DNA from: Prostheceraeus crozeri
Taxonomy: Eukaryota > Platyhelminthes > Polycladida > Euryleptidae
Assembly (NCBI GenBank): GCA_907163375.1
Contig: CAJQUW010005784.1
Location: forward strand, 1-64,000
Length of the DNA: 64,000 nt
Reading direction: 5' to 3'
In this document: in pieces, positions 1 through 64,000 of the stretch
How positions within the stretch are numbered: the stretch's first letter is position 1
How the letters are laid out: every line of letters starts with the position of its first letter
Made by a program: the position numbers and the translations under genes
Notes under the pieces: generated by a model
Seen by the model: the letters and a program-made list of their open reading frames with translations, nothing else
Told to the model about the DNA's origin: nothing
The model's database searches: none

Positions 1-600
1 AATCCTAATTGCTTTGACAATGATCTCTTCTTGATTAAAATCAAACATTGATGGATTTTCTGTCTAAAAGTAAGAGAAAATTTATTAACCTGCCGATTCA
101 ACTGCAAAAATGTAATTGTTTCTCCATCATTTAAATAGTGTATACCTAAATGTTCTCTTAATTTTCATTTGTTATTGTTTATCAACTTCGTAAGAACCAG
201 GAAAGAAAAGGTTAGTATTTTTCCACGTTTTGAGCCTTTTATCAGGGTAGAATATCTAAATTTGATCATTCACCATCTTTGATAACGTTTTGAAATAGTG
301 TTTAAATGTAGAGAAACTAAGTCAATGCAATTTGTTATAATTTTTTTATTTTGTTCTAAATGTAGAATATGGGTTTAAATTACAAGTGTGTGATGAAGTC
401 AGTTGTTATTAATTTTTTTTAACGAGTCGTACTTAAATTTTGATGTAACCCAAAATCTCTGTCATAATTTTTCTAAATTGATCATTAATTATTGCTCTAA
501 AATCTGCATGGGAACACATTTTTAAACTAAAAAAGTTAAATAACTATGTGTATTGATAAAGTACGATCGATATGATAAAAATCATAGATAAAAATTCATA
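1..600. other. AT-rich stretch, no gene recognised
   Basis: Very AT-rich sequence with no open frame of note on either strand. Nothing was recognised in it; it may be the outer part of the decayed coding remnant that follows. Confidence 0.5.
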
Positions 601-639
601 GAAAAGAAATCATAGATAAAAAAATTAGATAACAACTAT

Positions 640-2470
640 ATTTCAGCCTACACTTTGAATAATCCTTTTCATTTAGAATCTTCTTTTCTAACTAGTTCTT
701 TTCAATATAGTCATGGATATTTCTATTTTGAAACTAGAATTAATGTCCCTTCTGTTTATCTGACAGATATTAAAATATTTAAAATCTATTTAGTAATTCT
801 TGTGGAATCATCTGGTTAAAAAATACAGGTTGTGTTTCAGTTTTTCTGTTTTTCAGATGAAACCCTTTACTCCTAACTTTAACATCCCGTTGATAATAAA
901 TTTTTCTAATTGATGTTATAACGTCTAAGAGATTTTACTGCACCAACTCTGTCTAACATAGCTTTATATTTTATGAGATCTTCTACAGCATAATTATTTA
1001 AATCTGCTCCTCTTAAAAGATTAACAAAATTTCTATCTAAATTAAAAGGAGATTTATCTGGTGATAAAAATTAAACCTCGAAAAGGTTGTGGGTAAACAA
1101 TTATTTCTTTTTGTCCCGGAGGATAAAATCTAGGTTATTGTTTTTCCATCCATAATAAATGAAATAGAAATGTTCAAATTGCAATTAGATTTTGGATAAT
1201 TTGTCTTATTAATGTTTGGATTCTAGTAATCCATAGTCATCCTAATATAGTTTTGTGCTCTGGATCTGTTATATCAATTCTCTTTTATCATTATTTGTAA
1301 GCTCCATTTTTCATGAGTTTTAAATCTGGTTTCATAGTTTTTTCATAAATCAGTTTTTTTTACATTGCTCGGTTTGCTGCATTTTTTTCTCAAACATATC
1401 ATGATTGATATACCAGCTTTTTACTCATTCTATGGTTGAAAGATGATTTTCTTTCATAATATTTTCTTTGTTTTATTAACTCTTCTAATTGTTTTTTTTT
1501 CTTTTAAAAAATTATCAGCTCTTTCAATTTACTTTCCATTTTTATAAAAATATTAAGCAATATATAGTTGAATTTTTGTGGGTAACATTGGAATACAGCA
1601 AAAACACTTTTATTGAACCAAATTATTTTTTTATTGCTTTGATAGTGATATTTTGACATCTTTTCGTTTAAAATTTTTCTCGTATTAAGGTTTTTTGTTT
1701 TAATAAAGATTTCTGTCCTACATAAAGTTTTTTCAGCTCTTCTAAAAAAATTTTTATATCATTTTCTTCATTAAAAATTTTATCATCAATAAAAGTATTA
1801 AAATCACTAGAAATTTTACAATCCTTTTTATTTTAATAATTAACTTTTTCTGTCTGTGATTGAAATGATATTTGATTTTACTTCATTAGCTATTTGATCA
1901 AATTTTTCAATCTCATCTAACGTAATTAACATATCATCACATTTACTCTTTGAATAAGTAGTAGTGTAGTTTATCATAGACTTCTTTAATATGTAAAATG
2001 CTTAGTTTTTTAAATGATTTTCGTTTCTTAGTTATTAAAGATTTATCTAACCATCTGTAACAAGTGAAGTTGCAAATAACACCCGTACCTGTTTAAAGCT
2101 GTAGCAACTACTGGGAATTACTAAAACACCAGAAGATATAACAATTGTCAAAGCACCTAAACTTATTGTTAAGAATAATGCCAATTCCTTGTGTTACATT
2201 CTTAACTTTAGTCCATCTCTTTCTTAATTTTTTATAATGCTCTAATCTTAATAATAATTGAGATTCCTTATCTTTCATATACCTAACTCTATCTTTGTGT
2301 TTTTCTTTATTCATTTTTTCAATGTTAATCTTTTCAATGTCCATTAAAGTAGAACTACGTTCATATGATAACGAAGGATATATTCTTGAGGTTCCTTCCA
2401 CTTTTGTTTCATCCACTTTTGTTTCTTCCATTTTTAATATGAATATTTTGAATAAATATTTTGAATACAA
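640..2470 (-). pseudogene. Decayed AT-rich coding remnant of an unassigned mobile or viral element
   Basis: On the minus strand this block contains a succession of short, protein-like open stretches interrupted by stops and frame changes. Reading leftward: a 120-codon stretch from 2470 whose middle is rich in E, K and R and ends in KLRKRWTKVKNVTQGIGI; a hydrophobic segment near 2100-2190 in the next frame; a lysine-rich helical stretch near 1950-2040; an acidic stretch near 1845-1945; another near 1675-1820; and a stretch at 905-1063 containing NFVNLLRGADLNNYAVEDL. A further piece at 790-910 follows with a frame change. Amino-acid composition is plausible and codon bias is strongly A/T, unlike the Polintons to the right. 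I do not recognise the family. The clustering on one strand suggests a single integrated element now decayed; a virus-like DNA element is only an inference. Confidence 0.4.
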
Positions 2471-2486
2471 TCTTCTGGTATATTGA

Positions 2487-2585
2487 GACTACGTGATATT
2501 TTGAGACAACTTAAATTTTCGTCTGCCTAAATTTTCAAAATTCTTAGACCACGTGATATTTTGAGACAACTTAAATTTTCGCCCT
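2487..2585. repeat. Short direct duplication
   Basis: The segment CCACGTGATATTTTGAGACA with its following bases occurs twice, near 2490 and 2550, separated by about 57 bases. A related CCACGTGAAATTT occurs again near 2590. These lie beside the hairpin at 2665-2725 and may be the edge of the AT-rich element. Confidence 0.6.
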
Positions 2586-2664
2586 TCGGCCACGTGAAAT
2601 TTGAAATCTACCTAAATTTTTGAAATTTTGATTTTTTTGAAAATTTTGAAAAACCCCCGCAAAA

Positions 2665-2725
2665 GTGTGACATCCGGCGCAAGCGAAGCGAAGCAAAGCG
2701 AAGCGTCGCGCCGGATGTCACACTA
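2665..2725. repeat. 17-bp-stem inverted repeat with GAAGC-rich loop
   Basis: Arms AGTGTGACATCCGGCGC (2665-2681) and its exact reverse complement (2709-2725) flank a 27-base loop made largely of GAAGC/GCGAA repeats. This is GC-rich in an otherwise AT-rich region and could fold into a strong hairpin. It could be an element terminus or a transcribed hairpin; nothing decides between them. Confidence 0.8.
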
Positions 2726-2729
2726 TAAA

Positions 2730-4700
2730 CTACTGGTCCTTCATTTATAGAACTTACCTCTCTTGTGGCTTTCTTATAGATAGCTTTATTCCGAGCTGCT
2801 GGATTAATACAGGGCAGATGAGAGATGTCCGCAAGATGAATTTAAGGGAGCTTCATAGGTGTGATTCGGGATGGCAAGAAGTGGGATCTGAGATCACGAT
2901 GCGCAGCTGCGCTCCTAAATGATAGTGTCAAACAAAAGTTCTTCAACAATAGAGACCACCTTCTCCCATTGGCACCAAAGTCACCGTCACTCCATTGATG
3001 AGAAAGGAAGTCCTTCTTCAGTTGTGAACTACTCGCACTTGTTCTTTTATCTTCCTTCGTGGTTTTCCTTCTCAACTTCGCGTTTTGAGAGCTTATTTTC
3101 TGAAAAATCAATTAAATCATGAGTAACAAAATTGAAGATATTTCATAAATCACGCATATGATTTTACTTTAATTAGTCATTTGACTGAACTTCATTTTTG
3201 TATTGCAAAGTTCTATGATAAATTCTGCGGACATAGATGAAAGCCAGTCCGAAAACATAATGCATAGCAGTAACACAACAGGATAATAGCGATATAATCT
3301 CATCAAAATAATAGCATTATTGATAAACCATAACGCAATGATATGCCGGTATATCGCGAATTCCGTCAATGTAGTGCTCCATGTATGAAAACGAATTCTG
3401 ATATACGTATATAAACGAAAGGTGATTATATGAGCTCTCACAAATTTTCACAGTATAACAACAGATATTCCTATAGTGCCATAGCAGGGTTTCCCAACCG
3501 AGGAGAGATCGCCAGGGGGTCCACGTAGGTCAAGGGATGATTTTTTTTTGGGGGGGGCGAAACTTTAGGAAATATGCCAGGGGTTCACAAGAGCACCAGA
3601 AGCTACTCTTTTCAATACATCCCTACAATACTTCTGCAAATCACTTAGCATACTGTGATCGGACGTCATGAACAATCATAATTTTCCTTGCTGAGCTGTG
3701 AGCTACAAGGTTCGAAAAGGCACGTATTAATTCAAAGACTAAGTTATTCAGCATTGTCAATAAGTTAGAATTCAGGTATAGGAAACTCATGAGACACGAC
3801 TTCGCGATCACTTGCCAATTTTGCCATGCTTCCGATCATATGCCATGCGTCCGTGGTTTGATCATCACAGAGCATGTCCTTCCACTCATGAATGACTTCC
3901 GGCATCGATTCCAGGATTTGTAAGAAATGGAAGAAATGCAAAGCTGCCTAACTCAGTCATCTGTTTACAAAGCGTAGCATTAAGAACTGCTACCAAATGG
4001 AGCTGGTTGACAATTCGAACGGAGTTGAATGAGCAAGGTCAGGATACACTGAAGCATGCCATCGAAACTTCATGATAATAGTGTCTTCCTTAGAGGTCAA
4101 ACCAGTCTTGAATATGTGGAACCTTTGGAAACTACTTCAGTAATCACAGCACATAATTTAGTCAACCATTGAAGATTTGTGGAATCTGAGTGGACAGCCC
4201 ACTTAACATCTAGATTTTCACTTCATTATGAATGACACTGCACCAAAATAAGCAGAATATTTTATTTGCTTTGAATTTTTGAACGAGTTTCATTTGAAAC
4301 GTGCTATATTTAAAAAAATGCATCTCGGTTACTTTTCATCTACGTGTTTTGGTTATCCAGATAATCCAACCAAGGCCTATAAATCGCTAACTTCCTGACG
4401 CTCATTGGAGCGGCAGCTCTAACTGCATTTCGAAAATTGAATAAAATCCTATTGAAATTCAACTCTGTGACATTGATCTTGTATTTTTCTTTAATCGTAT
4501 ATTTGAGTACGAGCTAAAAACCCTCAGAGCAAATTAATTACATTGCAATTCAATAACTAGGTAAATCAAGGAAACCACAAATACCGGTACATGGAAACTA
4601 TGTACTAAGTCGTCATATTTTAACTCCACAAATTTAGTAGATCTTTCAGACGAATTCAAAGTCCGGATATCTCGATCTTCAATCCCAGGATTTCAGAAAC
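2730..4700. other. Non-coding stretch, nothing firm recognised
   Basis: No convincing gene. A CAGGGTTTCCCAACC string at about 3485 with a following G-run resembles the terminal sequence of some hAT-type transposons, but I found no matching partner end and no transposase reading frame nearby. Confidence 0.4.
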
Positions 4701-4706
4701 AAAAAA

Positions 4707-5108
4707 TTAACCAGAATTCCTTTTCTTCTCCGATAACTGTGATCTCAAGCACTTGATTTGCCGCCTCATTTTCGTCAAAGTTCGCCAACAAATGCTCACT
4801 TCCATGCAACTTGCTTCGTACTGTAGTTCAACAGGATCTAAAAAATATTCGCAAGGGTCCACTTCGTTTTCATCCCTTTCAGATGCAGGTGCTGGATTAT
4901 CAGGGCGGTAGGAAGGTATTAGAGCAGGAGCAGGTAGGTCTCGACTTTGGCTGTATAATTTTGGCATTTTAGGGCTTGGACTGATGGATTCCACTCTTAT
5001 TACGAATGGACATTTACAAGCACCTTTAATTACAGTTTGAGATTCATATATTGATGTTGGGTAGCTCAACCTCTTCCTCGTCAGTCTTGAAGCAAAATAG
5101 TCAGACAT
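4707..5108 (-). CDS. Unassigned 133-codon open frame beside a TA microsatellite
   Basis: This is the longest plausible protein frame in the left 9 kb outside repeats. The product has a proline- and serine-rich middle, an acidic segment (DENEVD), and a C-terminal leucine/basic segment (WRTLTKMRRQIKCLRSQL) that could form a short coiled coil. It begins just inside the flank of the TA microsatellite. Such a tail is reminiscent of transposon-associated DNA-binding proteins, but no zinc-binding or catalytic motif is visible, so that is speculation. It could be a single exon or chance. Confidence 0.25.
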   Translation of the reverse strand: MSDYFASRLTRKRLSYPTSIYESQTVIKGACKCPFVIRVESISPSPKMPKLYSQSRDLPAPALIPSYRPDNPAPASERDENEVDPCEYFLDPVELQYEASCMEVSICWRTLTKMRRQIKCLRSQLSEKKRNSG

Positions 5109-5139
5109 TGTTAGATATTAAGCTTTGGAGGCAACATCT

Positions 5140-5142
<3 letters not shown>

Positions 5143-5202
<60 letters not shown>

Positions 5203-5223
5203 CCAGTTGTAACTCGCGCCCCA
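5143..5223. repeat. TA microsatellite joined to a GCGCGAGTTAC motif (minus orientation)
   Basis: A 58-base (AT)n run (5143-5200) is directly followed by AACCAGTTGTAACTCGCGCC. The reverse complement of this junction recurs at 11695-11730, where GGCGCGAGTGGCAACTGG runs into another (TA)n. The two copies lie in opposite orientations and share the same microsatellite boundary, which marks them as one repeat family. Confidence 0.8.
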
Positions 5224-8200
5224 CAAAAAATACACTTTTACATATTCGCCTAGTGAAAGCGATTGACTGAAATTCAACGCGGTTTGCGACTTGAAGCTTA
5301 TGAACAGTTGCCTCAAGTATGTTTTTGCTGTATTTCCAATGGCTATTGACCTCACCAGCATGTGGAAATAAGAAAAAACCCGATTTTCCACTTCTCCATG
5401 TGACAAGTGTTAGCACTCCCCAATGCTTCCGGGGATTGTTTGACAGTCTTTCCATCTTAATTTATAGCAAAATGACTTTTCCTAAGCTTTATTGAAGTCT
5501 TAAGATTCAATGTAGAAAAATACATATTTAGGAAAATATAATTAAAGTCGAAGTTTTGTAGTTGTGCAGGGCCTATGGGGTGCTATGACCACAACTTCAT
5601 ATTGAAGTGAGTGTTTGATTGAGAAAGTTTGGATCGATGAATTTTCAAGCAATTTTTTGCATACCACCTTATTTTTGGTCATAAATCTCGAATCTGTCCT
5701 CAGTTTTTCCAAAATCGGTCATCAAGTAGGTCACCCAGATGACCTACTTTGACATGCAAACCTTGTATAACCCTTGTTTGCGGATATCCGTTCTCATTCA
5801 GCATCATTTACCACTTTCATGAGCATCCACATATGATTTTGATGTGAACATGTATATGACATAAACATTTGCTTGATTGAAGGCCAATAAGTAGGCCAAC
5901 CAGATGACCTGCTTTTATCCAAAAACTGTCTTTATCCTTAATTGTCGGATATTTCATATCACAAAGTATCATTGACCTCCTTGATGGGCGTAAAGCATGA
6001 TTTTAAGAAAAGAAAGCTCCTAGAATGTTTTTTTGCATGCTTGGAAGTCAAGAAACAAGCCAAATACTCATGTTGTTTTGCTCACAAAAACTTATCACGA
6101 AGTCCGTCATCGCTTGACGCTGTTGATGCTGCAGATTTTGTTGTTCATTAGCTGCGACATTGTGTATTTGGTCTCATTTTGTACCATATTAATGTCTCGG
6201 CCGTGTATAATGGTCCTCACCATGCAAAAACCTTGAAATGGACATGAATGACGGAATTTCTTGAATTCTAGGATTTATTGTTTGACAACACAACCACAGA
6301 TCCATAATATGTCACGAACAACTCACACTAGAGATGTACAAAGCACAAAGCATAAAGATTCTATCTTTTTATGGAACAATACTCTCTCTACACCGAAAAT
6401 ATGAAAATCTTTTCATGATTAAAGAACATTGTGTGAATTGTTTTACTGTACACAGGAATTGGAATGAACGTGTTTCAAAAAATGTTTTCACAGCTGGATG
6501 CTAAATACTTCATGATAGTCTGAGTCTTCTGCCTTTTGGACAAGGTCGAAATTACTTGACATATGTTATCCTCATCATCCAAGACGTCGTTAAGAAAAAT
6601 GTCATGAATGAGAATATCTTACATTCCATCGAATTTCGCATTTCAAGTGTTATTTCATGAAACTTCGTTTTCATTAATACTTCACATCGATTGAAACATT
6701 TCTTGGCTGTTATAGTCTTCGTAATAAATATAAGACAAAACAATGTCATCAGTAATTGCGAGGCCTTTCGCCGATTCTTTTCGGGCAACACTTCGGGACG
6801 CGTACATGAAAGAAAATTAAAGTCATTATATACAGATAAAGTGAATAAAGTCAAAGAGTAAAAGTCACTGCCACGGGAGTGCGAGCGTCAACACTGTTTG
6901 CTTCTGAACGCATAAAACCGGCCGCAATGATGCTATCATTGTCGCTTCGAGAAATGGCAGCAACATTGGGTGGCGTGCACGAACCAGCTGCTTGAAGAGG
7001 GAGGTCTTCTGGTTGGCTGCGATCGAATGATGTGCACGTCATCGTGTGTTACTTCACAATTTCATAGATTTGTTAGCAAAATTCGTTCGCCATAATGCTA
7101 GCTCTGCGACACTTTAGTATGAATAATGCTTATAAACATCAAGTCGAGGTCGAATATGTTGGATAATGAGTTGATTGACTAGTTCGATGATTTTAATTAG
7201 CAGTGGCTATTACACCGGCTTAGACCTAGAAAATTAAATCCATGTCCATTACCATGCCTCCTATTTCTGCGGTATAAAAATCACTCAGTTTAACTAGAAA
7301 CATGAATCAGAGTGTGTCTTAACTCTCCTTGTGCGGTTGAGCCTTGGAATTCTTCGTCTTCTACATATCATGAAAAATCCAGTGACATCCTTAGCAGAGC
7401 TAGCTTGTTTCCAAGCTCCCATCGAATCCAAGATATGTAATATTCCAGAAACTCAATATACCGGAATCATCGTGCTTGTTGTGATTGTTTTCATTTTGTT
7501 ACTTATTTCAGAGGCAGTGGCATTGCTGGCTTAGCTGGTGTAGTAGCCGGAAGACCAAAATAATAGCTGCTACGCTGGTGTGATTGCCACGGCCATATAT
7601 TGTCTTTTGCTAAGTGTATTTCAAAAAAGTAACTGGACTGTCGAAGTCCATTGCAGCCTGATTAATAGTAGGAACCACGTAGCAGTGTCCTGAATCCATC
7701 GAAGATATCCTCAGTTCAAACATTTGATCGTAGTGGGGCTCTCGAAGGGCATCGGGCATACAGTGGCAGCACATCTGATCGATTCCCGGTTGTCATGTTG
7801 CACTCACCTGCAGCTTCCCTCCCGCTATCAAAAAGTATTTTGTTGAACGTTTGGACAAGGCTGAAAAGTAGGCATGGGTCAAGTGATGCTCTCTTAGAAA
7901 CATTTCCTGAAATCTTTTTCGCGTTGTCCATTGGATTCGCCACGCAGTAGGCCTATTGATTTTCCTGATAGTCAAACTTTTTCTATCGAAGAACTATTGC
8001 TGCATGTTTCTCATCGAAACGATGCTATATCAAGCACTTAAATGTGTTGATTGTGCTAAATTTCGATGCTGCTAGTGCAGAAATCGATTGCTGTAAATTG
8101 TTATGAAAAAATGTTTAGACAGGCCTAATGCTTTGATAATGGGTTAAGAATTAGTGAAACCGTTACTCTTTTTTAACTTTTTACACTTTTTTAATAGGCC

Positions 8201-9330
8201 GACTATGACTAAATGTACAAGCCTAGTTGTAGTCCTGAAATTCCTACTATCCATTACATACTATACATGTATAGCATACATATACAGTGTACAGAATAGT
8301 ATACATATAGTATCCACTACATACTCAAAAGTCATATAATTGAAAGGGAGATTCTAAGCGCGACGTACGTGAGTGTTGGAGAAAAATGTTTCAATCTTTG
8401 AAAAAAATTTATTTCAAAATTATCAAACAAATTCGTATGCAATTTCACTTAACTCTTTCAGAAACTCCATGACTACAGGGAAATTTATATACAGTCGAAG
8501 CTCGTTAATTCGGACACGGATAATTCTAAATTCTAAATTTCTACCGTCATTGTAATGTTTATATCAAGCATGGCGTAATAGCGTCTTGAGTTATAATGTT
8601 TTTGTGTATCTATGAGAATTCCGTCATTTTTGTTTTATATTCACGGAGGTTTCCTTTTAGGTTACCAACATCAGAATGCATGCTCGTTCGAATGCATCCC
8701 AATGTTTCAAAGACTGAAAAGTCGACCGACATGAAAAATCCAATCGTAAGTTCCTATCTCATGAATCCAATCGGAGAGTCGACTTGCTTTGATTTCTCAT
8801 CAATTTGTAAACGAAAAAGTTCGTATTGTCAGAAAATGTCCTTCATTTAGAAACCATTCCTCATTCTTAGAACGAAAAATGAATGTGATCGGTGGAACAA
8901 AAAAAAAACGCATCGAAATAACGTGCATCGACTAATGCAAAATCGACACAGCACGATTAGCACTTTTAGCTGTTATGGCAAAGGTATATAACGTAGTTTT
9001 TAGAGCAATATCAACTACATGTACTAAATTATCCTATAAAAAAATAGGATCCTGCTAACTTCTCAGTCATTGTACCTGTGATAAAAATAAATTTTGAGTC
9101 TCATCCAGACTACTTCGAAGAATAGTAGTAAATGTACCGAACCGAAACTCTCAAATGTGTTTTACTTAAAGTATAGGGATGTCGGGTAATTGCAAGTGAA
9201 TTTGCGGATTCACAATTCCAAAACGGTTCATCGGTAGTCGGTGTTTCGGTATCGGAGTGTAAAGCTCCACTCCAGTGATTCAAGAGTAAGGATACAAACA
9301 CTGACTATCTGAACACATGCATACAACACA
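5224..9330. other. Non-coding stretch, nothing firm recognised
   Basis: Only short chance frames are present. A string resembling a pogo/Tigger-type terminal sequence (CAGTCGAAGCTCGTTAATTC, about 8492) is seen without a partner end. Confidence 0.4.
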
Positions 9331-9340
9331 TCCATGGACA

Positions 9341-11500
9341 CGGACCAGGCTCTGGCAGCATCTGTTTAGGCCTATTACACCTTCAAATCATCCTACCACA
9401 GGTGTTCGCTGTCAAAATCCGTCTCCGACAAGTGGAAGTTGATGATTGGTGATGACCGGGTCCTAGGAATTGGTGCGGACCAGGCCTTGGCAGCATCTGT
9501 TTAGGCCTATTACATCTTGAAATCATCCTACCACAGGTGTTCGCTGTCAAAATCCGTCTCCGACAAGTGGAAGTTGATGATTGGTGATGACCGGGTCCTA
9601 GGAATTGGTGCGGACCAGGCCCTGGAAGCATCTGTATAGACCTATTACACCTTGAAATCATCCTACCACAGGTGTTCGCTGTCAAAATCCGTCTCCGACA
9701 AGTGGAAGTTGATGATTGGTGATGACCGGGTCCTAGGAATTGGTGCGGACCAGGCCCTGGCAGCATCTGTTTAGGCCTATTACACCTTGAAATCATCCTA
9801 CCACAGGTGTTCACTGTCAAAATCCGTCTCCGACAAGTGGAAGTTGATGATTGGTGATGACCGGGTCCTAGGAATTGGTGCGGACCAGGCCCTGGCAGCA
9901 TCTGTTTAGGCCTATTACACCTTCAAATCATCCTACCACAGGTGTTCACTGTCAAAATCCGTCTCCGACAAGTGGAAGTTGATGATTGGTGATGACCGGG
10001 TCCTAGGAATTGGTGCGGACCAGGCCCTGGCAGCATCTGTTTAGGCCTATTACACCTTGAAATCATCCTACCACAGGTGTTCGCTGTCAAAATCCGTCTC
10101 CGACAAGTGGAAGTTGATGATTGGTGATGACCGGGTCCTAGGAATTGGTGCGGACCAGGCCCTGGCAGCATCTGTTTAGGCCTATTACACCTTCAAATCA
10201 TCCTACCACAGGTGTTCGCTGTCAAAATCCGTCTCCGACAAGTGGAAGTTGATGATTGGTGATGACCGGGTCCTAGGAATTGGTGCGGACCAGGCCTTGG
10301 CAGCATCTGTTTAGGCCTATTACATCTTGAAATCATCCTACCACAGGTGTTCGCTGTCAAAATCCGTCTCCGACAAGTGGAAGTTGATGATTGGTGATGA
10401 CCGGGTCCTAGGAATTGGTGCGGACCAGGCTCTGGCAGCATCTGTTTAGGCCTATTACACCTTGAAATCATCCTACCACAGGTGTTCACTGTCAAAATCC
10501 GTCTCCGACAAGTGGAAGTTGATGATTGGTGATGACCGGGTCCTAGGAATTGGTGCGGACCAGGCCCTGGCAGCATCTGTTTAGGCCTATTACACCTTCA
10601 AATCATCCTACCACAGGTGTTCGCTGTCAAAATCCGTCTCCGACAAGTGGAAGTTGATGATTGGTGATGACCGGGTCCTAGGAATTAGTGCGGACCAGGC
10701 CCTGGCAGCATCTGTTTAGGCCTATTACACCTTGAAATCATCCTACCACAGGTGTTCGCTGTCAAAATCCGTCTCCGACAAGTGGAAGTTGATGATTGGT
10801 GATGACCGGGTCCTAGGAATTGGTGCGGACCAGGCCCTGGCAGCATCTGTTTAGGCCTATTACACCTTGAAATCATCCTACCACAGGTGTTCGCTGTCAA
10901 AATCCGTCTCCGACAAGTGGAAGTTGATGATTGGTGATGACCGGGTCCTAGGAATTGGTGCGGACCAGGCCCTGGCAGCATCTGTTTAGGCCTATTACAC
11001 CTTCAAATCATCCTACCACAGGTGTTCGCTGTCAAAATCCGTCTCCGACAAGTGGAAGTTGATGATTGGTGATGACCGGGTCCTAGGAATTGGTGCGGAC
11101 CAGGCCTTGGCAGCATCTGTTTAGGCCTATTACATCTTGAAATCATCCTACCACAGGTGTTCGCTGTCAAAATCCGTCTCCGACAAGTGGAAGTTGATGA
11201 TTGGTGATGACCGGGTCCTAGGAATTGGTGCGGACCAGGCCCTGGCAGCATCTGTTTAGGCCTATTACACCTTCAAATCATCCTACCACAGGTGTTCACT
11301 GTCAAAATCCGTCTCCGACAAGTGGAAGTTGATGATTGGTGATGACCGGGTCCTAGGAATTGGTGCGGACCAGGCCCTGGCAGCATCTGTTTAGGCCTAT
11401 TACACCTTCAAATCATCCTACCACAGGTGTTCGCTGTCAAAATCCGTCTCCGACAAGTGGAAGTTGATGATTGGTGATGACCGGGTCCTAGGAATTGGTG
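9341..11500. repeat. 135-bp tandem repeat array, 16 units
   Basis: Unit landmarks (CAGCATCTGT) recur exactly every 135 bases from 9356 to 11381, giving 16 units with very few differences. Variable sites are CTTC/CTTG-AAATC, TGTTCRCTG and CCYTGG. The diagnostic pair of units, C-type then the double T-type, occurs at units 1-2, 7-8 and 13-14, a spacing of six units (810 bp), so part of the array was amplified as a larger block. Because 135 is divisible by three, the minus strand stays open as a 45-residue repeat, interrupted by TGA only in units with CTTC. This is best read as a non-coding satellite rather than a protein gene. On its right it runs directly into the GGGGCGCGAGT block. Confidence 0.95.
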
Positions 11501-11720
11501 GGTCGGGCGCAAGTGACAGAATGGGGCCCAAGTTACAGAAGTTGGGGCGCGAGTGACAAGTACATATGTATAGTGGGGCCCAAGTTACACTTATTTATTC
11601 GCATTGGGGCGCGAGTGACAGGAAGTGGGGCGCTAGTGACAGCTATTTATACGAGTTTGGGCGCGAGTGACACTTATGGGGCGCGAGTTACACTTAGGGT
11701 AGGGCGCGAGTGGCAACTGG

Positions 11721-11721
<1 letters not shown>
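11501..11721 (+). repeat. Degenerate GGGGCGCGAGTKACA motif block
   Basis: Seven or more copies of a GGGGCGCGAGTGACA / GGGGCCCAAGTTACA-like motif are spaced irregularly (about 25-45 bases) between the 135-bp array and the TA microsatellite. The last copies lead into ACTGGTTATATA. A single related copy borders the TA run at 5200 in reverse orientation. Function unknown; a tandem core followed by short motifs and a microsatellite resembles the general plan of non-autonomous Helitron-like elements, which is only an analogy. Confidence 0.7.

Positions 11722-11791
<70 letters not shown>
11722..11791. repeat. TA microsatellite
   Basis: About 70 bases of near-pure (TA)n with one GT interruption, directly following the GGGGCGCGAGT block. 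Confidence 0.95.
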
Positions 11792-13362
11792 ATCCAAGCA
11801 GTATGGGCGACAATTTGTGTTTTGTGAAATTGATCAGTATTTAGCTTGCTGAAAAAATGCCAATCATGGAAGCACATTTCGATCACCCCTATGCATAGAA
11901 GGATTTACGCACTAGTGCCTAATCGGAGATTACTCATTCCAATTAAGTTACCAGTTACCTTGTACGACTATTGAAATAAGTATATTCGTTACTATGAATT
12001 CAATAGACTGCAATTCATATAATTGTTTTCGATACCACAAGAAATCATAACAATGTGCATGCAGCTTTAAGTAGAATACAAAATGCACATTTCGATTTTT
12101 TGTTTTATCATTCCATAAAGCCATACGAATTAAGAAATGAACAATTCCATAAATAACGCACGGGCGTTCTGACACATAGTCGTCATTTCTCATCATGACT
12201 TTATCCATGAAAATTGCACCATACCATGCCAAATTAGTCTGAAATATTAATCACTTTTCAAATATTCAAAAGTGCTCCCTCTTTCGACGCTAGAGGTCAA
12301 AAGGTCACTGTAAAGCACGGACCACGCAATATGGAAATTTGCGGAAAACCTGGTATTCCACAGATGTTATGATGAAGAAGGAAAGCCTACTTACATGCAC
12401 CTACTCTGTCCATGTCCGATGTCCAACCTGCTCGCGTTCAAATTTCAGGAAATCCGAAATTTACTTGACCCTCTGAACAAATTCACTTGAATCTTGCATT
12501 TTTCTGCTCAACGACCCATGCTTTCTTGTGTTCTCACTTCATCACTAACACAACTTCTTGTTCTAAGTCGACTTATTTTCATTTACATTGAAAATTAACG
12601 ACAAGATATCGTGCTATTTCACAGCGTATGAGAATCTGTAGAGAATACCGCATGTTTATGAGCTTAAATCTACCGTCATCTAGTAAAACTCAAGCTAGAA
12701 ACTGAAACTTCCAACGTATATATCATTGATCCTTGGGCAAAAAGCACTAAAATTCATCTGAATTCAAAGTATGATTCCATTATAAAAGTCGTGGTGGATC
12801 GATATGATCGTTCGAAGTTCGAATCATCTGAATTCTAAAGAAAACATCTATCCTGATTAAAATACTCTTACCAGAAGGCAATCTGATTTTATGAAACGCG
12901 TATTTACGTAGTGTAACATGATAAAACGAATCTATGAACTTCCAGAAAAATATGAAAGCATGACGCCAGCGACCCCTGCAGCAATTAATATATTTCTTAG
13001 TTATTTCATAGCCTGCCTTAAACTAGGGCATTGATACATGACGTCTTCAAATTGATCCAAACACATGGAGTAGTTCTTCAATTCATTCAACTCCTTCTCC
13101 AACAGATCTTCGAGTTGAATATTTCTTGTCCACATTTGAGTCATAGAAAAATATTTTAATTAGAGATGACAAAGAATCAAACTGTTAAAGCGAGTGCTTT
13201 TCATTCAAACTAGCTTATGCAAATTGTTTTCATTAGAAAAACTCCCGAAAAAAACTCTACGATAAAAGATTGATAGGTGACTCATTTATTAACAGCTGTG
13301 TTGACTACTAAAGCTCCGTTGCCGCGTTGCCTACTTTGAACTCATGTCATGCAAGACGACAT
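11792..13362. other. Non-coding stretch, nothing recognised
   Basis: No supported gene or repeat; only short chance frames. Confidence 0.4.
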
Positions 13363-13401
13363 CAGGGAGTTCTAAAGAACTCTGTACTTTAGAACTCCCT
13401 G
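13363..13401. repeat. 15-bp-stem hairpin
   Basis: CAGGGAGTTCTAAAG (13363-13377) and its exact reverse complement (13387-13401) flank a 9-base loop. A small foldback with no adjacent gene. Confidence 0.8.
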
Positions 13402-15860
13402 TACCACATGTTTGGGCATTAAAGTTGCAATACCCACATATTTCTAGTCATTTGACAATTTTCAAAGCAGTTTTACAATCTCTGATTTTCTTTTGATAAG
13501 AAAATGCTTCCTTCCATATTTATCTTCAAACTACTCGCGGGGTAGAGTTCTTCCTCTTCTTTGCCTGAAAACATGTTTCAACTCTTCGTGTCATTACATT
13601 GATTAGGTTCAAATATATTTCATTCAAATGATTTCCCCTAATCATAATGAGAGCTTACCTTGCTATTAGACCTACCGAAGAATTGCTTCATGATGTTCTG
13701 CTGAAAGTTCTCCATAGATAGTATGTCCGCAGACTTTTACGGACTTTTAAAGTTGAGTCCGAAAAGAACTCAGTAAACCTAAATTGTCTGCAAGTCTATC
13801 ATTCCCCCTGTCTTAGTGTGCGAGTCATCCGTGACACCATTCTTCGCACATTTCACTTGGAGTTCTGAAGATGTTCTCGGAATCAATTTCGATAAACGGA
13901 ATTTGACCATCTCGCTCTGATCATTTCCGTAATCATCCGCAGTTGCAGCGGTGGTCATGAAACTAGCCTGTCTCTCATCGTCTCATTATAATACGACTGA
14001 CAAGCGTGGCTCATTTCAAGTAGAACAGCAACTTCACTGTGACATATTATTTTAGCATTTTCTAACGGGTGGCGACTTGTACTCAGCGTATCCAATTGAG
14101 CATGCCTATCACACGCACCGAGGAGTCAAGTTTATGATTAAAACATACGAATGTGAAGATAATTCTCAAAAATTGATGATACTGATATGTAGGCCGGACC
14201 ACATGCCACGATCAATTTTATCAATCGATTTCGTATTGAAATCTCAATGACACTAAAGCGGACAATGGGACGTTGCACTGAAAGATAAACAGGATGCTGA
14301 ACTGTGTCAAACGTCTAATTTGATGTCAAAGTCATGATAACGCCACGCCAGTAAAGAGATTATGACACGGAATACCAGCAATCATGAATGAAGCATATAT
14401 TTCGATAATTAATTCTTGAAAAAACAATATCAGAGAAATTCAATTGCAGTTCGAAGCTCATTTTTGCGGTTTTTTTCACGACCATTTGCGTTACTGCTGT
14501 CACGGTATCACGCATCTGTCAGAGATACTATTCCAACCAAAAATCAGAAGGAAACCTTCAGACATGCTTAATAGCTGTTAGAACACACACAAACAATATG
14601 CAACAAATGAATTCCAAGCTGAACACTGACATATTGAAAAGGCTACCAGACCTAGCCTGACATCCCTCACATTGATACCGGTACACCACCTGGACTCTCT
14701 ACACAGAGCGTTCAGATTCTTCGCGCAACAGGCGCATCTCTTTTTAGAATTCCTGAAAACGAGCGCCGAAGTCAGGACCAGGCACGACAGATTCGAGGTT
14801 GACAACGCGCCTGCAGTACATACGTAGATATACTATAAGACTTTCTAAAAAAGATAACCAGTTCGTTGAGGCTGGCCAACTGACGCCTGTCTCTCACTTC
14901 TCAATATCATCCCATGTACAGATTCCAGCTCCGATTACAATTTGAATTTACTAACCACAACCTCTGCCTTGGATGCTATAGAGAATTAAAACGTGTTTTG
15001 ACAATCGTTTCGAAAGCAGTGGACACCGGTATGGGGCTTGAAAAGCATCCTTCATATTACAATCATTTGAAAATACACAACATATAAAAAATTGCAATAT
15101 GAATAGAATTCTAAAGAAGGCAAAAATGCTACAGTGCTGAAGTGGTGTCAAAATGCAAACCTACACCATGTTCATCAGTGAATCACTCAAATCGACAAAA
15201 AATACATGAACATCTGGTACCTAAAAGTATTTAGTTTCATTGAATCCAACAGCAATATTCGTTATGTCAGGGAATTTATCGAAACTCAACTTTCCCCTTG
15301 ACGCGGCTTGCTCCGATGTGTATTCGTGCAATTTACTGCGGCACAGTAGGGCATGCTTTTGAACGATGACAGTCAACTGGGTTGAAAAGACTATCTAAGA
15401 CCAAGCGTTTCTTGGTAAAACCTAAAATACAAACAGCTTGCAAGTAATTGATATTTATCAAGTGATACTTATCATTGCTTTGAGAATAAAAAATCTAATT
15501 TTGTTATTTGGGAAAACTTCGCAATTACCTTGAAAAAAGAATTCATTAATATATTTTATAATTTGATACTTTATATCATTAAATATCTGTCCTATTTTAT
15601 TGTCAACGGCCTCCAAGCTTTTGAGGTGTGACTAACTAAAAATAATCGTTAATTGGCTGCCAAAGACTGCAACACTGCGACCGAAGTGATAACACGTGGA
15701 ATTCTAATTATTCCGCAAATTTAAAAAGAAGGTTACTACTCATCGAAGATGGCTGACCGTATTTTTTTGATACACTCTAACAAAAATGATTTCCATTTTT
15801 TTAACATGTGTTCAATGGGGAGTTTGCTAACTGTTGTTGTCAATGGGGAGTTTGCTCAAT
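13402..15860. other. Non-coding stretch, nothing recognised
   Basis: No supported gene; only short chance frames on both strands. Confidence 0.4.
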
Positions 15861-15866
15861 GGGGGG

Positions 15867-16222
15867 GGTGCTAACTTCACATCACCGCCATTTTGTGGCT
15901 TCGGGGACAAATTTCTCAGCAAGTGCGGGGATTTAGGTGCTGAAACTTGCTGGCACAATGTTTTTCATGGTCTTCTATCTGTTGTGCGTGTTTCGTATGT
16001 TTTGATTGTGTATTTTGGAAAAAAGTTTTAGTGGCGGTGCTAACTTCACATCACCGCCATGTCGAACTTTCGAGCAGCGATTTTTCCTAAACTAGAGGGA
16101 ATTCTTTCAAAATAATGGGTGGCACATGCTGGCACACTCCATCTAGATCGATTCTGACCGTTGGTTTGACTGGCACATTCCATTTTCAAGATGGCGTTGC
16201 TGAGTGGCGGTGCTAACTTCAC
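15867..16222 (+). repeat. Three copies of a GGTGCTAACTTCAC motif, two in a small inverted repeat
   Basis: GGTGCTAACTTCAC occurs at about 15868, 16036 and 16209. In the first two copies it continues into ATCACCGCCA, and in the second it is preceded by TGGC, so the outer TGGCGGTG and CACCGCCA form an 8-bp stem around it. The copies are about 170 bases apart. They could be the ends of a short transposable fragment. Confidence 0.6.
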
Positions 16223-16498
16223 ACACGTTAGTGAATGGGTGATGGATGACATGCGGGTGCATGTTTTTAGCTAGTGTTGTGTGTTGCAACTTACTATATG
16301 GTTGCAGTCTCTATAATATCTTCTCCATCAGTGGCACAGCATGTACTATAATGTGTGTATATTTTGTTTGTAACCGTGCAATGATATGATAATTTAATTT
16401 CATCAGCTGATAAACAGCTGTTCTTCAGGTTTCAGCAGTCTCGTCATAGCAAGAATCAATTTCTTCAATCCCTTCTCGAGTAGGAGGTACTACACATT

Positions 16499-19400
16499 AT
16501 GGGTGTGAAGAAGCTTGGTAAGCAGACCAGACAGTCAAAGTTTGTGTGTGGAGATGAAATGACAAAGCCAATGCTGACGAGATCTCGTTCAACAATCAAA
16601 AGATTTTCTCTTAAAAGTGCAGAAACAGTGAATGTGCCGAGTCAACCGGCGCCTCAGCAATCAGTAATGGATGAAGTAAGTTACAAGCACAATTGCTACC
16701 GCATGCATAACACTAAACATTAGCATTTATTGCATTATACTGTTTATATTTATTATACTTGACCTTCAATTGAAAATTATCTGTCAGTGCATTTTACCTC
16801 TGTTCTTTATTGATATTGTGTGACATATTTTTTGGAATACAACAATGTTTGTTGATATTCTAATTAATTACAAATTAGGTGCATTTTCATTTTAAAGTCA
16901 TGTATTTTCTTTTTCTACAATTAAATGATTTTCGCTTTAAAGTGCAGAAGCCGTGAATGTGGCAAATCAACCGGCGCCACAGCAATCAGTAATGGATCAG
17001 GTAAGCAAAAAAACGGACACCGCAGGGACACACCACTCTTTAGTATTTATTGAAGTGCTGCTTATATTGACAACTAATTATGATTGCGTTATTTGTGGCC
17101 ATTGCTTGACATGTCTGGAATTTTGGAATGCTGCTATCGCTTTTCAGGTTTAACAGAAGCTCAAAATATATATATCTCCTTCTTTACTGTGTTGCTATTG
17201 GGATACAGCTAGTAATGTGCCGGTGTTACTGACAGGATGAAAGGTTCCCATCGTACACGCTGTAGACCAGTGACTGTACAGAAAAATATGTAATATCTTC
17301 CCAGTTTAGTTTTAAAAAGCAGCTGTCTTCTGATGAACGATCAAAGATTAAGCTGACATTTTCTCGCCAAAACCAAAGTACCTAGCCCCTAGGGAGTAGT
17401 AATCTTCACGTATGCTTACATGAATGCTTGGTGTCGATAACCCATCGTTTCTGTAGACATACCGTAGTCTTAACATTAGGTATGATTCTATCTATTTGGC
17501 TACCTTGCTGTTCTCTGCTGAGAATGTTAAACACGCCCATGAAGTGCAATGATTTGTCAATTACGTTTTACACTCTGCCCATTATTTCTCTTATCTTCAG
17601 AAATGACTCTGTTGCATAAGTATTTACATTTTTTGGAAACTCTATCACCTATTTTTCAGCTATGTTTCATCATTCTCTTAATCAAATCATCAATTTGAAA
17701 TAGAAGTTAGAAAACCAAGTATTCGATGTTTTTTGAAAATTTCTTCATTGCTTTGTGCCTTGATACTTTGATTTAAATGTACCAAATGTACAGTTGATCT
17801 ACCCATTAATCTGTCCATTAAGTCTACCAAATGGACACTCCTGCTCTTCGTAAATTACTAACACAACAGTGATGTCATATGATAGTTAGGCTTCCATCAG
17901 GGTGAGTAGTAGTAGATGTAGATGTATATTTGTCATAATGATGAGCAGCTTTACAAGTACAACTATGCTGCAGACAGGTTTTATGCATAAATCAATTCAT
18001 TCGAAAAGCACGGCACGAAATTCCATTAAAGAGAAAAATGTTACAGAATAAAGGAAAAAAGAACACAGTCATTGCTAAACAATATGTAATCACAATCGAT
18101 TACAAAGAGATGCAAAACGGCAAGAAAGATCTCTGACGATTTAGTGTTCTTGAAAATGGCACAGCAAGCTTCCTAGATCGTGGCACGGTACGGGGAAGAA
18201 GTGTAGCGTGCACATTACTTGGATCAGACAGTTCATGAAATAATTTTAGACTTGTCGTATGTCTACGAAGGTTCAGAGGCGTAAACGCTGAGCATTGACA
18301 TCCTTCTTCACAGATAATGCGATGAGTTCTACGGCGTATTTTTTCAATCTTGTCTGAGTTTTGATTGCTCATGCCAATAAGAAGTGGTACGTTGTTCTCC
18401 AGAATCGATAAGATAATTTAATTATATTGCAGGGCAAAATCTCTCGTTGAGATATGATTCTTGATACGCTTGATGAGGTAGAATCGCTGGCTTGCTGTTC
18501 TACAAATGTACTTCACGTGATCATCCCAGGTCATTATTTCGCTGTAAATTACCCCGAGGATTCTTAATTGCTTTTCGAATCGAATGCTTCGAGGGCTTTG
18601 TAATTTTGCATTTGACTTCCTCAGTAACATGGACTTTGTTTTAGTTTGATTTAACAGCAGTCCATGTGTTGTAGACCAATTATCCATATGCTGCATTTCT
18701 TCATACAGTTTGCCTTCAACACAGCTATTCTGAAAGAGTTGCACCACGACGATGACATCATCAGCATATTTTGATAAGAGGGTCTCATTCTTGTGAGATT
18801 TCAGAGAGCTCATATGGAGACAGAACAGGAACAGGGATAATTTAACCCCTGCGGCACACCTGAATTAACTGGAGTCATAGCACTGACGATACCATTTCTC
18901 AATTTCACTCGCTGTTGCCGCTCCCTCAAGTAACTGAAGCACCAGATAATGAAGTCTCGAGGCAATGTAGAATCCATTAATGATCTACACAAACTGTGAT
19001 GGTAAAGACGGTCAAACGCCGTTGAGATGTCAAGAGAAATCACTAAGGCTCCTTTCGTTACTTCCTGATCTAAGACAGATGTAATAAAGTCATGCACTCT
19101 TATATGGGCATGAGCCGTAGAGTGATTTGTTCGAAACGCAAATTGTTCAGCTCTATAATTTTCAACGAGAGTGGCTTTGACACTGTCAATGACATACTGT
19201 TCTAAGATTTTGGCAAACACCGGTAAGACAGATATATGTCTGTAATCATTCATATCAGGATTACTCTTCTTCGGTATTGGTGTCACATTCGCAATTCTCC
19301 ATTGTTGTGGTATTATCTTATCCTTTATAGACAAGCAAATGAAATGGGTTAATGGCCCAACCAACTCATGGTGTCCTTCTTTTGCAAGGCGAGGAGGAAT

Positions 19401-22400
19401 ACCGTCATGCCCAACAGATTTTCTAGGATTTAAATGCTTCAGATATGTCAGGGTTTGAAATATATTCACATCTATATTCCGGTCTAGGTTCGAAATACTG
19501 TTGTTGCAAATATTCGAAAAATACTGTTGCAAATAATTTAGAAAAGATACAATTGAACTCTCGCGGTAATCATACACTGTTGATAGAAATGTTTTGTTCA
19601 TTTTAGCATTTTAGCTTGGAGTAACGAAAACAGTACTATGATCGGATTTGCCTATCTGTGGGCCGATAGTCACATACTGGAACTCTAAATCACAAAATAC
19701 ATCGATTGCAACGACTTACTAATTACAACCTTATCTAAAATAGAATCCTTGTGAGTAGGGGAGCAAGCAATTTGAACTGAATCGAGAGAGTCCTCTGTTT
19801 CGGCCGTCGCAAGTTTATTAAAATCCCCGGCTATTACATAATTATCACAACATGAAGAATCACATACTGATGCAACGAATGAGTTGACTCGTCCAAGTTG
19901 GAATGCAAGAATGTTTGGAGGAACATATGAAATAACGAAAAGAATATGCTGTCATATACTGAGAGATAGATTACGAGGGAATCGAAGAAGTTAGGGGCAG
20001 TTGAATCGCAGTTGAGTCGTATAGTGCTGCTTTTCGTGTTGTAAGCGGACTTGTGTCTTAATCTTGGAAGATGTTGGCATGATCCTGTTAATTCGACGAG
20101 ATTAGTTATTTTGACCATTAGATCGAATTTCTCTTGAACTGACATCTCTCGCTCTTGTTGTCATCTTGTGGAAGGTTGTGGAAGGTTAATAGCCAGTCTG
20201 TAGCTATCTGTCTCAGCCTTTTTCGGCACGAGACAAGCACAAAGTTATGTTTACAACCGTTCAAAGATGTGCTTATCACAGTTCTGTGAAATTCTGGCAA
20301 ATATATCAAGGCTGCAGCGGCACGGTTACAGCGGCAAGATGTGTTCACGTGCATTATTACTCTGTAGAAAAAATATATTTTGTAGATAAACCGATCCAAC
20401 AGTCCATGTCAATAGGCTGCTAGCCAGCATTGAGTGCCTGGTTACTTTTGACTCACCCTGTATTTGGCTTGATATGAAGTTCAGTTTATTCATGTTTTAT
20501 GTTGGTACATTAATCACTACATCCTATTATGAGGCAACTATTATTTTAGTGCTATGCGGCTATTCGATAGTATAAAAACTGAAACATGCAGTGCGCATTC
20601 CGCTGTGTTCGTCAGCACAAAGATATTCTGTGTATCATCATAACTATTTTTTGATAAAGAACATTTATTTTGTAGCAGTGCACGTCAAATAATCTAACTA
20701 AATCTAGAGTTTGAGTTCACTGATGCCCATGAATGTCCTTAACAATTACTGTAGATGAGAAACTAATTACGATTATTACAATACAGAAAGGAAGATAAAG
20801 GAAGCTAGTGAATTATCTATATTATATTTTTTATTATTGTTCCGCTAAAAATGAGTCAAGCGTGAAAACAGTGATTCTTGATATGATATCCTGCAATGAA
20901 ATGTTACTAGATCGCTGTTAGCGATATACGGTGACTTATCGTGAAATTTCACAAAACAAATAAAATTATTAGAGGAAATGGTTATAAACATGGCGATGGC
21001 AAAGCATGCGTCCATCCTGGGAAAAACCAGCCTATGTTTGGGAGGAATGCTCTACAAATCCATCTAAAATTGGTAAAAATGTTTGCAGGTTGCATACATA
21101 CCTCGATCAGCTCCCTACCAAAGTCAGTGAGCATCTTGAATCTTGATCGAACTCGAGATGAAAGTTTTTGATGAGTCTGTCCTCGCAAAATTGATAACAG
21201 GGTTTCAAGTGCACCTACTTTTCTTACTTTATTCTACTTTTTCCTGCTTTTCCTCGAAATACCTACTTTTTCCTACATTTTGGACATTCTTCAATTAGTG
21301 TAAATTTTGATAATGAATTAAACGAATAACTAGAAAACGTTTGAAAAACGAAAATGCAAAATATCGAAAATATCAAGCAACCCACCATCATCAAAGTACT
21401 CATATAATCATCCTCAATCCCATTCAGAGTCCCATCAGAGTCATGAACTTTGCAACGAGGTACGTAGTGATACGACACCAATACGCATTGACTAGTGTGA
21501 AAAATCTATAATTCAGAACATTTTATAGTTAGTCGTTTTTGAATGATTATTGTGCGTTAGCGTGATGCTCAGGACTCTCTATTTTCCACTTTCGACGAAA
21601 AGTAAGATATAAGCGAATCAGGAGTTGCATTCACATCGATGTTCGACGAAGCCGAAAATTCGCAAAACCGGAAGCTTTGCTTGTCAGATATTGGTCTGAA
21701 AAAACGGGTCAAATTCAAGTTCGTTTTTTGAAGGCACTGATGTTCGGTCATGCCAAAGGTGACCAGGGTTCTGAAGCCATTATCCAGAGTTTGAGTGAAG
21801 TAGGATTCGAACTGCCTCTAAACAGCTCATCAGTTTAGGCTCAGATGGTCCAAACGTCAACAAATCCATTTTGGAACAAGGTCAACGATCACAAGAGCGA
21901 GATTGGTCTGAGAGCTCTTGCATCATCCATACCCTGCATTCTTCGTATTATTCCAGGGTTCCTACCCATCGGGAAATGTCAGGGAAATGGAATTTTTTCC
22001 CGACACCTGGAAAAGTCAAGTAAGTTTTAAAACAGGGTGAAATTTAACTAAAATGTCAGAGAATTATTTTATCCAAATAAATGTCAGGGAAAGATGTAGG
22101 CTGCTGTACAACTGCAGTTTTCTTCACTGAAAAATTGACTATCGATACTTTTAATAAGATGTTGGTTAGTTTTTAGGAAATTCTTCTCTACCCGATTCAA
22201 TAGAGTGTGTATGTTTCTAACTTATAATTTTCTCGCTTATTGATTATGATATCCAGTGTATTATATGCGCATTGAAATGACATGTATTCAGAGGTAGTTA
22301 TTAAAATATAAAATTACACGAGCAAAGCATGTTTGTTGTAAATTGTGATACCAATACAAATTTCAACAGTTATTTTTTCATTTTGATTTTTTTGTTCTTT

Positions 22401-25400
22401 AGAAGATGTGAAAGTAGCGGAAAGAGCTATATGACTATGGCCAGACATTGTGAAGCACGTTGATGCAGGCATGAAAATGCCTTTCAATGAAATTCCGTCA
22501 TGCACATCTTTCTAAGTAGTTTGCAATGACTTTTTACAATGACCTCTGTTGCTTCACGTTACCTGTTGCTCGGTTTGAGTTGTATTTTGACATTGCCTCT
22601 GAGCGACTTATGATGTGTGCGCTAGGACCTCTACAATCCGACCACCATGCAAGAGAAATCCAATGTTGATTGCCTCGCGAGAGGTTAGATGTCAAGTAGG
22701 CCTTGTATCAAATTCGATTGAATATTTCCTTATGCTTTAATTTCCAATTTATCAACACAGAGAAGTTTATCATCTTTCCTTTTTCTATCGTCAAAATTGT
22801 GATCAATTATTCAAATAATTGCGAAGATTTCTTACAATTATCTCATGTGTGATACTACATTCGCAATAGCCCATGAGTGCATGTACACTGTGAAAATGTG
22901 AACCCATTGGATTCCATGACAGTTGTTTAATTACGTCAACATACATGGACCGATTTTAATTATCAGGTGATATTCTTTATGTCTCAACCTGTAGGTAAAT
23001 TATGCTTGGTTGATACTTAGACTTTATCATTCTTCATCCTGTTAGTATCATCTTCCATTAAAAGTGAACTAACAGGTCTACATGGGCCGACATGAAATAT
23101 TTGCATTAAAGGTATCGGTCTGATTGCACATAAAAGTCAATTGCTGTGTCACCACAGTGTAGTATACGAGATTATACGCTTTTTTGTGCAGGCAACATGC
23201 ATAATCTCCAATCAGTGTTATTAATGTAAAAATCGGTTTCGGTTCCGTTTCTCCTCCTGAACCGGATCCGAATGTATCTAGTGACAGTCTTCCTCCCGGC
23301 TAACAGGGACACTTGTCTGTTGAACGAAATGCTCATGCAAATTAGTTAATGTTATTTGCATCTTATCTCTATCTTAAAAAAGCGATTCCTAAATCGGCAA
23401 TCGAGCTTAAATCTCATATAAAACCATCACAGTGTTGGATTATATAATTTCCCTTCCATAAATGTTTATTAAGGAGTATGGGAGCTGTGTAGAATAATAA
23501 AAACTTGCAATATTTTAAGAATTATATTCACACATGATTTTACAACTTTTTTATTGACATCTTATATAATCCTTTCATCGTCCTTCATTTAAATGCAGCA
23601 ATTTTTGAAGAATTCCTTGTTGATCGTTTTTAGGCATTGAATATCAGCTTCAGGAGAATAAGACTGGTTTCTAGAATAGTCATTCTTGCTGAGAGCAATT
23701 TCGGATAAAGAAGGCTGTCTTTCACCTCAATTTGATTATTCAGATATGCGAGTTTGTGCACAGTATAACTCAAATAGGGAATTTAGATAGCATATTTCAT
23801 TTTATCACGATGCGGAACACAATTTCAAGTTTTAGCTTCGAGATTTGATAATCAAAGAAAGCACAAGTGCAAAATATCATGATGTTAAAATGGCGCATGA
23901 TGAAGCAAACAAAAACACCTCATAGCAACCTACTAAACAAAACGTTCAATTAGAGAGATTGCTCAACGACATATTCGACAGTCTAGTGCCAATTTCCCAA
24001 GGCAAAATCAGCGGCCTCAATTCAGAGGATTAATTCTGTCAATCAAACGTGATCCTCTGCAGCAACTAGACGTTTGCTGTGATGACACAGTGATATACAC
24101 GGCCATCACGACTCATCAAAGGTCCAATTATACCGTTTTAGATATTGTGAGTTAGATGACTATTAGTCGGGATAATGATATTGTGACTTTAGAAGTTTTG
24201 AGGCCCTTCAGCCGTCTGTAAGATTGTGGCATCTATATGACTCCTTCTGTTTGTGTGAATTGCAATTGCGGGGCATGCTAGCGAAGTTCTCATGTGACGA
24301 CAGACTGAAAGACAGTAGTCAGGTCTCCAAGAGGGTAGATCCAGGACCAGCTCCTTCGCTCGGCCGATGGAGATCCCTAGATGTTCGAGGTCTTGTGCTA
24401 CATATGATGATAAGGGAATCCATTCCCCGACAGTCAGCGGTAACGGTAGTCAACCAGCCTACCATAGAGTGGAAGTGTTCCCAAGATGAATCAATCTAAG
24501 GGCGAAAGTAATTCGGTGTGGCATAGTACAAGAAGAAATTGTGCGCAGGAAGGCCTTCTGCAATGAAATTCAGTTTCATGTTTATCAATTAAAGGAATGT
24601 GTAAGTTCCACGTGTATGTACACATGATTTTTCGATAGTATTATTTTCTATTTTTAGATATTCAGCACACCTCTGAGCTGAAAGATGGCATTATAAATCA
24701 AACAAGAGTTCCCATGAAATAAATTCTTAATATGTCTACTGAGCATGTATCATGGTAACTGTATCTTGCTTGCTAATTGGCAGTAGTTCGCATCGAGCCT
24801 AGAGTAAGTAGTTTGAAAAAGGGGTCATTCGTGATTTTCCGGAAATGGCGTGTCGCCGGAATCTCATATATGTTGTACTTCCATGCTTCAAAATAGGAAC
24901 GACTTAACTTGAAGCGGTTTCTCCCATGAACAAAATTTCTACAGATTTTAATTCAGAAAATTTGACTTTCTAGATAACCATTTTTCCCAGAGAGCCAAAT
25001 CTCTCTCCGAAAAACCAAATTATTTTCAGATAACCAGTTTAATCTGCTGAAAAGCCAAATGCTTCCAGAAAACCTTTGAAAATCCGTTTATTTTGAATAG
25101 TATTGTTCAGTTTTCATGCTTGTCGAGATCGCTGTGCTTGTGAATTCATCTGGTGTCTTACTGGTCGACTAATCGACTTAAATGTATCATACAGAATCCA
25201 CCGTAGTCGACTACGGTAGTTTCTGTATGATACATTTGATCTCAAGAGTCATTGCGGGTTGTTTTAGCAAAATTTGTCGTGATATGGTTGTTGGATGTCA
25301 GACGAATACGTTTGACTTAACACGTGTCCAGTTTAAGATCTCACAATAAAGAAATTACCTGGATCATTCCGCTTTTCAGAAATGATTTTGATGACTCGGT

Positions 25401-27414
25401 CATTGACTTATTCTAAATGCCAGCTGTCATTGAAACTCGTGCTCATAAGCTCAATTTATGTCTTCTGTTTGTAATAGAAAGACTAGATACATAGGCTATC
25501 ATGAAGAGAAAGGCATTTTAACTTAGGTGATGGAGTGAATATCGATTATACTTGGAAAAGTATTCTTTTAGCTCTATGACTCGTAGATGTCAATGGTTGA
25601 AGTGCTAATCATTTCTTCTGTCGATAGCGGTTGATAGTATTGTTCTTGCTTTCATGTTGTCCCACTCTGTGTTCGAAGGCTTACAAGAGTTAATTTTTTT
25701 TACATCAACACAAATCGAGAAAAACTTGTCGAAGTACTTTGTATTTGCAGATTTTTCAACTGAAAGGATCGAAATTGAATTTTTATAGACATGGCCAACT
25801 CAAGGAAATCATGGAAGTTTCAATGATAGAGATCAATAATTATATCGTTGTGAACTTTTTGCTGAGTGATTTATGTTTCCTTGTTACATTTTTGGCTCGA
25901 TCAGTAGTTCCCCTCTCCTATACCGTACATACTATATAGCCGATCGCTATAAAATTTCATAGCTAATTACTCGACCATCTAAATCAAGTTTTTTAATTGG
26001 AACGGTAGTTTCGGAATAACAGAGGACTACGTAGACATACCAATTAAAGACTGTGTTGCAAAAAGCTCATGACGATCGATTTATGTAAACATTCTATGAG
26101 AAGGATGTCTGGCTTGGGGTTATTTAAAATTATAGGCCGATTACAGCTTGCTCGTAGAAATTCTACATGCCGGTGCATTCAAAAATTCTCTAATTCTGAA
26201 ACTGCCCCTCCAATTCAAATGAAGTGGATTGTAGTGGATCAAAATTCTACTGGTTACACTCATAAAGGGCTGTAGGTTTCGCCTGCGGCGCTTATAAAAC
26301 ATCAAAGTTCTACTAATTGCACTCAGAAAGGGCTGTAGGTTTCGCTTGCGGAAAAATAAACATATATAATAAACATAAAAATTCCACTTGTTACACCAAA
26401 GGGTTGGAGATTTTGCCTGCGGTACTTTGCCTCAATATGGATGAGATCTAATTAATTATTATCTGTGGCCTTAATGCATTAATTATCAATGCTTTTATAG
26501 TCGCAGCATCGGGTATGTAGTGTATAGGAGCATAAAGATTTATAGCTATTTGAAAATGATATTTGGATTGCTTGTAGTCATATCAAAACTGAATGTGGGC
26601 CCCAGTAAAAGTAGCGCATGGGCCCACATAGAAGCGATCCTCCGGATTTTTTGTGACACCGCGTTCTCAATCCTGTAGATCCTCCTCAATACATGGGGCA
26701 TGCACAAAAGCAACGTGAACACACAAATTCAAGGCGTTGGCCAAGGTTCACAGTTGTTGGTTATGCCTGACATTACGTCTGTACTATCAGTTACTCTTGG
26801 TAAGAAACATAAATAATCTATGTATAGCAATTTGATTAAATGAATTAACTCATAAGTCCAGTCGAAAGGGTTAGTCTAGTAAAAAATGTCAGTAGACAAG
26901 ATACGGGACTTTTTGTGGTCGGTGGGAGGATTTCAAATTCAGCGATAATATGATGGCAATATAAATATCATGATATAGCATTTCTTCATTCCATTTTCTT
27001 AGTAAATCTACATTTAGCTTCGTCTTTGCATCGCTTTGCTCGCAGATTGACTGCTTATTTCTTCCTTAGTGTGAAGCATCGCATGCTTGATTGTGATTAG
27101 AAAATGGTAGATTTCCGAAACGAGAATAACATGGAAAGAAAGGGAAGTTTTCAAGTGAACGATCACTCACGTCAGGGATACTTTTCACTATATAGGTTTT
27201 GGAGAGTGGGTATTTCTCCTAGACTATCACAACCGTCATGTTTCTAAAATGTTCGAAGAAATATGAAAACGACTAAGATTGTAAGGAAAATTGTTGCTTA
27301 TTACTGCTTTGCCACTTCTGTTACTACTATCATTTGAAACAAAGTAATCCATATGTAAGGCCTAAATTTTAAATTGGAATGTAATGTAATCATTATTTTT
27401 TAACATCAGCTTTC

Positions 27415-27449
<35 letters not shown>

Positions 27450-28999
27450 AAACTTCGAAGATTCGGGTACCATAGTCACAACACTGTCATGGTTTTCATC
27501 TGCAATCAATTGCGTGAAATCGCTTTGTCTCTGTGTCATTGATAAATTAGTTTCATTGTCAAAATGCTTTGATTATGTATGAGCTTGAAATCTTGATGGC
27601 ATCAATGCAGAAAGCAGTACCGTTTTTGTTACATTGTCATCGCAAAAAAGTAATGAATGGTAGTCCACATGGCACATTCTTCTTATTATATACATATATT
27701 TGTGCCATTTTAGTGACTTCTTTTTGTGCGCTTTAAATAAATTAATTTCTTTCCATTTTCAGTCAACCGCAACTCCTTTTCTGAAATCAGTTACATCATT
27801 GGTCAGAAGAGATCTCTCAAAACTTGATCTGAACAAGAAATCTACTACAAAAACCATGGAAACAGACGGCTCTATAAGGGGACAGAAATCACAAACAGAA
27901 GTAGAAATGAAACAAAGCAATCAAAAGGTGAATACTAGAGTTACAATGCTTTAAGTAATTTAACTATCTTATCTTAATTTCCGGAATGTTTTTTGTTGAC
28001 ATTGAAATAGCTTAGATGTTTTCTTACCGCAAATATTGCTTTAACCTTATCCACTCTAGCAAAGATGCACGGGAACACGAATAGAACATAAACACACACG
28101 TGTTCTGGTTCAAGAGTTATATCGTGTTCCTTTACATGAATTCACTATTTTGTTGTCAGTTTTGCGATGTAATTTTGTACTTGTGGGATGCTGTTCCTTA
28201 AACCTGCAATTAATTATAGATAAAGGATTAACTTGGAAAATATATAAGCATTAATTTAATGTTTTGAAATTGTTTAAAGCATCATTAATTATTTTGATAT
28301 CTTTCGTTACAAGCATTAGGCCATGTAAGAAAAACGATACAAAAATGTATATTGCAAGCTTGTATATGTTTGTCTACATGGTACGCTACAAAGTGTGACT
28401 GAAAGTCGTTCAATTGAACTAGTTCGCGACATTCGTGAACTTGAGCTGAACGGCGTTCGCATTTTATGGAGAACAGCGGGAATAGGACGTCCCGTCCCCA
28501 ATGTTTCACTTGAAGTTTTCAAATCCAAGTGTCAGATACCTGACACTCTTGATTATTCACGTGCACAACACTGAATTCCTAGATCTCTACAGATGTTGAT
28601 AGACGCTGTGACCTTGTGGTAGAGTTTTCGCTCTGCGTCCAGGAGACATTGGTTCAAACTTTGGTCCTGGTCAAACCTAAGGCTTTTAAATAGGTACACT
28701 GTGCATTCTTGCTAAAAACTCAACACAAAAAGAAACTCACCGCGTGCCTAATGTGCCTCCGAGTATAGACAAAATTCTTTTGCTTTTTTCTGGTACAATA
28801 ATTGCGAGCACTCAGATGAATGTAGCATGACTGAATGTATTGACTTTTATGGTCGTCCACCTTTAATTCATGTATTTCCGCAAATGTCTTAATCATTCGA
28901 TGATGTTGAGTACATTATTAATATCTGTTTCAGAGACCGAAGCGGAAAATGCCACGTGGAACTTCTTCTTCTCCCGATGCAAAAAGGAAGAAATGCTAA
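16499..28999 (+). CDS. Predicted spliced gene for a small basic nuclear-type protein
   Basis: Three pieces join in phase with consensus splice sites. Exon 1 at 16499-16675 starts at an ATG and ends before GTAAGT (59 codons, phase 0). The next exon at 27763-27927 lies between TTTCCATTTTCAG and GTGAAT (55 codons, phase 0). The last at 28934-28999 follows ATCTGTTTCAG and ends in TAA (21 codons plus stop). The product, about 135 residues, is lysine-, serine- and threonine-rich, starts MGVKKLGKQTRQSKF and ends with two basic clusters, RPKRK and AKRKKC, that look like nuclear localisation signals. No catalytic domain is visible and I do not recognise the family. The ~11-kb intron contains a retrotransposon. 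Exon choice rests only on splice consensus and phase; additional exons may be missed. Confidence 0.5.
16931..17000 (+). other. Duplicated exon-like segment
   Basis: This segment repeats the 3' part of the preceding exon: both contain a TTTTC(T/G)CTTWAAAGTGCAG start, a QPAPQQSVMD-coding stretch and a GTAAG donor right after it. The copy is about 88% identical by eye. No AG acceptor in front of it gives the same phase as the upstream donor, so whether it is ever spliced in is doubtful. It is either a decaying duplicated exon or an alternative exon entered in another way. Confidence 0.5.
17905..20110 (-). mobile_element. 5'-truncated CR1/Jockey-group non-LTR retrotransposon
   Basis: The minus strand carries remnants of an endonuclease domain (about 19640-20000, with AGDFN and later GKSDHSTVF motifs), then a reverse transcriptase (18418-19601) and a C-terminal tail (18100-18372). 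Downstream non-coding sequence ends around 17905 in short ATCTAC-type repeats, a common 3' end for such elements. Order and domains fit a non-LTR element that lost its 5' end. Frameshifts and a stop make it inactive. Assignment to the CR1 or a near relative clade is by general resemblance only. Confidence 0.8.
18100..20000 (-). pseudogene. Endonuclease/reverse transcriptase ORF2 remnant
   Basis: The RT region shows SVGHDGIPPRLAKE, then WRIANVTPIPKK, YRHISVLPVFAKILE, the SLDISTAFDRLYHHSL block with the first catalytic aspartate, NSGVPQG, and KYADDVIVV with the second catalytic pair. The frame breaks inside a GGGG run between VPQG and the following LSLFLF-type segment (near 18840), and a TAA stop interrupts the tail at about 18418. 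Upstream, the endonuclease is split over frames. The C-terminal piece ends in RQRSFLPFC, typical of the arginine/phenylalanine-rich end of these proteins. In a functional copy this enzyme nicks the target and primes reverse transcription there; this copy cannot be functional. Confidence 0.85.
20111..25179. other. Intronic/non-coding stretch, one dispersed-repeat-like patch
   Basis: No gene was supported. Around 21960-22090 phrases such as GTCAGGGAAATGG, CACCTGGAAAAGTCAAG and AATGTCAGGGAA recur; this resembles a dispersed repeat common in animal genomes. The rest shows only short chance frames. Confidence 0.4.
25180..25237. repeat. 58-bp near-perfect palindrome
   Basis: Outer arms of 17 bases (25180-25196 and 25221-25237) are exact reverse complements, and the centre CCGTAGTCGACTACGG (25201-25216) is itself a perfect 16-bp palindrome; only the two 4-base joints are unpaired. 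It would extrude as an almost loop-free cruciform. Origin unknown; perhaps two abutting transposon ends. Confidence 0.9.
26236..26425 (+). repeat. Three diverged tandem units of about 65-75 bp
   Basis: Units beginning AAATTCTACTGGTTACACTC, AAGTTCTACTAATTGCACTC and AAATTCCACTTGTTACACC each continue into AAAGGGYTGKAGRTTTYGCYTGCGG. Only this short array is seen. Confidence 0.65.
27417..27446. repeat. Short TA microsatellite
   Basis: About 30 bases of (AT)n within the large intron. Confidence 0.9.
28600..28690 (+). repeat. tRNA-derived SINE-like remnant
   Basis: CTTGTGGTAGAGTT resembles a tRNA A box and GGTTCAAACT, about 30 bases further on, a B box, with spacing normal for a tRNA head. The stretch does not close into a good acceptor stem, so it is more likely a tRNA-derived SINE head or a degenerate tRNA than a working tRNA gene. 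Confidence 0.4.
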
Positions 29000-31353
29000 A
29001 AATGCTGAACATCTTAAAAAAGGATCTTTTATCAGATAGAAAAGGAATTGCTCTCAAATGCAGACATTGGCTAACATTGATGTAACCCAGTATCATATCC
29101 AATTAACATTTCGTATTCGAGGAAGTATTCATTGACTTTGCGAATCGTTGTCATCAGATGTTCTAAATTATCGCTTTCTTCAATGTTAACTCCAATTCGC
29201 ATGAAATAAAATTAGACTGACTTGTTATGATAAGAATCCTCCGTCGATGGAATTGATTTAACATCGCATGTTTTCGGAACCTGTCGCAAATTCTTCAATT
29301 GACTCATGAGAATAGTGATGATGTACGGAAATTGAATGTTCGGTTTCGTAAAGAATGCCATGCGAAGGAGAGTAATGAAGAAATGGAGGAAGCTTGTGAT
29401 TCATCATCTTCCATTTTAGCATCGTGATTTTATACGAGAAAATTGTAATTTGTTTAGAAAATATCCGGTGATAGTTGTTGCTATCATGTTGTGAGTGACT
29501 GAAAGTTAGTTTACATTCTCATTAAAAGTAGATGACCAAAATGTGGTAGATGACCGAAGAGCTTTTTTATTTACTTTTCGCTGACTCCTGCTAATTGTCT
29601 AATACGTCTAATAAAAAATTTCACAAAGTTGTGTTTTGTCTGGTTTTATGAAGCAATAATGTCTTAAGCTCGAATCGAGACTTAGATTAAAGTATTTGCA
29701 ATTGTTTTTATAGATAACCGAAAAGCGTGATTGAACTATATGAACATTCCAAAATCGGACTACAGTCGATAGTAGAATGCTATCATTATCAATACTGGGC
29801 TTTTTAAATCTATAGGCCTTTGCTTGCTCGTTATATGTAGCGTCATACTTTTAGAACAGAGCAGGAAAATCGAAAACATCTTCCCAACACTCAGGTCGAG
29901 GATTATTTTACTTTAAAAGGAGTAAGACATTCTGACGGCAGCCATCGACCTTGAGAAAGCGCTATGAATATCGAAATCCCTTCAAATGTGCTTCTTTCTT
30001 TTGGACGTAAAATAATAAGTTCAACCTTTGTAAACTTAGGGAAATTTTTCTTTGATCTTTCTGCTTTTTGAAACATGATCTCTTGCTAATATGCTTGATC
30101 TGAATGATTTAGCATAAGTTGCATTACTTGAGATGTTTTACAACCTCAACGATTTCATGTGACTTCGACTTACTGGTAGGCCCTTATTTGATGATCCTAT
30201 CCTTGCGGGAACGTCGCTCACTAATATCAAGAGATTATCTGGTGAGTTAGCGATTTTGTGGCTAAGTTTGTTTTGTGCTCAATTTTGTAATAAAATTTTC
30301 GCAAGATGTGAAAGTCGCCTTTATTATTTTTAGAAATGCGTCTAAAATCCAAAAGCGGTAGGTGCGGCGAGCATGTTGCTGTAACTAATTGATAGATGTT
30401 TGGTAATTTGAGCTGAATTTTCGCCAACTGACGAAATAGTGAATATTGTAGCAACTTATTAGCAGTAAGTAGTAATGTTTGTAAATTAACTTCATATGAA
30501 AATACATTGTACACTCGGTCTGATATGTTGAAAGGGACTTTTTTGAATTTATGAAAGTTTAAACTAAAAAATTATTTATCTTTCATAAATGTCGCAGTAG
30601 ATACTTTGAAATGATTCAAATATTTGTTATTACTGTAAATTATTGAATGTCAGGAGATGTTATGCAAATTGATATAAGCAGATTCTCATGTTTCTCAACA
30701 TTATGGAAGCTAGTCAAACTATACTTATTTGATAGACAGAGCTAGATTAGTCACGAGTGTGCAATGGCAAGAGGGTGAGGGAGAAAGTAGAGTCTCGGAG
30801 AACAGTAGAGGCGGATTACTAGAGAAAATAACTGTCAAAAGATAAGTCGGCTTGGAGCGCAAATTCGCGAATGGTCGGTGGCGAACAATTAGCCTATGAC
30901 TGAACTATAGCATGATGCAGGTGACATCCACCAGCTTTTCGCAAGATTCGTTGCCACAGGGATGGTGCTTAACAGTTGAGCATATGCTTCATAAAGCAGC
31001 ATGCAATTGAAATTGTCGCCGAGTGCCACGAATGTCTAGAACGCATTTGTTACTATTTGTATTCAGCAATCATGGGTATATGCAATGCATGCCTCAATTG
31101 ACTTCATTTAAACCTTAATTTGGTAATTTGACTAAAGATGAAGCTGTTAGTTTATTTCTTAATTGTCTATTGTAACAAAATGCATCACAATAGACGCTCG
31201 GTAAAGTTCGCATTACCGGTATATTATGAAAATGAATCAAGTCGACCGTTTTGACCTCCCTTGGTATTACTAGGAATATTTTGAGCTCGATCGGTGCTAC
31301 TAGAATATTGATTATTTGAACTGAATTAAAAAAATTGGTTCAAAGTCAAAGTT
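29000..31353. other. Non-coding stretch before Polinton 1
   Basis: No supported gene or repeat between the last exon of the small basic protein gene and the left target-site duplication. Confidence 0.45.
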
Positions 31354-31359
31354 CACAGC
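31354..31359. repeat. Left target-site duplication of Polinton 1 (CACAGC)
   Basis: CACAGC directly precedes the AGTAGTAAG terminus. The same six bases follow the other end at 52849-52854. Six-base duplications are characteristic of Polinton/Maverick insertion. Confidence 0.95.
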
Positions 31360-32030
31360 AGTAGTAAGAAAACGGCGAACACTCGACCGGCGCGCCCCCC
31401 CCCTCTGGAACGACAGAGGTTGTGGTCGGCCGCCGTGGTGCTTCGAGTCTGACTCCCCCCCCCTCTGGAACGACAGAGGTCTGTCGTGGTGTGCCGGCCA
31501 AGTTGGTCCGAAAGGTTCCCTGACGTCCCCCCCTCGATAAAACGACAGAGTGTCGTGGTGGACTTGGGCGACCGCCAGGTTTTGTCTTGAGTCTATAGTG
31601 TGTTATGATTTTCGTGAAATCTGATGAATGTTGGGTTGCAACTGGGATGTTTCGAGTGGAAGCAGTGCTCGGATGGGAAAACGGAGGCCAGATTCGGATT
31701 CAGCGTGAAATTCTGCATCGGTATGGTGAGTTTCAAGTCAATCGGAGAGAAAAAGTTTCGCTGACGTCCCCCCCTCAGCACCGACCTTCCAACTTTGCTT
31801 CTAGTGGACGGATTTTGTCGTGCCATAGCTCGTTTGAAAGCTAAGAGTAAGACAAATTCACTGAAAGAATCGGCTTGTTCATATCTGTCTTCGTTTAGAT
31901 GTGAGACGCCATTTAAGATTTTGGGAGATTGTCGAAAAACGACAGAGTTAGAATTTTGGACGTTTTGGGCTGTAGCTTCAAAACGAAGCATCGGATGGGA
32001 AAACGGATTTCAGATTTGGATTCAGCGTGA
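31360..32030 (+). repeat. Left terminal inverted repeat of Polinton 1
   Basis: Matches the reverse complement of 52180-52848 almost base for base. It contains several C-runs (6-10 C), two of which are followed by CTCTGGAACGACAGAGG, itself a small hairpin (CCTCTG/CAGAGG). Inward, its inner part starts a tandem repeat of 322-bp period. Confidence 0.93.
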
Positions 32031-32630
32031 AATTCTGCATCGGTATGGTGAGTTTCAAGTCAATCGGAGAGAAAAAGTTTCGCTGACGTCCCCCCCCTCG
32101 GCACCGACCTTCTAACTTTGCTTCTAGTGGACGGATTTTGTCGTGCAATAGCTCATTTGAAAGCTAAGAGTGAGACAAATTCACTGAAAGAATCGGCTTG
32201 TTCATATCTGTCTTCGTTTAGATGTGAGACGCCATTTAAGATTTTGGGACATTGGCGAAAAACGACAGAGTTAGAATTTGGGACGTTTTGGGCTGTAGCT
32301 TCAAAACGAAGCATCGGATGGGAAAACGGATTTCAGATTCGGATTCAGCGTGAAATTCTGCATCGGTATGGTGAGTTTCAAGTCAATCGGAGAGAAAAAG
32401 TTTCGCTGACGTCCCCCCCCCCTCGGCGCCGACCTTCCAACTTTGCTTCTAGTGGACGGATTTTGTCGTACCATAGCTCATTTGAAAGCTAAGAGTGAGA
32501 CAAATTCACTGAAAGAATCGGCTTGTTCATATCTGCCTTCGTTTAGATGTGAGACGCCATTTAAGATTTTGGGAGATTGTCGAAAAACGACAGAGTTAGA
32601 ATTTTGGACGTTTTGGGCTGTAGCATTCGC
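31640..32630 (+). repeat. Subterminal 322-bp tandem repeat, about three units
   Basis: The landmark CGGATGGGAAAA occurs at 31670, 31992 and 32315, and CTGACGTCC at 31761, 32083 and 32406. Units are about 95% identical. Each includes a TGACGTCCCCCCC tract. Frames across the units read as tandem protein-like segments but are best seen as repeat shadows. The right end has little more than one unit. Confidence 0.92.
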
Positions 32631-32669
32631 CGCCAACTTGATATTATTGAGGAGTACGTGACATTAAAT

Positions 32670-32978
32670 ATGGACATTCCTACTCCTCTTGATCAAGAGT
32701 GGAAGGCGAGAGATGACAAGGATACTCCCTATAGAAAGATTTGGGATGGTAATCACATTTGCCTACCGGTATCACATTGGTGTAGTTATTATAAAAAGGA
32801 TGGAGATCAATCAATACCCATCAGATGTGATGAGCTCGGAGAAGGTACTTGGGATATCCTTTTCAAAGTGAATGGGCTATATTATGGTCGACACAAGGAT
32901 AATAAAATAATCTCTCTCTCTCCATGCATATGGAATCCATCCTATATATTCCAAAACCACCCAACGTGGATGACATAA
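32670..32978 (+). CDS. Unassigned left-most ORF of Polinton 1
   Basis: Starting at the ATG before DIPTPLDQEWKARDD, this frame codes about 102 residues rich in W, Y and D, ending shortly after an SLSPCIWNPSYIF stretch. At its end a different frame (about 32926-33068) continues with a basic tail of the type KRKSEKN...KRKSKKENY, so the original protein may have ended in that tail, with a frame change near 32920. No domain recognised. It sits immediately inside the subterminal repeats, in the same direction as the following RING-like ORF. Confidence 0.4.
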   Translation: MDIPTPLDQEWKARDDKDTPYRKIWDGNHICLPVSHWCSYYKKDGDQSIPIRCDELGEGTWDILFKVNGLYYGRHKDNKIISLSPCIWNPSYIFQNHPTWMT

Positions 32979-33227
32979 TTGATCAAATCCTTAACAGCAG
33001 TGGTACGAAGCGCAAGTCGGAGAAGAATGCTGCATCAAAACGCAAATCAAAGAAGGAGAATTACTAGTCCTTTCCTAACTCTACTCTATGACAATTCGCT
33101 TATGTGCTTTGAGTGTCGTAGACGTGGTCTTATTAGATACATTTTACTTCTTCGTTGCCATCATATCATTTGTGTATTTTGTCGTGAAAAGCATCGATGT
33201 AATTCTTCATTTTGTAATATGTTATAG
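32979..33227 (+). CDS. RING-like zinc-binding ORF
   Basis: The C-terminal half has CFECRRRG, about 13 residues later CHHIICVFC, then C and C (KHRCNSSFC), a spacing close to a C3HC4/C3H2C3 RING finger. RING domains usually recruit ubiquitin-conjugating enzymes; in viruses such proteins often act on host factors. No reliable start codon for the first 50 residues; the N-terminal part is likely out of its true frame, since the adjacent frame carries a lysine-rich tail. A degenerate or partial gene is possible. Confidence 0.5.
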   Translation: MIKSLTAVVRSASRRRMLHQNANQRRRITSPFLTLLYDNSLMCFECRRRGLIRYILLLRCHHIICVFCREKHRCNSSFCNML

Positions 33228-33265
33228 AACGTTTCCTTAGATGTGTAAATTTCCGTTTTAGGCTT

Positions 33266-33807
33266 CTATCATCATTTTTATGGATTGTGAGGGTGAACCT
33301 GTACAAGAGCTCAGTGCTATTGCTATGAACAATTGAACATATCAGATTGTTAGTGTCTATCATCAACATGCCAACTGCAATCCCAATGTTGATCAATGCG
33401 CGAGAAAACACATTCATGGACTTAATCTGAAATATTTGCAAGACTATGGCTTTTCTTGTGAGACTGCTCTTCTTATTGACTTTAAACGATGGTTAGCTGC
33501 TTTCAATGTTATACGCATCTTTTGTAATAATCCTGGTAAGGAGAGGAAAGTATTTCCCGATCTAATCATTGATGATATTTTGCTCCCACCTTGGGATAGT
33601 AGAGTGAATCAACACTACCATGAAGTCACGAAACGTTTTAAGGATTTGTGCGTTCCTATTTTGTCTGTTCGTTGTAGTAGCTACGTTCATAACCAATGCT
33701 TCTTTCCTCCTTACCTCAACACTGCCAAAGTCCTGTATGGTTATCATTGCTCGCTGTATGATAGTTACCACCTGTATCTATTTTATCTCTTTCAAACCAT
33801 TGATTTA
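33266..33807 (+). pseudogene. Exonuclease-like (DEDD/RNase H-fold type) ORF with internal stop
   Basis: The frame begins around FIMDCEGEPVQELSAIA, whose D-x-E resembles motif I of DEDD exonucleases. About 40 residues on it has CARKHIHGLNLKYL, similar to the HGI turn of DnaQ-type proofreading exonucleases, and then a CNNPGKERKVFPDL segment in the place of motif II. A TGA at about 33336 breaks the frame after AIAMNN. If the family assignment is right it would trim 3' ends of nucleic acid, perhaps for recombination or repair, but the later catalytic acids are not clearly identified. It lies between two RING-like ORFs. Confidence 0.4.
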
Positions 33808-33894
33808 TAATGCATGCTTGTTACCGTTATTCAATAAATGTTACTATGAGAAGAGTTGTTTTCATGCAATGGATGGGTTAGATAAAGGGCGATC

Positions 33895-34305
33895 ATGTCT
33901 TTCTCAAACGACTGCGGAACATTACATTTTCATAGGCAAAGTTTAAAAGGAGCTGTTCAAGATTATGTGATAAAATTTCATAAAGATGAGACCGACATCG
34001 AAGCAGTGGTCGATGATGCCAGCACTCTATTTCTAGAGTTAATGAATACATTCTCTGATTGCATTATCATGGCGCGATTAGTTGCGAAAATTAAGTTTAG
34101 TCATTTTGGAAAGCAAGAGGTGGAAAGTCGCTCTTTCCATTTTGCTTCTTACTCAATGGAAGTGGTAGATCACCCCCAAGAATTTTTTAAACGACATATG
34201 ATAAAAATTTCTGAACGTCTTAACGCATTTAACCATCATGGTAGCAGTCTAGTGATTGAAGCGATTTCAGATATTCACATTCAACTTTCCATAAAGAAAA
34301 ATTGA
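33895..34305 (+). CDS. Conserved unknown Polinton protein
   Basis: 136 residues, no known motif. It is clearly related to a minus-strand gene of Polinton 2 (57649-58071): both share an FH-rich start, the QDY(V/I)(I/L)-FH/Q-(K/R)(D/E)ET(D/E)(I/L)EA block, a later F-x-F-x-SY segment and an F-x-(K/T)RH-(M/L)-x-KI block. Conservation between two otherwise diverged elements argues for a real function. The stop overlaps the start region of the next gene. Confidence 0.65.
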   Translation: MSFSNDCGTLHFHRQSLKGAVQDYVIKFHKDETDIEAVVDDASTLFLELMNTFSDCIIMARLVAKIKFSHFGKQEVESRSFHFASYSMEVVDHPQEFFKRHMIKISERLNAFNHHGSSLVIEAISDIHIQLSIKKN

Positions 34306-34307
34306 AA

Positions 34308-34634
34308 ATGCAGTGGTACTTGATTGTAGCACAACTGGTTTTCGAGCTATGTCTGCTCACTCTCGAAGTATATTCCTTCTGTACATGTGTCTATTATTTA
34401 GAAAAGGCTAGCAAATTCATATCTTCAAAAAGACTTGCTATAGACATCATCAGTAACGGTGAAACTATGTGTTGTGATGTATGTAAGCGAAAGGATGGAA
34501 ATGAAAAGCGCATCTTCAAGAGATGTAAGCATGCTTTTTGTCAACGCTGTTTCGTAAGTAATTGCATTCAACTTTGCAAATGTAGCCACTGTGATATTGC
34601 TCATTTCGAGTGTCACTTATGTCGCAATAGTTAG
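34308..34634 (+). CDS. RING-type protein with N-terminal membrane segment
   Basis: The start was set at the first ATG (MQWYLIV). Residues 3-27 or so form a hydrophobic segment suitable as a signal anchor or transmembrane helix. The C-terminal half has paired cysteines CCDVCKRKDG, RCKHAFCQRC, CKCSHC and CHLC, a RING-like zinc-binding pattern. The combination suggests a membrane-anchored ubiquitin ligase-like protein, a role known for some viral RING proteins but not shown here. The gene starts 2 bases after the upstream stop. Confidence 0.55.
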   Translation: MQWYLIVAQLVFELCLLTLEVYSFCTCVYYLEKASKFISSKRLAIDIISNGETMCCDVCKRKDGNEKRIFKRCKHAFCQRCFVSNCIQLCKCSHCDIAHFECHLCRNS

Positions 34635-34700
34635 TACCTATGCAAATGTGGTAAAGATAGATTTTAGCAAAGACTAACACGGAAAATGGCGAAACGTTAA

Positions 34701-35051
34701 ATGACGAAACGTAAAAGTCAAAAGTCTTCAAAGTTTTCTTCAGCCATTCAAGCTCTCCAACGAATGAAAGCAAATCAGCGATACAATGCTATACGACATG
34801 CTAACGATAAATTCATTCGTGAAATTATTTCTCATGTCAGAAAGTTGAGGACGAAGAAATTAGCACCAAAACAACGAAAATTACTTAAGCGATATGCTAC
34901 GAAATTGCGTTTCATCTCCAATCCTGAAGTCACCCTTCAAAGAAAGAGGAAAACTCTAACACAAAAGGGCGGTTTCCTTTCAGCAATACTTCCGATGCTA
35001 GCTCCTGTCGTGGGTAACCTATTGGGTAATATCTTTGACTCTAAGCGTTAA
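34701..35051 (+). CDS. Small basic pX-like minor virion protein
   Basis: 116 residues, strongly basic (SQKSSKFSSAIQALQRMK at the start, KKLAPKQRKLLKRYATKLR in the middle), ending in a hydrophobic glycine-containing segment after QKGGF (FLSAILPMLAPVVGNLLG). This build, a basic domain followed by a membrane-active hydrophobic tail, is typical of a small protein encoded next to the ATPase in Polinton/adintovirus genomes and compared with adenovirus core peptide pX. Probably packaged with DNA or membrane-active at entry; inferred from plan and position. Confidence 0.6.
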   Translation: MTKRKSQKSSKFSSAIQALQRMKANQRYNAIRHANDKFIREIISHVRKLRTKKLAPKQRKLLKRYATKLRFISNPEVTLQRKRKTLTQKGGFLSAILPMLAPVVGNLLGNIFDSKR

Positions 35052-35082
35052 TTATGCAAATGTTGAATCTCAAAGTATTAAA

Positions 35083-35700
35083 ATGGATTTCAGACTTCAA
35101 TGTGGTAAAGTTCTGACTGTATCAGGCCCATCTCATGCAGGTAAAACTGTTTTCACGCTGAATGTATTGGATAAAAGAAGGGAGTTGTTTAAGGAACCTA
35201 TCAATCGAGTGATTTGGTGTTATGGTATTTATCAACCGTCGCTGTTTCAGGAATTGCAAAGTCGCAACTTTATTCGACATGAAGGAATTATTGCAGTGGA
35301 TAAACTTCAGTCTAATGATGTTGTTGTATTGGATGATCTATTAAAAGAAAGTAAGAATTCAAAAGATGTTACAGATATGTTCACTCGCGCAGCACAACAT
35401 AAAAGGTGCTTTATCATCTATATTATACAAAATTTGTTTCCTGATGGAAAAGAAGCTCGTACACGAAACCTGAATACACACTATTATACTATTTTCAAGA
35501 ATCCGCGAGATAAAAGTCAATTTGAAATTTTAGCGCGACAAGTTGCACCCAGAGGATCAAAAGCCTTAATTGAAATTTTTCAAGCAGCTACTGAAAAACC
35601 ATACGGTTACTTATTCATTGACTTTACGCAAGAGTGTCCGGAAGAATTTAGATTTCGAAGTGATATTTTGAAAACTCCCATGATTATCTACAAACTATGA
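35083..35700 (+). CDS. Genome packaging ATPase (FtsK/HerA, A32-like)
   Basis: 205 residues from the ATG at 35083; upstream in-frame codons lack an ATG. The Walker A motif GPSHAGKT lies near residue 16-23, Walker B VVVLDDLL near 90, and the region around IIYIIQNLF is in the place of the arginine/sensor segment. The size suits Polinton packaging ATPases. It pumps the replicated genome into preformed capsids. The stop overlaps the start of the next gene (ATGA), consistent with a tightly packed structural cluster. Confidence 0.92.
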   Translation: MDFRLQCGKVLTVSGPSHAGKTVFTLNVLDKRRELFKEPINRVIWCYGIYQPSLFQELQSRNFIRHEGIIAVDKLQSNDVVVLDDLLKESKNSKDVTDMFTRAAQHKRCFIIYIIQNLFPDGKEARTRNLNTHYYTIFKNPRDKSQFEILARQVAPRGSKALIEIFQAATEKPYGYLFIDFTQECPEEFRFRSDILKTPMIIYKL

Positions 35701-36389
35701 GTTCTTATTCTCACATGATTGTTATTCCTCAGGATGAATATGTACAATTGACTGCCATGCAGCAAGTAAAGCAACCTCTTGCAAATCAAATGTATAGGAA
35801 AGAAATAGATTATCAGCAAAATGTTCACATCAAAGATCCACATCGTGCTGTATTATTACAATCGGAAACTGTTGAGCAATTGAAAAACTTGAAGAATAAG
35901 ATGCGTGACTCTGTATCGACTGCTACACCTTTAGCATCTCGCGCACATGCCATATCTCTTTTCAACAGTATTGAACCCCATCTCAATGTAAATGATAGAG
36001 TAGAAATCATTACAGATGAAAATAAAGTGATTGATGCTTCACGTTATGAAGACTTGATTCAGTATGCGACACGTAGAAAGCGCCGTCAGGGCTATGTTCC
36101 ACCTGGTTGGTCATACTTTCTTAAACTATTGAAAAAGCATAATGTGCCAAAATTTGCTTTGAATAATGAGACATTGAAAGAACTTGATTCAACAGTGGCT
36201 ACTGCTCCAATGCTTCAGACGATGAAAATGCCAACAAATTGGTTAAAGACGTCACCTGCTACATCCCCTCCCACACTCACTAAGCAAACAAGAGGAAGAA
36301 CTCGACGTAGATCTACATCACCACTAAAACTAGTAAAAGGAAAACGTAAAACAGCTCCTCCCAGGAAATACATGTTCTCAGACTATTAA
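35697..36389 (+). CDS. Unassigned late-type protein with basic C-terminal tail
   Basis: 230 residues. The first half is mixed helical (DPHRAVLLQSETVEQLKNL); the centre has ASRYEDLIQYATRRKRRQG followed by YVPPGWSYFLKLLKKHNVP; the tail is rich in K, R, T and P. Proteins with this plan are common between the ATPase and integrase in adintovirus-like elements. A DNA-binding virion component is plausible but unproven. Its start overlaps the ATPase stop by four bases. Confidence 0.6.
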   Translation: MSSYSHMIVIPQDEYVQLTAMQQVKQPLANQMYRKEIDYQQNVHIKDPHRAVLLQSETVEQLKNLKNKMRDSVSTATPLASRAHAISLFNSIEPHLNVNDRVEIITDENKVIDASRYEDLIQYATRRKRRQGYVPPGWSYFLKLLKKHNVPKFALNNETLKELDSTVATAPMLQTMKMPTNWLKTSPATSPPTLTKQTRGRTRRRSTSPLKLVKGKRKTAPPRKYMFSDY

Positions 36390-36390
36390 T

Positions 36391-36606
36391 ATGAAGCAGA
36401 TGTGTTGCTTGCCATGTAATGAGCCGCCAGAGGTGAATGTCGTTGTCACTTGCACTTGCTGCGCCAGCTCTCATAATGAAACCCCTAAGCAATGTGAACA
36501 CGATCGCAAAACCGCTAAAGCTAAATGCTGCAGTTGTTGTAAATGTAGAAAGGCAAGAAAACAAAAAGATGAGAAGGAGGAAAAAGAGTCAGTCGTCATC
36601 GACTGA
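36391..36606 (+). CDS. Cysteine-rich 71-residue ORF overlapping the integrase start
   Basis: The ATG lies two bases after the preceding stop, the same spacing as other starts in the cluster. The product has 12 cysteines in pairs (MCCLPC, CTCC, KCCSCCKC) and then a charged KARKQKDEKEEKE tail. It overlaps the integrase frame by about 38 bases beyond the likely integrase start at 36569. It could be a real zinc-binding microprotein, an upstream leader for the integrase, or a chance frame. Confidence 0.35.
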   Translation: MKQMCCLPCNEPPEVNVVVTCTCCASSHNETPKQCEHDRKTAKAKCCSCCKCRKARKQKDEKEEKESVVID

Positions 36607-37678
36607 ACGTTTGAAGTCAATCTATTATGATGTAAAACATCCGGCAGGATTTGCATCTATCAAGAAATTATCAAAAGCGAGTGGTCTTCCACAATCACAA
36701 GTGAAACGATGGTTAAAGGGTCAGGCTACCTATACACTCCACAAACAAGCGAAGAAGAAGTACCGCACCCGCCATTATATTGTTCATGACATCGATGAAC
36801 AGTGGCAAGCAGATTTGTGTGATGTCGCCTCCATTTCAAAACATAACTCGGGCAATAATTTTATTTTAACCGTCATTGATATTTTCTCGCGTTATGCGTG
36901 GGCTCAACCTTTAAAAACTAAAGAAGGGAAAGGAGTAGCAAAAGCATTCCAAACAATTTTTCGAGAAGGTCGGATTCCAAAAAGAATTCAGAGTGATCAA
37001 GGAAAAGAGTTTGAAAATCAGCATGTGAGAAGATTATTTGAGAGGCATGACATTGAGTTGTTTAGTGTAAAGAGTGCTTATAAAGCTGCACTCGTTGAAC
37101 GTTTTAATCGCACATTAAAAAATCGCTTGTGGCGACATTTTACTGCCAACTTGACACAAAATTGGACAAAGGTTCTACAAGATACACTCCATGCCTACAG
37201 TCACTCTATCCATTGTTCTATTGGACTCAGACCAGTAGATGTAAATGCTGACAATGTAGATAAAGTGCGCGAATCATTCCAACGTAAACGCACTCATGTG
37301 AAAAGTGATATGAAAATTGGTGATAAAGTTCGTATCTCAAAAGTGAAAAGTGTTTTTGCTAAAGGGTACCTTCCGAATTGGACAGAGGAGGTATTTACAG
37401 TATCAAGGATTAATAAAAAAAACTCTCCGACCACCTACAAGTTGAAAGATTACGATAATGAAGAAATTGAGGGTAGCTTTTACCGCGATGAGATTGAGGT
37501 AATCACTGAAAGTGAAACATATTTGGTAGAGAAAATCATTCGATGTAAAAAACGGCAAGGTGAAGAATGGTGTCTTGTTAAATGGACTGGTTATCCTTCA
37601 AGTATGAACTCTTGGATGCGTCGTGCCGACATCTTTCATCTAAGTGATCGACAGTGGTTCATGCAAAGTTGTAACTAA
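36569..37678 (+). CDS. Retroviral-type (DDE) integrase with chromodomain
   Basis: The start was chosen at the methionine of MRRRKKSQSSS; an earlier in-frame ATG at 36437 would add 44 residues without clear homology. A short N-terminal helix-turn region (IKKLSKASGLPQSQVKRWL) precedes the rve core: WQADLCDV (first D), SRYAWAQPLK, IQSDQGKEFEN (second D), and ALVERFNRTLKNRLW (catalytic E). A C-terminal chromodomain follows: YLVEKIIRCKKRQGEEWCLVKW. Catalyses strand transfer of the linear element into host DNA, giving the 6-bp duplication seen at its ends. The chromodomain probably steers insertion to chromatin. The frame is uninterrupted. Confidence 0.93.
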   Translation: MRRRKKSQSSSTERLKSIYYDVKHPAGFASIKKLSKASGLPQSQVKRWLKGQATYTLHKQAKKKYRTRHYIVHDIDEQWQADLCDVASISKHNSGNNFILTVIDIFSRYAWAQPLKTKEGKGVAKAFQTIFREGRIPKRIQSDQGKEFENQHVRRLFERHDIELFSVKSAYKAALVERFNRTLKNRLWRHFTANLTQNWTKVLQDTLHAYSHSIHCSIGLRPVDVNADNVDKVRESFQRKRTHVKSDMKIGDKVRISKVKSVFAKGYLPNWTEEVFTVSRINKKNSPTTYKLKDYDNEEIEGSFYRDEIEVITESETYLVEKIIRCKKRQGEEWCLVKWTGYPSSMNSWMRRADIFHLSDRQWFMQSCN

Positions 37679-37698
37679 CAATGTTTAGGGTTTGAGCT

Positions 37699-38154
37699 AT
37701 GAATCCAACTGCCTCATTTTATTCACGACCCTCTTATGTAAGTGGTGGAGGACAAATTTACATCGGCGCTCGCCGCCAACGTGGAGGTAGCATACTTGGT
37801 GCACTGAAATCTGTTGTAGCACCTCTCATATCCAATGTCGGTAGATCTTTAAAACGAAATGTTTTAAGTAATGCCGTTGGTTTTGCTGGTGATGTTGCTA
37901 GTGATCTTTCCAGAGGTAGAAGTTTTAAGAGCAGTTTGTTGAATCGTGGGAAGGAACGCGGTTTAAAAACATTGAAGCAGACCTTTGCTGGTGTTACTCA
38001 AGGAAAGAAATCACCTAAACGAATGAATAAAGGAAGGAGGAAACATCGCGGAGCTGGTAAGGTGCGATCTTCAGTCAAAAGGCATTCACGCAAACGTCGC
38101 AGAGGCTCTAATCATTCATCAGGCGCTAAACGACGACGCTGCTGTAACTTCTAA
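37699..38154 (+). CDS. Basic, glycine-rich minor virion protein (pVI-like, tentative)
   Basis: 151 residues. The N-terminus has a GGGQIYIGARRQRGGS segment followed by an amphipathic, alanine/valine-rich helix (LGALKSVVAPLISNVG); the C-terminal third is almost entirely K, R, S and G. The arrangement resembles adenovirus protein VI-like and core proteins found just ahead of the capsid gene in adintovirus-like elements. Probably internal virion protein, possibly membrane-active and a protease substrate. Only three bases separate it from the capsid gene start. Confidence 0.55.
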   Translation: MNPTASFYSRPSYVSGGGQIYIGARRQRGGSILGALKSVVAPLISNVGRSLKRNVLSNAVGFAGDVASDLSRGRSFKSSLLNRGKERGLKTLKQTFAGVTQGKKSPKRMNKGRRKHRGAGKVRSSVKRHSRKRRRGSNHSSGAKRRRCCNF

Positions 38155-38156
38155 TC

Positions 38157-39434
38157 ATGGAGTGTAAAACTTCCGGTTTTTGTTTGTTTGATCAACAAGC
38201 CATACAGACAGATATTCTTAGTTCAAGTATTGTAGATTATCATCCTCGAACAGCTGAGAATGCTGGCCCCATTGAATTTGTTATTCCTGGTGATAGTGAT
38301 GACTACATAGATTTGAGTTATGCGATGGTTGATTTAAGGTTTAGAATTCAGCAAGCAGATGGAACTGCTATTGACGATACACATAAAGTTGGACTGAACA
38401 ATTTACCATTGACTACATTACTTCGCGATGCTTCTCTAACGATTGGAGAGCAACAGGTGGAAGGTGGTCAAAGCGATTATCCCTATAAATCATATTTCAA
38501 TCATGTATCACAGTTTCATCCAGCAGCACAAAAAAGTCATATGGAAGCCATGGGATGGTATAGAGATGAAGCAGGAAAATTTGATGTTGAAACAAACAGT
38601 GGCTATGTAAAGCGATCTGCTATGATTAAAGATAGTAAAGTATGTCAGCTATATGGTCCGCTGAATTTAGACTTCTTTAGACAGTCAAAGTTTTTACTCT
38701 GTAATACCAGCATGCGACTCAAGCTGACATTGAATAAGCCTGAATTTGCGCTGAATGCATTTACTAAAGTTGACAATTTTAGAATTCATGTGGAAGATAT
38801 TGCACTTTACATTCGTCGAGTAGTACCGAATCCAAGTGTCATTAGAGGACATGCTGAAGGTCTTAACCGCCAAAATGCCATTTACCCCATTCAGCATACA
38901 AAGCTTGTCACCTTTACAATTCCAAAAGATCAAAAGAGTTTCATGAAAGATGGCCTCTTTCCATCGGAAGCACCGAAGCTCCTCATGGTAGCAATGGTTG
39001 AAAATGACGCATTTAATGGTAATATAAAGAAGAATCCTTTCAATTTTAAACACAATCAGTTAAGTGAAATTGCTTTACGTGTAAATGGTGTGAGTCATCC
39101 TGGTCCACCCTACAAACCAGATTTTGCTGCGGATCAATTTATGCGCAGTTATGTTGATTTTATGGATGTCTTTGGCTTTTACAATACGGATGACACTAAC
39201 GGACTCACTATGAAAGAGTTTAAGAGTGGATATACTATTTATGCATTTGATTTGACGGCTGACAGCGATATTAGTGCACCCTATCGTCAAGCGAACGTGC
39301 CTCATAATATTCGTTTGGATTTGACGTTCAAAAGAACACTACCTGAGACGATCAATGTATTAATTTATGCAGTCTTCGATTCAAATATTGAAATTACAAA
39401 GTATCGTGACGTGATTCTTCAGTATAATCGTTAA
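38157..39434 (+). CDS. Major capsid protein (double jelly-roll, Polinton type)
   Basis: 425 residues, uninterrupted. Features typical of the family: an N-terminal stretch around IEFVIPGDSDDYIDLSY, conserved NLPLTTLLRDASLTIGEQQV, a long middle beta-rich region, and the C-terminal YTIYAFDLTADSDISA and INVLIYAVFDSNIEITKYRDV. These are the signatures by which Polinton capsid proteins were linked to double-jelly-roll virus capsids. It forms the pseudo-hexameric capsomers. Stop and next start overlap as TAATG. Confidence 0.9.
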   Translation: MECKTSGFCLFDQQAIQTDILSSSIVDYHPRTAENAGPIEFVIPGDSDDYIDLSYAMVDLRFRIQQADGTAIDDTHKVGLNNLPLTTLLRDASLTIGEQQVEGGQSDYPYKSYFNHVSQFHPAAQKSHMEAMGWYRDEAGKFDVETNSGYVKRSAMIKDSKVCQLYGPLNLDFFRQSKFLLCNTSMRLKLTLNKPEFALNAFTKVDNFRIHVEDIALYIRRVVPNPSVIRGHAEGLNRQNAIYPIQHTKLVTFTIPKDQKSFMKDGLFPSEAPKLLMVAMVENDAFNGNIKKNPFNFKHNQLSEIALRVNGVSHPGPPYKPDFAADQFMRSYVDFMDVFGFYNTDDTNGLTMKEFKSGYTIYAFDLTADSDISAPYRQANVPHNIRLDLTFKRTLPETINVLIYAVFDSNIEITKYRDVILQYNR

Positions 39435-39878
39435 TGAGTTGGTTGACTGCTGACGATATTGAGACTAAAGTGCAGCGTAATGCAGACGAAGCGACGTTGA
39501 AAGCTTTCGATAATGTCTATTCACTCGATACCTTACCACCTGCAGTAAATCACTATCCCATCTTTATTGTGCTAAACACTCATTCGCAGAATTTAGGCGG
39601 TGAGCATTGGAAAGCGATCTTTATTGGAGAAGACCGACTCTCTTGCTCAACCTCCAAATATACCAACACAGCAGTGGTTGAGAAAACATACGCGTCAATA
39701 TCAGCGAAATGATCGCATACTACAACATCCACTTTCATCAACGTGTGGTGCTTTTGTACTGTACTTCATCTTAAAACGTTTACATGTATCTCGATTTGTA
39801 TCTGTTATTCAAAACTTTTCATGTAATCCATCCTCTAATGAAAAAATGATTTGTAAGTTCTATCATGATTTGAAATAA
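39434..39878 (+). pseudogene. Adenain-like cysteine protease, frame-broken
   Basis: The first frame (39434-39712) has the N-terminal family pattern and the catalytic histidine in GGEHWKAIFIGED. The remainder of the enzyme (PNIPTQQWLRKH, then STCGAFVLYF with the catalytic cysteine) is in the next frame, ending at 39878. The short segment expected between them, normally containing the acidic catalytic residue and a FFDS-like turn, is mostly missing, so a small deletion with frame change near 39640 is the simplest explanation. In intact elements this enzyme matures capsid proteins. An AATAAA overlaps the end of the gene. Confidence 0.85.
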
Positions 39879-39904
39879 AAACATCATGTTGGAAAAATTG
39901 TTTT

Positions 39905-40450
39905 TTATTTTACAATCCGCTGGGTACGTACATACTCGATGAGATAGTCTAGGATCACATTTGCTTGTACATGAGATTTTAGTCCAGTAATGATCACTTT
40001 ACTATTATGAAAGATTGCCACATGCACAGGTAACCAACAACTAATGAGAGCTGCAGGAAAAAGTTCGGGTTCATAACACAAATTGTAACTGCTGGTACGA
40101 ATCTTCAAAAATGATACACTTTCACTCAATTGAGTAGAGATCACCATATTGTCCACAGTCAGATTCGACATCACACACCTCTTCCTCTTCCATATCCGAC
40201 GTAGTAGTCTTTGTAGCTCTAAGCGCATTGACTGCGCCGATGAATGAGAAAGGGCGCCGAGAATCTGTACAGTCCCATTTGGGAAGAGTTGAAGATTCCG
40301 TGAATTGTTCATCTTCACCACTAACATTTGAGGTCGGCCCGGGTAATACTTGCTGTTTGGAAGGTGTTGGTGTAATGTTGTGAGATCGATTTTGGTGTAG
40401 AGTCTGAATCGACGGAGAATGTTGACGATGGTGTAGCGATGGCGCTTCAT
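39905..40450 (-). CDS. TATA-binding-protein-like protein (TBP fold)
   Basis: From the ATG at 40450 (MKRHRYTIVN) the product is 181 residues, the size of a TBP core. It shows both TBP repeats. Repeat 1: KIDLTTLHQHLPNSKYYPG, then LFPNGTVQILGALS. Repeat 2: NLCYEPELFPAALI, then IFHNSKVIITGLKS, and a final helix. These match the family's YEPELFPG / IF-x-SGK-x-x-x-TGAK signatures. Three of the four DNA-intercalating phenylalanine positions appear kept (LFP of repeat 1, ELFP and IF of repeat 2); the first is replaced by proline. It would act in the nucleus at viral promoters. It overlaps the preceding PC4-like frame by about 330 bases in another frame. An AATAAA overlaps its stop codon. Confidence 0.78.
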   Translation of the reverse strand: MKRHRYTIVNILRRFRLYTKIDLTTLHQHLPNSKYYPGRPQMLVVKMNNSRNLQLFPNGTVQILGALSHSSAQSMRLELQRLLRRIWKRKRCVMSNLTVDNMVISTQLSESVSFLKIRTSSYNLCYEPELFPAALISCWLPVHVAIFHNSKVIITGLKSHVQANVILDYLIEYVRTQRIVK

Positions 40451-40772
40451 GATGAAAGAATGAGTAAATTGAGCGATGTACCTTCCTTTTATACTTTTCC
40501 CAACTACCTTGATGAAATGTGAAGTTAGTATGGAGTTGGGAATGATAGAGTTGAATTCGCCGATTGTTGACGCGCAACCAGATGCGATTTCCAATACGTG
40601 AATGTCTTTTCATATAGAAGTATTTCAAATCCTTAATGATATGATGTAGAGATTGAAAATGACGATAAGATAAAGCAAACTCTCTTCTCACATTTCCAGT
40701 TGAATCTTTGAAATAGACGTTTCGATCATGATCCGTTTCAATACGTTGTAGGGAATCTAATTTCCAACTCAT
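40122..40772 (-). CDS. PC4-like protein, copy 2 (tentative)
   Basis: The N-terminal 110 residues are clearly paralogous to the next gene: W-x-LDSLQ-x-I near the start, a NVYFKDSTGNVRREFALS segment, a helix with IIKDLKYF, a WLRVNN-x-R segment and WEKYKRKVHRSIYSF. A beta strand with GNV, a polar turn, an I/A-L-S strand and then a helix recall the PC4/p15 single-stranded-DNA-binding transcription coactivator fold. The C-terminal half is a low-complexity read-through of the TBP-like gene in another frame, so the true end of this protein is uncertain. Confidence 0.5.
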   Translation of the reverse strand: MSWKLDSLQRIETDHDRNVYFKDSTGNVRREFALSYRHFQSLHHIIKDLKYFYMKRHSRIGNRIWLRVNNRRIQLYHSQLHTNFTFHQGSWEKYKRKVHRSIYSFFHHEAPSLHHRQHSPSIQTLHQNRSHNITPTPSKQQVLPGPTSNVSGEDEQFTESSTLPKWDCTDSRRPFSFIGAVNALRATKTTTSDMEEEEVCDVESDCGQYGDLYSIE

Positions 40773-40794
40773 GGTGCGTGGTAGTCATGTCTGA

Positions 40795-41163
40795 TTAAGA
40801 TTTGCATAGTAGGGCGATGAACTCACGACGAATAAATGTCATGATGGAGCGATGTATGTATCTTCTATACTTCTCCCAATTGTATTTGCGAAATGAGAAA
40901 CAGTTTGCGGAATGAGAATGGCAGATTTGAATCTCATTTCTGTAATGTTGAAGCCAAACTTGATCACCCAAGGAGATGAATCTTAATGTTTCAAAATATT
41001 CCAAATCCCTCATGATATCATTGAGGTTGACAAATTGTCGCCATGTTAATGTAATACCTCTTGATGTATGACCATGAGAATTTTTGAAATGTACGTTTCC
41101 ATTACGATCAACTCTGATATATTGTAGAGAGTCCAAAATCCAAGTCTTCATGATGTTATGCAA
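40795..41163 (-). CDS. PC4-like protein, copy 1 (tentative)
   Basis: 122 residues, or 118 from the internal methionine at 41151 (MKTWILDSLQ), which aligns with the start of copy 2. Shared features: GNVHFKNSHGHTSRGITLT, a helix ending MRDLEYFE, VWLQHYRNEIQICHSH, and WEKYRRYIHRSIMTF. PC4-like proteins bind single-stranded DNA and assist transcription initiation, and homologues occur in some large DNA viruses and Polintons; here the call rests on pattern only. The gene lies 22 bases upstream of copy 2 and diverges from the penton-like gene with 23 bases between start codons. Confidence 0.5.
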   Translation of the reverse strand: MHNIMKTWILDSLQYIRVDRNGNVHFKNSHGHTSRGITLTWRQFVNLNDIMRDLEYFETLRFISLGDQVWLQHYRNEIQICHSHSANCFSFRKYNWEKYRRYIHRSIMTFIRREFIALLCKS

Positions 41164-41186
41164 AGCCGCAGATCAGCAATATAAAA

Positions 41187-42584
41187 ATGTCGTTTTATCA
41201 TATTTTGCTTAGCAATGCGGCTACAAAGAGATTTGCTAGTAATCGAGCCGCACTCTTTTCTACTCCCATTGATCATGCACAACAGCTAAATGGAAAGTGG
41301 GAAGTGGGTGTCACTCAACTTGTTTATAGCAACTGTGTCTATACTTTTGATCATGAGGTGATGACTATTAATATGAGACGCACAGCTGCTTACCAATGTG
41401 AAAAGGGCTGCCGAGTATACATTCCACGGTGGCCAAAGAAAGATCTCTTATCATGTAAAAAGTTTATATATGATTTCTTGAATTAAGCGTGTAAACATAT
41501 TGTCCAATTTACTCTGCACAATGATGATCATAATTATGTACATCATGTAGTTGAGAAAGATTGGATTGTTGGTTTAAGTCCAAGTTTAAGAAATGATTTA
41601 GGTTACCTCGCTAGCGCCTTAACAAGCTATGATAATTATAACGTTAATTACCACCCAAGTGGTCATAAACAGTTAATATATCGAGAGGAAGCTTATTATG
41701 TCGATCTTATTCCAAGAAATGAGAAGACGTTGGTGAAGAAGATTGTGATTAAGCCAAGAAAGACAAACATGACTCCTGGAACATTATTGAAGAAATTTAA
41801 TTATCTCCTTCGAGTTGATGGTAAACAAGTGGCAACATTGACTTATATCAAATCATCTAAACATATTGCAATAAGTAAATTAAATGATGATGATCTAGTA
41901 TTAGTTTGTTCAAAAGATTTTCATCAGTTCTTACGACATCGTTCTGCAGCTGTTCATGGAAAATCTGATATGCAACATTTACCATGTGAAAGGTCAAATC
42001 AATTTGATACAGAATGGACCGTATCTTTATACAGAAAGTGTGTAGAGCCTTTAGGTGGTATCTTACATGAAACAAGAGTGTTGATGCCTCGCATTATTAC
42101 TTCAGTTAAATTGGTTGTAGATTATTTAAATGAAGTGATTAATGAGCAACATATTTCATTTTCTGAAAAAGAAGGTACTTTGTCTCTCACTATAAGTGGA
42201 AAAGGTATTGAACTAATTATGGATAAAACTCTAATGGACATTTTGGGTTTTGATCAAAATATCTTTAAAAGTGGTACTGTAACCAAAGCTAGCGCAGACA
42301 TGTCGCTATCGCGTCGTATTAACTATTTTCAGATATATTCCAATATTGGTGAAGATGTACGTGTGGGAGATGTTGAAGCTCCATTGCTAGCAATGATACC
42401 ATACCAGCCAAAAAGCTGCAGTATTTTATCTAAGCATACTTTCAAGAAAGTGCATTATACAAAGCTGAAATCAAACTACATCCCACAAATTGATATTGCC
42501 ATTTATGACGATGCTGGTGCGTTGATTCCTTTTCATAAAGATGCTGTGACAAGTATCACACTCCATATCCGAATGAAGAGTTAA
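41187..42584 (+). pseudogene. Penton-like minor capsid protein with one internal stop
   Basis: The N-terminus has the family start SFYHILLSNAATKRFASN and GKWEVGVTQLVYSN. A TAA at 41484-41486 interrupts the frame, but the same frame is open again without gaps to 42584, ending in the typical beta-rich C-terminus (NYFQIYSNIGEDVRVGDVE, then IDIAIYDDAGALIPF). The upstream and downstream parts share the phase, so this is a single nonsense change rather than a frameshift. In Polintons this protein closes the capsid vertices. TATAAAA directly precedes the start codon. Confidence 0.85.
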
Positions 42585-42623
42585 TGCAAACGTATGCTAA
42601 TATATTTTTCCAATGTGAATAAT

Positions 42624-44139
42624 ATGGAAAGTGAAAATAAGGACTCGTTTCTAATCTACTTGCCCAGTAATGCTTCGATGAATAAATTTCCCAAAAATAA
42701 ACCATCAGACTATCGAGTAGAATTAAATCGCCTACTACATTTAGAAGATGAATGGGAGGTTGGCGTTTCTAGTATTTGCTATGATAGCAATATTCAGAAT
42801 GTGAATGATTTGGAAGAAATGATATTGACTCCTCGCACCCATGATGGAATAACGATGAATAATGCATTCCAGTTCCCATACAATTTAACGTCAGATGGAA
42901 AGTGGAACTATGAATGGATTCAGATAAAATCAGATTATTATGGTCCATTTGGGAATGAGAAAATTATTAAGGCATTCAACAGTGGTAATACTTCCATCAT
43001 GAAGAATAAGGATCAGAAAGTTTATGAGTTTACTATCTATCATTGGAGTGGGAGACAGTTCCTTCGCTTTCATTCTTTTACTAAAGGTCTTACACTGAGG
43101 TTGGATAATGAATTCTATCCACATCTCGGTTTTGGCCATGGACTACATCTAACGTCAATTGCTACTGCAAATGTTAAAAAGTTTATTCAAATCGAATCAA
43201 CAAATTTCATTATAAATTTAAAATATTTAATGAAGATGTTGTAGAATGCGAAGAACGCATCATTTTGAAAAAGCGTAGTGTTCAACCTTTATCACTTATT
43301 GAGTTAGTAAAACGATGGAATGAGAGTGTGGGTAAGAAGTATGGAGAGAAAATTATGGCGGACAAAAATAGGTTGGTTATTCAGAAATATAATGACAAAC
43401 TTACAGTTTATTTCTCTCCAACCTTGCGTCATTTTGTAAGACATCCAACCCCTATTATTGGAAGCGGTCTGGTGTATGCTTCTCATGAATATCACACTAA
43501 AGCTGATTCAGTTAATGATGAATGGTGGGTGGACATCTATGGTGATAGCATCAAGAAAATTTACCAGTATTATGAAGAATCTAAAGTTGCTATCAATACA
43601 ATGCCGCGTCTATATCATACAGTTGAAAGCTTCATTCATGTAGTAAATCCTTATATACAACAGAAGTTGAAGCATGTGATGAAAAGTAAATATGATGTAA
43701 AGACACACCACATTTCGTTTCAATTGAAAATCAACGCGTTGTTCTGAAACTGGGTGATGACATTCAATGTCAATTGAGTAAAAATTTGAAAAAACTCTTT
43801 GGTTTTTCAATGCTACAAACTGTGTTTACTGCTGCGCATACGATTGGTATAGAAACACCAATGACACTTGATAAACATGAACAGCACCTTTACATTCAAA
43901 ATGATTTGATTCTACCTATTTCTGTTGGTGAGAAAAAAGAATACACATACGTGATTTCATTCATGATAAAGTTGATAAAAAAAATAAAATAATGAGAATA
44001 AAGTGATAAAGATAGTGTTTGAATCTATTTTCTATCATCCCGTCGTCAAACAAACTATACCCTCTATTGCTATCAAAATTACCAATGGTTTACAAGAGTG
44101 CATCCATGTGAAAGATACTAAATCCCTCGTAACTTAAGT
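42624..44139 (+). pseudogene. Second penton-like gene, frameshifted
   Basis: Paralogous to the preceding gene: DSFLIYLPSNASMNKFPKN and EWEVGVSSICYD at the start. The frame changes near 43210, again near 43725, and once more near 43985; the last piece (44011-44139) carries the expected C-terminal IPSIAIKITNG. At least three indels therefore separate the pieces. A duplicated penton-like gene is unusual enough to note; this copy is not translatable as one protein. Low identity to the neighbouring copy suggests an old duplication. Confidence 0.8.
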
Positions 44140-44334
44140 GTTTCGGAAAACAAAGTGAAGTCATTGTGATATGTTTATTGAAATAAAAATGTGTATGAAA
44201 AATCTTTTCACAGATATAGGGGGAATGGGCTGACTGTAGGCATATATTCACAAGGAAGAAACGATCTAATGCGATACATAAAACAGCAATGTTTATCTAC
44301 AGAAATCAACATGAAAATACTAAGTTAAGGATGA
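44140..44334. terminator. Convergent 3' region with poly(A) signal
   Basis: AATAAA at about 44182 follows the second penton-like gene. The PolB gene ends on the other strand at 44335, so two transcription units converge here. Confidence 0.5.
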
Positions 44335-47300
44335 TTATGCTAAGACGTCTCCTGAATGTGGTAGTGTGAGTTTAATTCTTTTGGGTGGTGGTATGTTTGT
44401 GTCAGGATGTCCATGTGGAAGAGATATGTTATGTTCTAACCAGCACCTCTTATCCTCGCATGCTGAAAGCGCCCGTTTCCTAAAAGTATGAGTTTTGATC
44501 TCATGCGACTTAGATTTTAAGATTGTCATATTGACAAACGTTATATTTTTATTTCTATAGGCTTTCCTGAAATTTTTATGTTTCATGTTAGAGACCAATG
44601 ATCTTGATATGCCTTTAGCACGCTTAATACTATCGTCGCTATCCCTTAATTTCATACTGTACATTTTTGGTCGGAGGAGAATCATTTCATCTATTTCCTT
44701 CCCTGCTGTCTCATCCTTAAAGCAACCAAGTTTTGCCTTATTTTTGATGGAGTAGAGTGGGTGATCAGTAGGATAATTTGATGTATCAAAATATCTTTCT
44801 AAAGATTTTCCTACTTCATTGAAATTTAAATATTTTTGAGTGGTAATACCTAAGAAGAAACTATCTGTATCACCACCCAACAAACGAACCTCTTTTACGA
44901 GAGGACATGGTTTTAGTATTTTATAAAAGAGTTGGTACATTTCAAGCTTAGAGTAATCTAGTACAGCTTGGCCAATATAGATGGGCTTGCACAACTCAAC
45001 TTCAGATTTTATCATTTTAACACCTACAAGGTCCTCATCGATAATGTCTCTATCGATGAATAGAGGTGATGAGACCAATTTCTTAAATTTTGTAACATCA
45101 TTGACTAGTTTATAGTTTACACGTTTTCTAATATCCTCCATCGTCTTACCAAATAGACTATTATTCTTATACTTATAAAAATCCTTTTCAAAATTATTTT
45201 GGGCTAGTGCACGTTTCTGGCTGTTGCTATCAATATATGGTTTGAGGAAGGCTTTCTGTCTAAATTTAATAATGCGGTGAACTCTTTTTAAAATCATGCC
45301 CATTTCTAAATAACATTTTAAGATGCTAAAGTGGACTAGATAGTTTTCCTTATCATATTGGGTGAGTAAAAGTTTGCGGCAAGGCTTATAGTCGGGTTGA
45401 CCGCATGATTCTAAATCTTTATGAAATTGTTTCATAAAGTCGGAAAACATATCTTTGGTAACTTCACCTGATTCGGGTGCGAGTGGAAAATCTACGGTTT
45501 TATGTTTAATATTAATTGGATCGATTAGATCTATCTCAAAATAATATCCCCAATCACCTTCATCTGGAATTGCTAGTATGTTAGAAGGGTTGGAGAGATG
45601 CTGAATTTCACTATCATCTAACCAGCTAAACTCAGAGAGAGGGAGTAGTTTGGATAGTGAACTACCGTACAAATTATTTTGGTCATAATACTTAAGATGA
45701 GTCTGATCATCGCCTACTAATTTTGATTTTAACCTATGTTTATTTACAAATGTGAGACCACCGCGAATTCCTCGCTCAAATAAATTATACATCTCTGGAT
45801 CTTGTAAGAGATGAATGGTCTCAACAGTCATTTTAAAAGCAGACTTAAATGACATGGCTGGCAGACTGACAAAGTGGACGGGATCTAACTTATCTTCTTC
45901 TAATGCCACCCGTCGAAATTCCTGAAATACATCAGCCAGCAAAAATACATCTAACTTAAGATAGGCAATCATATATTCGCCAAATGTATGGCAGTCAAAT
46001 TTTATCCATGAATCTTGTGCATGATCATAATCTTCGGTCTTACATTCTGCGCCGGTCAAATCATTTTTAAATTTATCTATGGGCGGAAGAGAAGTCTCGC
46101 CGAGTTTACTAATCGCATCAAAATATGCATATGGAAAGACTCCTTTCCGTGTGATGACTTCATCGATTAGATTTGGATATTGTTTCTTAAGATTTTGTGT
46201 TAGTGGAAGAGACTTTAGATTTTGTACGAGAGAGGCCAGTGATGCAGTCATAAATTGGTAGCAATCTAAAAATTTTATATCAAAATAGACCGTCTTATTT
46301 TCTTTAGTTTTATCGACAGGCACTTTTGCTGTCATGGCCATAAACTTCTCTCTCGTTTGTGCTATTACATCAAGCTTCCACTCTTTCATTTGACCTAAAC
46401 CTCCTTTTATTATCATATGGCTGTCGTAGCCCTTGAAATTATGGAAAATGACGGGTAATGTACGCCGTTTCATCCTAAGTGAAAAATTGCATTTTGAACA
46501 TAGTGCGTTTCTAAATTTACCAGTGATGTGATCATGGTCGCGCACTTTCTTAACTTTATCATCATCAAATGTTTTCCTACATTTGAGGCAAACGTTGCAA
46601 CTATCAAATTTTGCTTGATCATCTGCTGTCATATGCAATGATCTGCGATACAGTTCACCATCATACTTTTGTTGAAATTTTACAGCCTGTTTGAGGAATT
46701 GTAGGAATTGGTAAATACAATCCTCACCTTGCCAGACGTGCATTTTATTTTTTCTATTTTGGAAATGGTCATGCCATACTTCATAGCAGGAAATGGCTGC
46801 TGCTCGATGAGTGTTATCATCGATATAGCATTCGATGTCAGCATAGATGACACGAAGAGGACTTAGTTCATCACCATTCTCTCTATATGAAAACTCCTTA
46901 TCTTTGGGCATGCGCTCCACTTGTAGTTTACCTCGCTTACACCATTCGTAATGAGTTTCAAATTTGTTTTTACTCCTGAAGTTCCGAATGCAACTGTCAC
47001 AGTAATAAATCTCTGATGAGCTAGAATTTCTTAGGTGGTGGTATAAGCGAGAAATTTTGGGAATACCGCAGTAGTGCCATTCCTCACTATCATCCTGTCT
47101 TACTAATAAAAGGTTGACAACGTGGGCATAACAACTCGAACGCGAGTTGTAGCGGACACCCTTCAATCCCTTTTCCCAAACATGGAGAACTATTTTGATG
47201 TTGTTCAATTTTTCAAATTTTTCTATATCTTTAATTTTCATATCGTCACTATTACAGTCATCAAACTTTAATTCATTCTCCCACTGTTGATACTTACTCT

Positions 47301-48323
47301 CACGGTATCGCCTATTCTGTACATTATTATAGTGGAGAATGGAGAGGACGGCATACTTAAAACATTGCGATTCGCAATCTATAGAAATGACTGCTGCTTT
47401 ATTTCTTAAATTTTTCGGAAGTTTAAAGGAGCCTCGTCCAGAGTAGTTCTCTAATAAAGTGATTTTAATGATGGCGGTCTGAATACCATCAAAAACGAGA
47501 CCACTATCACGCTCGTTAAATTTATCTATGTTTAATTTTAACCCTTGGATATGAAAATTTATCCAAGACTCGCAGTCTACAACTTCGGTTGCAGGAGAGG
47601 AGGGTATGTGAAACTCCAACCTCTCTACCATTTGACCAGTATGGTGGTCGATTTTTACATATTTTATTTGAGATAGATGAGCGCCTTCATTCTAAAATTG
47701 ACTAAATTGTTGAAGAGCGCACCAATCAAAGATGAATTTTGATGAAACCATTCTTCAAAGTCAGTAATGGTTTCTGAGGATTCCATCTGGTAGTTCCTCA
47801 CTAAATTATTTATCGACACTTCAGAGAGTCGGATAGAGGAGGTGCTGTTAGTATAACTATCGTCACTGTGTGTATGTCGAAGTCTATGTGAAGATAGTTC
47901 AAAATGTGACTCAAAAGACTGAATGCATAAATCGCAAGAAAAGGAGACATCGTTAACAGAATCATCCCCACCTTCGGAGATTGATGCTGACTTAGGTCTA
48001 CAAAAACCTCGCTTGATGTGCCGGACGAGATCACGCTTCCTCGTGAAGATGTGCCCACAGTCAGCACATTCCCGATCGTTGCATTCCCGCGACAATGTTG
48101 ACATGGACTCGCTCGAGATGGGACTGGTATCAACTGAAAGAGAAATCATTCTATCATCTCTGTTCAAGTCTCAGTGTATTGTTACAACCTACCTTGACTC
48201 AACAACTCTAAACTTTCCTCGAGAAGGGAGGGCGTTGGTGATGAAGTTGATGCCTGAAATTGAGGAAGATGCTATTAGCCACACGTTTGAGGGAGATGAC
48301 TGATGAATTCCTTAACTTACCAT
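44335..48323 (-). CDS. Protein-primed DNA polymerase B with N-terminal zinc fingers (element 1)
   Basis: The catalytic frame 44335-47631 (1098 codons) is uninterrupted: zinc finger YYCDSCIRNF, ExoI VIYADIECYI, zinc-binding C-x2-C with VRDHDHITGKFRNALCSKC, ExoII VIFHNFKGYDSH, ExoIII region YLKLDVFLLADVF, motif A YDQNNLYG, motif B KNNSLFGKTMEDI, motif C LLGGDTDSFFLG and a later RPKMYSMK. Upstream, the exon from 48133 encodes two C2H2/C2HC fingers (CADCGHIF..., FSCDLCIQSF...) and ends at 47664 in a stop; the continuing frame is one step away, so an indel near 47660 separates fingers from polymerase. Further exons: 48193-48253, and an ATG followed at once by GTAAGT at 48321-48323. Replicates the element using a protein primer. 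Confidence 0.9.
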
Positions 48324-48597
48324 TTCAACGAAATCAAGTTTAAGGTTGATACTTCAACAAGATAGAGACTTCACTCAAATTTGGAATTCACGAGAGAGCA
48401 GTTCACTCGTACGCCTCAAATATAGAATTCGCTAGAGAACACTTTACTTACACGTCTCAAAGACAGCGTGAAATGACACGGATGTCAGTTTACATATATA
48501 CTTTCATATTCATCATTCATTGGCTGTTGATTTTTATTGGTTGCTTGTTTATACTTAAGAATTAGGAAACATTTCAAAGTCATTATTCACAGTCAAC
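48324..48597. promoter_or_regulatory. Divergent promoter region between PolB and the rightward ORF
   Basis: On the minus strand GTATATATGT (about 48492-48501) is a TATA box for PolB, with a GTAAGT donor about 45 bases downstream (48450). Two CCAAT motifs on the minus strand lie at about 48519-48542. A TTTATAC near 48548 could serve the rightward gene. The leader holds two imperfect copies of a GAATTCNNNNTTTGAG-type sequence. Confidence 0.5.
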
Positions 48598-49047
48598 ATG
48601 ACAAGCCCTCCAAAAACACCGAACACAAAATTCTCATCTCCATGCTCATCACCAAGGGCGCTCGTTGCACCAAACGCTCCAACGAAGGGGAAGGTAGAGA
48701 AGGTGTACCGACTCGACAATATCAGAAAGTTGTCATTAGCAGCGGATGACGAAGAGGAGAGTGTATGTGAGAAGGAGTATCCCAACTTAACAGGCGTGAG
48801 GTGGAAGTATCTGCAGTACGATACTGATGATGTGATGGAGATCACCAGCACCAAATTCCTCTACCAATTATGGGAATGGTACACCCCTAACTCCCAGCCA
48901 CGAACTATGGCGGAGTGGGAGTATATCGACAAATTGAGGCTCGCGGTAGAAGAACGATTGAAGCAAGTGAACTGTTTTTGTGATCTATGTGAAGCCAGAC
49001 TCTGGGACGATATTGACGATGAAGACCTTTTGAAATACATGCCATAA
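48598..49047 (+). CDS. Unassigned acidic protein with Ser/Thr-Pro-rich start
   Basis: 149 residues, uninterrupted. The N-terminus is rich in SP and TP sites (TSPPKTPNTKFSSPCSSPR), the centre is acidic (ADDEEESVCEKEYP) and the C-terminal half has W, Y and a CFCDLCEARLWDD segment with two cysteine pairs. No family recognised. It is the only rightward gene in the right part of the element and diverges from PolB. The phosphorylation-like sites could suggest interaction with host kinases, but that is speculation. Confidence 0.55.
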   Translation: MTSPPKTPNTKFSSPCSSPRALVAPNAPTKGKVEKVYRLDNIRKLSLAADDEEESVCEKEYPNLTGVRWKYLQYDTDDVMEITSTKFLYQLWEWYTPNSQPRTMAEWEYIDKLRLAVEERLKQVNCFCDLCEARLWDDIDDEDLLKYMP

Positions 49048-49461
49048 TAAATATTATTTCGTATTATCTTTGCTTTCATACTGACTTACTTGAATGGGGC
49101 TTCAGTGGATGATTTAACCATGTATACTTTTTCATTTGGAAATAGTAGCACACTTAGTTTAACTTGCAATTCTTATAACATTTCATATGGATGATAATGG
49201 TAGATGAAATAGTGTTAAATAAAATTAAGATAGCTTACATGATTATGGGATAGCAATCGACTGCGATCCATGTGTAAAGAGCTTGTTAGACTACGGAAGA
49301 GAGAAGTGTGTTATGTTGCGTGTGGCGCGTGAGTGTCCTCCCATTTCATTCCATTCATCAATTCATCTCATTGATAGAGACAGGTAGAACTCATGGTTCT
49401 TATAACGTATGCAATGGATAGTTTATAAGGCAACCTTCGACAGCTGGCTAAATGTCGCCCT
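49048..49461. other. Non-coding stretch in Polinton 1
   Basis: No gene seen. An AATAAA follows the rightward ORF (about 49047). On the minus strand a GCCTTATAAACTATC string (about 49415-49430) is TATA-like and lies downstream of the 138-nt module. Confidence 0.4.
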
Positions 49462-49599
49462 GGCGCGAATGCATACTACGTTGAGACAGAGGCAATCACT
49501 TGCAAACATGACGCAGAGAGGTTTAACAAGATTGACCATTGCCGAATGTCCCTTGCGGTATACATAGCTACGGGTTTCACCGCCGTCCTATACAGGAAC
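49462..49599 (-). ncRNA. 138-nt conserved module, copy 1B (candidate structured RNA)
   Basis: Read on the minus strand it starts GTTCC-TGTATA-GGACGGCGG and ends near CTCAACGTA, and aligns along its length with three other copies in this window. The stems GTTCC/GGAC and ACGG/CCGT are kept while both loops differ. It is preceded about 60 bases upstream by CTGCTATCA (49655-49664). It lies between the coiled-coil gene and PolB, in the position that copy 2B holds in Polinton 2. Function unknown. Confidence 0.5.
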
Positions 49600-49793
49600 T
49601 CCCGTCGAAAGGAAGTATTACACCGAACTTCATTTGCAACTTTCAAGTTGACTGATAGCAGATTCAACTTAATGATAGTATTCGCCAGTCTGAAGACTGC
49701 CCAGGGCAAACCGCGAGGAGGTTCTATCATGTCTTGCCCCATGGTGGCCCCATAAGGACCTTTTGTGGCGTTCTCGGGGTGTGTGATAGGGAC

Positions 49794-50969
49794 TCAGGCT
49801 TGCTGTTTCGACTGCGGTTCCGGCAACGGGGCGGGTGGTCGCTTCTCTTGGATGTCTGTAAAGAAAGAAGTAGTGAGTTATCATCTTACATTTTAATTTA
49901 GTCATTTTTACTTACAGATCTTCTCGGACGCTTCTTCATAAAGGAAATTCGAGATCGGATCACGATGATCGAAGGTGAAGTGTACACACTCCACCCCTTT
50001 CTTCACCCGAGAGTAGCATTTCTCCCCTCTTCCACGCTCGTACAAGAGACGAGTTTCTGCCACTCTCCCCTTTCTTATAGGGATGTGCAGACGGCTGGAA
50101 CGCACCCTTCGATCGCGATCCACCAGCTGCGCCGAACGGTGCAGCTCGTGGTTCGTCTCGACCACCTTAGCCATCTGCACACGGAGTCTCTCCACTTCCT
50201 CCTTCAACCTTCGTATCTCCTTCTCCCTACTTTCCCTCTCTGCTAGCAAAGCCTCTTCTCTGGCTTTCCCCTCGAGAGTCTTGAGCCTCTCCTGCTCCAA
50301 CTCGCCATCCCGCTCGCTTAATCTCTCCTTCACCTTCTTCATCTCTCCGGCCACGTTCTTTAGGTCTTCATACTTTGCCTTGTATGAAAAGGCCTCCTCC
50401 TTCAACTTCTCTACCTCTTTCTTTAGTTTGTCCCGTTCGGCGATCACCGGCGGGCGATTGACAAAATTGCGACATTGTTTTGCAATTCCGCTCGCAGTCA
50501 CGGCTGTAGGGGTCTCGCGATCGAGGTCGGCGTCCTCGATAGGTTGCGACTGTAGCTCTCCCTCCTCCTCCTCCTCACTATCGCTGCTGGACAGCGAGCT
50601 CTCGCTACTAAGCGAGGATACAGCGGCAATCGCTTCAATGGCGGATTGTAGCTCAGTGGCCTCAGTGGTGAAGAGTGAACTCCGTTCTTGCTCGTTGGCG
50701 GATTGTAGCTCCAAAGAACGGAGCTCAGTGGCGAAGAGTGAACTCCATTCTTCTTCGCCTACTTCGCCTGTTTGACACTCGCTGTGTTGTGAGTGCCAAT
50801 CCTCCAACCGCTCACTTAAGCGACTGATTTTGTGGGCTCCATAATAGTAGCGACCGACCCCTATCTGTTTCTTGCTAGTGCAAGCGTGCTTCTTGAAGGC
50901 GTCAGCTCGGAATACCTTCCGGCATTGACACAGTTTGAAACTGGTCTTGACATTATTGTATTTCGGCAT
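49794..50969 (-). CDS. Spliced coiled-coil protein of Polinton 1
   Basis: Exon 50969-49916 starts at the ATG right after acceptor CGCTTCAG, ends before GTAAGT, and joins exon 49855-49794 across a 60-bp intron (acceptor TTCTTTCTTTACAG, phase 1). The product is 371 residues. The N-terminus has a CQCRKVFRADAFKKHAC cysteine/histidine motif that may bind zinc; residues near 55-170 are acidic and serine-rich; about 170-310 form a long coiled coil full of E, K, L and R; the tail after the splice is proline-rich (PPAPLPEP). The same slot in Polinton 2 holds a shorter protein of the same plan. Role unknown, perhaps an early regulatory or replication accessory protein. Confidence 0.7.
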
Positions 50970-50971
50970 TT

Positions 50972-52009
50972 CTGAAGCGAAAACCGGAAAACAATGATTT
51001 TTACACTTAGTGAGGAATGATAGATTTGAGTGTAGTGAGTGGCACTCCATCCCGTCGACAGCCCGAAGGCCTTGTACTGATCACTAGGGAAGTGAGAGAT
51101 CTTCCCCGATACCCGCTATTTACAGCTTAAGACATCATTGTCACTGCCCCGAAGTGGTAACAGCAACGCCGAGTCAAAGGTAGTGAACAGTAGCTGGGAT
51201 CTAACCCCTCAAAGCTGCCTTAGAGTTAGTTAAATTTGAAATCTGATAGCAGATTTGAACTCAGCATACTTGAAAACCTTGAGGAAACATCCCAAGTTAT
51301 TGCTTTGATCAGCTTGATTGCAAGCCGTAGAGAGCTTGATTCACCAGCGTTTTGCAATGGAGATGTTTAGAGGCCACCCATGACAAGATAGCTAAGACTC
51401 AACCGATTGGCGTTCAAAGTGTTACGTTGAGAACTGTGTCAAATGCCCAACATGAGGCATGAGTTGGCCCAGCGGTTTCGGTCTAAAATATGATACACTC
51501 CCTTGCCACACTTATCACTACGGCATCGTCCGCCGTCCCGAAGGAACACCCTGTCAGTGGAATATTACAGCAAAACTCTCCGTGTCTTGCTCGCTCTTAG
51601 TGAAAAGCCGCTTATACAATGAGAAGATTGGCTCAGACATCATTAAAAATGCTTTCATTGACTTCAGCAGGGTCGAAAACCCCAGGAAACCTCCAAAACT
51701 AGCGAATTTAAATTTTTCAACTTTTTAGCACTACTTATGAAATTTTATAAGTAGTCTATCACTTAGGGCAGGTCAATAGCGACCGAACCTTTTTTGAATC
51801 AAGTCAAACGGACTTGTAGAAGCAAAGTTACAAGCCTTTAAAGTTTTGGAGTCTTTTATGGCCTGGAGACGAAGGCCATCTCCTGGCTAACCTCTAAGTC
51901 TGACGCCTTAGCTGATATCAGCAATGAAATTTTCTAAGTCGGTTTCTTAAAGATACCCGGAATTTGAAATGTCCGAAGCTATCATCGGAGCTCAGAGAGA
52001 CGACCTACC
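50972..52009 (-). promoter_or_regulatory. Leader intron region of the coiled-coil gene
   Basis: Bounded by a GTAGGT donor at 52008-52007 and the CAG acceptor at 50972 on the minus strand. It contains the 138-nt module copy 1A (51409-51547) and a TCTGCTATCA motif near 51246. An 89-codon frame here (51459-51728, plus strand) recurs in Polinton 2, but only because the DNA is almost identical; there is no sign of coding selection. Confidence 0.6.
51409..51547 (-). ncRNA. 138-nt conserved module, copy 1A (candidate structured RNA)
   Basis: Minus-strand start GTTCC-TTCG-GGACGGCGG forms a 5-bp stem capped by a UUCG tetraloop; the next stem is ACGGC/GCCGT around a 7-base loop; a further pairing is possible between GCCAAC and GTTGGGC. 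Nearly identical to copy 2A because both lie in the shared 1.1-kb block. Confidence 0.55.
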
Positions 52010-52055
52010 TCTGACAATCGCTCTCTTCTAAATGAAAAGTCTCTGTCGGTTCCCG

Positions 52056-52090
52056 CTTATATAGTGTGTGGCGATCAGCTGATGACGTAA
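52056..52090 (-). promoter_or_regulatory. TATA box and CRE-like site of the coiled-coil transcript (element 1)
   Basis: CTATATAAG (52056-52064, minus strand) lies 47 bases upstream of a splice donor, with a TTACGTCA half-site (52083-52090) and ATCAGCTGAT just upstream. The same arrangement is found in Polinton 2 at 55560-55592. Confidence 0.7.
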
Positions 52091-52179
52091 TACCCATCAT
52101 CCAAACACTAAAAATCCGTCTATCTCCGGTTCTAGTGCTCCGATTGAGCTGGAAATACACTATTTCCATGTAGAATTTG

Positions 52180-52848
52180 ACGCTGAATCCAAATCTGAAA
52201 TCCGTTTTCCCATCCGATGCTTCGTTTTGGCACTAGAGACCAAAACGTCCAAAATTCTAACTCTGTCGTTTTTCGCCAATCTCCCAAAATCTTAAATGAC
52301 GTCTCACATCTAAACGAAGGCAGATATGAACAATCCGTTTCTTTCAGTGAATTTGTCTCACTCTTAGCTTTCAAACGAGCTATGGCACGACAAAATCCGT
52401 CCACTAGAAGCAAAGTTGGAAGGTCGGTGCTGAGGGGGGGACGTCAGCGAAACTTTTTCTCTCCGATTGACTTGAAACTCACCATACCGATGCAGAATTT
52501 CACGCTGAATCCGAATCTGGCCTCCGTTTTCCCATCCGAGCACTGCTTCCACTCGAAACATCCCAGTTGCAACCCAACATTCATCAGATTTCACGAAAAT
52601 CATAACACACTATAGACTCAAGACAAAACCTGGCGGTCGCCCAAGTCCACCACGACACTCTGTCGTTTTATCGAGGGGGGGGACGTCAGGGAACCTTTCG
52701 GACCAACTTGGCCGGCACACCACGACAGACCTCTGTCGTTCCAGAGGGGGGGAGTCAGACTCGAAGCACCACGGCGGCCGACCACAACCTCTGTCGTTCC
52801 AGAGGGGGGGGGGCGCGCCGGTCGAGTGTTCGCCGTTTTCTTACTACT
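52180..52848 (-). repeat. Right terminal inverted repeat of Polinton 1
   Basis: Reverse complement of the left terminus (31360-32030) with only scattered differences and C-run length changes. It ends CTTACTACT before the target duplication. Confidence 0.93.
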
Positions 52849-52854
52849 CACAGC
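52849..52854. repeat. Right target-site duplication of Polinton 1 (CACAGC)
   Basis: Identical to 31354-31359; together they mark the exact insertion boundaries. Confidence 0.95.
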
Positions 52855-54501
52855 ATTTGATACTTTGATGCATACACATCAAGCATCAGAACTTACATCA
52901 TAGTTGTGGCCATCAGTCGTGATTAGAAGGACCGTATAGGCCCACCTCATCAAATTTTGGAAAGATGAGCAAAAGTGATACATTTACATGTAGTGATCCT
53001 TCAATCCATGCCATAATAATACACCACAATAATGCGAGTTTCTGGGATTGTTCATCCCGTTTCGTTGTCGTAGAGAACACTTCACTGGTCCGACTGTTGA
53101 TTGCAATTCAAGTACGGTTAGTCATACGAAAAGTGGGTACTTCTCTTCTCCCCCCACATTTTCCAATTTCATCAAACTTAGTCACATTGGATTTAGATAT
53201 TAGAATAGACTTGATATGTCACTGATTGATAGTACAACGTTACTGAGACGTCTTACTTGAACTCTGGAATGAAGGATTGGTCCCTTAGATACTCGGTAAG
53301 GCTTCAATCCCGAGATCCCCGGATCCTGGGATTCGTAAACATCTGTTTTTAAGCAGTTAGGCTGCATGAAAATGTAGTATCGTAACAAGGAAGCAACAAT
53401 GAAGACAAACATATTTCATTGTTGTAAATTGTAGTGCATTGTTTACTTGAAACTTTTCCGTTTTCATTATCAATATTGGACCTAAACTATCAAGAATGCA
53501 TCACTTAAGACACGGTAGTCTTGTAATTCCATTTACATGTAAGTGTGCATTATTTGTTGACACATTTTTATCATTAGAATTAATTTTAGCGCATCTTTGT
53601 GCTGTATGCCAAAAAATGCTTACTTTCATTGATATCAACAAATAAAACTATGTTTATGCAGTCCAGAGAAAGAAAGAAATAGTGTTATGCATACAAGCGA
53701 AGCGCACTAATATTTAATGAATTTTTGAAGCAACAATTATGCAATATCGGTCTTTTACCAGACGTCACAAAAGTCGCGGTATTTGCATTTCAAGTTGAAA
53801 GTCATACAATAGGTTCTAGTGCGACAACGCATATTGTGATCGATTACCAGATCTAATTGTAGTTTTGCATGTGAAAAGAAAACTGTCTATCTGATATCAT
53901 TAACTGTATTGTGTAGTGCATCGTTCAAAATACTCGTCTTAGCCTTTTCAAGGTGGGAAATTAAAGTAATGCTATTGTTATATTATAGTATATACATTAC
54001 GCCAATCTATTTCAACGACTAAGCGTCGTTATCATCAGGGCACATATTATATAATATTACATTATAACAACAGCATTACTTCAGTTTCCCACCTTGAAAA
54101 ATGAATTTTAATGAAGGCCCTTTTGCCACTCGTCTCAGAATTTAAAACAATGCCTAGTATTTTTCGAGTTCCGCTAGCCTAAGCAGGTTATCAGTGAATG
54201 CATTAAGCTTACTAATCCCGAGGGATCAATCCCGGGATCAGAAAAAGTCGGGATTTTAAAAATCCTGATACTCGGTTAGAATACAAGATACAGCTGCGAT
54301 CATGAACTTCGTGGCATGGGTGATACAATGAACGACAATGCAAGTGCTGTAAATATTCTACAAACCAGAGGAATTTTATACACTCAACGCTTTTGCGACG
54401 TTAGTGACACCAAGTAGTGCTCCCACCACTTGGGAGCAAGAGAAGATAATTGACGATGCAACACTCGCGGGTGTCAACTGGAAAAATTGGAATATGTCGG
54501 G
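52855..54501. other. Host spacer between the two Polintons
   Basis: About 1.65 kb of non-element sequence with no firm gene. On the minus strand 54376-54501 reads as an open, hydrophobic segment (SIIFSCSQVVGALLG) that could be part of a membrane protein exon cut by Polinton 2, but there is no supporting splice site. Scattered GGGATCCCGGGATT-like strings occur near 53310 and 54220. The foldback at 53945-54103 lies here. Confidence 0.4.
53945..54103. repeat. MITE-like foldback with arms of about 48 bp
   Basis: TTTTCAAGGTGGGAAAYT...GTAATGCTRTTGTTATA at 53945-53993 is matched in reverse complement at 54055-54103 with few mismatches, around a roughly 60-base centre that contains ACGACTAAGCGTCGT, itself an inverted repeat. 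No coding capacity, and no clear target duplication. Confidence 0.75.
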
Positions 54502-54759
54502 AGTAGTAACCCCATTGCAGGCGCAAGGACAAAATGTGAAATGCTGACTCAGCCCCCCCCCTCTGGCAGGCAGTGTGAGGGACATGGGCAAGGATGTGCT
54601 GGGAGGAATGGGTCCGTGAGGAGGAAACTGTTCCCTCTCTCTCCCCCCCTCTGGAAGGAAGGAAGGAGTGTTCGGGTAAGGGGTAGGAAGGGAGAAGGGT
54701 AGGAATGTGTGAGGAATAGAGTGTGGAAAGGGTAGATGTTGGTGGTTTTGGGATGAGAA

Positions 54760-55520
54760 AAGTCGTTTTTCGGGCAGAAGGAGTGCTCGGATGGGAAAAT
54801 GGAGTGCAGATTCGGACTCTACTTGAAATTTTGGGTTAGGAAGGATGTTTCCAGCGACATTGGAGAGAAAAAGTTTTGAAGACCTCCCCCCCTCCTGCCA
54901 AACTTCCAACTTTGGTTGTAGACATCGTAGAAAGTCGTGCAATAGCTCATTTGAAAGCTGGGAGTGAGAAAAAGGCAGTGAAAAGCTCAGTTTGGGTTAA
55001 TTTTCTTGGGTTTAGGGAGGAAAATGGCAGGAAACCGTCAGACTTGGAAAAAGTCAGGTTTTGGTGGTTTTGGGATGAGAAAAGTCGTTTTTCCGACAGA
55101 AGGAGTGCTCGGATGGGAAAATAGAGTGTAAATTCGGACGTTTTGGTCAAAGTTGGGTCTAGGAACTTCTTCCCAACTCAATCGGAGAGAAAAAGTTCTG
55201 ACCCCTCCCCTCGGGAGACATAGCTTCGATCTTGGCTTCCAGTGGACGGATTTTGTCGTGCCATAGCTCGTTTGAAAGCTAAGAGTGAGACAAATTCACT
55301 GAAAGAAACGGATTGTTCATATCTGCCTTCGTTTAGATGTGAGACGTCATTTAAGATTTTGGGAGATTGGTGAAAAACGACAGAGTTAGAATTTTGTGAT
55401 GGCTGTGGGCTGTAGCTTCAAAACGAAGGATCCGATGGGAAAACGGATTTCTGATTTGGATTCAGCGTCAAATTCTACATGGAAATGGTGTATTTCCAGC
55501 TCAATCGGAGCACTAGAACC
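54760..55520 (+). repeat. 322-bp subterminal repeats of Polinton 2
   Basis: CGGATGGGAAAA or its variant CCGATGGGAAAA occurs at 54788, 55110 and 55432, exactly 322 bases apart each time. Units are more diverged from each other than in Polinton 1, and the last one passes into the block shared with Polinton 1. Confidence 0.85.
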
Positions 55521-55559
55521 GGAGATAGACGGGTTTTTAGTGTTTGAATGATGGGTATT

Positions 55560-55640
55560 ACGTCATCAGCTGATCGCCACACACTATATAAGCGGGAACC
55601 GACGGAGACTATTCATTTAGAGGAGAGCGATTGTCAGAGG
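55560..55640 (+). promoter_or_regulatory. Promoter P1 and leader donor of Polinton 2
   Basis: TTACGTCA and ATCAGCTGAT precede CTATATAAG (55584-55592); a GTCAGAG/GTAGGT donor follows at 55640. Same arrangement as in Polinton 1. Confidence 0.7.
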
Positions 55641-56100
55641 TAGGTCGTCTCTCTGAGCTCCGATGATAGCTTCGGATATTTCAAATTCCGGGTATCTTTA
55701 AGAAACCGACTTAGAAAATTTCATTGCTGATATCAGCTAAGGCGTCAGACTTAGAGGTTCGCCAGGAGATGGCCTTCGTCTCCAGGCCATAAAAGACTCC
55801 AAAACTTTAAAGGCTTGTAACTTTGCTTCTACAAGTCCGTTTGACTTGATTCAAAAAAGGTTCGGTCGCTATTGACCTGCCCTAAGTGATAGACAACTTA
55901 TAAAATTTCATTAGTAGTGCTAAAAAGTTGAAAAATTTAAATTCGCTAGTTTTGGAGGTTTCCTGGGGTTTTCGACCCTGCTGAAGTCAATGAAAGCATT
56001 TTTAATGATGTCTGAGCCAATCTTCTCATGGTATAAGCGGCTTTTCACTAAGAGGGAGCAAGACACGGAGAGTTTTGCTGTAATATTCCACTGACAGGGT

Positions 56101-56239
56101 GTTCCTTCGGGACGGCGGACGATGCCGTAGTGATAAGTGTGGCAAGGGAGTGTGTCATATTTTAGACCGAAACCGCTGGGCCAACTCATGTCTCATGTTG
56201 GGCATTTGACACAGTTCTCAACGTAACACTTTGAACGCC
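56101..56239 (+). ncRNA. 138-nt conserved module, copy 2A (candidate structured RNA)
   Basis: Begins GTTCC-TTCG-GGACGGCGG, then GCCGTAG, later TAGACCGAAACC, CTCATGTTGGGC and TCTCAACGTAAC. Stems and landmarks match the other three copies. It lies in the leader intron between promoter P1 and the coiled-coil gene. Confidence 0.55.
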
Positions 56240-56817
56240 AATCGGTTGAGTCTCAGCTATCTTGTTATGGGTAGCATCTAAACATCTCCATTGCAAAACG
56301 CTGGTGAATCAAGCTCTCTACGGCTTGCTATCAAGCTGATCAAAGCAATAACTTGGGTCGTTTCCTCTTGTAAATAACTCCACCGGTTTTCATGTCAAAA
56401 TCGGGGCCCGGATACCAACACAGTGACATGACGCACACTCTGTCCGCCCGAGGTTGGATTTGTGGGTCGAGGCCTTGGAGCTGGGATAAGATCCCCTCTG
56501 AGTAATGCCTGTAATGGATTCAAGAGCTTAACACCCAAACGGTTGCTGGCTTGCTATCAGGCCTTTTTCGTCTAGCCTCAGTAACTCAGATTTGGCAACG
56601 TCTATCGCATGTCATTGTAACTTGGTAAAAATGGGGCAGTTACTGCAAGCATTGACGTCAAACCTTTTCGCGTCATGGGGGAATCCGGCTTTGTGTTGGG
56701 AGTTGGTAACAGAAAGCACGGTGACTGCCGATGCCCATACATGGTAAAACTGCTGTTGTCAAGTTAAAAGCATGGTCAAATAAGGAAGGTCTGAATCATG
56801 GCTTTGTGCTCACTGGG

Positions 56818-56881
56818 TATATAAACCGCGACTTTTCTCTAGTCTTCACTCCTGTTTCAAGTTGCAAGACGAACGGTGAGT
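56818..56881 (+). promoter_or_regulatory. Promoter P2 and leader donor of the coiled-coil gene (Polinton 2)
   Basis: TATATAAA (56818-56825) is followed 50 bases later by a GAACG/GTGAGT donor at 56876. The resulting leader intron (56876-57067) contains three TTGCTATCA motifs and ends in CTTTACAG seven bases before the coding start. Confidence 0.65.
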
Positions 56882-57074
56882 GCTCTGACAAGGTTTGCTA
56901 TCAAACTTTGGGATTTAGGATAAAGCTAGGAATCATACTCTTTAACTTTGGTTGAAGATTTTATTCCAACGTTTGCTATCAAATGTTTGATGACTTAGTC
57001 TTTCAATGCATATCAGCAAGTAGTATCCTGTAAACACTTGCTATCAAATTTTACTCTATCTTTACAGAATTATC

Positions 57075-57686
57075 ATGACTAAAACTCCGCGCTTTATCGT
57101 TACTAAATCCTCCTGTGGTAGATTAGCAAGGGGCAGCGAATGCCGTAAGCATATTAAAGAGGGGACGCTGGATCAACATGAGCGAGTGCATGTTTTTAAG
57201 GTCTGTGTTCATCATAGGGTGGTGTGTGATGAGGATGATGTTGAGGGTTTCCGGAAGGCGCATGAATCTTGCCCATCCGGAAACATTGGAGCGCAGTCGT
57301 TTCGTGAGTGGATGAATGAATTAATTAAGGCGAAGGAGGAGTTGAATGCAGCAGTTAGAAGTATTGAGGGTGCTGTAGCGAAGGATCGGGAGGTAGTGGT
57401 GAGTGAAGAGGAAGTAGAGGTAGAAGGAGTGATTGAGCGAGCGAGTGATGAGACTAGGAAGTTGATGGTCTCATTGTTTGGGAGTGAGTTGGCTGATGAG
57501 TCGGAGGGTGAGGTGGCTGAGCCTGTAGCGACATCATCGCCTAGGAAAGAGGCGCATGATACGGAGGCGTTTGTGAGATTGAAGGATCGCATGATGGATA
57601 TGGAGAGTGTGAATAGAAAAGTTTTGAAGGAGAATGATGAGTTGAAGGCTAGGGTTGAGGGTATAAAGGTGATGAGGGAGCAGTGA
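57075..57686 (+). CDS. Coiled-coil protein of Polinton 2
   Basis: 203 residues, starting seven bases after a CTTTACAG acceptor. The N-terminal 55 residues carry several cysteines and histidines (SSCGRLARGSECRKH, VCVHHRVVC) that could bind zinc. The remainder is acidic and helical (EEVEVEGVIERASDETRKL) and ends in a coiled coil (RMMDMESVNRKVLKENDELK). Position and overall plan match the longer coiled-coil protein of Polinton 1, although similarity is weak. It overlaps tail to tail with the conserved unknown on the other strand. Confidence 0.65.
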   Translation: MTKTPRFIVTKSSCGRLARGSECRKHIKEGTLDQHERVHVFKVCVHHRVVCDEDDVEGFRKAHESCPSGNIGAQSFREWMNELIKAKEELNAAVRSIEGAVAKDREVVVSEEEVEVEGVIERASDETRKLMVSLFGSELADESEGEVAEPVATSSPRKEAHDTEAFVRLKDRMMDMESVNRKVLKENDELKARVEGIKVMREQ

Positions 57687-58071
57687 CCATACGAGAAATA
57701 ATCTTCCGCAGATGTCGTGTATAAAACTCAGAAGCATCAGTAACATATTCTTGTCCATAGGAACGAAATTGAAAATCAACACTTTCCGCTACTTCATCTT
57801 CTGGAAAATGAATGTAATTGACATGTGCAATTAAGTGAGCCTTGATGAGACTGTCTTTAAATTAAGATATCAACTCCGTAAATATTTTTCGTGTGTAGTC
57901 TAAACATGCTTCCAATTCTGTCTCCTCCCTTTGAAACTCAAGGATGTAATCTTGTATTAAGCCTCCGAAGCACTCTTGATGAAAACGAATCGAGCAATCA
58001 TCATGTTTCAATGTATTGACTTCAGGTGCCATGGTTGAGTCTATTGCTAAACAACATTTTTTGCCTAACAC
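57649..58071 (-). pseudogene. Conserved unknown Polinton protein, copy of element 2, with one stop
   Basis: From about 58071 the frame encodes CSIRFHQECFGGLIQDYILE and EETELEACLDYTRKIFTELI, then a TAA at 57862-57864, and the same frame goes on with ALIAH-type residues, FPEDEVAESVDFQFRSYG and FYTRHLRKIISRM to 57649. It is homologous to 33895-34305 of Polinton 1, where the frame is intact. Only a single nonsense codon breaks it. The gene sits between the coiled-coil gene and PolB rather than beside the RING and pX genes, so its location and strand differ between the two elements. Confidence 0.7.
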
Positions 58072-58084
58072 GATTTCAATAACG

Positions 58085-58222
58085 CGTTACAATTGTGCGT
58101 ACGCACATCGGGAACTCTAGCTCGTCTGTGATTGGATGAGAGGTCTGATCCATTCACCACTAAGGAAAATCTTATAAAAGGCAGTGCACCAGCTCTGCTC
58201 TTCACATTTATCTTTCACAAGG
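58085..58222 (+). promoter_or_regulatory. Promoter P3 and leader donor of PolB (Polinton 2)
   Basis: TATAAAAG at 58173-58180, an ATCCAATCAC-type CCAAT box on the minus strand near 58131, and a CACAAG/GTGAGT donor at 58222. The short interval from the oppositely oriented gene at 58071 makes it a divergent promoter. Confidence 0.7.
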
Positions 58223-58344
58223 TGAGTGTCGGTGAGCTCCTGCTATCAGGTTGTTTTGACTTGCTATCAAGTTGAATAGTCTCTTGCTATCACATCTTCT
58301 GCTCATAAAACATATCATCGCTGTAATACCTCCTTTACTCGAGC

Positions 58345-58481
58345 GTTCCTTCGGGACGGCGGGTACTGCCGTAGAGGGATTGCGTTGCACGGGTTGTTCG
58401 TCGTTTGTTAGACCGAAACCTCTGAGCCGTTGCTCATGTTGGGCGTTCGACTTCATACTCAACGTGACGCTTTCTCTCGCC
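58345..58481 (+). ncRNA. 138-nt conserved module, copy 2B (candidate structured RNA)
   Basis: GTTCC-TTCG-GGACGGC, GGGTACT loop, GCCGTAG, then TAGACCGAAACCTCTG, CTCATGTTGGGCGTT and CTCAACGTGACGC. Diverged from copy 2A in most loops yet equal in length and in both first stems. It lies in the PolB leader intron (58222-58624), downstream of three TGCTATCA motifs. Confidence 0.55.
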
Positions 58482-58676
58482 AAGTCAGAGTACTTTAGCT
58501 ATTCGACAAAGGTTAGTCTTTATGATATGGAGTAGATGGAAATGTAATTCATTAGATGTCACTTCAATGATTGTTCCCAAACGTTGACTAGGCAAATGAA
58601 ACGATTCTCATCTTTCCTTTTCAGTGATTGAAGTCTTACTTATCTACCATTGATCATCTGCAATCGACTATCTACC

Positions 58677-61600
58677 ATGGAATTGACAAAAATTGAGAAC
58701 TACCGCATTGCTGTCGAGATGGAAAAGGCCACCATCGAGCAATGTAAGTATTTGTATCAAGGTTGACTCTATTTACATCATTAGGGTAGTCATCCTAATT
58801 AAAATCAAGAGCCCCTCCCTTATTTTGTTCATGTTTAAACCGAATCCAAATTTTACCTCTGCTTATCTTTGCCGTCATTCTTTTTCAGTACATGAATGCA
58901 TTCGTAATGGGGAACCCGTCCCCCAAGGAGCAATCGGGGAAGCCTATGAGCGGCTCGGAAAGTGTAAGTATCCTCACCTATGAGAGTTGGAATGTCATGT
59001 TTTAGCACTTTTGTATCCGTATAGATTACTCTCTATCATTATTATCTCCGCAACCTCTAATCTAATCTCTCTTTTCTCTCTACAGATATGGCGAAGAAGA
59101 AGAAGTGGGAGGAAGCCGCGAGGCGGAAATACCGAGAGGAATTTCCGGCCCTACCTTCCGGCTCACCTACCTCCGCCCAAGCTGTGACCCCTTTCTCGGG
59201 CATCGTTCTCGCCCCACCTCCACCTCCACCAGCTCCGGTACCTGCGCCAGTCCCTGCTCCTCGCCATCACGTCCCTCCAACACCGAAGCCCAGGACCCTT
59301 CCACCCTCGGCTCGTGTCCCTCTCCTGCCTCCTCCGCGTCCATCCTTGCTGCCGGAGTTACAGTCCTTAGATGGCAAGTAATCGTGATTGGGAAATAGGG
59401 GGGCTAAGACTTCAAACTTGAAATGTTGATCATGTTACTAATCTCTTTTCTCTTTTTCTCAACAGATTTGGCGGCCTACCTCCTGGACGGCGACGTTCCC
59501 TCCCGTCCCATCATCCCGGCATCACCACCACCACCTGCAGCGGCCGACCTCCCTCTCCTCTCCGTCAAGTCGGTGGAGAGATTGTTGGAGCAGGAAGAGT
59601 TGGAGATCGTCGGAGAGGAGAGGGAGATGGAAGTCGAAGAAGAGGACTTTCGATGCCAGCGGTGTGACAGGGTCTTCGCCTCAGCCTACAGTTTGAGACG
59701 TCACACCGCTGGCCGTGCCTGCAGGGGAGGAAAACGCCGACCGATCCCTCAACGGCCCAAGTGTGAAGGTTGTGGACGCACGATTTACAACAGCACCAAC
59801 TTGCGAGTCCACATCGAAGGCAGTTCCTGTGGCAGTGTGAGGCAACCACCGACAACCACAGGTAGGAAGCATCCTTCATCGCACGACGGCTTTTCCTGTT
59901 CTTCGTGTCAGAAGACCTTTCCTACAGAGTTTGTTCTTTCTTCGCACACACTCTATCACACACATTCCACTGAGCTTTACACTGACAACAACGTCACTCT
60001 AAGGCTGAGCAAGTTTTCCCTTGAGAGACTCGTTCGCGATTATGAGTTAGAAAGCTCTGAAGCTGTGCAGGACATTCATCCTTTCTTGATGAATCATATA
60101 GGCTTAATTCATCAAATGTTGGCGAGTTTAGATAGATTTTTACTTAAGGGTATGTTCTATCTCACTGCTCGTTTCAATAAGGTAGACAGTAGCACGGGAG
60201 AAGTAGAGTCCACTGTGACCATTAGGATAGCCTCCTGTGCTGCTGATCTCATAGGTGATGTAAACGAGTGGGTAGAGAGACATGTGACCTATCTCGTCAG
60301 CAATTTAAATAAATTTAATGAAAGAGACAGCGGTCTGGTCTTTGATGGGATAGAGAAGGTAGACATCAAAATAAATCTTTTAGAAAATTTACAAGGGAGT
60401 GGTTGTTTCACTCTCCCCAAAGCACTGGCTGACAAAAAGGCTGTCATCAATGTAGAATGTCAGTCCCAGTGTTTCAAGTATGTCATCCTCTCCATTCTTC
60501 ACTACAATGATATAAGGGTGCATCGTGAACGAATCACTCACTATCGTGAATGGGAGGATGAGCTTAAGTTTGATGGGTTAGATGTCAACACATTAGACTT
60601 TGAAGGCATCGCCCAATTTGAAAAACTCAACAATATTAAGATTGTCATCCATCTCTGGGAAAAAGGTCTGAAGGGCGTTAGGTATAATAATCGCCAAAGT
60701 AACTTCGACCGGGTTGTCAATCTCCTCCTAGTCTATAGCGACGGCCACCCAGAATGGCATTATTGTGGCATTCCTAAAATTTCAAAGTTATGCCATCATC
60801 AAACTGCATATAGGAACAATTTCTACTACTGTGATCGCTGCACACGGCGTTTCACATCAAAAGCATTTTTTGAAGAACATTACGAGTGGTGCTCTCGGGG
60901 TAAACTTCAAATGGAAGTCATGCCCAAAGATAAATTTTATAGGTATGAGGAAAACGGCAATGAGCTCAGTCCCATATGTACCATCTATGCGGACATTGAA
61001 TGTTATATTGAACAAGAAGACCTAAGTCATGAGCCAGCAGCCATTGCCTGTTATGAAGTTTGGCATCCATATTATAGGAACCAAAATAAGATGCATGTGT
61101 GGAAAGGCGAGGAGTGCGTTGAAAACTTCCTCAACTTTTTAGATAGGAAAGCCCTTTTTCATCAACGCTATGAAACGGAGCTAACTAGGAAACCCATGTG
61201 CTTCACAGAAGCCGATAAAATCAAATTTGATAAGACCACGGAATGTCCCCGCTGCTGTTCATCCTTTGATGATCAGCAACATAAGAAAGTGAGGGACCAT
61301 TGCCATCTCAGTGGTAAATTTAGGTCTGCCTTATGCAGTAAATGCAATATGAGACTTAAGCTCAAACGGCGAACGCTCCCCGTCATCTTTCATAACTTTA
61401 AATGTTATGATGCTCACATCATCATTCGCCATGGATTCGGTAAAATGAAATCCTGGTCATCCAAAGTGATTGCACAAAGTAAGGAAAAATTTATGTGCAT
61501 CACTGCTAAAGTCCAAGTCGATAAGACGAAGGAGGGGAAGCCTGTCTTCTATGACATAAAGTTTCTAGACAGTTTCCAGTTTATGTCTTCTTCCTTAGCC

Positions 61601-62863
61601 GCGTTGGCTAATAATTTAGAAACACTTCCCCTCACTCAACATTTAAAGAAAGACTATCCCAACATAAGTGACAGTCTGATACGACGGAAAGGGGTGTTTC
61701 CTTATAGTTCTTTTAGTTCAATGGATACATTGAAGGAGACATCCCTTCCGTCCATTGATAAGTTTAAAAATTATTTGACGGGTGAGGACTGTTCGCTGGA
61801 TGATTATAGGCATGCAGAGCAAGCATGGTTAGAATTTAGGTGTTGCACGTTTGGTGACTACATGCTTGCCTACTTAAAATTAGACGTCTACCTGTTGGCT
61901 GACGTGTTTGAGACTTTTAGGAAAGTCACATTAGAACAGGACGCCTTAGACCCCATTCATTTTGTTAGTCTGCCGGGTCTGTCCTATCAGTCAGCCTTCA
62001 AGATGACGAAAGAGAGCATTCATTTACTGCAAGATGCAGAAATGTATACGTTATTTGAACGTGGTATTAGGGGTGGCTTGACATTTGTTAACAAACATGT
62101 TGTCAACAGCACCCAAGACATAGGATCGACCACGCATTTAATGTACATAGACCAAAATAATTTGTATGGCAGTGCACTCTCCAAGCCTTTGCCACAGTCT
62201 GATTTCCAATGGGTAGAGCCCCATGACATTGAACACTTCTCCAATCCAGCACACATCATGGCACTGGGAGATGAGGCCGAGATAGGTTATTTATTTGAAG
62301 TCGACCTCATCTATCCAGACTGCATTAAGAATAGGACCGCTGATTTTCCTCTCGCACCCGAATCTGCCATAGTCAGTCCACATATGTTCTCTCCCTTTAT
62401 GGAAGAACACAATAAGAAATATGAGGCGGAAAATGACTTGAAGTATAAAGCCACTAGGAAGTTGTTGCTCACCCAATTGAACAAGCAGCATTACATCGTG
62501 CACTATTCCATCCTCAAATTCTATCTAGGTATGGGGATGCAACTTGACAAAGTCCATCGCGCTATCCAGTTTAAGCAGAAGCCTTTTCTAAAACCGCATA
62601 TAGAATTTAATAGCAAGAAATGGGCTGAATCCAAGAATCCTTTCGAAAAGGACTTCTTTAAATTTAAGAATAATGCCCTCTTTGGTAAAACCATGGAGGA
62701 TGTAAGAAAGCGCATGGACTATCGCATCGTAACTGATCGGGAAACGAGTATCAAGCGATGCTGGATGAGTCCTAACCACTCATTACCGTACGGCCATCCA
62801 GACACTCATCTACCTCCACCCAAGAGACAGAAACTTTCTCCTCCTCCGTCCGGCGATGTCTGA
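58677..62863 (+). CDS. DNA polymerase B of Polinton 2, four exons, catalytic motif C deleted
   Basis: Exons 58677-58743, 58889-58963, 59086-59373 and 59466-62863 join in phase 1 at every junction, giving 1275 residues. The third intron appears to use a GC donor (GCAAGT at 59374). The N-terminus is proline-rich (exon 3), then come C2H2/C2HC fingers (FRCQRCDRVF, CEGCGRTIYN, FSCSSCQKTF, YYCDRCTRRF). Exo motifs TIYADIECYI, VIFHNFKCYDAH and motif A YIDQNNLYG, motif B KNNALFGKTMEDV are present. Right after MDYRIVTD the protein jumps to KRCW and the shared C-terminal tail (GHPDTHLPPPKR): about 210-215 residues with motif C (DTDS) and the KxY segment are missing in frame. It cannot polymerise DNA as it stands, though all other frames are intact. 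Confidence 0.9.
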
Positions 62864-63009
62864 TGATGAATGCTTCCTCTCTGTTGTGGTTGATGTTTTG
62901 CTTTTTACTCCATGGCGTTTTCTATGGGGCGTTGTGAGTGAGTGCCTTGTAACATGCGTCCAACTCCTGATCACTTCATATCATAATTTACATATCAACT
63001 GGTTTTCCT
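62864..63009. other. PolB 3' flank
   Basis: Short non-coding stretch after the PolB stop; nothing recognised. Confidence 0.4.
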
Positions 63010-63133
63010 GACGTTGTTTTCTCCCTGCACATGAGTGACTTTGTTTTCTCCCTGCATATCAGTGACTTTGTTTTCTCCCTGCATATCAGTGACTTTGTTT
63101 TCTCCCTGCATATCAGTGACTTTGTTTTCTCCG
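63010..63133 (+). repeat. 27-bp tandem repeat, about five copies
   Basis: GACTTTGTTTTCTCCCTGCA plus TATCAGT repeats at 63010, 63037, 63064, 63091 and 63118; the first copy differs slightly and the last is truncated. Non-coding. Confidence 0.9.
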
Positions 63134-63292
63134 GTGATGTGAGCCATAAAAACTTTGTTTTCTACTACCATCAGTATTAACTATGTGCAGTGCTATGAAA
63201 ATCGGTTGTGATGATGAATAACATTTCATGTACAGACTGTGTCGTTTTTCTTTTGACATACAGATGGAATTCTTACTCATTAGACAGAAGTA

Positions 63293-63800
63293 AAAATTTT
63301 AATCATTTTGTAAGATGGGTAGGGTTAGAAATAAAGTTGACGTTTGTAAAGTTAGAAATAAAGTTGATGATTGTAAAGTTTGAATTTATGTCAAAATCAT
63401 TTTACTGTTTGTACAGTTTGTAAGATAGGTGAAATATAAATGAAGTTAGAATCACTGTTTGTAAAGTTAGAAATAAAGTTGACGTTTGTAAAGTTAGAAA
63501 TAAAGTTGATGATTGTAAAGTTAGAAATAAAGATGCTGATTGTAAAGTTTGAATTAATGTCAAAATCATTTTACTGTTTGTACAGTTTGTAAGATAGGTG
63601 AAATATAAAATGAAGTCATAACCATGTTAGAGTTTGTAAAGTTAGAAATAAAGTTGACGTTTGTAAAGTTAGAAATAAAGTTGATGATTGTAAAGTTTGA
63701 ATTAATGTTAAAATCATTTCACTGTTTGTACAGTTTGTAGGATAGGTGAAATATAAAATGAAGTCATAAGTATTTCACTATTTGCAAGATAGGTAAAGTA
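63293..63800 (+). repeat. Nested AATAAA-bearing tandem repeats downstream of PolB
   Basis: A 28-base-scale unit GTAAAGTTAGAAATAAAGTT recurs in groups, and the groups recur with a longer period of about 150-170 bases marked by ACTGTTTGTACAGTTTGTA. AATAAA occurs at least seven times between 63320 and 63680. It may act as a reinforced polyadenylation region for PolB. Confidence 0.85.
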
Positions 63801-63904
63801 TAAAATAATGTCAAAACCATGTTAGAGTTTGTAAGTTAACATCCTCATCAATGCATGTAACATCATGGCAATTTCTTCGGCTTAGGAAACATCAACCACT
63901 TTGC

Positions 63905-63934
63905 TGACTCATGTCTATAAATAGCTCTGACTCA
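63905..63934 (+). promoter_or_regulatory. TATA box flanked by two AP-1-type sites
   Basis: TGACTCA (63905-63911), CTATAAATAG (63915-63924) and TGACTCA (63928-63934) form a compact symmetrical promoter reading toward the window end. It probably drives the next rightward gene of Polinton 2, outside the window. Confidence 0.6.
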
Positions 63935-64000
63935 TGAAGGAGTAAGGCGCCAGTCATACGAATCTAATCAGTCTTGTTCAACCTTTTCACCGACACGTGT

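What the first reader, a model, noticed from the sequence alone, without database searches (positions are those of the whole stretch)
39905..40450. A Polinton-encoded TBP-like protein
The minus-strand frame carries both imperfect repeats of a TATA-binding protein at normal TBP-core length, including YEPELFPAAL and a KVIITGLKS segment, and keeps three of four intercalating phenylalanine positions. The rest of the element is a Polinton, and TBP is not one of its standard genes. It suggests that the element could supply its own promoter-recognition factor and so control which of its promoters are used.
Basis: partly seen in the sequence, partly recalled or inferred. Interest (0 to 1): 0.88.

Follow-up and report, generated by a model that had tools for sequence, protein, structure and literature searches.

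The report
Polinton-encoded TATA-binding protein, half rebuilt
A virus-like jumping element carries its own version of the protein that marks where genes start; one half still looks like the cell's version and the other half has been rebuilt, which suggests that the element reads its own start signals.

Summary
Observation confirmed. 39905-40450(-) encodes a 181-aa TBP with both repeats (Pfam TBP E=1.2e-20; hhalign to yeast TBP probability 98.4%; AlphaFold2 mean pLDDT 95.6 with a TBP-like order of strands and helices). It lies inside a Polinton with intact ends, 31360-52848: AGTAGT/ACTACT ends and a 6-bp target duplication. It belongs to a large uncharacterised family: 998 proteins at E<=1e-6; 140 sequences examined.

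The family is asymmetric. The C-terminal lobe keeps most DNA-contact and the TFIIB-contact residues. In the N-terminal lobe the minor-groove surface carries new, nearly invariant residues: F99->P, A101->M, L114->Q, V122->Q, T124->L (yeast numbering). The gene overlaps a tandem beta4-alpha ("PC4-like") gene; the overlap is open for 108 codons and looks dual-coding.

Best reading: a viral TBP working with host Pol II/TFIIB at the element's own promoters. A candidate motif, ATGCAAA, precedes 6 of 16 gene starts, while the TBP gene has an ordinary TATAAAAG. Promoter use is inferred, not shown. No report of a Polinton TBP appeared in the searches; the founding Polinton paper was not held.

The parts
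39905..40450 (-). TBP gene, 181 aa
40199..40429 (-). N lobe (residues 8-84): DNA-contact positions replaced family-wide (P40, M42, Q54, Q62, L64); N10 and F56 kept
39926..40162 (-). C lobe (residues 97-175): N101, V103, F131, F147, T155 and the TFIIB contacts E127, E129, L130 kept
40122..40772 (-). second tandem PC4-like ORF (216 aa); core 40449-40772, then a Ser/Thr/Pro/Gln-rich tail with an acidic end that overlaps TBP codons 1-109
40795..41151 (-). first tandem PC4-like ORF (118 aa); predicted topology four strands and helix, twice
40486..40493 (-). TATAAAAG, 43 nt before the TBP ATG
34640..34646 (+). ATGCAAA, -61 from ORF start 34701
35054..35060 (+). ATGCAAA, -29 from the ATPase ATG at 35083
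37661..37667 (+). ATGCAAA, -38 from ORF start 37699
40801..40807 (-). ATGCAAA, -35 from the second PC4-like ORF
41158..41164 (+). ATGCAAA, -29 from ORF start 41187
42584..42590 (+). ATGCAAA, -10 from ORF start 42594
31360..52848 (.). whole Polinton (21,489 bp), ends AGTAGT and ACTACT, flanked by the 6-bp duplication CACAGC (31354-31359 and 52849-52854)
31360..32059 (+). left terminal inverted repeat, about 700 bp
52149..52848 (-). right terminal inverted repeat, about 700 bp
36437..37678 (+). rve integrase with chromodomain
35035..35700 (+). putative packaging ATPase; likely ATG at 35083
   Evidence: ORF; no Pfam match; weak RecA P-loop resemblance; name from recall
38157..39434 (+). putative major capsid protein
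   Evidence: ORF; no family match; name from recall
44335..47631 (-). PolB with exonuclease motifs, motifs A, B, C and an endonuclease VII-like insert
   Evidence: motif names from recall

Best explanation
This is a Polinton-encoded TATA-binding protein, from a large family of probably mobile-element or viral TBPs, that acts as a virus-specific promoter-recognition factor with the host's RNA polymerase II machinery. Shown: TBP sequence and predicted fold, location inside a Polinton with intact ends, and a family-wide split between a largely conserved C lobe and a rebuilt N lobe. Supported but indirect: linkage to an upstream PC4-like gene in relatives. Inferred: the C lobe still bends DNA at the TATA-like 5' half and recruits host TFIIB. 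The new N-lobe surface (Pro, Met, Gln, Gln, Leu) changes which 3' half-site is accepted, so the protein selects the element's promoters over host TATA boxes. The gene's own TATAAAAG box would let host TBP switch it on first. The other genes, of which 6 of 16 tested starts carry ATGCAAA just upstream, would follow once viral TBP is made. The step from TBP to ATGCAAA is the weakest.
For: TBP identity; model pLDDT 95.6, pTM 0.86. In 140 family members: F99->P in 134 of 137 with a residue there, A101->M 140/140, L114->Q 136/140, V122->Q 140/140, T124->L/M/F 140/140. C-lobe N159 and V161 are kept in 140/140, F190 in 139/140, F207 in 140/140, T215 in 138/140. TFIIB contact E188 is kept in 140/140 and E186 in 136/140 (D in 4). 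The TFIIA contact K138 is acidic (E or D) in 121/140. The pattern holds in 34 representatives under 60% identical, and the N lobe is as conserved as the C lobe (mean entropy 1.74 against 1.71 bits), so it is not decaying. Linkage: the nearest TBP relative (81%) and a 78% PC4-like relative both have a longest contig of 1771 nt. Of 26 homologues with N-terminal extensions, 17 have the best hidden-frame match to the end of the PC4-like gene 54-56 residues before the GRP motif; by arithmetic it is 55 in the window. Motif: ATGCAAA is the top 7-mer upstream of 16 ORF starts (6 of 16); the null maximum over all 7-mers reached 6 in 1 of 2000 draws and 2 of 1000, and 6 of its 7 copies in the element are there.
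Against: There is no binding, expression or structural-complex evidence. The motif weakens when debatable starts are dropped: without 35083, 8 of 1000 null draws reach it; without 35083 and 42594, 71 of 1000 (70-base windows; 401 and 235 of 1000 with 50 and 100 bases). Ten of the 16 starts lack it, including MCP, integrase and PolB, and ATGCAAA is no commoner in the element than in its flanks. Five of the six sites lie 10-38 nt before an ATG and would leave a very short leader. ATGCAAA(T) is also the octamer bound by animal POU factors (recalled). The 140 members are among the best-scoring of 998 hits, with unknown hosts and almost no context; DNA scans of viral and genome collections found no second element, so that the family as a whole is viral is inferred. 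L205->A and V213->I show that the C lobe has changed too.
Confidence: 0.6

Rival explanations
1. Host shut-off or competitor: the protein keeps the TFIIB-binding face but no longer binds TATA normally, so it sequesters TFIIB or blocks host preinitiation complexes rather than starting element transcription.
For: TFIIB contacts kept while most of the N-lobe DNA surface and the TFIIA contact K138 are replaced or reversed.
Against: Three intercalating Phe and most C-lobe DNA contacts are near-invariant, and N-lobe replacements are fixed rather than drifting, which implies that DNA binding is still selected.
Confidence: 0.17
2. A non-transcriptional DNA-bending or single-strand-binding protein, for replication or packaging.
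For: Giardia TBP, lacking three of four Phe, prefers ssDNA (PMC12209930, abstract and passages). The neighbouring genes have a PC4-like predicted topology, a fold that binds ssDNA (recalled).
Against: TFIIB-contact residues are conserved: E188 in 140/140, E186 in 136/140. Only one of four Phe is lost.
Confidence: 0.1
3. The ATGCAAA sites are octamer elements read by a host POU factor; the viral TBP reads plain TATA or no defined motif. (This rivals only the motif step.)
For: Four of the seven element copies are full ATGCAAAT octamers, the POU consensus (recalled).
Against: Three of the six upstream copies are ATGCAAAG or ATGCAAAC, and all four TATGCAAA copies in the element lie upstream of gene starts.
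Confidence: 0.35
4. A captured host TBP that is now a decaying passenger or pseudogene.
For: At least one other gene of the element, the protease-like one, is split between frames.
Against: Open frame; a family with 16 invariant columns in 62 sequences; split from five cellular TBPs with 100% SH-aLRT (quick tree, long branches).
Confidence: 0.02

Closest known systems
Cellular TBP (yeast, microsporidian, archaeal)
   Same: Two-repeat core of normal length; most C-lobe DNA contacts, three intercalating Phe and TFIIB contacts.
   Different: N-lobe DNA face replaced; TFIIA contact K138 acidic in 121 of 140; 22% identity to yeast in the profile alignment; very long branch.
KSHV ORF24 viral TBP mimic (PMC12529657; abstract and passages read)
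   Same: Virus-encoded TBP fold that keeps Phe and swaps a hydrophobic for a more polar DNA face, reading a non-TATA motif (TATTWAA) with host Pol II.
   Different: Reverse asymmetry: ORF24 keeps more of the N lobe (4 of 8 core residues against 2 of 8) and lacks the acidic TFIIB contacts; here the C lobe and TFIIB contacts are kept. ORF24 has further domains; this is a bare 181-aa core.
Mirusvirus and giant-virus TBPs (PMC10132985, PMC12085832; passages read)
   Same: TBP encoded by a eukaryotic DNA virus.
   Different: Much larger genomes (a mirusvirus contig of 431.5 kb, against 21.5 kb here). Their sequences were not compared here.
Giardia TBP (PMC12209930; abstract and passages read)
   Same: TBP that has lost intercalating Phe and DNA-contact residues.
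   Different: Giardia lost three of four Phe; this family lost one and keeps most of the C lobe.
PC4/Sub1 (upstream neighbour)
   Same: Predicted topology of the 118-aa protein is four strands then helix, twice, the first helix being broken in two, like a PC4 dimer in one chain (topology of PC4 recalled).
   Different: No PC4 match in Pfam and hhalign probability 2.1% to human PC4.

Membership tests
TBP family (PF00352) | Sequence match above the curated cut-off, both repeats | tested here: met
   73.6 bits against 22.9, two stretches; 62 of 62 aligned members match at E<=0.01
TBP family (PF00352) | Two-repeat saddle fold | tested here: met
   Model pLDDT 95.6; order strand-helix-four strands-long helix, twice, the first helix of repeat 2 being very short (TBP order recalled). 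No superposition: fold search was busy
TBP family (PF00352) | Four intercalating Phe | tested here: not met
   Three of four; F99 is Pro in 134 of 137
TBP family (PF00352) | TATA-box and TFIIB binding | not testable with these tools
   TFIIB-contact residues kept; no assay
NCBIfam TATA-box-binding protein (PRK00394 models) | Score above the curated cut-off | tested here: not met
   68.4 bits against 181, best of ten TBP models
Polinton/Maverick | Terminal inverted repeats with 6-bp target duplication | tested here: met
   AGTAGT/ACTACT ends, CACAGC both sides; same end motif as vertebrate Mavericks (PMC8097293, passage)
Polinton/Maverick | rve integrase | tested here: met
   PF00665 6.6e-11 plus chromodomain
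Polinton/Maverick | Protein-primed PolB | tested here: met
   Exo and polymerase motifs present in order; but no Pfam, NCBIfam or PDB PolB match; motif meaning recalled, priming not tested
Polinton/Maverick | Packaging ATPase, capsid, protease | tested here: inconclusive
   Candidate ORFs named from recall; no family match
PC4 (upstream genes) | Sequence profile match | tested here: not met
PC4 (upstream genes) | Fold | tested here: inconclusive
   Matching predicted topology, pLDDT 85.2; structure search never ran
Herpesvirus ORF24-type TBP mimic | Homology beyond the TBP fold | not tested
   No herpesvirus sequence was fetched or typed

The most novel reading that the evidence does not exclude
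One stretch of DNA encodes, in two frames, the rebuilt DNA-reading lobe of a viral TBP and the activator-like acidic tail of a tandem PC4-like protein. Together they form a minimal Polinton-specific preinitiation module that reads a TATA derivative (TATGCAAA) while host TBP, through an ordinary TATA box in front of the TBP gene, starts the cascade.
Probability: 0.2. Interest if true: 0.92.

Novelty: new variant of a known kind. Interest (0 to 1): 0.77.

Why it matters
Polintons are generally pictured as borrowing host transcription (recalled). A dedicated TBP would give them their own promoter choice and a built-in early-to-late switch in a 21-kb element. A TBP that rebuilt mainly one half of its saddle is also a natural experiment on how the two lobes divide TATA reading, TFIIA and TFIIB work, and it mirrors the herpesvirus solution. 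The family is large (998 hits at E<=1e-6), so it can be tested.

Tried and rejected
Looked for a second element by DNA: viral contigs with TBP, TBP alignment, capsid, PolB, PolB alignment and PC4-like alignment, genome contigs with the TBP alignment and the phage collection with TBP and PolB: none (the tools say that records near the window's genome may be left out). The window's second, partial Polinton is cut by the window's end before the place where a TBP gene would lie; TBP found no match in either flank, so it neither supports nor opposes. Whole-genome search did not complete. Rejected that the PC4-like frame is the only real one: TBP-frame conservation is family-wide. Rejected plain chance for the overlap: 108 open codons in 0 and 1 of 20000 synonymous recodings with element codon usage, 2e-4 with the gene's own usage, 0.0035 with the usage of codons 1-109, 0 of 20000 on permuting codons over the whole gene, 0.0023 permuting within codons 1-110. 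Considered reading the 'SIK' seen upstream of the TBP frame in many extensions as a conserved TATAAA box: not separable from conservation of the PC4-like 'YK', so only noted. Rfam found nothing at gathering thresholds.

Full report
1. Is it there? Yes. The minus-strand frame 39905-40450 is open from ATG to stop, 181 aa. Pfam TBP matches at E=1.2e-20 in two stretches. PDB TBPs match at E=1.1e-12 with the single sequence and 1e-24 with the family profile. The profile aligns with yeast TBP over 166 columns, probability 98.4%, 22% identity. AlphaFold2 on the 62-row alignment gives mean pLDDT 95.6 and pTM 0.86, with the order strand, helix, four strands, long helix, twice; the first helix of repeat 2 is too short to be listed. 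I could not superpose it on solved TBPs because the fold search was busy every time.

2. Where does it sit? The element runs from 31360 to 52848 (21,489 bp), with ends AGTAGT and ACTACT and the same six bases, CACAGC, on both sides. AGT repeated twice is the commonest end of vertebrate Mavericks (PMC8097293, passage read). Inside are an rve integrase with chromodomain, a PolB with three exonuclease motifs and motifs A, B and C (motif names recalled; no Pfam, NCBIfam or PDB polymerase match) and ORFs that I call ATPase, capsid and protease from recall. It is a Polinton whose ends are intact. The protease-like gene lies in two overlapping frames. The host is not identified.

3. A family. Sixty-one clusters match the protein at E<=1e-3 and 998 proteins match the profile at E<=1e-6, of which the best 120 were listed. 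With the window that makes 140 sequences examined. Four of the listed ones carry a source's own name, TBP; the rest have none. They separate from five cellular TBPs with 100% SH-aLRT on a very long branch (quick tree, and the program warns that long branches meet). IMG/VR and GTDB scans with the family alignment found none.

4. The asymmetry. I mapped positions to yeast TBP; contact roles are recalled from the TBP literature. N lobe: F99->P (134 of 137 with a residue there), A101->M (140/140), L114->Q (136/140), V122->Q (140/140), T124->L, M or F (140/140), V71 M in 102 of 128 with a residue there (L in the window, V kept in 7). N69 is kept in 116 of 117 with a residue there, and F116 in 140/140. 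C lobe: N159 and V161 140/140, F190 139/140, F207 140/140, T215 138/140; changed are L205 (A in 116) and V213 (I in 117). TFIIB contacts: E186 136/140 (D in 4), E188 140/140, L189 127/140. TFIIA contact K138 is E in 111 and D in 10 (K kept in 7). In 34 representatives under 60% identical the picture is the same, and mean column entropy is 1.74 bits in the N lobe and 1.71 in the C lobe. So the N lobe has been rebuilt and then held, not lost.

5. Neighbours. Upstream on the same strand are two related ORFs, 40795-41151 and 40449-40772. Five relatives of the first were found; one bears a name, 'hypothetical protein'. Sequence does not make them PC4: no PC4 match in Pfam, hhalign probability 2.1%, nothing in PDB better than E=0.091. 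The AlphaFold2 model of the first (pLDDT 85.2) has four strands and a helix, twice, the first helix broken in two, the topology of a PC4 dimer in one chain (recalled). Linkage to TBP is seen in two ways. The nearest TBP relative and a 78% PC4-like relative both have a longest contig of 1771 nt (same length, so I infer the same contig). And 26 of 140 TBP homologues carry more than 50 predicted residues before GRP (3 of 140, without a GRP-like motif, were dropped). In 17 of 26 the best place for a hidden-frame match to the end of the PC4-like gene is 54-56 residues before GRP (55 in the window, by arithmetic), and in 9 of 26 the match beats shuffles at P<0.05, eight of them at that place; in the other 17 of 26 it does not. 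These 26 are not independent.

6. Overlap. The second PC4-like ORF runs on through TBP codons 1-109, open for 108 codons. Random synonymous recoding gives this in 0 and 1 of 20000 trials with element codon usage, 2e-4 with the gene's own usage and 0.0035 with the usage of codons 1-109; permuting codons over the whole gene gives 0 of 20000, and within codons 1-110 0.0023. Third-position GC is 0.55 in codons 1-109 against 0.32 in 110-181 and 0.28-0.36 in seven other ORFs, while first-position GC is 0.47 in both parts and second-position GC 0.37 and 0.33. The third bases there look like first codon bases (+8.9 nats) and the sign flips after codon 109 (-7.4). Of six other ORFs long enough, one reaches something similar: the first 109 codons of the integrase ORF (+6.8), which overlap another ORF, 36391-36606; PolB's best window gives +2.0. 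The tail has 14 Ser, 11 Thr, 8 Pro and 7 Gln, and 10 acidic and no Lys/Arg among its last 26 residues. I read this as dual coding, probable but untested in a relative.

7. Promoters. TATAAAAG stands 43 nt before the TBP ATG. Of the 18 starts checked (two of them outside the element), three others have a TATA-like hexamer within 150 bases: TATAAAA at -7 of 41187, CATAAA at -66 of 41730 and -60 of 42594. ATGCAAA is the commonest 7-mer in the 70 bases before 16 ORF starts (6 of 16), and the best of all 7-mers reached 6 in 1 of 2000 random draws and 2 of 1000. Six of its seven copies in the element are there, and all four TATGCAAA. In the element as a whole ATGCAAA is not enriched over the flanks (3.3 against 4.5 per 10 kb). 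I set the start 35083 (ATG) in place of the listed TTG 35035, after having seen the motif; without it 8 of 1000 null draws reach the observed value, and without 42594 as well 71 of 1000, or 401 and 235 with 50- and 100-base windows. The motif is suggestive.

8. How it may work. Host TBP reads TATAAAAG and the viral TBP is made. Its C lobe seats on the 5' half of a TATA-like site and binds host TFIIB; its N lobe, with two glutamines where TBP has Leu and Val, accepts a different 3' half (orientation of the lobes on TATA recalled). TATGCAAA keeps TAT and changes the rest, which would fit. Nothing after 'the protein is a TBP with kept TFIIB contacts' is shown.

9. What is known. KSHV ORF24 is the closest in behaviour: a TBP mimic with kept Phe, a polar DNA face, a TATTWAA motif, more of the N lobe than the C lobe kept and no acidic TFIIB contacts (PMC12529657, abstract and passages). 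The Polinton protein is its mirror image. Mirusviruses (59% of genomes, PMC10132985, passages) and a haptophyte giant virus (PMC12085832, passages) encode TBPs; a structure survey reports TBPs in three known plus four further families of large dsDNA viruses, and its text has no word beginning 'polinto' or 'adintovir' (PMC11410667, passages). In a green alga, TBP genes occur in elements of putative mirusvirus origin (PMC10675990, passages). Searches for Polinton or Maverick with TBP, TATA, TATA-binding protein or TFIID listed no title or abstract reporting a Polinton TBP. I read passages of 5 of the 25 papers, and searched the texts of four Polinton or related papers for TATA and TBP without a hit (PMC11071296, PMC11071308, PMC8097293, PMC4642659). 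The founding Polinton paper and the adintovirus paper were not held, so an earlier mention there cannot be excluded.

10. Verdict. A real, conserved, Polinton-borne TBP with a half-rebuilt DNA surface: a new variant of a known kind (virus-encoded TBP).

Noticed in passing
40122-40450: The second PC4-like frame stays open over TBP codons 1-109 with a third-base pattern typical of dual coding.
   Followed up: partly
36391-36606 against 36437-36763: The start of the integrase ORF overlaps a Cys-rich 71-aa ORF and shows the same third-base pattern (+6.8 nats): a second possible overlap, or a wrong integrase start.
   Followed up: no
59423-62863: A second, partial Polinton in inverse orientation: its PolB is 60% identical to the first and lacks motif C; sequence 97% like the first element's right end lies inverted at 55406-56367.
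   Followed up: partly
39434-39878: The protease-like gene (name from recall) lies in two overlapping frames, so this copy may be inactive there.
   Followed up: no
32979-33227 and 34302-34634: Two short ORFs near the left end have RING-like Cys/His spacing (seen by eye; no Pfam match for the second; the first was not scanned).
   Followed up: no
44335-47631: PolB carries an endonuclease VII-like segment (PF02945, 5e-7, residues 346-384), and a C2H2 zinc-finger ORF lies just upstream (47664-48167).
   Followed up: no
P0146 (unnamed contig): In one relative the stop between the two PC4-like genes is absent, so they read as one frame.
   Followed up: no
9383-9901: A tandem repeat whose unit reads as an open frame of about 45 residues.
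   Followed up: no
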